NCBI GenBank assembly: GCA_003833135.1
Contig: QZLH01000003.1
Coordinates: 63,216-127,215 of the forward strand
DNA length: 64,000 bases
Source: Oehlia diaphana
Lineage: Eukaryota > Glomeromycota > Glomeromycetes > Glomerales > Glomeraceae
Direction of reading: 5' to 3'
The notes beneath the pieces are model-generated. The model saw only the letters and a list, made by a program, of their open reading frames with translations. It was not told the DNA's origin and searched no databases. The stretch's first letter is position 1. Every line of letters starts with the position of its first letter. A program made the translations under genes and the position numbers. Shown here in pieces: positions 1 through 64,000 of the stretch.

Positions 1-690
1 AATTTTTTTTTTTTAATGATCTATATATACTTTATTGATATTAAGTTCATATACCATATAAACAAATTATCATGAGCTATATTCACCCAATAGGATGCAA
101 TTATCAAAATAAAATTAAATGAATTAAAATGGTGAAAGGAATTATATTTGCTATAAATTTATAAAGTATAAAACTTATAATATATATAAAAGACCATTAT
201 TTAAATCTTGTAATTGCAAAAAATCTAATAGTTATAATTTTGTTTCAATATAAGTTTTGGTTGATGAGAAAATGAAGTTTAAATTTTTATTTTAAACTTC
301 AACTTTAATGTAAAAATTATTAGTAGTATTTCTTGTAATAATGTGATATAACAAAATGTAATTATAATATTTGGCAGTTAAAAGTAAGTGATTTTTTTTA
401 AAAAAAAATTGGAATTTATTATTATGTAGGATTTTGAGTATCTTAAAAACATTCATAATAAATTATTATGCTCTGATTTTTATTAAATTTATAATTTCTT
501 GGTTTTTTAAAAGGTAAAATAGATGTAAAATATAATAATTTTTCATTTTTTTTTTATTGCTTTTTAAAATAGTATATTAAAAATTCATTGGATATTACAA
601 GTTTTAATTTAAATGATTTTATATACAAAATAATAAATGATATTTACACCACTATTTTTTTCTCTAAGAACTGTAAATATTATTTGAAGA
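1..690. other. AT-rich intergenic sequence
   Basis: No supported gene. The stretch is A/T homopolymers and short reading frames with no recognisable domain. It precedes an inverted-repeat element and a broken kinase gene. Confidence 0.6.
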
Positions 691-698
691 AGTATTAA

Positions 699-896
699 TT
701 GCCGATTCACCACTCAGCAATACAAAATGATTGGCAATCTATAATTAATCTCGTCAGACATTTTTATATTAAATATTATTGCTTTTGAATGGTGTTTGCA
801 CAAGTTTGAAAACGTTTTGTTGTAATATAAATACCCTAAAAATACATTTAAAAAAGGTGTTACATTACTTAGGTATAGTTTTATAAAACTGGTAAA
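699..896 (+). mobile_element. Left part of a TTAA-flanked inverted-repeat element (copy 1, truncated)
   Basis: After a TTAA at 695-698, about 198 bases match positions 2310-2507 of the complete copy almost base for base, starting TTGCCGATTCRCCACTCAGC. The match stops at the single ambiguous base N (897). Sequence encoding a kinase C-terminal lobe follows at once. The copy has therefore lost its right end, either by deletion or because the assembly was joined here. Confidence 0.7.
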
Positions 897-902
897 NTTA
901 CA

Positions 903-1545
903 TCTGGAATACCACCATTTAATAATAGAGCACATGATCTTCAACTTAGTTTAAGTATTTGTAAAGGTGAACGTCCTGAAATTATTGAAAATACTCCACA
1001 ATGTTATGTAGATTTAATGAAAAAATGTTGGAATGAAGATCCATTGAAAAGGCCATCTACATTGGAAGTGGAAATTGTTATTAAGAAATGGATTTACAGT
1101 TCTTATCGTTATTTTGAAGATATTGACGAAGAATTAAAAAGCAACATTATGGAATTTATAAATGCACCAATTGGGCATAACAAACTTGCTACTAAATCTC
1201 ATTCACAAGCATTTTATTAAAGTCGCTTACTTGATTTCACTAGTAAAAAATTGAATGAAATTCTTGAAAATGAAATTTTGGATAATTATATAATTAAAGA
1301 TTTGAAGTCATTAGGTATGCAATATATTGTATATAAAATTAATCTTGCAAATTATTTATGTGAAAATAATTTATTTATTTAATTATTTAGATATTAAAGC
1401 AGATGAAAATACTAGTGAAAACTTGAGTGAAATCCTTGAAAGCGAAGATTCACAAGCTAGTGTTAAAGTAAATGAAATGCTAGTAAGTGAAGATTTGAAT
1501 GATTATATAATTAAAGATTTGAAGTCATTAGGTATGCAAATATAG
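903..1545 (+). pseudogene. Protein kinase (TKL type) C-terminal fragment, broken
   Basis: The translation from 903 reads SGIPPFNNRAHD, then ICKGERPEI and MKKCWNEDPLKRPS, the end of the C-lobe of tyrosine-kinase-like Ser/Thr kinases (subdomains X-XI with the conserved CW-x5-RP motif). The N-lobe and catalytic loop are missing, because the sequence upstream is a mobile element and an N base. An in-frame TAA at 1218-1220 interrupts the family tail; beyond it the same frame continues as SRLLDFTSKKLNEIL. A 76-nt intron (1315-1390, GTATGC...TTTAG) leads to a second exon at 1391. The tail exon plus donor is tandemly duplicated (about 1277-1345 and 1496-1565, both encoding YIIKDLKSLG). This is a relic of a kinase family that is large in Rhizophagus. 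Confidence 0.75.
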
Positions 1546-1612
1546 TACATATAAAATTTAATCTTGCAAATTAATTATATAAAATTAATTTTACTTTAGG
1601 ATTTTATAAAAA

Positions 1613-1986
1613 ATCGCCATAGCGATGTGTCGCAAGTGTCACGTGACTTAACATATATGAATAATTTGTCACCCAGCATCACACCCTCTAGTTTTCCATT
1701 TTTATTATTTATTCTGGGGACGAATTTTTTCAGTGCAAAAAATCCTATTTGTCACACACTATACATCACATGATTAATTTCGGCCAAATTTTATAACGCT
1801 GGCCAAAATATCCTTTTTTGGCCTTTAAGGTAACGTTACACATTCCAAAAAAGGCAATTTTATTTTTTAGCAAAATTCAAGTTTTCGTTACACAAAACTT
1901 CCAAAAAAGGAAATTATTTGACGATCTTTTAATTCCGGCCGGAATTATAAAATCACGTGACACTGGCGATGCATCGCCATGGCGAT
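1613..1986. mobile_element. MITE-like element with about 36-bp terminal inverted repeats
   Basis: The left end ATCGCCATAGCGATG...AGTGTCACGTGA is matched inverted by the right end TCACGTGACACT...CATCGCCATGGCGAT. It is 374 bp with no coding capacity, and A-rich on both flanks. The interior has a motif close to ATTTCGGCCAAAATTATA that recurs in two other inverted-repeat elements of this window. It lies directly downstream of the duplicated kinase tail. Confidence 0.75.
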
Positions 1987-2132
1987 AAAAAACAAAACCC
2001 TTTACTTTATTATATTACAACAGATAAAAATTAACCAATTGTTTGTATTTTTTAAATGATTTATAGTCTTTTTTTAAGTGATATTTGATATCATGCATTC
2101 AATAAAATTGTTCTTTATTTTAGTTTAGATTT

Positions 2133-2309
2133 ATTTAAACACTAAGGCTAGAGTAGTAAATTGTTTAAAGATTCTTAGTTTGTAATTTAAATAATTCTTT
2201 TGTTTATATTTTATATAAATATTAAATATATGTGTTCTCTTCTTAAAATTATTTAAACACTAGGACTAGAGTAGTAAATATTTTACAAATTTCTTAGTTT
2301 GTAATTTAA
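2133..2309. repeat. Two-copy tandem repeat, about 118-bp period
   Basis: ATTTAAACACTA-GGCTAGAGTAGTAAAT and the later TTCTTAGTTTGTAATTTAA occur twice, starting at 2133 and 2251. The second copy is interrupted at its end by the TTAA-flanked element that starts at 2310. Confidence 0.65.
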
Positions 2310-2915
2310 TTGCCGATTCGCCACTCAGCGATACAAAATGATCGGCAATCTATAATTAATCTCGTCGGACATTTTTATATTAAATACTATTGCTTTTGAA
2401 TGGTGTTTGCACAAGTTTGAAAACGTTTTGTTGTAATATAAATACCCTAAAAATACATTTAAAAAAGGTGTTACATTACTTAGGTATAGTTTTATAAAAC
2501 TGGTAAAACTAAAACATTGCCAAAAAAAAAAAAAAAAAATTTTTTTTATTTCTTTTTTTTTAAAACATTATTTTGTTAATCTAAGCAAGAATATACCATA
2601 TATTATATAATAGTACATAAAAACCTTGTAAAATTTGCAAAATTCGCGAATAATTGGTGTAAAGTTACCTAAAATATGAGCTGGAATGGTGACTTCCTCC
2701 AAAGTAAACTCTTTAAATTTTATAACAAATGAAAAAAATAATTTTTTTTGTGTCATATTCACGTTTGGCATTATTGATTGGTAAAGTATGGTTACATTAA
2801 GCATGACTTATGTAGGATAAAATTAGAGTTGAAATGTGCTGATCAATGTCATTCATATAAGAACTTGCAACAAATCTACTAATCAATTTTGTATCATTGA
2901 GTGGCGGATTGGCAA
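2310..2915. mobile_element. Complete TTAA-flanked non-autonomous DNA element
   Basis: The left end TTGCCGATTCGCCACTCAGC and the right end (reverse complement TTGCCAATCCGCCACTCAAT) form inverted repeats of about 30 bp. TTAA flanks both sides (2306-2309 and 2916-2919). A TTAA target duplication is typical of piggyBac-type elements, but the tips are not the usual CCYT, so the superfamily is open. There is no transposase. A short minus-strand frame inside (2568-2804) has no recognisable domain. A second copy lies at 699-896. Confidence 0.75.
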
Positions 2916-3042
2916 TTAACTATTTTTTTTTTCTTTTTTAGAATCCAAGATTCCGATTTTCTTAGATAATATTAAAATTATAAGATTAAAAATAAAATCA
3001 TGTAGAAGGTGAAAAATATTATAAGGATAGTTTAGATAACAA

Positions 3043-3454
3043 CTTACTTTACAGAAACTTAACATTTTTAATCAATATAGAATCGATATCATTAAGTTTA
3101 TCTTAATTAATATCATTTCAATATCATTTTAATATAGATTTAATGTTGATACGATATCAAAATAAAGTATTATCATTTTGATATCATTTCAATATTAAAT
3201 TGATATCAAAATAATATCGAAATGATAATTAAAATGATATCGAAATGATATCTTTAAATTAAATTTAAAGATGTTGTTTCGATGTCATTTCTATTATCAT
3301 TTTAATATCATTTTGACATCGATTTAATATTGAAATGATATTGAAATAATAATACTTTATTTTAATATCGTATCAATATTAAATCTATATTAAAATGATA
3401 TCGAAATGATATCGAAATGATATCACTTGAAAACTTAAAGTTTCTGTAAAGTAA
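3043..3454. mobile_element. Foldback element: about 410-bp near-perfect palindrome of ATATCATTT-type repeats
   Basis: Outer ends TTACTTTACAGAAACTT and AAGTTTCTGTAAAGTAA are inverted copies, and the complementarity continues through both arms to a centre near CTTTAAATTAAATTTAAAG (3252-3270). Each arm of about 200 bp is built from reiterated AATGATATCGA / ATATCATTTC words. No coding capacity. Transcribed or single-stranded, it would form a hairpin along its whole length. Confidence 0.8.
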
Positions 3455-3969
3455 CCAATCATATGACAAAACTTGTAGCAATTTTTTCTAAGCCTTTACC
3501 TGCATTTTTCTATTTATATAATAAAAGTCATTATACATTATTGATCATTCATTATAATTAGTGTAGATTCATCCTTCTTTGCCATCCATCTTTCCAACAT
3601 CTTGCTCAGTAAGTTAAAATTATCATATATTTAAAATCTCCTGTAGATATATGTTTTAAGAAAGGATATTAATAAAAAAAAAAAAATAGGTATATATTAT
3701 AAATTTATTATAATGTATTCAAATATGATTCATTTTAAATATGCCATTATTTTTCTTATCATCATTTATTTTGCCTATAATAGTAAATAATATTTTAATG
3801 TAAATTATCAGCAAAGCAAAAAATTCTGCAATCACAATAAACAAGATTATTAATAAATTTAAAGAGAATTTGTAAAGTAATATATATGATAAAGAAAAAG
3901 GCTATAGTAAAAAAGAAATGGTGTTAATAATAAAAAAATAATCTTTTTAACAAGATAGAAAAGAAAAAT

Positions 3970-4230
3970 CCTAGATATCTAATATAAAGGTCATGACTGA
4001 CTTTTAGCTAAAAATACTACTTTTCGCTAAAACTTAAAAAATTATTTTTTGTAAATATCTCAGCATCCAGTAATTTAATTTTAATGACCTTTTTTATTTT
4101 ATAGCTCTTATTTACTCTATAATTTAAAAAAAAGTTCATTAAAATTGAACTACTAGATGCTAAGATATTTATAAAAATGATTTTTTAAGTTCTTAAAAAA
4201 TGGGCTAATTTGCTATAAGTGTGACTTAAG
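3970..4230. mobile_element. Inverted-repeat MITE, copy 1 of family shared with 58353-58626 (right end lost)
   Basis: The sequence beginning CCTAGATATCTAATATAAAGG, with an inner palindrome around CTCAGCATCCAGTAATTTAA / TACTAGATGCTAAG, matches the reverse complement of 58353-58626 over nearly its full length. The right terminal repeat is degraded after GTGTGACTTAAG. Confidence 0.75.
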
Positions 4231-4921
4231 CAGCAATCGTACATTCTTTCCACTGATTCCTTATTCATTTTTTTCCAAAAAGTTTTAAAAAAAAAGTATG
4301 AGAACTTTTTTGCTTTGAGTAATAGTAAAAGGACTTTTGGATGTTATAAGAAGTATTTATTGCAATTTTTAGTTTTGCCTGAACTCCTTACAGCTTATAT
4401 TGAGTTAGGACCGTTATCATAAGTCTTGAAGTTACTAATAATAACGTAAAATGGCAGTTTTATACAAACATTTTTCTGGGCTTTTTGAAAAGTTAAAAAG
4501 TAATATATCTTAGTTCTTACGCCTTTAAAGTCTAATTGGTCAAGTAGTTCATAGATTGAACTGTTATTTTTTAAAAGAAGTTTATTGACCAATATATTTA
4601 CTTTTAGTTAATATTGTATTTAGACCTGATTTTTGAACTGAAAGTTTTTTAATATTAGATAATAGAATTGAGGCATATGTTTAATGTTTTATTATTCAGG
4701 TTTTTCTCATTGTACAGTGAGTTTTTTAAGATTTATACTTTTATTTTTTGTTTTTTGTTTTTTTTTGATCACTTTTTTTGGTATAATTTTATTTTCTTTA
4801 GAGAATGGAAGGATACTGAAAAATTTGTTTGTCATAGAAATTTGATGTTATATTTTAAAATCATTATTGCTCAGATGATAAGGAGTGACAGGTTGAGTAT
4901 CACAATTTTTATAATATACCA
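4231..4921. other. Gene-free AT-rich spacer
   Basis: Short frames at 4395-4592 (minus) and 4668-4943 (plus) are Phe/Lys-rich translations of A/T runs with no domain; I do not accept them as genes. Confidence 0.5.
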
Positions 4922-6289
4922 ATTAGTGCTCTACATGAGCTAAGCTGGCTTATGAGCTGGCTTAAGCTTTCAAGCTGAGCTAAACCAAGCCATGATTAAA
5001 TTGGCTTAGTGGCTCACGAGCCAGCTTGAAAGAGCTCGAGCCAGTTATTAGGCTCAGCTCAAAAAGCTCGAATCTGTAACAGGCTTAGCTCAAAAAGCTT
5101 GAGCTAGCCCATGAGCTAAACGAGCTATTATACAAAAAAAAAAAAATTGCCAGAACTAATAAGTCCGGCATTTTTACATGTACAATTGAAAAAAAATGCT
5201 AAAACTAATAGTTTCAGCATTTTTACATGTAAAATTAAAAAGAAAATCGCCAGAAGTAATTATTCTAGCGTTTTTACATATAAAATTAAAAAAAAATGCC
5301 AAAACTATCAGTTTCGGCGTTTTTACATATAAAATCAAAAAAAAATCACCAGAACTAATAATTCTGGCATTTTTACATGTATAATCGAAAAAAATGCTGA
5401 AACTATTAGTTTTGGCGTTTTTACATGTAAAATTGAAAAGAAAACCACTGGAACTAATAATTCCGGCATTTTTACATGTAAAATCAAAAAAAATGCTAAA
5501 ATTATCAGTTTTAGCGTTTTTACATGTAAAATCAAAAGAAAAATGCCAGAACTAATAATTCCAGCATTTTTCATGTACAATCGAAAAAAAATGCTGAAAC
5601 TAATGATTCTGGCGTTTTTACATGTAAAATTAAAAAAAAACTGCTGGAACTAATAATTCTAGCGTTTTTACATATAAAATTGAAAAAAAATGCCAAAACT
5701 ATCAGTTTCGGCATTTTACATGTAAAATCAAAAAGAAATACACCAGAACTAATTATTCTGACGCTTTTATATGTAAAATCAAAAAAAAATGCCAAAACTA
5801 TCAGTTTCAGTATTTTTACATGTAAAATCAAGAGGAAAAATGCCGAAATAAATAGTTTCAGCATTTTATATATAAAAACAAAAAGTAAAAAACATTTCAC
5901 AACATTTTTTAAATAATTTAAAGTAAAAACGTTACGAAAATATTTATTTAGTTAAAAATAATGTTTTGCAACATTTTTTTAATAATTTAATGTAAAAACG
6001 TTGTAAAACGTTATATTTTACATTAATTTAATTAAAAAAAATATTTCGCACTATTTTTTTTAATAATTTAAAGTAAAAATATTATGAAAACATTTTTATG
6101 ATAAAGCTTGAGCCAGCTTGAGCCTAGCTTGGCTCAAGCTAGGATTTTCATGATTCAGCTTGGCTCAAACCGAGCTGAGCCAAGATTTTTTGTGGCTCAG
6201 CTCATTTCAGACTTGGCTTGGCATAGATCTTCAAGCTGAGCCAAGCCAAACTGTAGCTTAGCTCGAGTCGGCTCATGTAGAGTACTAAT
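4922..6289. mobile_element. Composite 1.37-kb inverted-repeat element carrying a hairpin satellite
   Basis: The tips ATTAGTGCTCTACATGAGC (left) and its near inverted copy GGCTCATGTAGAGTACTAAT (right) are flanked by a possible 4-bp duplication ACCA (4918-4921 and 6290-6293). Subterminal zones (4930-5130 and 6100-6270) are packed with GAGCTAAGC / AGCTTGGCTC words. The core is a tandem hairpin array (5147-5880), followed by three degenerate copies of about 80 bp around TTTAATAATTTAAAGTAAAAA (5887-6100). No transposase; presumably a non-autonomous DNA transposon. Confidence 0.75.
5147..5880. repeat. Tandem array of about 15 hairpin units, about 50 bp each
   Basis: Each unit is an imperfect palindrome of type GCCAGAACTAATAATTCTGGC, followed by the spacer TTTTTACATGTAAAATC and an A-run. 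Two unit types alternate (CAGAACTAATAATTCTGG and CAAAACTATCAGTTTCGG), giving a higher-order period near 99 bp. The several reading frames here on both strands (repeating FLHVKLKKN / ILHVKTPKL) are translations of the repeat, not genes. Confidence 0.85.
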
Positions 6290-6774
6290 ACCAATCAAGT
6301 TAGTTACATATTGGACTATTATTGGATTAACTTATCAAGATAGATCGTAAGTTGATGGGTCGTTTAAAATGAGATAGATATTTTCTGTTAAGAATCATTC
6401 AAAATGAGGTGGATATTCTTGTTAGGATTGCATGACACTAAAAATTTGCAGAGATTTGCGTGAAGTTAGTTTATTATTCATAATATGTAGTCAAATAGGA
6501 AAAATTGAATTTTGTTCTTTTTTGATAGCATTAATAATACTTGACAATAAGGTGCATTTATCTGAGTTAAGTAGGGTACTTTGCTAGGTACGTATAATAT
6601 AGTTGACTTTATCATGTATGAATTATTATTTAGGATAACTATACTAGTATTTATATTTTATTTAATATTTTATTAACTATTAATCCTAAAAATACAATTT
6701 TACTTCCATTAGATTTGTATTGTTGAGACGATTCCAATGAACTATATTTCATCCTTTCCTGATCACTGGATCAA

Positions 6775-6895
6775 AAGTTAGCAAACTGCCTGATTGGTGA
6801 TGATATTTGGCGAAAATGCCAATCAGTCACCAATCGGTCACCAATCAGCTACCTGATTGGTGTCCAATTGGTGACTGATTGATGCCTGATTTTTC
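6775..6895. repeat. Cluster of CACCAATCRG / CYGATTGGTG repeats
   Basis: At least six copies of a roughly 10-bp CCAATCAG-type word occur in both orientations in 120 bp, forming small palindromes. No element boundaries are evident. Confidence 0.55.
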
Positions 6896-7188
6896 ACATT
6901 TTGACTTGTGAATACAAATTCAATAAACTTATCAGCCGATCTTTTATAAAAAGATTCATTTTTAAGTTTTTGATTTGCCTGATCTATAGATAATAATTTG
7001 TCATATTCTTTGAATAGCTTCCTGCTTCTACCTACTTTTTGTATTCAGTCAATTCACTGAAGACTTAAAATTTTTACTTGCCCTTTTTAGTTGTTTTTCT
7101 GTGTAATGAGAAAACTGAGACTGGAAAAACTGTGTTTCTGACATATTATGAATTTTCAAGAAAGGGTTGTAATGTAATGTAAATTACA

Positions 7189-7723
7189 TCAGTTAGTGGT
7201 TATATACTCAGAAAGTTTAATATAATACAAATTTATTGTGATTATTTTGCAATAACTGCACATTGATCTGAAATTTGAATGTAAAGTTTGATCAAAACTT
7301 TTAAATGCTTGATCAATGTAATTCCTTAATTTTTTGTATTCTTTCTGGAATAACAATTTCTGGTTTTTTGTCATACTATACTTCAAGAAGGAAAATTCCA
7401 CATATACATGTTTTTGCCAATCACAATTAACAAGTCTTTTAACATCTTTATACCAGCTAGTGCTATAAAGCCAATGCTGAGCCCCTTGCACCTCCAATGC
7501 AATTCGATCAAGCTCTAATCTGTCCAAGAAAAAAGAGTGGTATAGGTTCCTCATTAAGAATTTCCTTAGCTATCTGGATGCATCTAGTCTGTAATTTGCT
7601 TTTTCTTAGCTTTTCTTTCTGCCTGATCCTGCTCTAATTTTAAAATTCTAGCCTCAAGCTAGTTTTCTCATCAGTTTTCTTAGCCTCAAGCTCAGTGATC
7701 AATACTTCAAGCTCAGATGTCAT
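7189..7723 (-). pseudogene. Coiled-coil plus PD-(D/E)XK-like nuclease protein, frameshifted
   Basis: The reading starts at ATG 7721-7723 with a heptad-rich segment (MTSELEVLITELEAKKTDEK), shifts frame to ILKLEQDQAERKAKKK, then shifts again into FLDRLELDRIALEVQGAQHW followed by a Trp-Tyr-Lys-Asp segment. The block ALEVQGAQH resembles the (D/E)-x-x-G-x-QH motif of Vsr/PD-(D/E)XK-type nucleases. Related pieces lie near 23896-24018, 24066-24277, 25945-26041 and 55643-55750, so this is a repeated family. At least two frameshifts make it a pseudogene. The nuclease assignment is inference from motif shape. Confidence 0.55.
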
Positions 7724-7777
7724 AATAGATAATATTTTCATATACGTAAGAATTGTTCAATGTTACGTAACAAACCT

Positions 7778-7850
7778 GACTTTATTAATACATGCGAAAA
7801 ATAAATACAAAGGTTCGGGACATAGTCCGTGATACATGGCATTTATGTTA
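7778..7850 (-). repeat. Dispersed repeat, copy 1
   Basis: TTTATTAATACATGCGAAAAATAAATACAAAGGTTCGGGAC and about 15 following bases are repeated in inverted orientation at about 23583-23655. Both copies lie beside fragments of the same coiled-coil/nuclease family, so the word may belong to that gene family's flank or to a shared mobile element. Confidence 0.65.
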
Positions 7851-8855
7851 TTACTCCTCCTCTTTTTTGAAATACCCTTGAACCCGTTGCTTTTTCATTG
7901 CTGACTCTCTCTACATCCACCCACCACCGCTCCCTTTAAGGGTAATTTTTTTAAAAAATAAGTAAATAAATATTATTATATATAAGATAAAAAACTTTAG
8001 ATTTTACTAGAATAATTTCCAATAGTTACCATTAAATCTGTATTTTTTATTAATTATTTTACTATCATAAAAATATTTTAAGAATCTAAAAGATTTCTAT
8101 GAATATTGTATTTATTATTATTTTTCTTTTGATTAACAACTATTTTTAAAAGCTATTGCAAAGTAATTATATTTGTTTTTTCAAAGATTTAAAAATGTGT
8201 TAATATTTCTTTAAAAAATATATATTTGCAAAATATATGAAGTTTTAAAACTAAATTTTTAAATAAATCTGTAAAATTGAAGGATTTTAATAATGATGTA
8301 AACCATTTTAAATATATTAATTAGTATATAATACTTTTAAATATTTTAAAACGGCAATTATTTTATGTTAAAAATCACCAATACTACCAATACTACCGAT
8401 CTTACCGATCTGCCAAAACTATAATATGTATCCTGCTAAATGGGTTGTACATACATAGAAATTTAAATTACTTATCTTATCTTATCGGATAAGATTATTA
8501 CGATTAATTAGTTAATAAATGTTTTCGTCCCGAATATCACATGTGCATTTAGACAATATTTAGTTAAGAGCGATAACGGAGAAAAATTGAATACATTTAT
8601 GCAAGAAAATTGATCAAATGACCTTTCGGTAAAACTAAAAAATGTTTTAAATTTATAATTTAGTCATGTCTGATATGAATAAATTGATAATAAAAAAAAA
8701 AAATATTACTTATTTGAAACAATATATTGATCATAGGACCTTTAATCAAAACATTTGATATTTGAATAACTAAAATCAATTTCTTCCGAGGAAATAGTGA
8801 TATACTTTATTTTTTACAATTCAAAAAAAAAATTTATATTGTTTTGAATCTTCTT
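7851..8855. other. Gene-free AT-rich spacer
   Basis: No coding support. A small palindrome CTTATCTTATCGGATAAGAT lies near 8478-8495. Confidence 0.5.
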
Positions 8856-9107
8856 TCACGAGATAAAAAAAAAATTTTTTTTTAAATCACCCGTACATCC
8901 CAAGTGATAAAGTTTCATCAAATTATCAGCCCTATATTTCACAAGTAAAAATAAAATTTTTTTATTAAAGGAATTTTTTCTCCGTTTTAAACCATTTTCT
9001 TTAAGAACACTTGTTATCTTATCAGAATCATTGATCAGATGACTCGGAACGTTTTCCGATGAATAAGCAGTATCAATAAACTGTACCTTCACAATCATTG
9101 CGCTCAT
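8856..9107 (-). CDS. Hypothetical small protein, doubtful
   Basis: An 83-codon frame opens with ATG at 9105-9107 and reads MSAMIVKVQFIDTAYSSENV at its start. The first 50 codons have a mixed, protein-like composition; the end is Lys/Phe-rich from A/T runs. No domain recognised. It could be the first exon of a minus-strand gene or chance. It would be divergent from the gene at 9461. Confidence 0.22.
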   Translation of the reverse strand: MSAMIVKVQFIDTAYSSENVPSHLINDSDKITSVLKENGLKRRKNSFNKKILFLLVKYRADNLMKLYHLGCTGDLKKNFFFIS

Positions 9108-9460
9108 CTTCGAATTCTCTTTGTGATTTACTTTATATATTATTCATAGTTCAGTGTTATAATGTGAAAAAAGCGTTATCAATAAGTTAAGAAGCAAAAA
9201 TCGAAATTTCCGTTGGTGATCAAAATTGGTACAACAAATTCATGGATTCACTCTAATAAATATATAAATATAATCAATCATAAATCCTCATTCATAAAAA
9301 ACTATATAAATTGCTGAATTTTTTATTATTTAATTTTTTTTTCAATAAAAAACAGTAAATTTTTAATATTGAAGAAAAAAAATTTCTTTGAAATATTTTT
9401 GCTTATCTTATCCTATTCTCAGCTACTTCTAAATTTCTTAATACAAAGAACGTTAACATA

Positions 9461-9949
9461 ATGACAGGTGATGGTCTAATCTTACTGACGAAAAACGGGA
9501 CTTCTTTCTATTATAAAACAAACTTAGCAAACTAACAATGACATACCTTTGTAATTACAGTAACGCCTATTAATCCAGGACCTATTTCAGCATCTGGTTC
9601 TACTTCACCTACAACTCCGCCCGCAAGTTCTACTCCACCTACGGGTTCTGTTTCAGCAGATTTATCTTCTACGGGTTCTGCTTTGCCTGTTTCGCCTGTT
9701 TCGCCTGAAGATTCCACTTCGAATGGTAACCCCCAAGACTGCGGAGCTGAAATTGATGACGCAGTAGTTTCGTTGATCGCGCAAAATTCGTATAATTCAA
9801 TTTTCCAACACGACTATCCGAGTTATTACGACTCTGAGATGGGGTTAACAAATATTTTTAAGGGTGATTCAAGCTTCGGCACTATTAATAATCTTAATGA
9901 CTCGAAGAGTCAAATTGAAGAATATTTAGAAATTTTAAAGTTAGGATGA
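9461..9949 (+). CDS. Ser/Thr/Pro-rich small protein with a possible 7-nt first exon
   Basis: A long exon (9561-9949) follows a good acceptor (GTAATTACAG, with CTAAC branch-like sequence at 9529-9533). It encodes a Pro/Ser/Thr-rich N-terminus with repeated STPPTGS / PVSPVSPE motifs, then an acidic-aromatic region (YPSYYDSEMG) and the C-terminus IEEYLEILKLG. Upstream, ATGACAG at 9461-9467 followed by GTGATG would splice in phase (93-nt intron) to give MTVTPINPGP and a 131-residue product. The donor is weak, so the first exon is tentative. GC content is visibly higher than in the flanks, supporting selection on coding. No domain recognised; the low-complexity region suggests a transcription-factor-like or disordered protein. 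Confidence 0.5.
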
Positions 9950-12900
9950 AATTTGGAAAAGGGAAAGGGAAAAAGGTGGGAAAAAGCGGGTATATATATT
10001 TTGATTATATTGATCACGCAATAATTTACTTTTTTTGCGAAATTGTGTGGGAGATTTAAACATTGTAACATAATCACTTTCATATTTGCAAATACAATAA
10101 GATAATCTAATCTTCAAATTTGTATGACTTCCCCTTAAATGTTAAATAAAAAATTTCCGAATAATAATACATTTTTTAATTATTTAAAGATTGCTCTTAC
10201 TGTATGTGACCTGTTGAAGTATCTCAACTTTTGCGTTGACTCGTAAATTAAATAAATTAAAATGATATACGTAAATAAGATCAGTAGTTTGACTGTAAAT
10301 GACTCATGATAATGCAATGTCGATCTTAACGAGATGCTCGAAAACAATTTAAATGTTTATAGACAATTTATTTCAAGGAGATATAGATATACAACTTATC
10401 CGTTTATATACTGAACATGTCTTATTTTTCCGAATGTATATTCTAATAATGGTTTTTTATTCAAAAAATCTTGTGCCGTGTAACCGTAAGATAAATTATA
10501 CTTGATTTTTTTTATTTTTTTTTGGGGGAAACTTATTAAAAGAACATGCAATCATACATCATTAAACCAAAACTCAACCCCACAAACCGCTCCTATTTGA
10601 TTGGAGATTAACATATTGTTTTATTTATTGAACTAATTAAAATAATATATACAAGTCTATTGGCGAGGATAAAGTAACGAGGAGATGAAGTATTTAGTTA
10701 TTGCTTGATAGTTGATAATCTTTGATAATCGATCGATTAATCGATCTCGTACTGAAAAGATATAGTATATATATACAGTATATTCCCCAAAAAAATCGGT
10801 TTCTTACTGACTTTCGTATATTTTCCTGAAATTATTACGATCAATGTTGTTAATTAACTAAATATTTTATTGTAAAAGAATAAAGAAACAATTTTTATGA
10901 GTAAATTATCTTTTATAATTTTTGATTATTTGCTTTTTTTTTTTGATATTACCTTCTCATATTTACAATTATTATAAAATATTTGTATCTTCAGAAGTCC
11001 GATATTTGAAACTCCAATCTAACTAAACTATATAGAAGATCTTAACGTTAGAGTTATATTAGCTTGAAAAAAATGCAATCAAATAATAGTTGAAAGAGAA
11101 AATATGTTTACCATTCTTGATTCTTGCGTGTTTTCACTGATTCATAATCTTGATGAATAAACAAATGGCAAAATCAGCCAGTCAACCAATGATAGAGAGG
11201 TAACCGATTTATTGTAAAGATAGATATCAGGAAAGTTGTTTATTCCTGTTTCCTTTTCATGGTTAAAAATAGAAATATAGAAAGTTTCGACTAATTCTTC
11301 TCGGATTAAGTGTTTGCTAAATTGATTTAACTATGCTAGAATGAATGAAGCTACAATTTTTTAATAATTATTATTTAATGTTTAAATGAGGATCATTATA
11401 ATCATTTAAAATATTGGATTAATTGACCATAGTATGCAAGTGAAGGGTAATGAGAAAGGGCGAATAAAGATAAAAGTAAGAAAAGGAGTAAATGTTATAG
11501 ATTCTAGAAAATAGATAGATAAATTAGATAAATTCTCTAACAGAAGTAACTGTTTACAAACACAAAGTCGTCATTGAAATGAGTCATTATTCATTATTAT
11601 TTCATTTTTGGATTTTAGCATGTCATAAGACCTTCCGAGAATTCCGACATTTTCCGTATGCTAAAACGTAATAATTTTTTATTATTCTTAAGAGAAAGGA
11701 TACATCCGAAATATTATCTATCAAAAAAACTGATACCTTTTTTATAACTTCTTTTTTTGTCGAATCAATAACAATAAATTATTTCCCTAATAGGATCTCG
11801 TTAGAAAGACAATTATGAAGGACGAAACTTTATTTTCATTTTTCAGCCAAGAAGACAGTCTAGACCTCCCTAGACCTTTCATTATGCATTTCACGTGCTG
11901 ATGTACATTTACTTTCAAAATTCACGTGATCTCACGCACATTTAGACTGAATTCGCGCGAGAAATCCGATAAATATTGAATCCTCTGTGGGATCGACTAC
12001 CCTGCATACTTTTTAGTTTAGACAAAGTGAAATTTTTGTAATCACTCCTGCGTTTAACACTTTTGTATCACGGTACTCACTTTTTCTCGTTCAGTTATTT
12101 GGCTTAGTTGTACTTTTTTCTATGAAAGAAATCAGGGACAAACAAAAAACGTACCAAAAATTAAACTTTTTGTGTTCTGGAAATATTTAACCGTTTTCCA
12201 AACGGTTGACAATGTAATTAAATTTTTAGGCACAAATAAATTACTTAGATTTTGTACAGTTTTTTAATTTTCTTATACAACTGATAAATATAATTTAGTC
12301 CTTGATAGATTTATCAAATGCTCTAACTTTAATTATATAAAGCGCAATTTTATTGTCATTTTTTTGCAGCCATAAAATAATCTTGAGATATAACCCAAAA
12401 TTAATAAGGAAACTGCAAAAGATTTGGTACAAACTATTTATTGGTAAGAGTTTAGCTAAATGCTATGAATTAATGGATTGAAGAAGAAGTAGCGTTAGAA
12501 TATTATGTAAATGGAATTGGAACAATGAGACAGCTGGTGTAAAGTATAATTCATCATCTTTAGGAATTTACCATGTTATTTATTCAAATGATTTCATTTT
12601 ATAATGAATTTATTTCCACTTATTGTCACTTTATTATCTAGATACCGTTTTTTTAGCTTGATTTTGTCTTCGAAACTGTTACAAAGTTTAGTTTCCGATA
12701 AAAATCACTTATTACCAGAATTATAGTAATTTTGGTGATGTGCTCGGATGGTATTATGCGTCGGGGGGGGGTATGCACTTGCACGTGATAGTGTTAACGT
12801 TAACTCCGGCTAGTTCGTAAGTTAACCTCGGACTACGGTACCATTTTATAATATTTATACTTGAATCTCAAATTTAAAAGATCATTTATTTAATAAAAGA

Positions 12901-14460
12901 AAATAATTAATTGTGTATATATATATATATATGGTATATGATATATTAATGAATGAGAATTTTAAAGAATTGATTTTTTGGCCATTATTATACCAAAATA
13001 TTACACATGTCATTTCGAATCATTATCGAGTGTGGCAGGTGGCAATTGTGGCGAACGCCGCAAACATGAATCCAAGTTAATTCAGGTGACTTACATTAAT
13101 AATGCATGGCTTACATGAAAAGATAAAAAAAACCATATCTTATCAGATCAAACCTTGATTTTCTTTCTATTGTCTCTGATTTAACGATATTAAGAAATAA
13201 AATAATAACAAATTAAGCAACTAATTTATGATTAAATGAATGATATCTTACAGTTTGGTGAATCAGATGATATTATTCCAAAAGAATAACTTTAATCATA
13301 TTTGTATCATGTGGTTTCAATGATCGACAATGTTTGTGTTTTATTTGCGTCATATTTTGTCAAAAAAAAAAACAAAATTCCCATTAATAATTCATATGCA
13401 AAAGAAATTATAACGAGTCGATTAGAGATCAAATTGATATGATTAAATTGATCATTTGACTCTATCAATAAAATCATAAACTTAAGATAACTTTTTTTTT
13501 TTTTTCGAAATGATAAACATTTCCAATTATCTTATCTTAAGAATTCTATTGTTTATTTAGAAATTATTGTTTATCTAGAAATATAAAATTTCGAGTCATA
13601 AGATCAATTCTACACTGCATGCGTTTTTTTCTTTCTTTTCTTTTTCGAAAAAATGTTTCAAAAAAAATTGATTTTTTTTTTATTATTATTTTTTTTTCTT
13701 ATAAAAAATTTTTTATTTATTTATTTTTTTATTTTTTTAATTAATTAATTAATTGCTTTGGCTATACCAGTTTTAAGGAAAAAAAATTTTTTTTTTTTAT
13801 TGGTAAAAGAAACTTTTTTTTTTTGTACACATTGTTATTGAATTAAATAAGGGAACATATAAAGGATTGGTATTTTTATTTTTTTGAAAAAAAAAACTAA
13901 TAGGTTGTGAAATGTGTGACAGGAGAAAACGTGGGCAGAGTGAGTTTCAATTGAATTTATTCCCCCTTGTAACGGTCTAACGGAATTAACACTTGTCATC
14001 AATGGATAATTAAAATATTCATTGTTGTCTTGAGACCCACCGAAAGGAGCGAAGGGAGAGAAGCATCGATGTATATGTGGTTTTTATTAGATATCCATGG
14101 AATTATGACGTATACACCGATGGATTTCGTAGATGACAAAAAAAAATCCATCGTTGTTAATAAATAATACCGATGAGATAAACGAAATTAATGTTAATTT
14201 CGGAATTAATTTATCCTCAATTGAAATCTCGGAATTAATTTATCTCCTGCACTACGGAATTATTTACCGTCATATCTCGGATCTACCAGCCATTGTGGCT
14301 TGCTAGTGTGACTTTCATTCTTCTCGAAAGGAAATTTTAAGAATGCGAAAGATAAAGGATAGTTATGAAAGAAAAATTTCCTTTTTTTTTAAAAAACCCC
14401 AATTTACTATCTTTAGACGTGTTACATTAAATTTCTTTATTTCTTATTTCTCTATTTGTA

Positions 14461-14518
<58 letters not shown>

Positions 14519-14653
14519 TATACCGTACTTTGGTGATGATTGATTGATAGATAGTGTGATTGTAATTTAAAACATAAAGAGGCAAATAAATTATTAAGTT
14601 AACAAATTAAAAAAAAAATTTTTTTTTTATTTTTCCAACGTTGACAAAAGATC
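9950..14653. other. 4.7-kb region without a supported gene
   Basis: I see only stops in all frames and A/T runs. Notable sites: CACGTG words at 11892 and 11923 in a relatively GC-rich patch, GATAATCGATCGATTAATCGATC near 10722, a G8 run at 12764, and an (AT)n microsatellite at 12918-12932. It may hold non-coding exons or the long 5' region of the HMG gene; nothing shows this directly. Confidence 0.45.
14465..14515. repeat. 51-nt uninterrupted poly-T run
   Basis: Fifty-one consecutive T residues between a TTTGTAATCC stretch and TATATATACCG. The length is probably variable and sequencing-sensitive. It lies 0.35 kb upstream of the HMG gene start. Confidence 0.9.
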
Positions 14654-14660
14654 TATAAAA
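14654..14660 (+). promoter_or_regulatory. Candidate TATA box for the HMG gene
   Basis: TATAAAA at 14654-14660, about 210 bp before the ATG, in a stretch followed by CT-rich sequence as in many fungal promoters. No transcription start can be seen. Confidence 0.35.
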
Positions 14661-14866
14661 GCCCTCAACTTTTCTTTTTCATTTTACTTCACGATTGCTG
14701 TTAAAAATTTTTTTTTTCTTGAAATAAATAATAGTAGTAAGTAAACTCTATATATTATTGATATAGATTAATTATTTTTTTTTATTCCCTTTCGCTAATT
14801 CCATTTAATTTCCCTATTTCTTTATAATCATATAGTTTATCAATCGTGTCTTGTACGTTATTTACC

Positions 14867-15625
14867 ATGAAGGACAACTCTTTATCTAATGTTGACATAC
14901 AAATTATTAGAACAATAGATAAAAAAATATTGTTCCCTTTGTCGGAAGATATAGTAAGTGATATGAAAAGTAATTTACAAACGCAAGCTAAAGTTAGAAG
15001 AACAAACCGTACACCAAAACCGATGAACAAATTTTTGGTTTTTCGACGTTGTCTAAATCATGTTGTAAAGAAATCCTTGCCTTATGATGGAAAGAATCTC
15101 TCCCGTGTTGCTGCTCACATATGGAAAGAGGCTACCATGGAGGAGAAACAATGCTATGTGGATTTAACTAAATTACTTAAAGAACAACATAGCAAAATTT
15201 ATCCAAATCATATCGAAAAACGCAATAGAAAACATCACTTCAACTTTGTTTATTATGATAAGAATTATAAATCACCCAACCTTCAAATAGACGAAAGTTG
15301 TGGTATTAACATTATTACGGGAAACCAAGAAGGGAATGGAGTTTCGTGCAGTTATAAACAAATCAACTGTCAAGTAATAGAGACAAGTCGTACTAACATT
15401 ACTCAAGAACAAGCAAATGAAATAAACCCTTTACCAAATGAATATGGTCATGCGGAAGGTCTTGATACACTTTTGGCTCAACAGCAATATCAGCAGAATA
15501 GCTTTTATTATTCGGCACCTGAAACATGCCAAACCTTTTACATTGGAGATTCAAACGCTGGTTTTTATGGTAATGATAACTACTATGCTAATTTTCTACG
15601 TACAGAAGGAAACAATTGTGATTAA
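14867..15625 (+). CDS. MATA_HMG-type HMG-box transcription factor
   Basis: Single-exon 252-residue protein starting MKDNSLSNVD; I chose the ATG in TTTACCATGA rather than the upstream GTG at 14846, which eukaryotes would not use. Residues about 45-115 form an HMG box: RTPKPMNKFLVFRR (helix 1, corresponding to RPxNAFxLYR), then LSRVAAHIWKEATMEEKQCY (helices 2-3) and an H-x-x-x-YPNH end. The mating-type-like MATA_HMG family binds the DNA minor groove in the nucleus. The C-terminal half is Asn/Gln/Tyr-rich and probably disordered. Arbuscular mycorrhizal fungi carry many such genes; nothing here marks this one as the mating-type locus. The gene stands alone, with 0.7 kb or more of gene-free sequence on each side. 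Confidence 0.85.
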   Translation: MKDNSLSNVDIQIIRTIDKKILFPLSEDIVSDMKSNLQTQAKVRRTNRTPKPMNKFLVFRRCLNHVVKKSLPYDGKNLSRVAAHIWKEATMEEKQCYVDLTKLLKEQHSKIYPNHIEKRNRKHHFNFVYYDKNYKSPNLQIDESCGINIITGNQEGNGVSCSYKQINCQVIETSRTNITQEQANEINPLPNEYGHAEGLDTLLAQQQYQQNSFYYSAPETCQTFYIGDSNAGFYGNDNYYANFLRTEGNNCD

Positions 15626-16833
15626 TGGAGGGTAAAATTTTTTTTTTTTTTTTTAAAAAAAAAAAAAGAATTAACGAAATATATATATTATATTTACATA
15701 ACGATAAGCACGTCATTTTTATCGGTATTGCAACATCATATTTAAATTCATTTTTTTACATTAATTTGTACTTTTATAGTTCGTGTAACATAGATTAATT
15801 TCGTCAGAGTAATAAGGGGTAGATTATTATTTTTCGAATTTTTTTAATTTTTTTTTTTCTTTTACCCTTTTTACCAAACCTATTTTTTCGTTTATTAGAT
15901 TAATCGAATTTAATTAATTTTTTTCTTCGTTTTGTATTTTTACATTATTACGTTTCGTTATATATAATTTTTACCGAGATTCGAAAAATTATAATTCGTT
16001 TTTTAAAAGAATAAATCGAAGTAAAGAGTATTTGCAAACATAAAAAAAAAAATCGTTTTCTTTTTTATAATGAAATGTATAAAATGATTGAATTATTCAT
16101 AAATATCGAAAAATGAAGAGGAGTAGATGCCATAATAATTTTTCTTTAAACCAAAAAAATCCAAGAAACAATATATATATATTTTTTTTCTTTTCATTTT
16201 TCAAAAAATTTATAAAATATTTTGTCATTGTTGTCGTTATATATAAATAAGGAAGCCGTAAATCTCATTGTGACATTGTTTTCCATTGTCTCCGAATAAT
16301 TTCAATTCGTTAAAACATAATTAATTAATATAATTAATATAATTTAGATAATTTAATTATATTTCATGATTTTTAATGACCAAAATATGTGACACATTCA
16401 ATCAATAAAATATTTCAACTAGATTTTTAAACCAATGGTGGATATAATGATTAAGAAATACTTGATTTATAAATATAATATAACAAGTATAGCATATAAC
16501 AAATATGTCAAGTATATCAAGTATAACAAATATAATATAACAAGTATAATAGATTCATTAATCAGCCACACGTTTGATAATCTTTTTCTAATTCATTTTC
16601 TCTGAGGCTTTCTATCTACTAATATGGAATGAATTGTATACTAAAATAAATGCTGTTTATATTTATTTATCCCATTGTCAATAACACTGTATGTAATAAA
16701 CACATGATTATTTACCATGCTACATTAAAAACAATATTAAATTATTGTAAACAAAATTATTATAATTATTATCAAAAACTCTTTTTCTTCTCAACGGCCA
16801 CATGACTGGTCATTAACATTTTTCATGTTTCAG
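15626..16833. other. Gene-free AT-rich spacer
   Basis: No coding support. ATAACAAGTATA / AACAAATAT words are reiterated at 16470-16556. Confidence 0.5.
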
Positions 16834-16998
16834 AACTTTTATTATGGTATGTTCAATGTATTTCGCCAAGATGCCGAGTCATCTGGTTTGGTTGATCGCA
16901 TTGGTAAAACAATTATTCAAATGACTTGGTCATATGCCATTGCGATTATGTTAATTTTATTATCGTTATTGTTATTTAAATTACATAATAAATTATAG
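16834..16998 (+). CDS. Terminal exon of a possible tail-anchored membrane protein
   Basis: After an acceptor (CATGTTTCAG) an open frame of 54 codons reads NFYYGMFNVFRQDAESSG, then VDRIGKTIIQ, and ends in a hydrophobic helix (IAIMLILLSLLLF) followed by KLHNKL and a stop. A single transmembrane segment right at the C-terminus, preceded by an amphipathic stretch, is the layout of tail-anchored ER or mitochondrial proteins. I cannot find the upstream exons; an internal ATG (16846) would give a 50-residue microprotein. I do not recognise the family. Confidence 0.4.
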   Translation, partial: NFYYGMFNVFRQDAESSGLVDRIGKTIIQMTWSYAIAIMLILLSLLLFKLHNKL

Positions 16999-18640
16999 AT
17001 TTGTTGATAAGCGCATTTATTTATTGCGAATGCAATGGTAAAATTTCGGATAATTTCGGAGGGTTATCATTATTGCATTTATTGCATACTTGTATCAATT
17101 CATATCGATTTTGTAATTGACGCATCGTTTTTTCCATGAGGAAAAGAAATTTTCCTATTCACAAGATTATTAACTCTGAGAAAAAAAAATAGATTGTTCA
17201 GATGATATAAATAAACAAATCGTGAAAAAATTCTATTAACAGTTCGGAAGAGAAAGGTTGTAGCTCAAATTCAAATAATAATGGTAATTAATAAAACTAA
17301 CGATGTTAAGTAATATAAAGGAAATGGTCATATTACTCACCCTTATTCCCCGATTTTGAATTTATTAGACGTCATTTTATTGGGTTTCTAAATTTAGGTT
17401 TCTATTTAGAAATGATTTGGTATAAATTTGGGTAACATTTTATTTTAACAAAGAATGATATATAATCGAGGATATCACATAGTGAAGTAGTATATACGCC
17501 CAATTATGTACGTAATAAATTTTTTTGCATGATTTCTTTTTTTATGAACAATAACATTCAGCCACATAAGATTTTAGTAATGTTAAGAATGAAGTTATCG
17601 TTTAATATATGAACGTTATAATAATTGATATGTCATTCTGCATTTTCCTTTCGGCTTTCGGTGATAATGATGATAAACTGTACTTAATTAAATTGGTCAT
17701 ACATCAACTTTTTATATCGATTACCGAGCGCAGTCATCCGATTTTCGTTGAAAAATTATTTTATCAAAAAATTCCTTTTTTTTTTTTTTGAGTGAAAATA
17801 GTATGATTTACTATAAATGTTAAAAATGTTAAAATATATTCCAAATTAATAAAATGTTAAAAAATATATTCCAAATTAATAAAAATGTCAAAAAATATGT
17901 TCCAAAATAAGTAATGTATTCATACTGCGCATAAATGAATATCCGATTATTTTAAATTATCTCCGATGCTTTAACGTATATTTTTTACTCGTTGTTTATT
18001 GTAAATTGTAACAATCATTGTTTACTCATTGTTTAAATTTTTGTATTCTATAAGTTAACAAGATGATTTGATGCTGAAATCTGAATATTTACTTAAAAAG
18101 AATACAATACCATGCAGTATATCCAATACTTTATATTATATATAATAAATAATTAATTTAGAGATATTTACGTGAATTTGTTATTAAATTTAAAGAGTAT
18201 ACAACATTAATTTGTGCTGATGATAAACTATTGGAGATTCACTTGCTACTTTAATAGGAGTGAGAAATAAATAAGCTTTAACTACTGTTGATGGAATACT
18301 TAATTCTTGTGATCAATTGTTGATATTCCAAATAATATATCAGTTTCATTTTACCAGAGTCAAGTATATATAGCATAAGGATACAATTTTCAAACCAAGT
18401 TCTGTTATACGATATGTAACAGATTTCTATAATAATTATTCTATTCAATATCAATAATATTAACAAACCTAAAATTTTACTTTATATACTGATGATGGTC
18501 CAGATCACCGATTCACGTATGGATCTGTTCAGCATTGTTTTTAAAAGGTAACTTTGATTTCTTAGCTGCTGTACGAACTGCTCCTTATCACTCATAATGT
18601 CAATATTAAATCTTGCGTTGTAAGGTGTTGCTTTGAAGTG
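16999..18640. other. Gene-free spacer
   Basis: No supported gene. Tandem copies of AAAATGTTAAAAAATATATTCCAAATTAATA occur at about 17818-17905. The frames at 17609-17791 and 18278-18466 have no domain and are A/T-biased. Confidence 0.45.
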
Positions 18641-18648
18641 AGAAGATA

Positions 18649-19033
18649 TGAGTGAATTATCAGAACAAGCTTTTGAAAAGCTTAAAACTTTATATGAAAT
18701 CTGTGAAGGAGTGTGAAGAAGTTAGTTATAATTTATATTTAAAAGAGTTTATTAAATCAATTAAAATTTACCTTGAAATCGTACTTCACATGAGTTAAAA
18801 TTCAAAATCACTTCTCCTACTATAGAAACTGGAATCGATTCTTTATTTGAGGTATTTTTTATATTCATATTTGCTCATATTTATTTTTGTTAATCATTAA
18901 TATTATAAAAGTTATAATAGTTTATATTAACAGCTGAATGTAAGCTTACAATTAATGATACAACGCTAGTAGGTTTAAGAAAATTTCATAAATTAAAGGA
19001 ATTTATTAATACATATTGTCAAATCAAACAATA
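18649..19033 (+). pseudogene. Degraded two-exon fragment of an unknown Rhizophagus-type protein
   Basis: Starting at ATG 18649 the frames read MSELSEQAFEKLKTLYEIC, then after a shift EEVSYNLYLKEFIKSIKIYL, then ELKFKITSPTIETGIDSLFE. After a putative intron (GTATTT...TAACAG) comes ECKLTINDTTLVGLRKFHKL and a stop. At least two frameshifts are needed. The composition is protein-like, but no domain is recognised. Confidence 0.35.
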
Positions 19034-19231
19034 ATCATTTCAGTGGAGTAAGATGCATTTATATATTCATTGTATTCAAAATTTATCATAAAACTCAAAA
19101 GCATCAACTTTGCATAAAACTTTAGGTTCGCGATAATCGGCACGTGTTCAAACTCCAGTGTGTAACTATCAGATTTGCCTTAAATGTCAAGTGTCTTTTT
19201 TTAGCCCATAAGACGCGTAAATTCAGGATTA

Positions 19232-21550
19232 ATGGAGAAGTATCCTCTTGATGAATATTTTGAGACGACGACACCAGAAAAATACCGATTTCTTGGTTAT
19301 TACCAGTATCGTAAAAGCCAAGATGATTTTACAAGCAATTTTCGCCTAGAGGCACAAAGACTCCACAAATGCCTGGAATACCTGGTGGAAAATGGGTCGG
19401 ATCTAAAGAAACGAAAAGCTCAAAATTTACTTGATGTTTTTGAGGCAAGTATCATTTTCATTTCATTTTGATCACTGGCAGGCAGTATGGAGGACCCTGT
19501 TAAGTCCCGAGAAGGGGAACATACTTCCACGACTACGGTGAGCGCGTGCGTCCCGCTTACTTTATGGCGTTCGTTAGATCCCGTTGTGGTCTACAAGTTT
19601 TGTAGAGGTGGGGGCCTCCAGCAGTCCTGAGAAGGGGTAACACTCACACAACTATGGCGGGTGCGTGCGTCCCACCTGACCTTACGGCGTTCATTAGATC
19701 CCGTTGTGGTCTGCTTTGCCGGCAGTTTTCTATCTTAAGATTCCGTTATTGTCTGCTTTTCCAGTGAGGACAAGATGCTAACAAATTATATTAACCCTAA
19801 AGAAACATCGAAACAAGAACGTGGATATCGATAGATTCTGGATTGAAGTTGAATGTGAATCTCTGGATATAGACCATGCCAAAGAAAAAAGCCAACTAAA
19901 GTTGGACCAGGTCAATAATTTTTACTTACTTCGATATTGTTAAATGGTGTGCTAATTATTGTTCTGGATTACAGCTAAAAATAGCTCGTGTTATGGCAAA
20001 GGGGACTAAAGAAGGCGTTGAAAATATTATGAAAAATGTTAATAAGGAACTGGTATGAATTACATTGTTAACGTCATTAGGTAAAAAGCGACCCATCTAA
20101 TTCATCATCAAATTTATTTGATATACTCTAGGATGAGTCAGTTATAGATAATGATAGCAAGTCTTACTCACTAAGAAAGAGACCAAGGGTTGATTATAAT
20201 GAGGATAGGATTTCAAAAAGACAAGAACAAGACGAGTACACTTCTCCCACGCCAAGTAGTCCAAAATTACATTCATTGCCGATGAATAATCCATCGACGA
20301 GTAATCCATTTATTGAAGAAGAGGTGGAGGATTACCCGATAATAATTAATGATATTCCAGATGAATTATCCTTCAAGGATGAGGACTCTATCGACGATCT
20401 TAAAATAAGAGAGATCAATGTTTCTCGATTATTCCGTCAATATCAAAATGAATCTATCAAGATCGCAAAAACTGGGGGTCTTTTTGTTGAATCTAACGTT
20501 CACGAGATATTGTCATTATCTTCGATTTTCCTTCTTAATTCTGGCTCTCATTCAAAAACGATGATCGACATATTCAGTTCTTCTTTACTTGATGATATCT
20601 ACCAACAAGCAAATCCTCCTCAGCAAATAGAATTATATACGGAATGTGAATTAAAGTTGAGGAAAGTGATCAAAAAGGCAATAAAAGAATCGCGTAGTAG
20701 TGCCACAAATTTTCTGTTAACGGAACTTACAAATGATCAAATGTTGAATGAGAACTTTGGTTCCATGATCTTGGAATGTCTTAAGAAATTGCCAACCACA
20801 AAAATTAAAAATGAGCCAAGCGAAACAACTCTGATTACAAATTATCTTGACCACATTATGAGAGAAATGTTACATGATCCAGACAAGCACATTGTGGAAT
20901 GGCCGAATACAGAAATTAACGAAAGTAAAGTAAAAAAGCTACAAGGGATCAGAAGCAAACAGCCCGATTTCACAGTCTCAATAGTCCACCAACTACAATT
21001 GAACGGTGTTATATTTGTGGGTGAGGTTAGTCCACCCTCAGAAAAAAGCAATGTTTACAAAAATTGTAATGATCTGATCCGTGTTGGAGTCTTTATGAAA
21101 GACTGTCTTGATTCGTCTATAGAATCAGGCGCTGATATAAAAATATTAGGGTTCCAATGCGTAGGTAAGGAACATTATTGTAGTTGCTTTTTTTTTCCAC
21201 GATTTTGTTTATAATTTGATAGTACTTACTTTATAGATTATACAGTTGAATTCTATATGATGGATCTTATCCAGGGAATGTACATCATGATTAATATAGG
21301 AAAAGTGACAATTCCTGCTTCTTTGAGAGATGTATCAAATTTTGTTGATGACTTAGAAATTCTTCTAGCAATACGAAAGGTTTTTCAAGAATCATTTAAC
21401 ATTTTCTTTGATAAACTTTGTAATCCGAGTTCCTCATCAACAAAAATGAAATTCAAACGTGATACTCTTGGTACTCCCAAGTTTAGGAAACTTGTGAATA
21501 AAACGCACAATTGTCACAGAAGTTGTCCATTTTGGTTTGGACGCTTCTAA
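19232..21550 (+). CDS. PD-(D/E)XK nuclease-like lineage-expanded protein, multi-exon
   Basis: Exons: 19232-19443 or so (ATG; MEKYPLDEYFE...), a second whose 5' edge is unclear, ending 19910 (VDIDRFWIEVECESLD), then 19975-20052, 20132-21164 and 21237-21550. Introns after 19910, 20052 and 21164 have GT-AG ends, and the last two keep phase. The main exon carries a basic KRPRVDY/KRQEQDE stretch (possible nuclear signal), a long helical region, then KQPDFTVSI and, about 13 residues later, VIFVGEVSPP. The D...(G)E-V-S arrangement looks like the PD-(D/E)XK core with Ser in place of the catalytic Lys, so it may be inactive. The C-terminal exon has VEFYMMDLIQGMYIM and a Cys/His tail. Such proteins are abundant in Rhizophagus; function unknown. 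The first intron holds a GC-rich tandem repeat, and the exon 1-2 join is not resolved, so the gene could be broken there. Confidence 0.6.
19501..19717. repeat. GC-rich two-copy tandem repeat inside an intron
   Basis: Two diverged copies (19501-19598 and 19620-19717, period about 119 bp) share GAGAAGGGG, GCGTGCGTCCC and GTTAGATCCCGTTGTGGTCT. The GC content is far above that of the surroundings. It sits between exon 1 and exon 2 of the nuclease-like gene and looks like an insertion of foreign origin. Confidence 0.75.
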
Positions 21551-22020
21551 TATAATTTGTAAGAAATAATTAAATTTAATAATAATACAGCAGCAATCAG
21601 AAAAATAAATAAATTTATCCCACAATTACGGGTTCTGAATTGTTTTAATCGATCCTATAGATGAAGAGAATGCATCTTTACTGCGCATGTGACAACTGAT
21701 ATCATACAAAATAATAAAGCTTTTCTTTTTATATTAATCAAATTTAATTTTTTCTTAGCAAAGTGATTAGTGTGATAAGTTGTTATGCATCCGTGATTTT
21801 TTTTCCTAGCTTCATTACAAAAATGTTCTCTGAGGGGGAGGAGCTGGCACGTATCCAGCTGTTGACTGGGTTGTTAATTTGGAATGCTGGGATATTAGGA
21901 GCATTACATCCTGTGAGATAAGTGTTGCTCGCTTCTCTTCCTAGCTGGTGGGTACCGAAATCCCACTAAAATATTTTAAGGTTATTAAGATGATTTGACC
22001 AAAAAAATAACAATTATAAA
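21551..22020. other. Intergenic spacer
   Basis: Convergent 3' ends of two genes. A relatively GC-rich piece (21826-21960, GAGGGGGAGGAGCTGGC...) has no open frame and is unexplained. Confidence 0.45.
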
Positions 22021-22881
22021 TTATCGTCTTACTATTTGATATCCGGCAACTCCTTGTCGAAACAGTAATGCTGTCATTGACCTGTGATAACGTCCTCGGT
22101 TATCAGTTGTTGTCCTTTTATCATGCAATTTAATACCAAGAACGTATCGAACATGAACTACATTTAACCAATTTTGACATTTTCGCCAATACTCTGGGAA
22201 TTAGCCACTTCGCAGATTATTCAGGCATACAGATTCCCCTAGATGAAAATATTAATATTAGAAAATCATAAATCAAATTTAGCAAATTAAACTTCAAAAA
22301 AATACGTTTTTATCTCCAGGTGGAGGGTCACAATGGGTTGTTGGACATGATACATTGATACAAGTGTGGTGCGACTGCAACATCTGCAGCAATAAATCCT
22401 CCATTTACAGTAGGATCAAAATGGACTAAAGGAAGGAAGGGTGTGAATATCAATAATCAATTATATATAGGTCAAGAATCGGAATTCTCTTACATCCATC
22501 ACCATTAGTAACTATCGGTGGGTTAAAGAAAACTCCTCTGTTAGCGACCTTAAAATATTTTTGTAGCAGTGAAGTAACGTGGCTATATTCGGGGTCACTC
22601 ATGTCGATTACATATACATCACCGTCACTTTTTCGTTGGTATTTGTACCCAGAAGACTCTTTACGAATAAGAAAATTATTGTATTCTTCTAAAGTTATCT
22701 TCGAGCCAATCTTACAAGGGAGACTGTCATTCATACAGGTTAACACAGAACAGATATTGAAATAAATAACTTGCATATGAACTCACTCACCTGCTTTCGC
22801 TCAGTGGTTTGTCTTTATTTCTGAATGTGGTTTGAGTAGATTTTTCAGAGCATCAAGAACGCGACGACTTCGGCTAGACAT
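22021..22881 (-). pseudogene. Uma2-type (putative restriction endonuclease fold) protein, frameshifted
   Basis: The start ATG at 22879-22881 gives MSSRSRRVLDALKNLLKPHS, a shift, then PLSES joined in phase across an intron (GTGAGT...GACAG) to SLPCKIGSKITLEEYNNFLI. The body has YKYQRKSDGDVYVIDMSDPE, HVTSLLQKYF, NRGVFFNPPI, then after an intron HFDPTVNGGFIAADVAVAPH and a Cys/Pro stretch. A further exon gives CEVANSQS in one frame and VLGIKLHDKRTTTDNRGRYH in another, ending at 22021. The order TLEEY...DG...S-x-x-H...AADVAV matches Uma2/DUF820 proteins of the PD-(D/E)XK superfamily, common in bacteria and expanded in Rhizophagus. Frameshifts in the first exon and the last two exons mark it as a pseudogene. 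Confidence 0.6.
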
Positions 22882-23463
22882 TTGGGATAAAATGTGATCC
22901 GATTTTGAATCAATTGGATATTTAACAAGATCTATTTCTTATGATATCATGTGTTGTTTCACTATTAATATCTATATTTTTTGACGAAATACATACTTCC
23001 CAAGAATTTTTCCTCGCAATATTTATAGCATAAATAGCATTTATTAATATGTATGTTTACTCCAGAATTACATTACAACTCGACTGAAGCACATTTATAT
23101 AGCGTTTGCCGGCCATATGAACGAGTGGACGAAAAAGTCCCCTAACGCTTTTGTAAATGTCGAGATTGAAATTTTAGAAAGGAAGAGGTTAGTGGACGTG
23201 ATTTTCTCAAGGTAATCGAAGAAAAACTCAGAAGTTATGGCATGAAAGGTTGAGGACGTAAGTAATGTGGATTTTTATTTTTCGCTTTGCACAAAAGCTA
23301 ACTGACATTATATACTGTATATGGCATCGTGCATTACTAGCGCATAGTCCTAACTTTTTATGTAAATGGCATCGGGTATCTACATCTACTGTACGAGCAG
23401 GACTGAATATCGAATCTCACTAACAGAAGACGACTCAAGGACTCAACCGAATTACGCAAGAAC
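22882..23463. other. Spacer without a supported gene
   Basis: No reading frame worth keeping on either strand. It may contain the promoter of the Uma2-like pseudogene. Confidence 0.4.
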
Positions 23464-23583
23464 GTGAAAAGGATTTTAGAGGTTAAAGTGGGTTTTTTAA
23501 AGAATAGAGTATCAGCTAGTGAAGAAGCCCCAAATAAGAAACGTCGTGTAGAAGAGATAATCAAAAAAAAAATAATCATGTAT
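23464..23583 (+). pseudogene. Lys/Arg-rich fragment of unknown origin
   Basis: The frame reads RILEVKVGFLKNRVSASEEA then PNKKRRVEEIIKKK. The start codon is GTG, so it is not a complete gene. PNKKRRVEE resembles a nuclear localisation signal like those at the ends of the nuclease-like and F-box-island proteins here. The following dispersed repeat terminates the similarity. Confidence 0.3.
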
Positions 23584-23655
23584 ACTAGTATAGACATCAC
23601 GAACCACGGGCAAAGTCCCGAACCTTTGTATTTATTTTTCGCATGTATTAATAAA
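23583..23655 (+). repeat. Dispersed repeat, copy 2 (inverted relative to 7778-7850)
   Basis: GTCCCGAACCTTTGTATTTATTTTTCGCATGTATTAATAAA is the reverse complement of the copy at 7778-7850, with the same flanking CACG-GGCA type extension. Confidence 0.65.
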
Positions 23656-23895
23656 AATTTTCTTGGCAATTTTCTGAGACTACACGGCCTCGGAAATTTG
23701 GTGACTTTATAACACTTTTTTCTTTGCAAATTTCTTAGCAGAATGCCCCCCTGATCTTTGATCCGCGGGGTGATAACTTAAATACTCTTGAACAAAATAG
23801 CTCTATAATTTTTCTGCTTCACCCTGAAGAAGCATAGCCTCGAAGGGGGCGGACTTTTGAATATTTTATATATTCTATAAAAATATTATTGATCA

Positions 23896-24018
23896 TGTCG
23901 TCAAAGCTTGAATTATTGGAACAACGCATAGGGTGAAAATGCTGAGAATGCGAAATTGAGACGGGTTATTGAAGATGATGCTATATCAAAATTTTATTAT
24001 GCCAACCATAATAAATAA
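23896..24018 (+). pseudogene. Coiled-coil N-terminal piece of the repeated nuclease family
   Basis: MSSKLELLEQRI, a frameshift, then ENAENAKLRRVIEDDAISKF and a stop. The heptad pattern matches the N-terminal coiled coil of the 7189-7723 protein. Its orientation is opposite to the nuclease-like piece just downstream, so the parent gene was rearranged. Confidence 0.45.
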
Positions 24019-24065
24019 ATTTTGCTCCAAATTTTTGACTGATAGAGTTACATGATTTATAGATC

Positions 24066-24277
24066 AAAACCTTTGGATGTTTGACCAATGAACTCAATTT
24101 TTTCGCGTTCTTTATTTCTAACCATACCTCAAGAAAGAAAGATTATATATATATCTTTTTTAATAATCACGATTAGAATTTTTGACGTCTTGATATCAGC
24201 TGGTGCTATGAAACTTATGCCGAACCCTTGTATCTCCAAACCAATTTGATTACTTCCAAAAGAAAGTATTAAGGGAG
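24066..24277 (-). pseudogene. Fragment of PD-(D/E)XK-like repeated protein
   Basis: Minus-strand reading NQIGLEIQGFGISFIAPADI, KTSKILIVIIKKDIYIIFLS, stop, GMVRNKERE. It aligns with DRIALEVQGAQHW...WYKDVKRL...FLKYSMTKNQ at 7189-7723. The QH of the motif is lost (GF instead of AQH) and a stop interrupts it. Confidence 0.5.
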
Positions 24278-24452
24278 GATTCGTTTATAGTGTGTAGAAA
24301 GAAAAAGTTTAGAAAATACGGGTACATAACCGTGTCTATCATTCTTCATGAATAAAATTTAATGCCCAGTTTATTCTTTCTTGACAGTGGGGAAAGGGGA
24401 AATGCCCATATCGGTAATAAAAGTTTTAAAAAATATTATACACACGAGCATC

Positions 24453-25726
24453 TTACAAAATATAATTAAAAACCTCATTTTGATATTGTAAATATTTAAT
24501 AATTTGAGCATTTGTTTTTACTTCCTTCTCTCGCTTCAGGGTATATATCTGAAAGAAAATGTGTACAAAGAATTAAGTTAAAACACCATAATTAATACGC
24601 AATACTGTTATAATTTTTGTATACATACATTGAGGTTTCCTAATATATTCATATACGTCTCCATTTTTACGAACAATCCTAACAATCCTAACACATCTTT
24701 CCCTTTAATCGTCTGTTTTGGTACTTCTTCTAGGGAATTTCCAAGAAGCCATAACATTGGACTCTCATCAATCATCATCCCACATAAAACCCGACCATAA
24801 CAATCTAAAAAGATCATTCCATATTCAGTCTCCCCGACAATAATTACGTGATTGAAGCCAACACGATTGATATAGTAAATTAGTTCTCGTGGATCACTAT
24901 CAAGAACCTCATATTTGATTAAGGTTGCTATACGAGATTCTTCAAATTTTTCAACTAAAATGAAATTATCACTGCAACTTTATGGCGACCAATCTGTTCT
25001 ATCACGTACTGGCACTTGAGACATTGTTCTTTGATGCTCAATACTTGATTTTCCTTCCTGGGTAGAGCGAGGGTTCGTGTATACAAGACAACACGTTCCG
25101 TGAGAGGCTGTGGGTACCATACATTGCCGCCCAAGTAACCGACTCTGAGCAATTTCCCACATTGTGTCTGTATTTGATCAATTCTTCTTCGGTTAAAACA
25201 TTCTCCACATCCGATGCCCAACGTAACACATTCATTTTTCTACTCTTGACTCCGCTACTGGAGTGCACATTTCCCAATGATAACGAATCGACGCACCGAA
25301 CATGTATTTTATCACTTCCCCTTGATTCGAATACGTGACGCTCACCGTTGATGGCGCAAGTTACATTTGGTTGTATTAGCATTGTATTAGCTATACTTTC
25401 CGTTAATCGTTCTAGGCTCCTTGTTATATACTCCATTTACTCCTCTAATTTCATTTCCTTTGACAGCTGAAAGGAGAACGTCCAGAGAAGACCCAGGAGT
25501 CCCAAAACGTGATAATTACGAGCGGCTGAATTTGTCTAGGTACATCATTCCTTCGGAACCGAAAGGTGTCATTATATTCTGAAATCTGAATCCTACATAA
25601 AATATGGTTTTCCTTTAAGTTTGTTACAAGCATTTTTTGTATTGTCTCTCTTCGCCTTACTTGAAGGGTTCCACGAACTTCTTTATTATAGATTTCTGCC
25701 ATGGCTCCTGTAAAGTATTCAACCAT
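24453..25726 (-). pseudogene. Deaminase-like (YwqJ-type) protein, frameshifted
   Basis: Reading from ATG 25724-25726 (MVEYFTGAMAEIYNKEVRGT) through 25436-25038, the frame reaches VLTEEELIKYRHNVGNCSES. After a shift it reads LSIKEQCLKCQYVIEQIGRH, then after another 1-base shift VEKFEESRIATLIKYEVLDS. The last long exon (24629-24954) is followed by a clean intron (GTATGT...TTTCAG) and a 32-codon terminal exon (24453-24548). The pair C-x-E (GNCSE) and C-x-x-C (QCLKCQ) about 50 residues apart matches the zinc-binding signature of the deaminase superfamily, as in YwqJ-type deaminases. At least two frameshifts, so not functional as read. The family call is inference; the N-terminal part is unrecognised. 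Confidence 0.42.
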
Positions 25727-25944
25727 GATATTGTGGACTTAAGAAATAAAAAAGGCGTGAGAAAAAAAACTAAACTTATAATAAATAAATATTTATACAA
25801 TTCATGTGTGATGATTAATGCGGTGATGTATTATTTGTGGTTACTGACTCCTATGACTGTACATTCGCCATTTATTACGTGTAGCCAATTTATCTGTTAT
25901 TAAAACAAGATTATTAATTTTAGGAGACCGAAACTTTTTGGATG

Positions 25945-26041
25945 CTAGACAAATAACTCTTTAATTTTTCGTATCCTTTCCGGAATAACAATTTCCGGGT
26001 TTTGATCATACCATACCTCAAGAAGGAATGCATGAGATCTC
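25945..26041 (-). pseudogene. C-terminal fragment of the coiled-coil/nuclease repeated family
   Basis: Reads SHAFLLEVWYDQNPEIVIPE then RIRKIKELFV and a stop. The EVWYD-x-NPE block is the expected C-terminal strand of the same family and is also seen at 55643-55750 (SSEVWYDEKPDKK). Confidence 0.5.
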
Positions 26042-26608
26042 CAACGTAAAAATATCATCGAAATTATCGCCAAGAATAATGCAATTGAAGCTTATAACAT
26101 TATTACTGTTGCTGGTGGTAGATTCAAAAAAAGATTAACAGGAAATAATAAGACTTAAAATGGATTGTTTTCGCTGGGTAGGGCACATGTAAACGAGATC
26201 TACCAGAAAGACTCAAGGTTGGTCTAACGTCGATCTCGAAATTGCGAAGTTCTCAGCCCTTAATAACATATGCTTTTGTCATCACTATCTACTTATGTGG
26301 TAGGCCCCGTGTTGCAGCTAAGCACTCTTTCACATTTTCTCATGTTTGTTCGGAAAAAAATAGACTAAAGGTTAGTATACATAATTTCTTTTCGATTATA
26401 TGTGAAATTAATATGTCGCACAGACCTGTCTGGTGATCCGCATATTTTTGTCGCACAGGAGTAGTCAGCAAAATCTTTCGACCCCCCCCCCGGTGATTTA
26501 CTAAATCCTGATTATTAGCTAATGATCCGAGAATACTATTATTACAAACACTGTCTAAGATAATCTTGGAATGCAGAAATAAAATCGGTTGGGGTATCAG
26601 CGCCTGGG
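26042..26608. other. Spacer with a short unexplained coding-like stretch
   Basis: On the plus strand 26047-26157 reads NIIEIIAKNNAIEAYNIITV then AGGRFKKRLTGNNKT and a stop; no domain recognised. A C10 run lies at 26481-26490. The segment ends at the breakpoint of duplication unit A. Confidence 0.35.
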
Positions 26609-27170
26609 GTTCAGCTAACAGTTGGGAATAAAATTTTTTGAAAAATCTTAGTTATGGAGATATTTGAATATGTTTATCTTAAATAAAAAACTTTAATTAA
26701 ATTTGCTGTCCAAACGTTAATTAAAAGCTAAATATTCATTCTGGCGAATGTCACAAAACTTAAGAAACATAAATTGATGTAAATTTACATAAAGGACCTA
26801 ATGGATTAATAACGGACTTTATTAGATGATGCAACAAAAACCCGCTTCGTTTTAGATTTCAAATATGATTTGTACTATGTGAGATATTTGTTGAAAACTT
26901 TTAAAAAGGCATTAACATATATCGTGGATGTATTAATAAAAAGCATTTTATTCAATTTATCATGAGATTTGATCGTCAAAAAAAAAATGCATTTTTATTT
27001 TTGATCAATCACGACCCTGCTAATTGATCGAACTAAGCTCAAACCTTCCGGAATATCTGAAACAAAGAATACACGGGAATAAAAAAACAAGAGACAAATA
27101 TGAAACCCATTTTTAAAAATATGATGCGCCCACTTTTTTTAGTGAAACTAAGCGAATGATGTTTGATTGC
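26609..27170 (-). pseudogene. Relic of the cullin portion of the BTB-cullin gene
   Basis: It matches 32359-33150 of the complete gene on the same strand, starting inside the exon that encodes [14 protein letters not shown]. Exon 32505-32654 is mostly deleted and reading frames are interrupted. The segment then jumps from the sequence equivalent to 33150 (GCAACCATGTTTCAACTT) to that of 33803 (ATTCAATAAAATTTGAT), so the BTB exons are absent. Confidence 0.75.
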
Positions 27171-28235
27171 AACCATGTTTCAACTTTAATCATTCAATAA
27201 AAATTTGATCTCCAGAATTGTAGTCAACAAAAAAAAACCACAAAACAGCCGAAGAATTAATCTACAAACAAATGCACTCCTTTATTTAACTTTCGAAAAA
27301 TACAAACATTGCCTCCTTTTTAATCTTTCTTTTTAAGAAATTTGGAGAAAAAAACATGGTTGGCAAAATTATTATATAAATAATTAATTCGTGAAATGCA
27401 CATATTCGTTCATTTTAGAATTCGGATCCATGTATCCATTATCTGTGTATACGTACGGATAACGGATTGCGGATACTCATTTTATTATTCGGGTAGTATC
27501 CACGGATAGTCCTTTTTTTATTAAAAAAAATAATGATAATTTAATTCTTTGTTATAAAAATAGGCTAACCCTGTCTTTTTTAATATTTTTTTCTGCCCTT
27601 TCCTTCTCTTTCGTCCTTTTCCTATATCCCTCCTCCTGGACCTAGACTTCGGTCTCTTGGATACTGGGCTCTGGAATTGTAAGCTGAAAAGAGGTTTTTT
27701 TTAGCAACGTGCTAATATTCCTTTGTTTTTACTTTTTAGTGATTTGGATTTGAATTAGATCTAATATAGGAAGACTATGAACGATGAAACATAATGTCTT
27801 AAAATATTAAATATTATTATAAATTATTTGAGAATAAAAAATAAAATTATAAACCCTAGATATTACTTCGTTATCCGCGCTATCTGCATTATCCGAATCA
27901 TCCGTGTTATATGGATATGGATTACTCGTTCAATTTTTTTTATAAGGATTACGGATATTGTATTTTATCACGGAAACATATCCACGAATACATGGGTCTA
28001 AACTCTAGCTCATTTTTATTAAGCAAATCTTACTATATTTACTTCAAAGAACTGAATTACAGTATGTCTTTAAAATTAAGTCAATCTATCGATTTTTTTA
28101 GATTAAAAATTGTATATGAAAACCTAGTTTTTTTAGCGGGGGTTGAATATACATTTATATTTGAATCCTAGCTAATAAAATGCATGTAACATTTTAATAG
28201 AACTATTTCTATATTTTCGATGAGTTTTGCCATAT

Positions 28236-29452
28236 TCAATCCAACTCTACCGCTTCATGTGTGCACTCCTCATCTGAATCCAATATTACGATAATTTCTT
28301 GGTATCTTCGTTTTCTCTTTTTGATAGATTGAGTAATTAAAGGTTTATTTTCAGTATCACTTTCAAAATTATTAACTTCATTTTTAATGTCTACATTAGT
28401 AGCAGAAGAGATCATTTCTTGGTATCTTCGTTTCCTCTTTTTGACAGATTGAGTAATTAAAGGTTTATTTTCAGTATCGCTTTCAAAATTATTAACTTCA
28501 TTTTTAATGTCTACATTAGTAGCAGCAGAAGAAGAGGTAGACGCCAGGGCAGACGAAGTAGAAGTAGTAGATGTAGATGGGGAAAACGTAGATGAGGTAG
28601 ATGTAGAAGCAGAAGCAACTATCGGAATGAGCCAATCAGCTAAACGATAATTAATGTGAAGTACAGCCAATGGTTCATCATCTCTTACTATTTTATATGA
28701 TGAGCAATCACCGTAACGTTCTATGCCTTCGGAAAATTTTGTGGTAAGAGCCACGTCAAAATATTTTTTAGTTTCTGAATCTTTACTCCTTTAAAATCTT
28801 TGTTTAGATCATAGCTCAAATACGAACTATAATTTCTTGATGATTCATACCTTTCTTTGACTTTATAGAAATAAACAGATATTATACCAAGTCCACCATA
28901 TTTAGTTCTTTGTGGAATATCCGTTTCAATCCATTCTGTTTTATCGAAAATGAAATCATATCTTATAGTTCTATTTCTATTATGGAAACCTTTAACGATG
29001 CTAAATGATGAATCACTACTTTTTACATAAGAATCGTCATTTCTACCATCTACATAAATTTTGGGTGCGATTTCACTTGTGCTTGGAGAAACCACTATAC
29101 TATAATATGTTCCAGGTCCTGGAACTGCAATAAAAGTAGCCGAGTCGCTAAAATAAATTAATAAATAAATAAATAAAAAGTTATGATTTATTTTAATCAA
29201 GTATAAATTTTGAATTTTTATACCAAAATTTCTTTCGATTTCCTTCGAACACATATGATTTCAATACGTTAGATGCACTGGCCTATTTATTATAAGAAAA
29301 AGAAATCTTTTATTTGAATATGATATATATGATACTAAAAAAAAAATCTAATAATTAATTATATTTACTCCAAGTACTGAATCAGAAATTACATATTCTC
29401 GGAGAGGTATTTCGTTCACTAAAACTTCTAAAGTCCACCTTCCTATTCTCAT
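28236..29452 (-). pseudogene. DUF7918-like nuclear protein, paralog A, one frameshift
   Basis: Exons 29369-29452 (MRIGRWTLEVLVNEIPLREY...), 29224-29282 and 28236-29147 correspond one-to-one to paralog B. A single-base deletion near 28779 (CTGAATC where B has CTGGAATC) changes KIPETKKYFD to IQKLKNILTW and stops 20 codons later; the rest continues in the shifted frame to MALTTKF-type sequence and the shared C-terminus. It also carries a 120-bp in-frame tandem duplication (about 28295-28535) encoding a repeated 40-residue block with KKRKRRYQE, and lacks the TNTSYTASAVY segment of B. Otherwise the sequence is well preserved, so the frameshift may be recent or an assembly error. Confidence 0.65.
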
Positions 29453-30481
29453 CTTTTTCAAACTTTTATCTAAAGTAAGATGAAAATGAGAAATATACTG
29501 TACTTTATAGTCGACTGATTGTTATGATTGTCAAAAAATTTTGAACAATTAACCGTGATTGTTATGGATTTTATGATATTTAAGTTCTATTTATAATAAA
29601 TGACATTATGACTTTTATTTCTCACACTTAGTCTATTACACATTTAGTCTAATTCACATATTAAACAGAGGAGTTCTACGATTTTGTTACGTGTCACAGT
29701 ATTTGCCAGGTATAAAATCATCCTTATATATCCTAAATTTATCCCCAAATATTTTTTCAAAACAATTTTTTTTGAAATAATGGAAGTTGATCGATCTACT
29801 AATTAGAAATATGTTATTGAATTGGCACGATAAATAAATCATAATACAGTATTTATAAATTCTATCGTGATTTTTAATGAATCTATAACTCGGCCGTTAA
29901 ATTATAATATAATTAGTAATATTTTTGCCTGAAGATTTTGTTCCAAGATATAAAAATAATATTCTTCTTGAAGCAGAAACTTGGTATTAGTGTAACTTGT
30001 AAAAGTGGGAATGGAATCTATTTAATGAATAGCATTAATAGCATATTAGTGAGGGTTATATTATTGCTTGAAATATTTGACGCTTGTATTAAATAAGCAA
30101 GGTTTACAATGAATATATAAGAATAAGAAGAATTTGCCGAGAGCGCCGTGATTATTAAAACGGTAAAATGTTTTAAACAAAGCATCTGAACTTTAATTTC
30201 ATTTGAACAACAACAAGCAATCTGATTAAAAGATCCAAAAACCATTGGACGTTCAGTTTTTTGGTTTTTTTCCTACAATTCATTCAAGTTTGAACTCAAA
30301 ATACAAAAAAGTATATTGAATCCTTGATCTAAATGACTAGATACTGTACATCGATTACAGTATTAGTCTTTATTTAATTTATACGGGACATTTCTCAAAA
30401 TGAAAATGACGATATAAATTTGATGTAATTATATCACGTAACGATTTTGACACAACAATATTATTCATTCAATTAAAACAT
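29453..30481. other. Intergenic part of unit A
   Basis: Positions 29940-30245 match 37735-38125 of unit B (for example ATGAATAGCATTAATAGCAT). No coding support; the frame at 30018-30245 is within this duplicated non-coding block. Confidence 0.5.
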
Positions 30482-30600
30482 AAAACATCATATTGGTTGC
30501 CTTGTGTATCAAAGTTGTTTCTTTTAATGAATATGGATTTACTCAATGGAATTTTTACTTGGTGATTCACCTAACGTTAATAGGAGTACAGCTAAGACAA
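30482..30600 (+). pseudogene. Relic of the TRP-like channel gene
   Basis: AAACATCATATTGGTTGCCTTGTG, then TTAATGAATATGGATTTACTCAATGGAAT and CTTGGTGATTCACCTAACGTTAAT, match exon 2 of the channel gene (about 39468-39603) with deletions. Only this part of the gene survives in unit A. Confidence 0.7.
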
Positions 30601-30620
30601 TATTCCGTGATAATTAATTC

Positions 30621-31082
30621 TGGATTACGTAAGTGATAGGCTTGAAATTAGTGACTTGAGATTTTGCACAACTTTAGATGATGGCCATGGCTAAATAATT
30701 AACAAATTTTTATTTTTTTTATTATAAAATGGTCTTTTTTTAATATTTTTCCGCTAGAACCGGACTTTATAAATTAATCTTTATTCTTTTATTAATTTTT
30801 ATTTTTATCTTTAATATTATCTATTAAAAGAAATATACATAGTTCTTAAAACTTTGTAAATGAATTTTACAAAACTTCTTTGTAATTCTTAATTCTGAAG
30901 AGAAAAAAAAAGCAAAACAAAAAAATTTGTATATATATTGGTTAAAACATATGTTACAGTATAACAGTATATTAAAGTTCTAAATCAATTAAATTAAGAT
31001 TTTACTAAAAAAAGAACAAAAAAGATTTCATTGACACAAAAAAAAAAAAAAAATTATGTAACTAACCCTAAGTAATCATAAA
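30621..31082. other. Spacer between duplication units
   Basis: AT-rich, no gene; includes the 3' flank of the BTB-cullin gene. Confidence 0.5.
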
Positions 31083-33808
31083 TTAACATACTTTTCTATA
31101 CCCCTTATCTACATACTCTATATATTCTCTTACTATGAGACTATCAATTGCTTTTTTAATAGCAGAGAGTTTTGGAAGGAATTTATGTTCAAATCTCTTG
31201 ACAACTTCAGCTACTAATGAATTACGTCCAATTCCTCTATTACAACGTATAATTTGATAAACTGCGCCCTACAAAGAATTATTATATCACGTAAGATAAT
31301 AGTAATGAAATATCAAAAAAACATATACAAACCTCAATTTGGAACTTCCTTTTACGCTCAAGTCTACGTTGGAGTTCAAAATGAAATTGCATTGCTTCTT
31401 CGGGATCTTTTAATGTGATTTGAAATGCTTCACTGTGGGAAATGAAAACGTGACATTAAATTTAGATCACGGGTAACTTCAAAGATGTTCATGAACCACC
31501 TACCTATTGAACTCAAAATTCAAGTCGTACGTTGTGTTATCAAAAAGTAACAGTTTTAAATCAGTTAAATATTTTAGTTGTTGATCCAACAAATCTTGGT
31601 TTATACCCGTATTCTGAAGCAATTCTTTACGGGTATAAGAAGTGTTTTTATTGTACTGTAGAAGAATGCTCATCTGATAGGTTGATGCCTATGGGAAAAT
31701 TTTATTTAGTTCTACTTATTAATATAATGATTTCTAAAAAAAAAGCCAATTTATTTCACCTGGAATACTTTTAGTGTCTCTAGGTAATTTGCTTTTAGTT
31801 CACCTTTTGATAAATGGTGTAGCAAATTTGGTCTACGGGAAGGATATTTGTCTTTATAAAATTTCTTGAAACGTTGAAAAGTTTTCTCTATCTGTGAAAA
31901 TAAAATATAATAAGGCAACCAAATATATACTAAGACAAGAAAATTCACGATTTTAACACACTTCATCTGGAATGATCAGGTCGGAAACAACTGGTGACAT
32001 TGGCAAGGCTTCCATATCTAAAATGTAAAAATCAACTATTGAAAAGACACAACAACAGTTTACAGTTAATTGATAGAATGATTATTTAGTTAAACAACAA
32101 AATTATTGCACCACCTTGTTCTGCATCATCAGTATTCAAATGTTTCTTGAACTGATTATTAAGATCCTTACTTAATCCAATATTATGGAACAAAAGTCGC
32201 ATTTTGGATGTATATTCGAGACCACATTCATTCTATATAAGGAACGCAATATTAAAGCAATTCAGATATTAAGATTAACCAATATGCTGACCAAACCTCT
32301 AATCTGGAAATCATGTTCAATTCCGCCTCCTCGGAGAAATAGCTTTGAGTCAAAAGACGTTCAGCTAACAGTTGGGAATAAAATTTTTCGAAAAAATCTT
32401 TGTCACGGAGATATTTAAATATGTTTATCTTAAATAAAAAAACTTTTAATTAAATTTGCTGTCCAAACGTTATTTAAAGCTGAATATTGTTCTTGATCGC
32501 TTACAATATTGTTAATAACATCATTGTTATCGACTATTGAACTTTTTTCATTCCGGCGAAGAAATATGTCACAAAATTCCACAAGCAATTGTGATGGTGA
32601 TGAAAAAAATGGGTTGGTGCAAAGTACGTTGCGATTGATAAATTCACGGCAAAACTAAGAAAACGAAAATGATGTAAAGTTATATAAAAGGACCTAAAAC
32701 ATGTTAACTGTAAATGAATTAAAAACGGACTTTATTAAATGATGCTACAAATCCGGCTTCGTTCTCGAATATGGTTTGAACCATGTGATGATATTTGTTG
32801 AAAACTTTTAAAAGGGTATTAACGTATATCGTGGATTCCTATAGAAAGTATAAATAAAAAAGCATTTTTATTTAATTTGTCATGAGATTTGATTGTCAGA
32901 AAAAAAAAATTCTGAACATACTACAGAGCATGCGTTTTTATTGTTGGTGATCTCTTGGATGGAATCATGACCTGTTATTCGAACATGTTTTTCAAATCGT
33001 GATCGAATTAAGCTCAAACCTTCCGGAATATCTGAAACAAAGTATACATGAAAATGAGACAAATATGACACCCATTTTTATAAAAATACGATGTACCCAC
33101 TTTTTTTCAGTGAAACTAAACGAACGATGTTTGATTGCAACCATGTTTCAACTTCAAGTAATTTTGTGGACTCTGATAAGTACATGTCAACAAGGTATCC
33201 TTCTAAGGAAGTAACCAATTGTGAAAGCAAAATCTCATCGGCCGCTCCAATCAAATCCACAAAATCAACGCTTGTATCGCAAAGTGGCACCGAAACCTTA
33301 CCGGTATAAATGTATCTGCAAATCAACAAAAAGGTCACCAAATACTGTATTAAAATAATCAGAAACTATTAACAAACTATTAATATCATGTGCATTACTC
33401 AAGGAGCAAATCAAATATTTCCGGTGATATATTCTCTTTTCGAAAGATAATGATTCCGTTTGGATCTTTTCGCCCCCATTGATCTGATAGTGCTATTTTA
33501 AAATAATCACTTCGTTCCTTCAGAATCAATTTGTGAACTTTAAACAGTTTTTGGTTCCATTTATCGCCTGCAATTATGTGAACATCAACGCCAATATTCT
33601 GTCGCTGATATTCCTGAAAAACGTCTCCAATCTCCCATTCCTGAGTAATAAATAGCTTAAGATTGGCTATTGCTTCCTCGACATTGAGTCGATAACTATA
33701 AAATTCGAATAAATTTCATACATGATATAAAGAAAATAATCTATTCATAATTTTAAGTTACCTATTTCTTCTCGTAGGTCTAAAGTGGACACGATGATTT
33801 TCGTTCAT
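31083..33808 (-). CDS. BTB domain-cullin (CUL1-type) fusion protein
   Basis: Thirteen exons: complement(join(31083..31268,31333..31432,31504..31688,31760..31891,31962..32017,32115..32232,32297..32428,32505..32654,32731..32838,32922..33031,33101..33315,33399..33695,33762..33808)). The sum is 1836 nt, 611 residues, with no stop and every intron phase-compatible with GT-AG ends. Residues 51-155 are a BTB/POZ fold ([55 protein letters not shown]). From about 188 it is cullin: [78 protein letters not shown] (CUL1-like), then the winged helix ending [11 protein letters not shown]. It lacks the N-terminal cullin repeats that bind Skp1/adaptors. Residue 558 is Arg where cullins carry the neddylated Lys. 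Expected role: RING ubiquitin-ligase scaffold with built-in substrate receptor. The alternative is two truncated genes abutting; open phase argues against this. Donor 32730 (GTCCGT) is weak. Confidence 0.8.
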
Positions 33809-34445
33809 TCAATAAAATTTGATACTTTAGAACTGTATTCAACAAAAAAAAAACAAACAAAACAGCCGAAGAATTAGTGTGCAAACAAGTGCGCACCTTA
33901 ATTTAAACTTCGAAAAATGTTTGTCACACAAAACATTAAACGATTTGCGCAATCACATGTCAGCCGAACAAATTATCTATAATATGATTACGCAAATCCG
34001 CCGATATAGTTATCCGTGTATTCGAACGGATAGTATCCACGGATAGTCTTTTTTGGTTGAAAAACAATAGAAACAATTAAAATACTTTTCTCAGTTTAGT
34101 TTTCATCTGTTTTAATATCTAAATGATCAATAATAAATATAAAATTTTTTTTTTATTATAAAATGGTTTAAAACTGTCTTTTTTAATATTTTTTCCGCCT
34201 CTGTTGAAAAGAGGTTTTTTTTTGTTTGGGAACGTACTAATATTCCTTTTATCTTTTTTAGTGATTTGGATTTAATTTTAGATCAGGCGGAACTCTAGTA
34301 TATAGGAAGACTATGAACAAGGATCAGTTTTAAAAATGCCTTAAAATTTTATATATTATATAAATTACTTGAGGATAAAAAATAAATTATAAAGCCTATA
34401 GATAGATATTATGTTATTTATGCATTATCTGCATCATTCATATCG
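33809..34445. other. 5' flank of the BTB-cullin gene
   Basis: Non-coding; similar in order to 27186-27900 of unit A, including the shared words AACAGCCGAAGAATTA and TATCCACGGATAGTC. Confidence 0.6.
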
Positions 34446-34910
34446 CATCCCTACAGGTTCAAGCCCCAAAGTCAAACCAAAACCTGACTCTCCGTTAACA
34501 ATTTGAGTAAGATGTTCCTTGCCCTGATCCATCTCCACCCAGTTTGCCATTGATTTGTCCGCAATGTCCACACGTCTTAGAAGTGTACTCCTCGGTGCAC
34601 TTGATGACCTTGCAATACTTGTACTCTCTTAACTTGTACAAAAGAAACATTCAAATCTGAAATGTGACTAGGTTAGCATTGCACGGGCTGTCCTTGATTG
34701 GATTTTTCTTTTATTCTTGAGCACCATATGTGATATTTCGAATTTAGGTAGCAAAATGATCTTGTAATTCTGACGGCCAGCTGGTGATGGCACTTATCTA
34801 TCATATTATGGATTCATTGTATGAATTGTAGCATCTTTTCCCCAATCAAAATCTCTTTCTCTTGTTTGTTCTTCTCAAAGCAAGATCCTTGTCACTCTGT
34901 ATATACCACG
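34446..34910 (-). pseudogene. Fanzor/TnpB-like RNA-guided nuclease relic
   Basis: The minus strand reads, with frameshifts, CHHQLAVRITRS, then NYKIILLPKFEISHMV, KNKRKIQSRTARAMLT, stop, SHFRF, then YKLREYKYCKVIKCTEEYTS, KTCGHCGQINGKLGG. The E-x-YTS-K-T-C-x-x-C-G block is the zinc ribbon of OrfB/TnpB and of eukaryotic Fanzor proteins; the preceding LLPKFE...M...R-x-I-x-S-x-T-x-R-x-ML stretch is their RuvC region. The second CxxC pair and the terminal Asp-bearing NGARN-type motif are not present, so it is a dead C-terminal fragment. It has no counterpart at the same position of duplication unit A (27890-27960). Confidence 0.7.
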
Positions 34911-35276
34911 AATACATGGATACACGGATCTAAACTCTAGCTTATTTTATTAAGCCAATCTTATTATACAATATTCACTTCAAAGAACTGTTACAGTACA
35001 TATTCTGAAACGGTCTTTTGTTCACTAGAATTAATAAAAATCTGTTATATGAAAAATTGAAGAAAATGGGAATGAGTTTTGAATTTTATGAATTTTTTTT
35101 TTGATTATACATTTATTTTTGAATGCTAGCTAATATAATGCATTTAGATATTTAGGTTAGCTAATATTTATAGGGCTATCACGTAACCTTTTTTAATACA
35201 ACAGGAACAAAATACTATCTCTAGAACATTAAATATTTAGATGACTACATTATTGAAAAATAAAATATTTATCATA
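34911..35276. other. 3' flank of DUF7918-like paralog B
   Basis: Similar to 27960-28235 of unit A (CACGAATACATGG, AAACTCTAGCTYATTTT). No gene. Confidence 0.55.
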
Positions 35277-36426
35277 TCAATCTAACTCCACCATTTCATG
35301 TGTGCACTCCTCATCCGAATCCAATATTATGATCATCTCTTGGTATCTTCGTTTCCTCTTTTTGACAGATTGAGTAATTAAAGGTTTATTTTCAGTATCG
35401 TATTCAAAATTATTAAATTCATTTTTAATGTCTATATTAGTAACAGCAGAAGAAGAGGTAGACGCAGGAGCAGACGAAGTAGCAGTAGTAGATGTAGATG
35501 GGGTAGAAGTAGATGAAGTAGATGTAGAAGCAGAAGCACAGGAATTTTGTGTATTTGTTCGGTAAACAGCAGAGGCCGTATAACTCGTATTAGTAGCCAT
35601 CGGAATAAGCCAATCAGCTAAACGATAATTAATGTGAAGTACAGCCAATGGTTCATCATCTCTTACTATTTTATATGATGAGTGACCAGCGTAACGTTCT
35701 ATGCCTTCGGAAAATTTTGTGGTAAGAGCCACGTCAAAATATTTCTTAGTTTCTGGAATCTTTACTCCTTTGACATCTTTGTTTAGATCATAGCTCAAAT
35801 ACGAACTATAATTTCTTGATGATTCATACCTTCCTTTGACTTTATAGAAATAAACAGATATTACACCAAGTCCACCATATTTAGTTCTTTGTGGAATATC
35901 CGTTTCAATCCATTCTGTTTTATCGAAAATGAAATCATATCTTATAGTTCTATTTCTATTATGGAAACCTTTAACGATGCTAAATGATGAATCGCTACTT
36001 TTTACATAAGAATGGTCATTTCTACCATCTACATAAATTTTGGCTGCGATTTCACTTGTGCTAGGAGAAACCACTATACTATAATATGTTCCAGGTCCTG
36101 GAACTGCAATAAAAGTAGCCGAGTCGCTAAAATAAATAAATAAATAAATAAAAAGTTATGATTTATTTTAGTCAAGTATAATTTTTGAATTTTATACCAA
36201 AATTTCTTTCGATCTCCTTCGACCACATATGATTTCAATACGTTAGATGCACTGGCCTATTTAATATAAGGAAAAAAATCAATCGTTTGTTTGAATATGA
36301 TAAAAAAAGGGAGAAATCTAATAATTAATTAATTATATTTACTCCAAGTACTGAATCAGAAATTACATATTCCTGAAGAGGTATTTCGTTAACTAGAACT
36401 TCTAAAGTCCACCTTTCTATTCTCAT
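35277..36426 (-). CDS. DUF7918-like nuclear protein, paralog B (intact)
   Basis: Exons complement(join(35277..36126,36198..36256,36343..36426)), 330 residues, in phase. It starts MRIERWTLEVLVNEIPLQEY; a beta-rich N-terminal domain follows (VLKSYVVEGDRKKFW, GTYYSIVVSPSTSEI, AKIYVDGRND, FDKTEWIETD, GGLGVISVYFYKVK), like the fungal DUF7918 family: a conserved beta domain with a cytoskeletal-free, unknown role. Then comes a helical stretch (FDVALTTKFSEGIERY), a Ser/Thr/Ala low-complexity linker (about residues 220-265), a basic KKRKRRYQE (nuclear signal) and IIILDSDEE, a hydrophobic-acidic pattern typical of SUMO-interacting motifs, ending MVELD. Paralogs lie at 28236-29452 and 54101-55064; the C-terminal signature is shared by all three. 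Function unknown. Confidence 0.7.
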
Positions 36427-37115
36427 CTTTTTCAAACTTTTTTATGTATAAAAATCTAAAAAAAGTGAAAAATATACAGGACTTTATAACCGATTGTTAA
36501 CATTTGTGATTTGTAATTTTTCGATATGCAATGATGTAATGTTATGATAATTGATGATTAGGTAATTCTTTTGTTCTATTTATATGGTTGAATTGTATTT
36601 TTGTTTAAAATGACATTATGTCTATAATTTCACATATTGGACGAATCGTTTTCATAATCCTAAATTCATTCAAAAAATAAATATTTTAGTCTTGTAGAAC
36701 CAATTTAATTATTTGTTCTGCATTACATGTTTATAAAGTCATAAAAAAAAATTTTTTATAAATCCAAAACAAAAATTTGATTGAAAAAAAGCATTATGGA
36801 TTAATTTTGTTTTTCTTTTATAAATTAGTTCCTCACAAATATTATATAATGAATATCTAAATTACTAAAAATTATTTTGAAGCATATCTAATGTTTTATT
36901 TCCTATTTTTAGAAACTGTATAATAGAATCAAAAGTAATACAAAATAAACTGTAAACCAAGTCGCCTAAAAGACAACTTCACTCTGATGGTAAAAAAAAA
37001 AAAAAAAGGAAAAAACGACAGGAAGGTACGCCAGTACCCAAATGTCTGCACCAAAAAAAACGAAAAAGAGAAATAAAAAAAAACTAATTACGTAACTAAA
37101 TGATTATTATACAAT
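36427..37115. other. Spacer upstream of paralog B
   Basis: No gene; A-rich. It presumably includes the promoter of the minus-strand DUF7918-like gene. Confidence 0.45.
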
Positions 37116-37411
37116 TTAAAAAATAGAATCAAACTGAAATATATCAAATAAATCTATTGGTTCAAATAAAAGTTCATCTCTATGTAAAGACCATGGTCTT
37201 GAATGTAAAAAATTTGATGACGGACGGTTGTGTTTATGATAAGGCGGAACAAAAATGTTAATGTGATCTCTTCGTGAGATCTTGTGTAGGTAAATGCTCG
37301 AAATTTCTTCTATAATGTATTTTGGATCGTTTTGTAATTCCCCCGGATCGTTCCCAGGCTTTGAAATTATCGTTACAGCTGTTTCCAGATAAATCGTTAA
37401 TTTGGTCTTTA
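37116..37411 (-). CDS. Possible C-terminal exon, unknown protein
   Basis: A minus-strand frame without ATG, about 97 codons to a TAA at 37116: YLETAVTIISKPGNDPGELQ, YIIEEISSIYLHKISRRDHI, PSSNFLHSRPWSLHRDELLF, ending FDIFQFDSIF. The composition is protein-like and GC is locally raised. A second frame (SYIKDQINDLSGNSC...) is also partly open, so the true frame is uncertain. No counterpart was found in unit A. Family not recognised. Confidence 0.35.
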
Positions 37412-38301
37412 ATATACGAAATTAAAAGTTTGGAATCATATTATAAATAAGCAACAAGGGTGCGAAGTAGTGATTTGATAATGGATTGTGTCTCATGTTA
37501 GATTTAGAATGAAGCATATAATATTAAGTGACTAGAGTGGCTATCACGTGAGTTTTTTTTTTTTCCAGGAATTCGGGAAGAGAGAAATTTAAAAGATCTA
37601 ATATTAAGTAAATATGTTATTAAATTGACACACTAAATAAATCATCTCACATATGTACAAAGTTATTTCCTAATAATATTATCTGCTAACAGTTTATTAT
37701 TGGTGAGTGAATTTTTGATACTATAGAAAGCCCCTGTAGCAGAAATTCGGTATTTATGTAAATTGTAAAAGCAGAATGGAATTTATTTAAACTATTTGTA
37801 TTTAATAAATTATGAATAGCATTAATAGCATATTAGTGAAACTCATATTATAACTTGAAATATTTGGCGCTTGTATTAAATAAGCATATATTTATTGCTA
37901 ATTCTTTATTGTAAGATACTTTATTTGTTAATTTTGTAACTCAGTAACTTTCTTAACTACAAACTCAAGGTTTATAAGCAATTAGAATATGCATTCGCCG
38001 AGAGAATCCGTCCCGCCGTGATTATTATTAAAGCAGTAAAATTTTTTAAAAAAAAGCATCCAAAGTTAATTTTCACTGAACAACAACAAGTAATCTGATT
38101 GAATAATCCAAAAATCATGAAACGTTCAATTTTTTTGGTTTTATTGAATCCTTGATCTAAACGACTAAATCGTCATATATAAATTAGATACATCAATTGT
38201 ATCGATCAAAAAATGTATAATCACTTATTTAATTTAAACATGACAGTTCTCAAAATGAAATGACGATATAAATTTGACGATTGTTATATTATTTATTCAT
38301 T
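37412..38301. other. Spacer shared with unit A
   Basis: 37735-38125 matches 29940-30245. No gene seen. Confidence 0.5.
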
Positions 38302-38506
38302 TAGTGTTTCGATCCGGATAAAACCTCAAATATTTTAACGTGGGATTATGATTAAAAAAGGTTTGCTTTGAGTGGACTATAATTTCGGCCAGAATTAAAA
38401 TAATATTATCCCATAAATTTTTATTAATTTTGGTGGTCCCAGCCTAAATTAACCGAGCCGGTATCCGGATAAAAACCGGATAAAACCGCTACGGATCGAA
38501 ACTCTA
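38302..38506. mobile_element. Short MITE with TA flanks
   Basis: Ends TAGTGTTTCGATCCGGATAA and (inverted) TAGAGTTTCGATCCGTAGCG; the shared 14 bases differ once. The interior includes ATAATTTCGGCCAGAATTA, similar to the core motif of the elements at 1613-1986 and about 44752-45024. It lies 200 bp upstream of the channel gene, so it may contribute to its promoter. Confidence 0.65.
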
Positions 38507-38637
38507 TATTCATTGTTATCATATTTCACAAATTTTATAAATATCGCTCCCGGAGTGATAATCGTGCAGCAGCACAGTATATGGTTAATTTACCCCGTGT
38601 ATAACTTTACACAATCGTATGACGTTGCGCGAAGTAT

Positions 38638-38645
38638 TATAAATA
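38638..38645 (+). promoter_or_regulatory. Candidate TATA box of the channel gene
   Basis: TATAAATA, 64 bp before the ATG at 38709; spacing is plausible for a short 5' leader. Confidence 0.4.
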
Positions 38646-38708
38646 CTTCAAGAAAAAAAGAACTTTTTTATCGTAAATTTTGTTGAATAAAAATTTTATT
38701 ACGTGACA

Positions 38709-41700
38709 ATGGAAAGCACTGTAGTTGAAATGGAGGGAGTAAAAGGACTAATAACGGGAATAAATAACAATATGTTACCAACATTATCAACAACAACAGC
38801 AAATGCAAGAAAAATTAAATTTAAAATGATAATGTCGAGTCTTGTTTATGGTTTAAAGAATGTGGACGTACTCGGACTTGAAAAAAATACAAATTATGGG
38901 GAAAAAGCTGAGAAAGGAATTGAACAAATTATAATTTCTCAATATATTGATACTCATAGTAAAGAAAATAATTATGTTGTTACTTATAGTGAAGAATATA
39001 ATGCAATTATTGGATGGCTAGCTAATATCGAAGAGAATGGACAACAACAACTTGACTTGTATTTCAACCTTAATCCACCCCACAAAATTTATAAATTTGC
39101 ACTATATCAAAAATTTTTATTATTATGTTATGGAAATAGGTTTAAATTTCGTAAGTATCTTTTATTATTACAAAAATATGCTTTATAAACAAAACCAACT
39201 TTATAATAATTATTTAATTTTAGGTGTAGGTCTTATTGATTTTGACAAAGGTCAATTTCTTCAACTTATGCATGCGGATAAATTATTTGTTTCTTCGAAT
39301 GATGAAATTTCGATTGGATTTCTTTCAAATGGAGATTTAATTATAGTAATATTAGATAAAATATCAATAAATTACAAAATTTATAAGTATCCTTTTGTTA
39401 ATAATAGACCAACAACAAATACAATTCCTCAAATATATGATATAAAAATTCCTAAAAACATAAAAGAACATCATATTGGTTGTCTTTTGTATCAAACAAA
39501 GTTATTTCTTTTTAATGAATATGGATTTACTCAATGGAATTTACTGACTATGACTTTTGATATGGAATACCGATATTTACTTGGTGATTCACTTAATGTT
39601 AATATACATAATATAGTAATAAATAAAAATCAAACATTATTAGCATTAAATATTAGTACAGAAGTTGTAATATTTTCAATGGAAACTGGAATGTGGATTT
39701 CAAGATATGGTTAGTATTACTTTAGTAACTATTTTAATATCTGATAATAATCTTATTTACTTTTTTTTTTTTTATTCGTAGACGGCATTCCAATAGAATT
39801 TGTAAGTTTAGATGATGATTCTGAAGGATTAATCATTAGGACATACTGCAATAATGAAACTTTTTACAAATTTCTAGATCCTTTTCATACCTCTGATGCG
39901 ATTGATATTAGTGATAGTTTTGGCAACTCTCAAAATATTATTATAACTAAATCAAACAAAAAATTTTCTGTTATTGAAAATAATATTTGGATCACAGATG
40001 GGTTGAATAAAAATATATTTCAACAAATGTTAAACATTACCTATCATAATAATATTTATACTTTGCCAATTTTCAAAACTATACAAGATATGCTTAAAGA
40101 TATCAATAATAATAAGAATAATGATAAATTTCCAGAAAATCATATGATTCAATTAGGTGGGGAACTATTTCAATTTATTATTGAAAGAAAAACTTCTAAT
40201 TTAGTTAAACTTATTGGAATTAAAAATTCTCAAAATAATGATAAATTGGAAAAAAATCAGAATAATTATTCTTTAATTTATTTTAAATATGATGACATAT
40301 ATTCATATAGATTATTGAATAATCAGGATTTGGCATTAATTACTAAACAAGGAATCTTTATTTATACAGTTGAAGATTCATTAAAACTTCGATATTTTTG
40401 GAATAATAAATATTGGAGTTCACGTGATTATCAAAAAATGTTAAATGATGAATTTAATGATTTACAAACTTCATTACCATCACCAAATTTTATTAATATA
40501 TTTAGAATGATTGATAATAGAAAAGATAAAGATGAAGAATATAAGGCATTAATTTTAAATATTATAAATGATCCAATTGAATTTTCAAAATTTGGATCAG
40601 AAATATTAAAAGTAGTAATTAATGAAAAAAACGATTTTATTATTCATATTATTCAATTAATCTTTGATAAAATTATTGAATTAATTAAAAAGAATTCAGC
40701 AGATTACAGTTACATGGCACTTATTAGTTTATATTTACCTAAATTATGTGATCATTATTCTCATTTAGTAACAAAATATATTATATATACATCTATTCCT
40801 ATTTGTTTATCTATCAAAAATTCAACAAATACTTCCCTTCATGCATATTCAAATAATATTTATATTGAAAAATCCATTCCATCAAATAATAGTTATATTA
40901 AAAGGTTAATATCATTTTATAAAAGTTTAACTCATCATTTAAAAATTAAGGAAGAAATTATTAGTTTTATTATTCCTTTTCCTCAAATTTGTAAATATCA
41001 AGATAATAATTATAATAATTGGAATGAAATTTTATATAAACCAAAACCTATTCTTTTTTATAATATAGATACCAATAATTTTTATAAATGGTGGAATTTT
41101 GCTGCTATTATAGATTTTAAATGGAAAATTTTTAAAAAAATTTATTATTTAATTTGGTTATTTTATACTATTTTTTTTCTTTGTTTTGCATTAGCTTCTA
41201 CATTAGAACAAGATGATAATAATATACTTTTTATAATTTCAATTTTACTTGGTTTTATACATTTAACTTTTGAGATTAGACAATGTTTATGGAATCCAAA
41301 ATTTTATTTTACTGATTTATGGAACTTATTTGGTAAGTTATTAATATACAAATATTTTGTGTATATATACAGTACATTATTATATTTAATCTTTTTATTA
41401 TTAATAGATGTAGGGGCATATTTTTTATCTATTATAACATCAATATATTGGCTTATCCATGGAAAACCAGCACTTTGGATTATAGCATTTTCTAATTTAT
41501 TATTAAATATTAAATTTTTATTATTTTTTCGAGTATTTGAATCATTTGGAATTTATTTTGTTTTAATGATTGGGGTTGCTAAAAAGGTTTTTCCATTTTT
41601 AATAGTCTTATTTTTTATTATATCTGGATTTGCTCACGCATTTTTCATTCTTTTAAAACCAAATAAAAATAATGAGGATAATTCTATTAATCCGGATGGA

Positions 41701-42518
41701 ACTATTCCTACATTAATTCAATCTCCTAATTCAAATACAAATATGTTTAGTTTGTTTCCAACTTCACTTTTAGCTATGTATTTACTTATTATAGGTAATA
41801 ATTTATTTAATTTATATAATTATATAATTACTTTTAATCAAATATTAACAATATATATATATATAGGTAACTCTGATTCTTTATTACCATGGACTTCTCA
41901 TAAAACTTCTCCTTCGATGGCATTTTTTTTAGTCTTATTTACATTTTTTACGGTAATTTACCTTATGAATTTGTTTATTGGATTGCTTAATGTGGCGATC
42001 GTAAATTATGATAAGAATGAAGAATTTTTACTTCAAAAGGCAAAGGTAAATAAATATTAAATATTTTTATTTTTAAAATTTTAATATCATATATCTGACT
42101 TATTATAAATTTTTTAAAAAAGATTATTATGGAAATTGAATTATTTTACATGTTGCCTTATCAAAGATGTAATAAAAAATGGTTTCCAGATTGGATGTAA
42201 GTACAGTATATTTTAAACGTTTAATATCTCTAATTTTTTCTAATTATATCTTATTTAATTATTTTTAGTCATTATGATATACCTGTTAATAAGGTTTATA
42301 AATTAATTAATGCAATTGATAATAATCGAACTGAATTTAATTCACCTCCATTTATTAGTAATCGATTAAGAAATTTATTAAAAATTCCAGAACCAATTAA
42401 TGAAAATAAATCATTTGAAGAACTTAAGCAACAAATGAGAGATGAATTTAAACAACAAATAAAAGATATGCAAGAATTATTAAATAGTTTTATTAAAAAT
42501 TCGAATACTTTAAATTGA
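38709..42518 (+). CDS. TRP-like cation channel with N-terminal propeller-like domain
   Basis: Seven exons: join(38709..39150,39224..39709,39782..41332,41408..41794,41867..42045,42123..42196,42269..42518); 3369 nt, 1122 residues, all phases consistent. The start is the ATG in GTGACAATGG. Residues 1-480 have repeated beta-strand/turn patterns (IGWLANIEENGQQQLDLYF, NEYGFTQWNL, TEVVIFSMETGMWISRY) as in propeller-type sensors. Residues about 760-1005 hold the ion-transport domain: S1 (WLFYTIFFLCFALAS), S2 (ILFIISILLGFIHLTFEI), S3 (LFDVGAYFLSIITSIYWL), S4-S5 (NIKFLLFFRVFESFGIYFVL, KVFPFLIVLFFIISGFAHAF), pore loop region, S6 (FFTVIYLMNLFIGLLNVAIV). The C-terminus is a short coiled coil (EELKQQMRDEFKQQIKDMQE). 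It is probably a plasma-membrane or vacuolar cation channel; selectivity cannot be read. A relic of exon 2 lies in unit A. Confidence 0.8.
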
Positions 42519-43248
42519 TGATAAATCTATAAGATAGATATATTTAAATCATGTTAATACCAAATAAAGTAAATAAACTTCTAATTTTGGTAATTTACCA
42601 AATCATAACGAAGCCTTTTATAGAAAATTCAATGCCGTTATGTAACTTTAATGTACTGTACTAATATATAAATAAATTTAGTGTTTTAATAATAATATTT
42701 TTACGATATTTAATGTTAGATTTTTTATATACCAAGATACAGTACATAATTATTTTTCAGGGTATGTTCAAAGAATATGATGTTTTTATGATTTATGATT
42801 TGTAATTTTTGTCAAAATTAGAAATCACGTGTTGCTTGATTCACTATTGTGTTTTTCGTATTCTTTCTAGAAATTCAACAATTCATAAACAGATTAGTCA
42901 TGTAATCAACATAATAATCGAATATCATTATACCAAATTTTAAATTAGCCAATTATGGAAGATAATTATAAAATTAATGTGACTGCAATTGTTGACTTTG
43001 ATCAATAACGAACTCATCATCCTCATCATCACGTCGATAGTTGAAAAGTTTATTGTTATATCTTGATTCTATTATTTACTAAAAAAAAAAATAATACTGG
43101 TTCGCATGTTATTTTTTATATAGATTTATAATAATATATCTTGATACAATTTTGATGCTACAATACCCCTCTAACTATCATTTATTCTATAGATCGGATA
43201 TAATTGTATAAAATTATCATACTATTCATGAATGAAAAAAAATACTTC
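42519..43248. other. Spacer
   Basis: No gene; AT-rich 3' flank of the channel gene and 3' flank of the tRNA gene. Confidence 0.5.
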
Positions 43249-43329
43249 GACGGCAGCAGGATTTGAACCTACGCTCCCAAAGGGAATTAGATTTCAAGTC
43301 TAACGCCTTAACCGCTCGGCCATGCCGTC
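43249..43329 (-). tRNA. tRNA-Ser (anticodon UGA)
   Basis: The reverse complement starts GACGGCATGGCCGAGCGGTT (A box, D arm), has anticodon arm TTAGACTTGAAATCTAA with TGA in the loop, a long class II variable arm (TTCCCTTTGGGAGC) as expected for serine, a T arm with B box GGTTCAAATCC, and an acceptor stem GACGGCA/TGCCGTC that pairs fully. No intron. T-run TTTTTTT-like terminators are not obvious; an A-run on the plus strand (T-run on the minus strand) follows at 43232-43242. Confidence 0.93.
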
Positions 43330-44751
43330 TAAACACGTTAATTTCTCCCCAGCTGTTTATGAAAGATAATTATTAAATTATATATTATTTAATGAAAGAG
43401 TAATTGAAATAAATCACATTTGAATTTCCATTCTCAAATTATTAAAATATTAAAAATTTTCAATGTCATTTCTTTTTTAGATAACACATATTTTAGAATT
43501 TGAATTTAATAATTATCAATATTTTTTTTTTATTGTTTACTAATTTAGCATCTGGATCTTCAATTATCACCTGATACACCCAATGCTAATTGGGCCTGAA
43601 TCACGTTTCATTAAATTCATAAAATAAAATTAAATTGCTAAAATGATTTATCTATTTATTTCATCAAGCAGCGGTGGTTAATAATTTCATCCTCATAAGA
43701 TTATCGCTAAAATTTATCTTTTACCAATGTACAGTAGTTGTTGCAGCTTGTCAATAAATCAGTTTGATATATAAACAAACTGCGCTTTTAAGTACAGGAT
43801 TTCGGAGGTTTCAGATTTCATAATTATAGTTTTGCTCAATTTTGAAAGTTTTATCTATGGAAACTTTTCATTGACTTCTTATTTGTGACTTTATTTAATA
43901 ATGAATTCATATGTCATACAAATACCATCGAAAAATTGTATTCACCCACCCAACCAGCAGATGTGTACATTAAAATACTTTTCAATTATCTAATTGGAAT
44001 TGGAAATAACATTTTGCTTCCAATCTTCCAGTGAACATTAAAGATTATTATATTACTTACATCGTTTGTGGACAATACTATATTGTATTAAAGTATCGGA
44101 AATAATTTAAAAATAATACTAACAATTCCAATCAAAATTTTAAAAGTATCTTTAGTTTATCAAAATTACTTATATTTATATATTCTCTTATATTCCGGAC
44201 TTTATTTCTGGAATTCTACAGTATATTATATATTAAATTTCAAATAAAATTCTTACTGCATACTTAATTGAACTTGATCTTCAATACAAAATCGAAGCAT
44301 TCTTGTCGTCCACTTCAACGTCTTATCATCCATGTACATTTATTTTTTATTATAAAATGGTTTACTAAATGAGGTGAATTGGAAGAGAAAAAGCAAAGCA
44401 AATATTATTTGCGCAAATTATTAGTATCCGGAACTATTTTGTTCATATTCGAGCATTTCACATTACCTATCACGTAACAATAACTATTATATATAGTAGT
44501 TATTTATTAATGATATTAATACATTTTTATAATTATTGAATAGGTAAAAAATATCAGCCAAAGACCGATATCCCTATCCAATAAAATGTAATATTATTTA
44601 AATTAACTAAATTTTTATTTAAAAAATTATTTGATAACTAGTATAAGTTATAAATTGTTGCGTATTTATATATTATATTATTCCAAAGTCAGGCGGTCGT
44701 TCTAAAAAATCAGAAATAAAAGGCAGTCAGTAAATATCAATTGAGAAGGTG
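43330..44751. other. Gene-free spacer
   Basis: No coding support on either strand over 1.4 kb. Confidence 0.5.
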
Positions 44752-45024
44752 GTGAGTAATGGCAAATGACCCCGAATGACCTTTGAATGACCTAGTCATT
44801 TGAGGTCATTTATTTTATGCGAAGTTGGCAAGAAGTCATTGGAGGTCATTTGTCATTTGAGTCATTTAAAATTTATAATGTCACGTGACATATTTCATCT
44901 AACGAAAATTGTGTAAATAATTTCGGCCAAAATTATTACTTAATTTTCAAATGACTAATCATTTTAACCTCGAAATGGCTAATGACCTAGACCATTTGAT
45001 GTCATTTGCACTTGCCATCACTGA
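44752..45024. mobile_element. MITE with AATGACCT/AGGTCATT-rich arms
   Basis: The left end TGAGTAATGGCAAATGAC is matched inverted by GTCATTTGCACTTGCCATCACTG at the right; both arms are rich in CAAATGACCTAG/ATTTGAGGTCATT words. The interior contains TCACGTGACA and AATTTCGGCCAAAATTATTA. Slightly outside, GGCAGTCAG (44722) and CTGACTGCC (45028) are also inverted, so the true ends may be a little further out. Confidence 0.65.
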
Positions 45025-45863
45025 GCGCTGACTGCCGCTGAGGAACGATACCCAAACCACATAGAGGACGATACTCTTTGCAGTTTGCGCAGATATCACT
45101 CGGAAGTAAATAAGTCATATCTATTGAATCAAAGAACATTCTATTCTTCCTCGATAAGAACGTTACTTAAATATGTAAGATATCGTTTCCTTCATATAGA
45201 TTTTTGGCCAGACAATGAACGAACTTCAGAGACGCAATTAGGTTTCATTCTAAGAATCCCTCTGAGACTGATGTATTCTCGAAATATAAATTTACCGGTA
45301 ATTAAATAGAAAATCAAAAGTTGTGGCGTATTATCACAAAACAGATTGTATTTATCGCTAGGAATATAGAATTGTTTATTATTCTATTCTAGCGCCAAAG
45401 TTATCGTCACTATAGTTGAAAAATGAAAATAATAAAAATAGCAATTATTTAAACATTTTAGATTTACATATTGGATTTTTCTTTTATTAATCAATTAACA
45501 AATGATTGGATGAAATTTTTTATAATTTTGTATACAAAATATAACTACAAATTTATACGTAAAAAAAACCATTATTCATTCTTACAATGATATTATATGA
45601 ACATATAGTTGTCATATAGTAATTTTCAATTATCAAAGCGGAAATTCAACATCATAAAACCTTGTTTACAAGGAATAATCTTTTATTATGAAATTAGGAT
45701 AAATTTTACAAGCGTGATGACAATTTCTTTCTATGTATCGAAACATTTAATTATCTAATTTCGTTGGATGTAAATTGAATTTTCCGCGTAAACTTGAAAA
45801 AAAAAAATCAGTAAATTAAATAACTAAATTGTGAAAAAAAAACATTTCATAGATAATAAGAAA
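45025..45863. other. Spacer
   Basis: A 74-codon plus frame (45085-45309) has no domain and a doubtful context; not accepted. Otherwise AT-rich 3' flank of the F-box gene. Confidence 0.45.
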
Positions 45864-47789
45864 TTACCTCTTTCTGTAATAAAACTGTTCAAATCCAACA
45901 TATGAGAATACACTTTCTTCATTCAATTTCTTTAAAATAACATTTCCACTATCGGCGTATTCTTTAATTATTCTATTGTGATATTCTTGATTAAATGGAT
46001 TCCATTCGATAGAAATAGCTTTACCAAGATTTTTTACTATATTACTGAAAAATTCACAAAGTACACTCTCTTCACAATATTTAGGAATTGTATCGTAATA
46101 AAGGAATTCTAATTTAGGTGGCAAATCAGAACCAAATTCGAGCAAGTAGTTTTGATATCTGAAAATTGAAGGTCCAATAATTCCCAAATAAATTAATTCT
46201 TGACATGCGTGTAAAACTTTTGTAAATAAATCAAAGGCTTCTTGGTTATAATATAACAAAATTGGAACCTTAAGTATAAGAAGATTTGGGCAACATAATG
46301 CTATATTACGCAGTATACGATTAGTACCGCTAATACATTCGTTGCTTTGAATGCGCCATTCAATATCAACCATTTGTAGACTCGTATTTGAATTTTTGAT
46401 AATCTCTACTAATTTATTGACGAACTGATCTATATAGAAAATTCGCAAAGTTATTCGTTCGATCTTTACTGATGATGCATCAATAAAGTTAAGAACCCTG
46501 CAAGTATTTGAATCCATGTTTTCGTCATATAATTCCAAATATTTTATATTGTGACAATTAGTAAAGAGTCCCATCTCCAAGTGAACCGTTCCGACCAATG
46601 TTAAATGCTCAATATTTTTAATAGCCTCTGATACGATAGTTAACTCGGGAGTTTTGCAATAACCCATATTGCCTATGAGAGTTAAATGTCGCAATTTTTT
46701 TTGGGATAAAATTAAAGGGAAAATGCCAGAAAGTCCTCCCATATTAACACACCCATGAAAATTCAGATGTTCAATATTGTGGCATAGTTCGGACAAACAT
46801 CTGACAAGTTCACGTGGCACGCATCCATCACAGCTAAAATATGTTAATTCTGGAAAGCAATTGGTAGCACCTGGAAGAGAGGTCAAATATTGTAATTCGG
46901 AATCCATAGAAAGAAGGTCAAAACATTGGAAACCAGAATATTCCAATTCATCCAAATAAAATTTTTTAATAGCTCGTGATGTTCTTACAAACATTTTGAA
47001 TATTTCTCTGTATACCAAAAATTGTTGGTATTTTACAGTATCACTCATAATTTGAGTGAAACTTTGTCCTTCTTGTCGACAAAGCCATTGTCTCCATTCA
47101 CGACAAGCAGAATATAAAAATCCAACATCCAGATTTTGTAAAAATGATGCATAATTGTAAGCCGGTCTTAAAAAATATTCATTTGGAAGTGAAATTCCAG
47201 ATTCTAACAATTTATTCTTTACATCATCCTTAAAACAGCTAACATAGACCCGCATTAAAGAAAAGATCTTTTCCTGTTTTGTCTCTGATTTAAAATCTCC
47301 TTCAAATATGAATTCAAACGGTTCTGACCAAAGAACGTGAATAGCAGCATACCACCATGATTTATTTACGAGAATACAACTAGACAAATCTTCATAACAA
47401 AGAAACTTGAAAATCTTTATAAGAGTTTCGGTTGAAAGAAATCGAATTGGAGGAATCTTTTCATATTCAATTCCAGTTTCAAAATCTCTTGTATCATGTT
47501 GCATTGCTTGAATAGACGTATCTGTTAATGTTGACACATCCGTTTGCCCTACTAACATTTCGACCATCGGAGGTTGTCGTTCCAGATCTTGAATATCATT
47601 TTTAAGTTGTACATAATTAGCATTCTGAGGTTGAAATTTCTCTAGGCTTGTTTGTTCATGTATAACTGTGTCATTTGATACAGATTGGTTTAATAATCGT
47701 GTTTCGACGTTCTCCATTAAAGTATCGACCTGCTCAACCATTTTATTATTATTTATATCAGGTCCATCTAAAATGGACGATTCCGCCAT
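45864..47789 (-). CDS. F-box/LRR-like protein 1
   Basis: 641 residues from the ATG at 47787-47789 (MAESSILDGPDINNNKMVEQ); the frame stays open upstream to 47966 but without an ATG. Residues 1-110 are polar and probably disordered. An F-box follows at about 115-158 (FLSTETLIKIFKFLCYEDLS, CILVNKSWWYAAIHVLW), the Skp1-binding motif. The rest is leucine-rich: LTYFSCDGCVPRELV, IEHLNFHGCVNMGG, LRHLTLIGNMGYC, NIEHLTLVGTVHLEMG, NIKYLELYDENMDS, divergent LRRs for substrate binding. Role: substrate receptor of SCF (Skp1-Cul1-F-box) ubiquitin ligases, a family hugely expanded in Rhizophagus. The final codons AGAAAGAGGTAATT could hide a donor, so the annotated C-terminus may be short by a small exon. Confidence 0.75.
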   Translation of the reverse strand: MAESSILDGPDINNNKMVEQVDTLMENVETRLLNQSVSNDTVIHEQTSLEKFQPQNANYVQLKNDIQDLERQPPMVEMLVGQTDVSTLTDTSIQAMQHDTRDFETGIEYEKIPPIRFLSTETLIKIFKFLCYEDLSSCILVNKSWWYAAIHVLWSEPFEFIFEGDFKSETKQEKIFSLMRVYVSCFKDDVKNKLLESGISLPNEYFLRPAYNYASFLQNLDVGFLYSACREWRQWLCRQEGQSFTQIMSDTVKYQQFLVYREIFKMFVRTSRAIKKFYLDELEYSGFQCFDLLSMDSELQYLTSLPGATNCFPELTYFSCDGCVPRELVRCLSELCHNIEHLNFHGCVNMGGLSGIFPLILSQKKLRHLTLIGNMGYCKTPELTIVSEAIKNIEHLTLVGTVHLEMGLFTNCHNIKYLELYDENMDSNTCRVLNFIDASSVKIERITLRIFYIDQFVNKLVEIIKNSNTSLQMVDIEWRIQSNECISGTNRILRNIALCCPNLLILKVPILLYYNQEAFDLFTKVLHACQELIYLGIIGPSIFRYQNYLLEFGSDLPPKLEFLYYDTIPKYCEESVLCEFFSNIVKNLGKAISIEWNPFNQEYHNRIIKEYADSGNVILKKLNEESVFSYVGFEQFYYRKR

Positions 47790-47966
47790 CGACCTTTTAG
47801 ATTCGGCTAAGGTTAAGGTGTATATTTTTGGCAATAATGATGAATTAAGCTTTTCAAAAGTTGTTGAATCTGTTGAGTTTTTTAAAGTTGATTTTAAACA
47901 TTTTTTATCTTCACCAACCACCTTAATTTCTATTCCAAAAGAAATAAAATTTATTAACAATTTCAA

Positions 47967-48886
47967 ATAAAAAAATATATAAAAAATAAAATAAAAAAAT
48001 TAAGAAGATAAATACCGTATGGCAAAATATTTTCCGATTGTTCCATTTTTATATCTTACCGATATGCTAACGTCGATCAAAATATTTTGGTGTAATAATT
48101 AAAAAAAGTTTCGTGCTACAACAAAGTTAAATCTAAAATTAAAAAAATATATATTATTTAAAAAAAGATTTAACGATACGTTTCGGAGAAAAAAAAAGAG
48201 AAATGTTGTTCGAGATTTTCAGATAATCCTTTGATTAACTTAATAACAATTATATAAGCGTAACAACTATCGTTATATTTAGTTTAGATAATTTCTCAAT
48301 TTTTTTGGCACTTTTCGATAACATTAAAGAAACGAGAAATATTTAATATAAGCTGATCAAAAAAAAAAAAAAAGGAGAGAGAAAGAGAAAAAATTATTTT
48401 TTTTTTTGGGTAAGTCTCCGCACTATTTATTTTTTTTTTTTATATAAAAGTGGAAATTTATTATAGATATCACGTGCTAATATGGTTACGCGAGCTATTT
48501 GTACTAATACTTAAATTGTATTACAATAATGTGTCAATTTTTAGCATTACTAATATTTGTGCTAATATCATGTGACATAATAACAAATAATAGAAATTGG
48601 GTTAAGGGGATCGCTCCTACTTGTTTCAAGCGATTAAATTTGTGAGAATTTAAATGAATTACATTTTATTAATTTATCTCACACCAAAATTCACCCAATT
48701 TTGTTAAAATTGGGCTCAAAGCGCTTGCATTGCATGTCGCTTCGATTCAAAGTGGATTATCATTTTGAATTGAAAGGAATAATTCAAAGTTCGTTATGAT
48801 ATATTCGATCGAAACTAAAGAGTTAACGTGCGAATAATCTAGATATATCTATATTTGAAAAATTAATTAGGAATAAAACAAATCTT
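47967..48886. other. Spacer between F-box genes
   Basis: No gene. A small palindromic patch CACCCAATTTTGTTAAAATTGGGCT lies at 48690-48714. It probably contains the promoter of the 45864-47789 gene. Confidence 0.45.
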
Positions 48887-50563
48887 TTAATCAATCATAA
48901 ATAATAATATAAAATACCTTAAATTGCACCGGTAATAATCAAGTCTTTTATCATAATCAAATTTTGTAAAAGCAGGGTTGATTAAACCAGTAAAGAAATA
49001 ATCTTGAGCAATCTTTGAATGTTCGTGACCTGGAAACAAATTTAAATCAATATTCAAAGGAGCGTTCAATCTATTTGATGCACTCCTAAAGAATAATTCC
49101 AAAGATTCAACAGAATAATAAATTGGAACATTCAAATGTTTTAATACTCTTAAATTTGGAGGTAAATTATTTCCTAATAATGGTAAATAATAATCTTCGT
49201 CGAATATTCCACTATTAAGAATTCCAAAATATTCCAATTTAACACAATGTTTAAAAATTTCCAATAAATAATTAATAGATTCACTATAATTATTAATCCA
49301 ATTCATCTTCAAAATGATAAGATTTGGACAATGATTTATGATACTTGAAGTTAAATCAACAAAACCGACATAATCTTGAACCAAACGATGATTCCAATGT
49401 AAAACAATTTTTTTTAAATTTGTTGTTTTTGAAATTATTAATGACCATAATTTAAAATACGAAATTCCTATGTCAACAAGAAGATATTGTAATTTCGGAA
49501 ATTCCACATTCGCTAAAAGTTTAAAAATATCATAACTTTGATTATAACATTGATATTTACTAACTACTTCCAAAGCGACAAGATTTTCAAAAGAATTCAA
49601 CTTTTTAATTGGTAATATATATCTTCCGTCGATAGTTAACCATTCAAGATATTTGAAAATCTTTTCAAAAACTTGTCGTGTTTCAGGAGAATAATCATAC
49701 AAATATCCTTGTAAGATTAAATATTTCAAATGATTTTGTGAGGAAAGGATTGATATTTTATCATCAATATTAACAAATCCAGGAGCAAAGATTAAGTTTT
49801 TTATTTCTTTACACGAATAAGAAATTTTTTGAAGAAATTCTATGGGAGTATTATCATCGGTTCCTAAACATTCCAATTTAGTTAAACATTTTGAAGCTCC
49901 AGGTAAATCAGGTATTTGATTGACGATTGGGTTGATAACACGATTAATAAGACAATTTTTTAAACAATGATCGTCACACTTTTCCCCACATTCCAATTCT
50001 TCTGAAAATTTCTTATTTATCAAATATAATCCCTTAATATCCATACTTTGACTCATAAAAAGTTTACATAATTCAAAAAATAGTATCCTAATTTGATGTA
50101 AAAGTAAACTAGTTTCTACTGAAGATGCAAGTTTATATTTAAATCTTATACCTAACCAAGCACGACAACCTAGGAATAAACTTATAATATCTAAACTTTG
50201 CAAAAAACTCGGATAATCGTAATTTGGATATTTTGTTTTATAAAAACCCACAATTCCAGCATTCGTTAATTTAAATTTTGATTCTTCAGGTAAACAATTA
50301 ATATAAGTATCAACAAGGAGCGATAACTTTTTAATTGATTTTGTTAAATACATATTTTTTAAACTTCTTCCTCCCGTTAAAGTTATGGTCTCTTTATAAA
50401 TGTTTTCGAATGGTTCCATCCATAACATTGGAATTGCAACTTGACATAGATATCGATTAACAAGCGCACAAGAATGTAAGCTATGAAAATCCAAATCCTT
50501 GAAAATTTGAACTATAGTTTCCGTTGCGAGATTAGGTAAAGTTTCATTTCGTTTTTTTCCCAT
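48887..50563 (-). CDS. F-box/LRR-like protein 2
   Basis: 558 residues from ATG 50561-50563 (MGKKRNETLPNLATETIVQI). The F-box is at residues 8-50 (LPNLATETIVQIFKDLDFHS, CALVNRYLCQVAIPMLW). Then helical regions and divergent leucine-rich repeats (LTKLECLGTDDNTPIEFL, LKYLILQGYLYDYSP, LEWLTIDGRYILPIKK, LVALEVVSKYQCYN, LKKIVLHWNHRLVQDY, NLIILKMNWINNYSE, LEYFGILNSGIFDEDY). The same architecture as its neighbour suggests old tandem paralogs. Near the end TGCAATTTAAG is followed by GTATTT, and an acceptor-like CAAATATAG lies downstream at 48849-48857, so the last eight residues (YFILLFMID region) may be intron read-through. Confidence 0.75.
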   Translation of the reverse strand: MGKKRNETLPNLATETIVQIFKDLDFHSLHSCALVNRYLCQVAIPMLWMEPFENIYKETITLTGGRSLKNMYLTKSIKKLSLLVDTYINCLPEESKFKLTNAGIVGFYKTKYPNYDYPSFLQSLDIISLFLGCRAWLGIRFKYKLASSVETSLLLHQIRILFFELCKLFMSQSMDIKGLYLINKKFSEELECGEKCDDHCLKNCLINRVINPIVNQIPDLPGASKCLTKLECLGTDDNTPIEFLQKISYSCKEIKNLIFAPGFVNIDDKISILSSQNHLKYLILQGYLYDYSPETRQVFEKIFKYLEWLTIDGRYILPIKKLNSFENLVALEVVSKYQCYNQSYDIFKLLANVEFPKLQYLLVDIGISYFKLWSLIISKTTNLKKIVLHWNHRLVQDYVGFVDLTSSIINHCPNLIILKMNWINNYSESINYLLEIFKHCVKLEYFGILNSGIFDEDYYLPLLGNNLPPNLRVLKHLNVPIYYSVESLELFFRSASNRLNAPLNIDLNLFPGHEHSKIAQDYFFTGLINPAFTKFDYDKRLDYYRCNLRYFILLFMID

Positions 50564-53500
50564 AATTAAAATCTTTCTTTTTTTTTGATATCAGTTTTTA
50601 CAGTTTTGAAAGAGAGAAAAAGTTTTATCAAAAACCTTATCAAATAAATATTATGTCAGGTCACACAAAGAAATCAAACAATCTGGATTGTAAAATGATT
50701 TCTCCTCTATATATATAACTATTAGAGCTGTTAAAAAAATCCGAAAAAGTGACTATATGGAAGAAATGAATGTGATAATATAAATAGAGTTCTATTTGTG
50801 ATAATTACGTCATAATAATCACGTGTAAGAGGGTAATTTATATAACTGATATAACTGATAGAATGTCATGAATTTTTTAAAATCGATCCATACTAATTCA
50901 ATCACAATAATATTGTAAAAATAACCTTTTGTTCTTTTAATTCCTTTCCAATATAGTTGAATAAGAAAAGCATAAAAATCAATTTCAACCGCTAACATCA
51001 TCAATGAATCATCGTATTTAAATTTTTTTTTTTAACTCCGTGTTTATCTTTCATTTAAATGTACTACAATACTAAAAATCATTCTTTTACTTTCATCATT
51101 CTAAGAGTTGTGTCACCAAAAAAATGTTTTTGTTAAAAAAAGAAAATATTTATGGGTCCTCATTCAATGTTTTTTTGTGATATTTGAAGAATCAGGAATT
51201 TTATTGGTTTTGTTTTTATGTATACCTTCTTTTTCTGTCTTCCAAAAACGTCTTCTTATAATCCCTAATTAAGATAAATTAGATTTATCGTCATTCTACG
51301 TGTCCGATCATAATAAGTTGTGCAAATTCAGGGTTATTAGAAAGCGCGACAAACGGACAAAGCGGCTTAAATAAATTTCCGAGAGAAAATTACAAATTCT
51401 TGGAAGTAAATCAAAAACAAAAATAAACAAACAATGAGGTTTTTATGTTGAACAAAGAAAAACTTTGTATCTTGTACGTGTTATTCTTTCTGCGCTATGT
51501 TACATTTATAAGGTATTAATCCTTTAGTAGTAAACAAAATTAATATTAAAATGGGAAAGGCGTAAAATAGATGAGTTCAGCCTTAATATTATTAAAGATA
51601 ATCTGTTTTTTAAATTATCAAAAAAAATTTTCATCTTTTAAACAAGTTTTGCATTTAATTCCTTATAATTAGATTAATTGCGCGTAAAAATATTATATAT
51701 AGATACATAATATTTTTCCTTATTAAAAAGGGGGACCAAAAATATAATATTTTGAACATCAAGAATAAATAATGTTTGTTCATACAATTCACTTCAAATA
51801 ATTCGCAAGATGAAACTCAATTAAAAATTCATTTGTTTTTGTTTATCAAGTTAATGTTATCCAAAATTTGTTAATAAGCCACTGATTTGCCGCTCAAATT
51901 AATCGTTCGGGAAAAATCGGGTAATACAGAAAACCTTTCGAAGAAATTTATATATTTCTAAAATATGTAGACAGAGCTAAACCTATAAATATAATTAACG
52001 TTCCCCTTTATTTCTTTGGCCATTGCGTATATAAAAATTCAGTACCATTTATATCTTGAATTAAATAACAGAGAAATATTTAATTTCCATTACCAATTAA
52101 GTAAGAATTCTCTTGAGATTTCTATCATTTGTATATTGCAATTTTTTGAATCTTTGTAACGTAGAATAAAACCATCCGTAATGTATGGAATTTTATATTT
52201 GAAATACTGGGACAGATGTGGTATTAATAATAAAATCGAAAAAAAGCATGTATTTTTTTTAGCTTGATAAATCTCCGATATACAATTCTTAAAAATACTT
52301 ACCTGATTGCATTTAATTCTCTTCCATATTTTGTTTGTGAATTCTCAAGTTTCACTATTTGATATTCATTTATATATAAAACGTGACATAATTTATCATA
52401 TTATAGTATGTCTTTTGGAACATTTAATGAATGATTGTAGAGATTATCACTTTTTGTTTAATTATAATAATAACAAGAAAGTAATTAATGGGTATTATTA
52501 ATACCTGAATAGCAGGTAAAATTGTACAGCATAATGACAATCTTTGGTTGTGTATATCTTCAATACATTATTATAGATGGATCCGAGTTGTTGTGTTGAT
52601 TCGCTTCAGGAGGGCGTTGGTTCGTTTCAAAGCGTTAACTTTGAGCAATAGAAATAAGACTACGATTGATATTGTTAAGAATATAGATACATTTGAAATT
52701 TTCTATCGTCTCTCTTTGTCGCTATGTTTAGAAAAGAAACAAATTCAGAAACTTAGAGCTGTATGCATCATTAAAAGCATTCCTATTGTATTATTTACCT
52801 TATTTAATTATTTAATAGGTGACTTGTTTAATTTTTCATTGTTATGATGTGATCAAGTTTATGATTGATCATCAATAAGGTGATACTTGCATAGACTTCT
52901 AGTTTTCTATTCACGTGTGATAAATTAAATATTTTGGCGTGATTCAAAGTCGGAGAATCTAATAATTTTTACTAACCCTTAACTACAATTTTCATGCGTA
53001 AAAATTTTAAAAGTAAAAATAGACTGAGTTAGCGAACATTTAAAGGGATGAAGCATCTCAGTCCTAACCTAAAATGGGAGCTCCTTCCTGTTATTCCGCT
53101 ATTTAATGTTGTTTCCAAAGACTATCTAGCTGATCAGTATAAACCATTTGCATTTTCTTAAATATATCCAAATTCCTTAACCATTATGTTCTATTCTTAT
53201 TCTATCATTATATCCAAAAAAGTTACTATGAATTGATCTCTTACTGCATTATGATAACAAGTATGTCGTACTTATGATATTGCACTGCGTAGAATGAAAT
53301 TATGAAAATCAAATGTACAAAATGTCGCTGCAATGACTGTTCTACGGCGACCCGTATAACACTCGTATAATATGTCTCATCAGCCCTACTTTCTTTAATA
53401 TCTAACACGCGATCTATGAATGGAAATGTCAATATTTTCAGCATATCTTATTCTTTGTAGAGATTTTTTTTCTTCGATTGATATTTTTTAACTTCATTTA

Positions 53501-54100
53501 TTTTTACAAGACAGGTAAAAGAACCACTTACCTAACCCTAACCTCATAATTATATGATTTATATAATCCGAATAATTAATGAAAAAATTACATTAATATA
53601 CTGTATATATCGATCTATTCCTTACGATATCCGTATATAAATACTGGCAAGAAGTTTTTTTTTTTATTAATGATACTGTACATTTAAAAATCATTGAGGA
53701 CTCTCGATTATGACTTAAAATATCCTCTCAAAAAAAAAAAAAAAAAAAAAAAATTATGATTATTTATGTGTAAAATGTAAGCGTATTTTATTTTAATTTT
53801 TTATTCGCATATAATCAAGTTGACTATAGTGAGAAAGTATCTTACTACATGATTGACTAAGTGATAAAATTCGCGAGAATTTTTTCTTAATAATCGTTTA
53901 TTTTAATCTTATTAGTTAACCTTCAAAGTTCAAATCTATAAAATAAGCAATATCAAGAAAAATTCGCATAACGACGGTAATCTCGTACAGAAATATTATT
54001 AATATGAGAATGTGACAAGACAAAAAAAAAATAATAATATTTGATATACTCTATTACTAATTATAATTTTTAAATATTTATGATAGTTAAAATACTTATG
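50564..54100. other. 3.5-kb region without a supported gene
   Basis: The frames at 52307-52501, 52548-52847 (IRFRRALVRFKALTLSNRNK) and 53241-53444 lack domains. The 52548 frame has the most protein-like composition, but with no ATG-context or homologue visible I leave it out. A poly-A run of about 25 lies at 53730-53752. Confidence 0.4.
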
Positions 54101-55064
54101 TTAATCCAACTCCATCACTTCACGTGCATTGTCATCATCGGAATCCAGTAGAATTTTATCACTTGTTTCCTTAGGAATGACTTCATTTTTAGTATCCACA
54201 GTAGTAGTGAGGTTTTTATTAGAAGTAGATGCAATAGTAACTTGCATCGAATTTTTCTGAATTGAATTCCTTTGATGTAAAACCAATCAACTGAGCGATA
54301 ATTATATGAAGTACAGCTAATGGATCATTTTCTGTTATAATCACTTCCCATGTTCCTGAACAGTGAGATTCGATTCCATTAGAAAATTTCGTAGTTAAAG
54401 CTACGTCAAAGCTCTTTTTAGCTTCGGGAACTTTAACCTCTTCAAACGTCTTGTCGGAATTATATTCCAAAGAAGTTTCGTAATTATGTTTAATTTATAA
54501 AAATAGACTGATATTGCACCATAACCACCAAATTCAGCGTTTTGTACATTATCCGTTTCAATCCAATTAGTTTTTTCGAAAAAAAATAGTGGCATTTCTG
54601 TAATAAAATCCTTTCATTATGAATGATGAATTACATTTATTTATAAAAAACCGTCACTTGATCCGTCCACAAAGACTCTAGCAGCGATTTCATGTGTTGT
54701 ACCTGGAGAAATTTTTATTGTAATATGTTCCAAGTGATGGAACTGCAACAAATGGTAAGAAAAATAATAAAAAAAAAGGGTTATAAATTAATTTTATTTA
54801 CAAATACAACTAAAATTTTTTTAAATTTTATATGCCAAATTTTTTCCGTCTTCCTTCGACCACGTATGATTTCAAAGCGCTAGATGCGCTGATTTATTGT
54901 AAAATAATTGTTGACAAATACTAAAAAAAAAAGAAAGAAAAAGAAAAAAGTCAAAAAACTAATAATAATATCTTACTCCAAGAACTGAATCAGGAATTTC
55001 GTATTCCCTAAGCGGTCTTTTGTTCACTAGAATTTCTAAAGTCCATCTATTTGATATTCTCATA
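54101..55064 (-). pseudogene. DUF7918-like nuclear protein, paralog C (decayed)
   Basis: Exon 1 (MRISNRWTLEILVNKRPLRE) starts at the ATG near 55064, with a donor GTAAGA. The ASSALKSYVVEGRRKKF exon and the body (FFFEKTNWIETD, AEFGGYGAISVYFYK, VKVPEAKKSFDVALTTKFSN, ENDPLAVLHI) follow in several frames, with stops near 54610-54650, 54481 and 54270. The C-terminus ILLDSDDDNAREVMELD keeps the hydrophobic-acidic motif and the ELD end of paralogs A and B. It is much more diverged than A is from B. Confidence 0.7.
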
Positions 55065-55642
55065 TTTTTTTAAATAAACGTAAGAAAAAAACTTTTGTAT
55101 GAAAATTTAACGTATTTTATAGTGTCAATTGTCAATAAACATTCATAAACATTAAATTTGATTGGATAGAACCCTTTTATAGCCGAATTTTTATATAACA
55201 GATAACGAATCTCACAATACAACGAATCTTCAAATAAACCGAACTTTTTTTTTTTTAGTTAACGAAGATTTTTTGCAAGATAAATTTTAACATAAAAGCA
55301 ATGAATTTTTTTCAAATAAGCAAATTTTCTATTATAAGATATTTTATCAAAAGATTGCATGTTTTTTTACAAAGATGTTGATTTTCCTATATTTTACCGC
55401 ATTATACCAAATTTCCCACAATACAAAAATAATTCAACTTCATTACGTTTACACAGGATCTTGTGACGCGATCTAATATTTTAAAAAATCTATTAGATGA
55501 TAAAAAAGTTAAGAATTAAAGTGTGGCCGGAATATTGTTATTAAGCGTAAACTATTTGTTTTACATGTTTTTTATAGATCAATTTTAAACACTTCAGTTT
55601 AAACAAGACTTGGGTCATTGTTAATCGTGATCGGCAAAAGAG
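55065..55642. other. Spacer
   Basis: AT-rich, no gene. Confidence 0.45.
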
Positions 55643-55750
55643 ATGTATTTGTCAAGTGAAGTATGGTACGACGAAAAACCGGACAAAAAATTAAGGAGTT
55701 CGTTGATCAAGCTTCGATCTCCTATAATAAATAACTTACGGTACATGTAA
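55643..55750 (+). pseudogene. C-terminal fragment of the coiled-coil/nuclease repeated family
   Basis: Thirty-five codons, MYLSSEVWYDEKPDKKLRSS and a hydrophobic end, then stop. SSEVWYDEKP matches LLEVWYDQNP at 25945-26041. Confidence 0.45.
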
Positions 55751-56249
55751 TTTTATGTTTAAATTGAACTTTTCTTCGATGATATGTTTGTAAGAGACTC
55801 TATCAAGACTTTTTCAGCATGCCTTGGCAACCATGATATAATTATAATTCTTGATGACACGTGATCATGATTAGATCATTAGTCACGCTATTTACAGGTT
55901 TAAAAAAACGTGTTAAAAATTTTTTCTTCTCTAATACTGTATATTCATCGGAAATTCTTAAAGAGCTTCACGCAGGTAAACTTCTAAACCTCAGCTTACA
56001 TAGATTACTGGGAACGCGAACCATGCGCCTGGGGAAGCGTGAGTAACTGGATATCTACTATATTAATAGTATACCTGGAGTTTCCAGAGCGCAAACGCAA
56101 AATTCTCTTTGACTTGAATTGGACATTATTATTAAACCACTTCCACCAAAAAACCGAACTTATTACAAGGCAGAGGATTTGAAGAATTCTTTAAAGGTAG
56201 TATTTTTTTCTAGCAAGAAAGATTTTCAGCCGTCACAATGTTAAGAACA

Positions 56250-56480
56250 ATGATACCTGTCCCCCTGCAAGCAATTACGTTGAGCGATCTTGTCGCGCAA
56301 GGCAAATTTTCTTTGTCCGAAGTGGGAAGTATGTTGTTGCATCTGGGACCTTCAGTCCAGTTGTAACATAATATTATACTTAATAGTTAGTTCCGTTAGC
56401 ATGTTTATAACCGAGTCCTGCAATTAGGTTGAGCGAACTCATCGCACAAGGCAATAATGTTTTCTTGCTTGGAGTGGGCT
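56250..56480. repeat. Two-copy diverged repeat
   Basis: CTGCAAGCAATTACGTTGAGCGATCTTGTCGCGCAAGGCAA (about 56266-56306) and CTGCAATTAGGTTGAGCGAACTCATCGCACAAGGCAA (about 56418-56454) are related, each followed by TTTTCTT...GAGTGGG/AAGTGGG. In one frame both read AITLSDLVAQGK / AIRLSELIAQGN, so this may be a duplicated coding piece. Confidence 0.55.
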
Positions 56481-56819
56481 GATAGCAAAAATTCATCGCC
56501 TATGATAAGATTATTCGTAATATAAAGAACTGCAAAAAAGACAAATACTCCACAAGACTAGGAAAGCTGGCCGTTGAGAATAAATTTCATAATGTATATT
56601 TGATTTTATCTATATACTAAAACCCGGATGTAATATTTCTCCAATTGGATGCAATTAGTGTGAGATTTTAACTACCGGAATACGTGCAGCGACCGGAGCA
56701 GTAAGACCGAATTTTCATGTTTGTTAAATTCCAAATTACTTTAAATATCTTTATTAATTTACGCTTTTATAAAAATACTAAATAATAGCTTTGAAGCGGA
56801 AGTCTGATACATTCTCCAG

Positions 56820-57409
56820 ATATTGATAATGATGAAACATTGACAAAAAAGGCGAGAGTGGAAACAAAAATCAGGAAACGATCGATTATGGTAAGAATTT
56901 ATTGGATAGTATATAAATGTCCAATATACACGTAATTTCCTCTGGGGCCTATTTCAAAAAATATTCTTTTCATCAGGCAATAACGTACAACACGCATCAC
57001 AGTCTTCTGCCGAAGATAATTTAGCCAAGGAAGTTAACCGCGAAATTAATCGACTTTTTACGAAAACAAGACGGCTTATTCTTAAACGAAAAAATTTCGA
57101 AATTTTACGTAAACAAGAAATTGTCGGTTGTGACTTCATCAAGATGGATAAACAAGACTTCAAGGATTGTGGGTTATAGATAGGAGATTGCGGACCTTGC
57201 TATGATGCTTTTTTTTTACCTTGAACAAGGTTAAAAATAAGCCACCAAAAAGAGAACACCAACAAAAGCTGAACCAAGATGGCGATCTCAGGGACTCAAA
57301 GAAGACAAATTCTAAATCGAACAAGAAGCAAAAGGAGGCCAAATCGTCTGCGAAGAAAGACAGGGATTTGATTGATACTGATAAGCTACCCATTTTGGCA
57401 AAAATATGA
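56820..57409 (+). pseudogene. SAM-domain-like protein remnant with Lys-rich tail
   Basis: An exon reading DNDETLTKKARVETKIRKRS, an intron (GTAAGA...CATCAG, about 56890-56977), then NNVQHASQSSAEDNLAKEVN, REINRLFTKTRRLILKRKNF, EILRKQEIVGCDFIKMDKQD, FKDCGL and a stop. VGCDFIKMDKQDFKDCGL followed by an IG-like stretch resembles the last helices of sterile alpha motif (SAM) domains seen in many Rhizophagus proteins. After the stop, a Lys-rich frame continues (KNKPPKREHQQKLNQDGD to 57409) without ATG. Upstream exons are unclear. Confidence 0.4.
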
Positions 57410-58352
57410 TCGATAGTGAGAAGACTGTGTTAAGCCCAGTACTCAGGAGCACAGACCAATGGGTCTTTTTTGGAATGTGTAGAGAGGTTTCATTGATTTT
57501 CTAACCCTTTTATTTGCACTATATTTTTTTGTTTTCATTTTATTTCTTTTCTTTTTTGGTGTTTGTAACGTAGTGAGTTTCTGTAGAATGCTCACAAAGG
57601 TGTAGACAGAGAGGAGCGATATTCTCTAAAACTGGGGGTGCTTCACGCAATAACCCTACTCTCCGAGCCTGAGTTTCCACCTGACAGTGCATACGTGAGG
57701 TCTCTATAAGGAGATGATAGGTAGTTTAGTGATTTCTAAATTAGATAGTTTAGATTTTAGTGCAATAAATACATGTATCTTTTATCTGTTTTTATCTTAA
57801 ATATGTTGCAGGCATAAAAAAAAAAATAAAATTATAAATAAAAACTAAGTACTAGAATATATATTAAAAATCTATTGAGTAACTATATAGAGAATAACTT
57901 TATCTTTATAAAAAATTTTATCTATTATTTCTGTAAAAACTTCATAAAAATGAATCTTTCACAGATCTATTTACAGAATTGATACCATAAATTCTGTAAT
58001 ATAAAGTTATTAGTTCTGAAAATATAGGCTTTTTACAGAATAAAAATGGAATATAGATCAACTTTCTTTGTAGGGTATAGAGTATTACTGTATAGAGATC
58101 TAACTATATTTTCATTTTTCTTTTTATATTATATATATAGTTTAAATGATTATAAATAATTTGATTTGTTCTTTTTGGTATAGCTTTTTTTAAAAACATC
58201 TGTAATTTATTTTCATACTGCTGCTATTAAATGTAATATATATAATATAAATAATTTTGAAATTGATTTTTATAGTAAAGCTATATCTTGCTAAAATCCA
58301 AAATCTGAAATTATTTTTTATAGTAAACAACTAATAGTTGCAATAGGAGAAC
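57410..58352. other. Spacer with a GC-richer patch
   Basis: 57420-57720 is less AT-rich than its surroundings (AGCCCAGTACTCAGGAGCAC; CTACTCTCCGAGCCTGAGTT) but has no open frame; it could be an element remnant or non-coding transcript. The rest is AT-rich with no gene. Confidence 0.4.
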
Positions 58353-58626
58353 CCTGGACATCTCTAAAATAGGTCATAATTCACACTTTTAGCAAATTGG
58401 CCCATTTTTTAAGGGCTCAAAAATAATTTTTTGTAAATATATCAGCATTTAGTAGTCCAATTTCAATGAACTTTTTTTTAAAATTGTAAAGCTAAATGAA
58501 GACTACAAAATAAAAAAGTTCATCAAAATTGAATCACTGGATGCTGAGCTATTTACAAAAAATGTTTAGTAAACAGTAGTATTTTTGGCCAAAAGTCAAT
58601 TATAACCTTTATATTAGATATCCAGA
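58353..58626. mobile_element. Inverted-repeat MITE, copy 2 (complete) of the 3970-4230 family
   Basis: The ends CCTGGACATCTCTAAAATAGG and (inverted) CTGGATATCTAATATAAAGG form terminal repeats of about 30 bp. The inner palindrome around CAGCATTTAGTAGTCCAATT / AATTGAATCACTGGATGCTG is shared with the first copy in opposite orientation. No coding capacity. Confidence 0.8.
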
Positions 58627-59501
58627 GTTCTGTTGAAATTATTTTTTTATATAAAAAATCTCAAATCTAAGATCATTTATATAAAGTATTAATATATATA
58701 TAATATTTTACTTGTAATTTATTAAATATATATAATGGATTTTTGATTAATAAAACAATTTTTTTCTATATTAATAAATGCTTTAAAGAATTATATAAAT
58801 GATTAAAATCACATTTTCTTTCTAAAAACTTTATATTTATTTAGTAAATCAACCTTATATAATATAGTCTTTTTAAATAAATAATTATTAAATTATAATA
58901 ATATTTATTTGCATATTTTTTTTTTACTTTTTTTACTAATACTTTTTAATTAATAAATATTGATTAAAATTACATGTTTGTCCTTTAAATTGTTGAACTA
59001 AAATCTGCTTTAGAATTCTTTTTTAAAATAGTTTTAGAACTAACTTTAAGGTTATTTTTTTTTTAATATTATCTTAGAATTATAATCTATTATTATCATT
59101 ATTAAAACCTTAACCTTTAATTTCCAATACTATTAATGATTTTACTATTTTTCTATTATATTAAATAAATTGTAATAAGTTTGTGATATCAAATTTTATA
59201 TTGTTTTAAAGTTTCTGAAATTCTAAATTTTTAATATCTTTAAATTCAATTTTAAAAATTTTTTACATAATTTTATATTTTATGATCTAAAATATTTTTT
59301 AGTTTTTATAAATTAGAATTTACCTATCTTTATTAGTAATGAATATTTTCTTATATTACTTTATTTGTAATTTCTTAAATCTTTTTAAATTAGTAGCTTT
59401 TAGAATAATTACAGATATAACTTTAGATATTATCTCAAATATATAAATTATTTGTGTTTTAGATTGCATTTTTAGTTTATATATAAACTTTTTATTTAAA
59501 T
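58627..59501. other. Very AT-rich gene-free sequence
   Basis: No reading frame of interest. Confidence 0.55.
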
Positions 59502-59678
59502 TATACATGTTGTCCAAATTATTTTGGATTGCCGTAATTATAAATAAAATTCTAAATTCAATTACGGCATCCCAAATTATTTTGGCACTTTACATAGTAA
59601 ATTACATATAAACTAAATAAATTACAGCATTCCCAATTATAATTATGCCATCCCAAAATAATTTGGGCAGCATGTATA
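59502..59678. mobile_element. Small MITE with about 40-bp inverted repeats
   Basis: The left end TATACATGTTGTCCAAATTA... and right end (inverted) TATACATGCTGCCCAAATTA... are complementary for about 40 bp. A third partial copy of ATTACGGCATCCCAAATTAT lies inside. TA at both tips fits a Tc1/mariner-type target. Confidence 0.75.
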
Positions 59679-60632
59679 ATTTAAATATTTTAATATTTAA
59701 CTACTGAAATCACTATTAAAATTATAACAAGAGTAGTCTGACTATTAAAATTACTATTAAAATTATACTAAATAAATGTTCAAAATATAATCTTTTTAAT
59801 AATTACAAAAGATAATTATTTTAATTTTCAAATTATATATATTATTTATATTATTTATTATATATAAAGGATATCTGCTATTTATTTTAAATATATATAG
59901 TATTAATAGTTAAAATTTTATATTTAAATTTAATTTTATTAATAAATATAATTAGTAATATAAAATACATAATAAAATTTGAAATAAATTTTACATTATA
60001 TAATAAATGATATTAATCTATTATATGGGCTCTTTATAATAGAAATTTTTTTTAATATTAATTTTAGACAAATTACAATATTTGAAGTATTATTTTTAGT
60101 ATATAAATATAAATTTAATTTTTTTGGTAGTTTTTACCTTTAAGAGGTTTATATATTTAATTTATTTTTAATTCAAAAATTTTTATTTTTAATTTAAATT
60201 TTTCAAATTATTTTTAATTTGAATTTTTTATTCTTATTTTAAAAATAATTTCTAAAATTTTTCAATATAACTTGCATTACAATTATATCAAATTTAAATT
60301 CTTTTAAATTTTATATATAATATAAATTATGTAACATTCAGTTTAGATTTTTGTAATAAAAGTAACTAATTAATTATTAATAAAATTTGTTATATTTTAA
60401 TATATACATTTAAAATTTAAAAAACCTAAATACAAATAAATTATTTTTAAAGTGGCCATCAAAAATAACACACCATCCTAATTGCCAATCAAAAATCACG
60501 TGCATTATTTTTTAATAAAATAAATATAAATTTAACTAAATTAAGAAATATACTTAATAATCTTTTACATTATACCAAATTTAGCTTAATTTATTGGTAA
60601 ATTGTCATGAAACTACATATTTTATCACTTTT
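59679..60632. other. Very AT-rich gene-free sequence
   Basis: No gene; runs of AATTTAAAT-type words only. Confidence 0.55.
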
Positions 60633-62106
60633 TAGTGATGCGTTACTTATGACGATTTATGTCAAAATAAAATAATTATGTTTTTTCGAAGATTTATATA
60701 TACACTCAAAGAAAGTTTTCATAATGTAAAGTATTTATTAGTTATTTTAATACTTCTTTTTAATTTTTTTTTACTTCAAATATGTTAAACTGACTAACAA
60801 TTAAACAAAGAGCTTGAGCATTTCAATTATTAAACTTGGGGCTTAATTCAAGAGAAGTAGTCACAAAAATTAGTGAAAATATTCATCATACAAGTATTTT
60901 ACGACTAAAAAAGAAGTATGAAGAGACTAATAATATTGAAAATAAACCAAAATCTGGATGTCCACGCAAGTTAACTGTCACAGGTTGAAATGCTAAAAAT
61001 TGGCAAAAAAAATAGCGCGAAAAGCAGTAGCTATTCTTGGCTATTTTTGACTGTTTTTGGCTATTTGCGAATTAATCTATACTATTTGTAAATAGTTTAT
61101 ACAAATTTGCGAATAGTTTATGCAATTTGCACCATTTTTTTTACCTATTTTTGCTCATTTGACATGTGTGTGATGAAAGCATTATAGTTTAACGTATAAT
61201 GATGGATGAGTGTTCTACAGCAGTAAACGTTCAAAAATTCTTAAAAGTTGTTGATAATATTGAAGTAAGTAAAAGTATAATGCGCAGAGCATTAAATAGA
61301 AATGGATTATTTACTCAGATAAAATGTAAGAAGCCTCTATTATCAAAAACTCACTGTGAAAAATGATTGAAATTTGCACGAAAGTATAAGTCATGAACGG
61401 TAAGTGACTGGAATAAAGTTGTGTAGTCTGATAAGTCCAAATTTCAGATTTTTAGATTAGATGACCATGCTTATTGCTGGAAAAAACCTGAAGAAGTTCT
61501 TACAACTCAGCATGTGAAGCCTACAGTTAAGTTTAATGGAAAAAGTGTCTTCATATGGGGATGCTTTACTTTTCTTGAAGTGGAGTACTTATGTAAGATT
61601 GATAGTGGCCTTGATGTTGAATTATATCAAAGAATTCTTGATGAAGACTTCTTAGAAATATTAAAATATTATGATTTAGACCACTCAAATATAATTTTTT
61701 AACAGGATAACGACCTGAAGCACATAGCAAAACGTACTTTAGACTGGTTTAAGGTAAATAATATTCAGTTACTCAGTTGGCCACCTCAATCTCCAGATCT
61801 TAATCCTATTGAACACCTTTGGAATAATGTAGACCATCGTCTCAGACAGTTAAATGTGGAAATTAGGGGTAAGGATGTGCTGTGGGAACATGTTTTAAAA
61901 ATATGGAATGAAATATCATTAGAGGATATACAAAGTTAATAAATACAATGCTGAAAAGAATTAATGATGTTTTAAAAGCTGAAGGAGATATACAAGGTGG
62001 TAGTTTTATTTTTAAAAAGGAGTTTTATAATTTATTTTAACATATTTTTTTATTAAATATAAAAAAATAAATAAATTCAATTACCGTCAATAGTAACGTA
62101 CCAGTA
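60633..62106 (+). mobile_element. Tc1/mariner-type element, dead
   Basis: About 1.47 kb bounded by imperfect inverted ends TAGTGATGCGTTACTTATGA and (inverted) TACTGGTACGTTACTATTGA, with TA at the tips. It encloses the transposase pseudogene below. Confidence 0.7.
60801..61940 (+). pseudogene. Tc1-type DDE transposase, interrupted
   Basis: The N-terminal helix-turn-helix region reads LTIKQRA, stop, AFQLLNLGLNSREVVTKISE, LRLKKKYEE, KSGCPRKLT. About 210 bp of unrelated sequence (60985-61195) then interrupts the expected RxI linker. The frame resumes MMDECSTAVNVQKFLKVVDN, IEVSKSIMRRALNRNGLF, LKFARKYKS and reaches the catalytic core: SDKSKFQIF (first Asp), QDNDLKHIAKRTLDWF (second Asp), WPPQSPDLNPIEHLWNNV (Glu). 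All three DDE positions survive, but stops at about 61363, 61394, 61427 and 61700 make it inactive. Confidence 0.85.
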
Positions 62107-63050
62107 TTTTTTTTACAAATTGTTGTGTAATTTAAAACTTGTCCAATTAAAACACTCTTTTATATTTAACCTTTAATTAAATATAAATTATATCAAGTTT
62201 TTTTTTGATTATTATTTGTAATATAGCATTTAAAATTTTTATTACATTTTAATATAATTTAATATGATTATTATAATTTTTAGTTAATAATGCTTTTTTA
62301 CCACTTGAAAATTTAGTAATAATTATAACCTAATTCTTTAATTTTATTCTTATTACTTTAAATAATTTGTCAAATTTATTTTTTTTATATAAAAAATAGT
62401 TAATTTAATTCTAAATAAAAAAAAAATAATCTCTATAAAAAAAAATTTTACTTAAAATATATTTAAAATATATTTAATTTTCTTATTTAGGGTAAACTAT
62501 ATTACCTTTTATTAATATAATACTTTATTAATTATTAAATTGAGTTAATCTTAATTATAAAATCTATGTCAGATTTCATCTCCTTTTATAACTTTTAAAT
62601 TGATTTACAAACTACCCTAAAATTAAGAAGTACTTTAAATTATTCAATAAATCTAATATTTTTAATTTCATTTTTTTTAATTTATTATTTAATTTATTTC
62701 TTATTTTCTAATCTATTTACTTTAATTCATTTCTTTCTTTGTTAAATCTATAAATAATTATTACATTATAAATATTATATCATATCATATAATCTATCAT
62801 TATATCATATCATGTGACTTATCACATGATCTATATTAATATTTTATATCATGTGACTACCCTAATATCTATAGTTATAACATGATTTTTTAGTTAATTA
62901 CTATTTATCCATGTTATGTGATTTTTTGTCATATGATTCTTCAGTTAATTATTTATCCTCATCTAACTGACATCTTATTCATTCATATCATTTATCCATA
63001 TTAAATGTAATACCTAAAGTTACAACATAAAATGCAAAAATTTATATAAA
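62107..63050. other. Very AT-rich gene-free sequence
   Basis: ATCATATCATATAATCTATC-type and ATCATGTGACT-type repeats at 62775-62945; no gene. Confidence 0.5.
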
Positions 63051-63059
63051 ATGTTTACT

Positions 63060-64000
63060 TTATCTGAAAATTTATATCAAATATTAGTTATCTTATTTAA
63101 TTTTAAATGATAACCAAGAAAAAGAACTTCAATTATTAACAGTAAATACATTTGTACATGTAGAATGGAAAAATAAATTTTAAGAAAATGTATATTAATT
63201 TTTAAATTCATAATTTGTTACTGAAAGATTTAAAGCAGAATATTAGATAGAAAACATAATATAGTAATAAAAAAAAGGACTTTATGTATTTTAATATTCT
63301 TGTAAAAGTGATATAAAATTAAAACCTTCTTTAATAAGAAAAAATTATCAGATGTATGCTTTTGTTAGCTGTTTAGCATTTGCTAAAATCAAAAAAGATA
63401 AAGATAATAATTATGTGGTATTAGATAGTTATTAAAATATTTAGATGTATGTATTAATTAAAATCACTGCAATCATCACGGCACTATTTCATATTAATAA
63501 AACAGTTAAAATTATAGCAATTAATATGCCAAAAGTTTAAGTTCATCTAGCAGTTATTTTAGAAGATAATTGTAATTTATAAAATTAAATTTAGAAGGAA
63601 ATATTTTAATAGATAATAAAAGATTTTTATTAGCTAGTCAAAATATTATCAACTTTAGAAACTCAATAATAAAAGATGCTTTAAATATAGATATTAGAAA
63701 TAGTATTGAGAAAAATATTTATTAAAATTTTAAAGTTAATGATGATGAAGTAATTAAAGTTTTTACTATTATTATAAACCTAAACAATCTAATAATGACA
63801 GATTAATGTTAGTTTTGGCAACTCCAGAACAAAGAAAATTAGCTTGAAAATATGATTATTATGGCATCTTATACTTTAATGAAACTTGGATTTTCTAATA
63901 AAAAAGTTTTATTATTTATGCTTTTAGTAGTAAATAAAGATAATAAAGGAATTTCAATAAAATATTTGCTATTTTCTGCAGCTAGTAGAGCACAAAGAGT
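63060..64000 (+). pseudogene. MULE-type transposase remnant, runs off the window
   Basis: Frames broken by many stops read FAKIKKDKDNNYVVLDSY, then NHHGTISY-like Cys/His spacing (FAR1/FLYWCH-like zinc-finger region), and near the end NDRLMLVLATPEQRKLA, stop, KYDYYGI, FSNKKVLLFMLLVVNKDNKG, ISIKYLLFSAAS. The TPEQ...Y...K-x-x-LF-x-L-V-V...KGI-x-x-YLLFS block matches the start of the MULE transposase domain (usually T-P-E-M ... D-x-T ... L-x-x-L-V ... G-x-P-x-A). The Asp-Thr motif is degraded. The 3' part lies outside the window. Confidence 0.55.

What the first reader, a model, noticed from the sequence alone, without database searches (positions are those of the whole stretch)
31083..33808. BTB domain fused to a CUL1-type cullin: a single-chain receptor-scaffold
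In normal ligases a BTB or Skp1 fold docks non-covalently on the N-terminal repeats of a cullin. Here the N-terminal half of the cullin is absent and a BTB domain (residues 51-155) is joined directly to the cullin C-terminal half (from about residue 188) in one gene. Thirteen exons total 1836 nt, all intron phases fit and no stop occurs, which is unlikely for an accidental abutment of two broken genes. The cullin part is CUL1-like ([24 protein letters not shown]), whereas BTB proteins normally pair with CUL3. I know of no described BTB-cullin fusion. The junction lies inside exon 33101-33315; residues 158-186 could belong to either parent.
Basis: partly seen in the sequence, partly recalled or inferred. 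Interest (0 to 1): 0.93.

Follow-up and report, generated by a model that had tools for sequence, protein, structure and literature searches.

The report
A conserved BTB–cullin fusion gene
In mycorrhizal fungi a BTB protein-docking domain and the working half of a cullin, normally two partners inside a protein-destruction machine, are encoded as one protein, and related fungi carry the same kind of fusion, although the usual switch (the NEDD8 attachment site) is lost in some of them.

Summary
The fusion is real. The gene (33808→31083, minus strand) has 13 exons, 12 GT-AG introns and 617 codons: BTB (42-156), then cullin from within repeat 3 to the winged-helix B (WHB) domain. Ten of 38 database hits, from Rhizophagus irregularis and three Gigasporaceae genera, have this architecture. 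All nine cullin-part introns match the genome's own CUL1 in position and phase; the BTB intron matches 16 of 28 BTB loci examined. So a BTB gene was joined, introns included, to the 3′ half of CUL1. Nine fusion BTBs form one clade (100/100), but the cullin halves do not (AU p 0.056, 0.008, 0.010): one fusion with later replacement, two captures, or artefact stays open. The NEDD8-acceptor lysine is Arg in the window and R. irregularis, Gln in two Gigaspora copies, Lys in three others. The last exon (WHB) varies almost as a module among R. irregularis copies. A decayed BTB-less copy lies at 27301-26609. Expression, RBX1 binding and activity are untested; no structure model could be obtained.

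The parts
33762..33808 (-). exon 1, start codon at 33808 ([15 protein letters not shown])
   Evidence: identical first 15 residues in the four R. irregularis proteins
33399..33695 (-). exon 2, N-terminal part of the BTB domain; ends at a phase-2 intron found at about the same place in 16 of 28 BTB loci of this genome
33101..33315 (-). exon 3, rest of BTB plus linker (residues 158-186) of uncertain parentage
32922..33031 (-). exon 4, first clear cullin exon ([16 protein letters not shown], cullin repeat 3)
32731..32838 (-). exon 5, cullin (same length and flanking intron positions as CUL1 exon 10)
32505..32654 (-). exon 6, cullin (same length as CUL1 exon 11)
32297..32428 (-). exon 7, cullin (same length as CUL1 exon 12)
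32115..32232 (-). exon 8, cullin ([25 protein letters not shown])
31962..32035 (-). exon 9, strand equivalent to the RBX1-docking strand of CUL1, altered ([12 protein letters not shown])
31760..31891 (-). exon 10, cullin
31504..31688 (-). exon 11, cullin ([12 protein letters not shown])
31333..31432 (-). exon 12, cullin
31083..31268 (-). exon 13, WHB/Cullin_Nedd8 domain with Arg at the NEDD8-acceptor position; stop codon at 31085-31083
26609..27301 (-). decayed partial second copy: upstream region joined directly to the linker and cullin part, BTB missing, stops and deletions
35273..36499 (-). orphan gene region upstream of the fusion, duplicated together with it (copy at 28231-29524, about 88% identical)

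Best explanation
SHOWN by sequence: an intact gene of a gene family in which a BTB, of the kind expanded in this fungus, is joined by an intron-preserving DNA event to the 3′ half of CUL1. The cullin part that binds SKP1/F-box (repeats 1-2; role and boundaries recalled) is gone and a BTB stands in its place. INFERRED: the protein is a dedicated cullin-RING scaffold whose C-terminal half still carries RBX1, and whose fused BTB both dimerises and brings in the substrate, either directly or by pairing with BTB-family receptors, so that receptor choice no longer depends on SKP1 exchange. In the Rhizophagus branch it must work without NEDD8 on the canonical site. I give about 0.95 to the conserved-fusion part and about 0.5 to the ligase-scaffold part.
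For: 617-codon frame over 12 GT-AG introns, reproduced by an independent spliced alignment. Ten fusions among 38 hits: R. irregularis (4), Gigaspora margarita (4), Racocetra persica (1), Dentiscutata heterogama (1). BTB 57-62% identical between the two families over 108 residues, against 44-48% for the four best full-length BTBs elsewhere in the genome; shorter matches reach 56% (890 candidates, 150 scored, two of them the fusion itself). Nine fusion BTBs form one clade, 100/100. Nine of nine cullin-part introns coincide with CUL1 introns. The cullin core is partly kept: in the window 42/72 near-invariant CUL1 positions in the four-helix part and 16/21 in the next winged helix; at the RBX1-strand segment 11, 10, 10 and 11 of 12 in four of five Gigasporaceae fusions counted. 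CUL1, CUL3 and zf-rbx1 RING matches exist in the same genome.
Against: The cullin half evolves fast: 200/425 (47%) identical to its own CUL1, where three canonical CUL1s of this group are 81-86% alike. The NEDD8 lysine is lost in 7 of the 10 fusions that cover it, window included. In the window the RBX1-strand segment keeps 7/12, the stretch 523-556 only 3/13 and the WHB 17/35 near-invariant positions; the fifth Gigasporaceae fusion keeps 6/12 of the strand segment. dN/dS was not computed because no DNA of an orthologue was at hand.
Confidence: 0.5

Rival explanations
1. A pseudo-scaffold: the protein binds RBX1, DCN1, CAND1 or BTB proteins but does not catalyse ubiquitylation, and tunes CUL1 or CUL3 ligases by competing for shared partners.
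For: NEDD8-acceptor Lys replaced by Arg (Rhizophagus) or Gln (two Gigaspora copies); RBX1-strand segment shortened and without the SWP tryptophan in Rhizophagus, WHB 17/35 and stretch 523-556 only 3/13 near-invariant CUL1 positions kept in the window; WHB the fastest-changing exon between window and R. irregularis; repeats 1-2 absent.
Against: Three Gigasporaceae fusions keep the Lys and four of five keep 10-11 of 12 positions of the strand segment, which a pure decoy would not need.
Confidence: 0.33
2. Two independent captures: the same BTB gene took up the CUL1 3′ half once in the Rhizophagus lineage and once in Gigasporaceae, rather than one ancestral fusion. (A rival about origin, not about function.)
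For: Gigasporaceae fusion cullin parts group with Gigasporaceae CUL1 (98/95*, 98/90*), and with Diversisporales and Entrophospora CUL1s (86/89) when linker and WHB are left out. Holding all fusions together is rejected at p 0.008 and 0.0098. The linkers are not significantly alike (at most 1.4 bits between families).
Against: BTB parts form one clade; in both groups the BTB is followed by a short linker and the cullin starts within repeat 3; the first test gave p 0.056; the Rhizophagus fusion branch is very long (1.17-1.42 changes per site), where long-branch artefacts are expected; gene conversion of the cullin half by CUL1 in Gigasporaceae would give the same trees.
Confidence: 0.35
3. A decaying pseudogene or an annotation artefact of two abutting broken genes.
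For: A second copy about 4 kb downstream is visibly decayed, so such copies do die here; no transcript evidence was available.
Against: No stop or frameshift over 617 codons; same architecture and first 15 residues in R. irregularis and the same architecture in three Gigasporaceae genera; exons 1-12 about 94% identical to the R. irregularis proteins.
Confidence: 0.03

Closest known systems
CUL1 of Glomeromycotina (parent of the C-terminal part)
   Same: Cullin repeat 3 to WHB, same nine intron positions and phases; best PDB match Cullin-1 at 274 bits against 208 for CUL2 and 132 for CUL3
   Different: No repeats 1-2, BTB in their place, 47% identity to the genome's own CUL1, NEDD8 lysine replaced, altered RBX1 strand
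Expanded BTB family of Rhizophagus (signalling-related high-copy genes, PMC8647823, passages seen)
   Same: BTB domain; phase-2 intron at about the same place in 16 of the 28 best-matching loci examined
   Different: Followed by a cullin; a separate BTB clade against the 27 other BTBs in the tree
CUL9/PARC and CUL7, fused atypical cullins
   Same: Cullin element within a fusion protein; the CUL9 model shows CR2, CR3, 4HB, C/R and WHB and no first repeat (PMC11257990, passages); Cul7 and Parc derive from gene fusions (PMC2785787, passages)
   Different: Fused domains are others (ARM, RBR; DOC in CUL7), not BTB; vertebrate; independent origin
CUL3-BTB ligases
   Same: A BTB and a cullin in one complex
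   Different: There the BTB binds the N-terminal repeats of CUL3 non-covalently (recalled); here the cullin is CUL1-type, lacks those repeats and is covalently joined; the genome also has CUL3

Membership tests
Cullin family | Cullin homology region (PF00888) | tested here: met
   E=2.8e-81, 274.6 bits, profile 229-617 of 620
Cullin family | N-terminal cullin repeats 1-2 for adaptor/receptor docking | tested here: not met
   Profile match starts at position 229; match to the CUL1 chain 9xzj_C starts at its residue 302
Cullin family | Cullin_Nedd8/WHB domain | tested here: met
   PF10557, 42.4 bits, cut-off 36.9
Canonical neddylated cullin | Conserved NEDD8-acceptor lysine in IVRIMK | tested here: not met
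   Arg in the window; Lys in 15 of 15 CUL1 rows and in the genome's own CUL1
Cullin-RING ligase scaffold | RBX1 binding through the C-terminal strand | tested here: inconclusive
   Sequence only: 7 of 12 near-invariant positions in the window, 10-11 of 12 in four of five Gigasporaceae fusions, 6 of 12 in the fifth; no structure or binding test
BTB/POZ proteins | BTB domain (PF00651) | tested here: met
   E=1e-14, residues 42-156, profile 1-106 of 110; a profile of four fusion BTBs matches solved BTB domains, best 5.5e-6
CUL3-type BTB receptor | CUL3-binding motif and BACK/3-box followed by a substrate domain | tested here: inconclusive
   No BACK or substrate domain among the Pfam matches; the CUL3-contact motif (recalled) is not evident by eye but could not be judged without a structure
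Active ubiquitin ligase | Substrate ubiquitylation with RBX1 and E2 | not testable with these tools
   Needs biochemistry

The most novel reading that the evidence does not exclude
A NEDD8-independent, one-chain cullin ligase whose fused BTB is a plug-in port for the fungus's large BTB family: a receptor joins by BTB-BTB pairing instead of SKP1 exchange, and the terminal WHB exon is swapped as a module between strains. The same BTB may even have captured CUL1's catalytic half twice.
Probability: 0.2. Interest if true: 0.9.

Novelty: new variant of a known kind. Interest (0 to 1): 0.74.

Why it matters
Cullin ligases work by exchanging receptors on a common scaffold and by NEDD8 switching. A natural fusion, conserved in two orders of mycorrhizal fungi, that discards the receptor-docking half, replaces it with a BTB, and in several members loses the NEDD8 lysine, tests whether either feature is indispensable. 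It also ties the BTB expansion of arbuscular mycorrhizal fungi to the ubiquitin system and offers a natural template for compact degraders.

Tried and rejected
Chance abutment of two broken genes: rejected by ten database proteins of the same architecture. Linker 158-186: a query of residues 155-200 gave at most 9.0 bits against CUL1 rows, over residues 176-200, and at most 1.4 bits against Gigasporaceae fusions, so residues 158-175 find no cullin worth the name and 176-186 stay undecided. Further copies of exon 13: none found in the window beyond chance-level matches; in the genome only this exon and more distant cullin exons on the CUL3 and CUL1 contigs.

Limits. The alignment misplaced the upstream part of the relic against exon 3, so its counts are not used; the BLAST pieces are. 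Searches scored only the 7998 candidates sharing most words, with an alignment of eight fusions, found 26 proteins and no fusion that one search had missed. One search scored only 161 candidates and missed Gigasporaceae fusions known, so it says nothing on wider distribution. Absence of the fusion from Acaulospora, Ambispora, Paraglomus, Geosiphon or Entrophospora is therefore not shown. Rows dropped: of 38 proteins the cullin tree used 27 plus the window; one search left out Boothiomyces CUL1 and two Dentiscutata fragments, and eight rows; the BTB tree left out P0004, P0019 and two of the 28 BTB loci (one had returned a neighbouring BTB, one was partly unreadable). That neighbour duplicate is still among the 28 of the intron count.

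Full report
Observation. The minus strand from 33808 to 31083 encodes one open gene. Joining 13 exons over 12 GT-AG introns of 64-83 nt gives 1854 nt and 617 residues without an internal stop. A separate spliced alignment, driven by the R. irregularis protein P0001, returned the same protein and the same exon borders. Pfam finds BTB at 42-156 (1e-14), Cullin at 147-522 (2.8e-81, entering the profile at position 229 of 620) and Cullin_Nedd8 at 550-607 (7.7e-11). Among solved structures the closest cullin is CUL1 (274 bits), ahead of CUL2 (208), CUL4A (139) and CUL3 (132).

It is a family. A search of 5.8 billion proteins, in which 7998 candidates were scored, returned 38 hits; ten have BTB plus cullin in one protein: four from R. 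irregularis (84-91% identical), four from Gigaspora margarita, one from Racocetra persica and one from Dentiscutata heterogama (37-40%, 36% for the short P0031). The names given there are 'Cullin-domain-containing protein', 'unnamed protein product' or a serial number. A second search with an alignment of eight of them added no further fusion. Rhizophagus belongs to Glomerales, Gigaspora, Racocetra and Dentiscutata to Gigasporaceae in Diversisporales. In the window's genome P0001 finds BTB and cullin exons together only at this locus (71 of 672 candidates scored).

How it was made. The genome's own CUL1 lies on another contig (C850) and was assembled as 770 residues in 18 exons. All nine introns that lie within the fusion's cullin part coincide with nine CUL1 introns in alignment column and phase, and three exons have identical lengths (108, 150 and 132 nt). 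The BTB intron (after residue 114, phase 2) recurs, within a few residues, in 16 of 28 BTB loci of this genome (the loci were the best by score, and one of the 28 returned a neighbour's BTB). So a BTB gene and the 3′ half of a CUL1 gene were joined with their introns, which argues against a retrocopy. The junction intron (after residue 186) has phase 1, like CUL1 intron 8, but sits ten columns further on. It may be the hybrid intron, with some coding sequence lost; this is inference.

One origin or two. The nine fusion BTBs tested form one clade at 100/100 support against 26 BTBs of this genome and one Dentiscutata BTB. The cullin parts disagree. The Gigasporaceae ones sit beside Gigasporaceae CUL1 (98/95, 98/90; with linker and WHB left out, more loosely with Diversisporales and Entrophospora CUL1s, 86/89), the Rhizophagus ones on a branch of 1.17-1.42 changes per site. 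Forcing them together gives p 0.056, 0.008 and 0.0098. One fusion followed by gene conversion from CUL1 in Gigasporaceae, two captures by the same BTB gene, or a long-branch artefact all fit. I lean to one fusion, weakly.

What is kept and lost. In the window the near-invariant CUL1 positions kept are 21/32 in repeat 3, 42/72 in the four-helix part, 7/12 in the RBX1-strand segment, 13/21 in the next stretch, 16/21 in the following winged helix, 3/13 at residues 523-556 and 17/35 in the WHB (segment borders are mine and approximate). The five Gigasporaceae fusions counted keep 10-12 of 26-27, 42-54 of 53-72, 6-11 of 12, 14-19 of 21-22, 17-19 of 21, 2-9 of 11-14 and 18-26 of 33-37. The NEDD8-acceptor position (Lys720 of human CUL1, number recalled; alignment) is Lys in 15 of 15 CUL1 rows and in the own CUL1. 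Among fusions it is Arg in five of five Rhizophagus rows (window included), Gln in two Gigaspora rows (P0010, P0019) and Lys in three (P0008, P0015, P0018); P0031 ends before it, and two BTB-less Dentiscutata fragments have Lys. Hence neddylation on this site is not needed in every member, or function differs among members.

A modular last exon. Between R. irregularis proteins P0002 and P0003, exons 1-12 differ at 4 of 529 residues but exon 13 at 21 of 61 (Fisher p 5.5e-19). P0001 and P0003 differ at 30 of 533 and only 3 of 61. The window has a third exon-13 type: 20 of 61 different from P0001, 34 of 556 elsewhere. No further close exon-13 copy was found in the window or its genome. Exchange between copies or strains, or alternative terminal exons in R. 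irregularis, would explain it; I could not tell which.

The neighbourhood. The fusion and the orphan gene upstream of it were duplicated in tandem: 35273-36499 matches 28231-29524 at about 88%, and the fusion matches a relic at 26609-27301 (pieces of 84%, 71% and 91%). The relic runs from the upstream region straight into the linker, so the BTB is missing, and its cullin part has stops and deletions. The intact copy therefore stands beside a copy that decayed.

Mechanism. The genome has CUL1, CUL3 and zf-rbx1 RING matches (nine over cut-off by their own score among 13). The likeliest reading is a dedicated scaffold: RBX1 at the cullin C-terminus and a BTB in place of the SKP1/F-box docking repeats, serving as dimeriser and receptor or as a port for other BTB proteins. 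A competing reading is an inactive regulator that ties up RBX1 or BTB proteins. No structure prediction could be run (queue full, 25 attempts), no transcript data were available, and no DNA of an orthologue for dN/dS.

Literature. Full-text searches for BTB-cullin fusion wordings and for cullins or BTBs in these fungi gave no such protein in the titles and abstract beginnings listed; one search returned zero papers, one search listed 20 of 97, 25 of 29 and 12 of 26. These cover only open-licence PMC papers, and I opened four, by passages only. In a 2009 survey of cullins (PMC2785787, passages) the fused cullins named in the passages are Cul7 and Parc. CUL9 (PMC11257990, passages) is the closest analogue I know, a cullin element shown without the first repeat in a fusion protein. 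BTB genes are a known high-copy class in R. irregularis (PMC8647823, passages). In a later R. irregularis genome paper (PMC10234402, passages) the only 'cullin' hit is part of the term culling_limit.

Noticed in passing
window exon 13, 31083-31268 (-), against P0001-P0004: The WHB exon differs between strains far more than the rest of the gene, and varies almost as a unit between R. irregularis copies.
   Followed up: partly
window 26609-27301 (-): Decayed BTB-less second copy of the fusion in a tandem duplication with the orphan gene upstream.
   Followed up: partly
window 34495-34650 (-): Zinc-ribbon fragment of a TnpB/Cas12f/Fanzor-type protein (PF07282, 27.7 bits, cut-off 26.3, E 3e-6) about 700 bases upstream of the fusion start (the Fanzor label is recalled).
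   Followed up: no
window 28231-29524, 35273-36499, 54280-55069: Three copies of an orphan gene family (the third about 67% identical in DNA); open frames of the first two have no Pfam match over cut-off and carry a Ser/Thr/Ala-rich low-complexity part.
   Followed up: no
window 45867-47999 (-) and 48890-50590 (-): Two long open frames with F-box-like matches (E 1.7e-4, below cut-off; 3.4e-6, above), 12-17 kb from the fusion.
   Followed up: no
window 14828-15622 (+); 39751-42057 (+): HMG-box open frame (E 3.2e-7) and ion-transport open frame (E 3.8e-7).
   Followed up: no
G000 C814 (L045) and C1370 (L044): Repeated cullin pieces on both contigs. The C1370 piece tested is CUL3; C814 looked CUL3-like by eye, suggesting duplicated or split CUL3 copies in the assembly.
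   Followed up: partly
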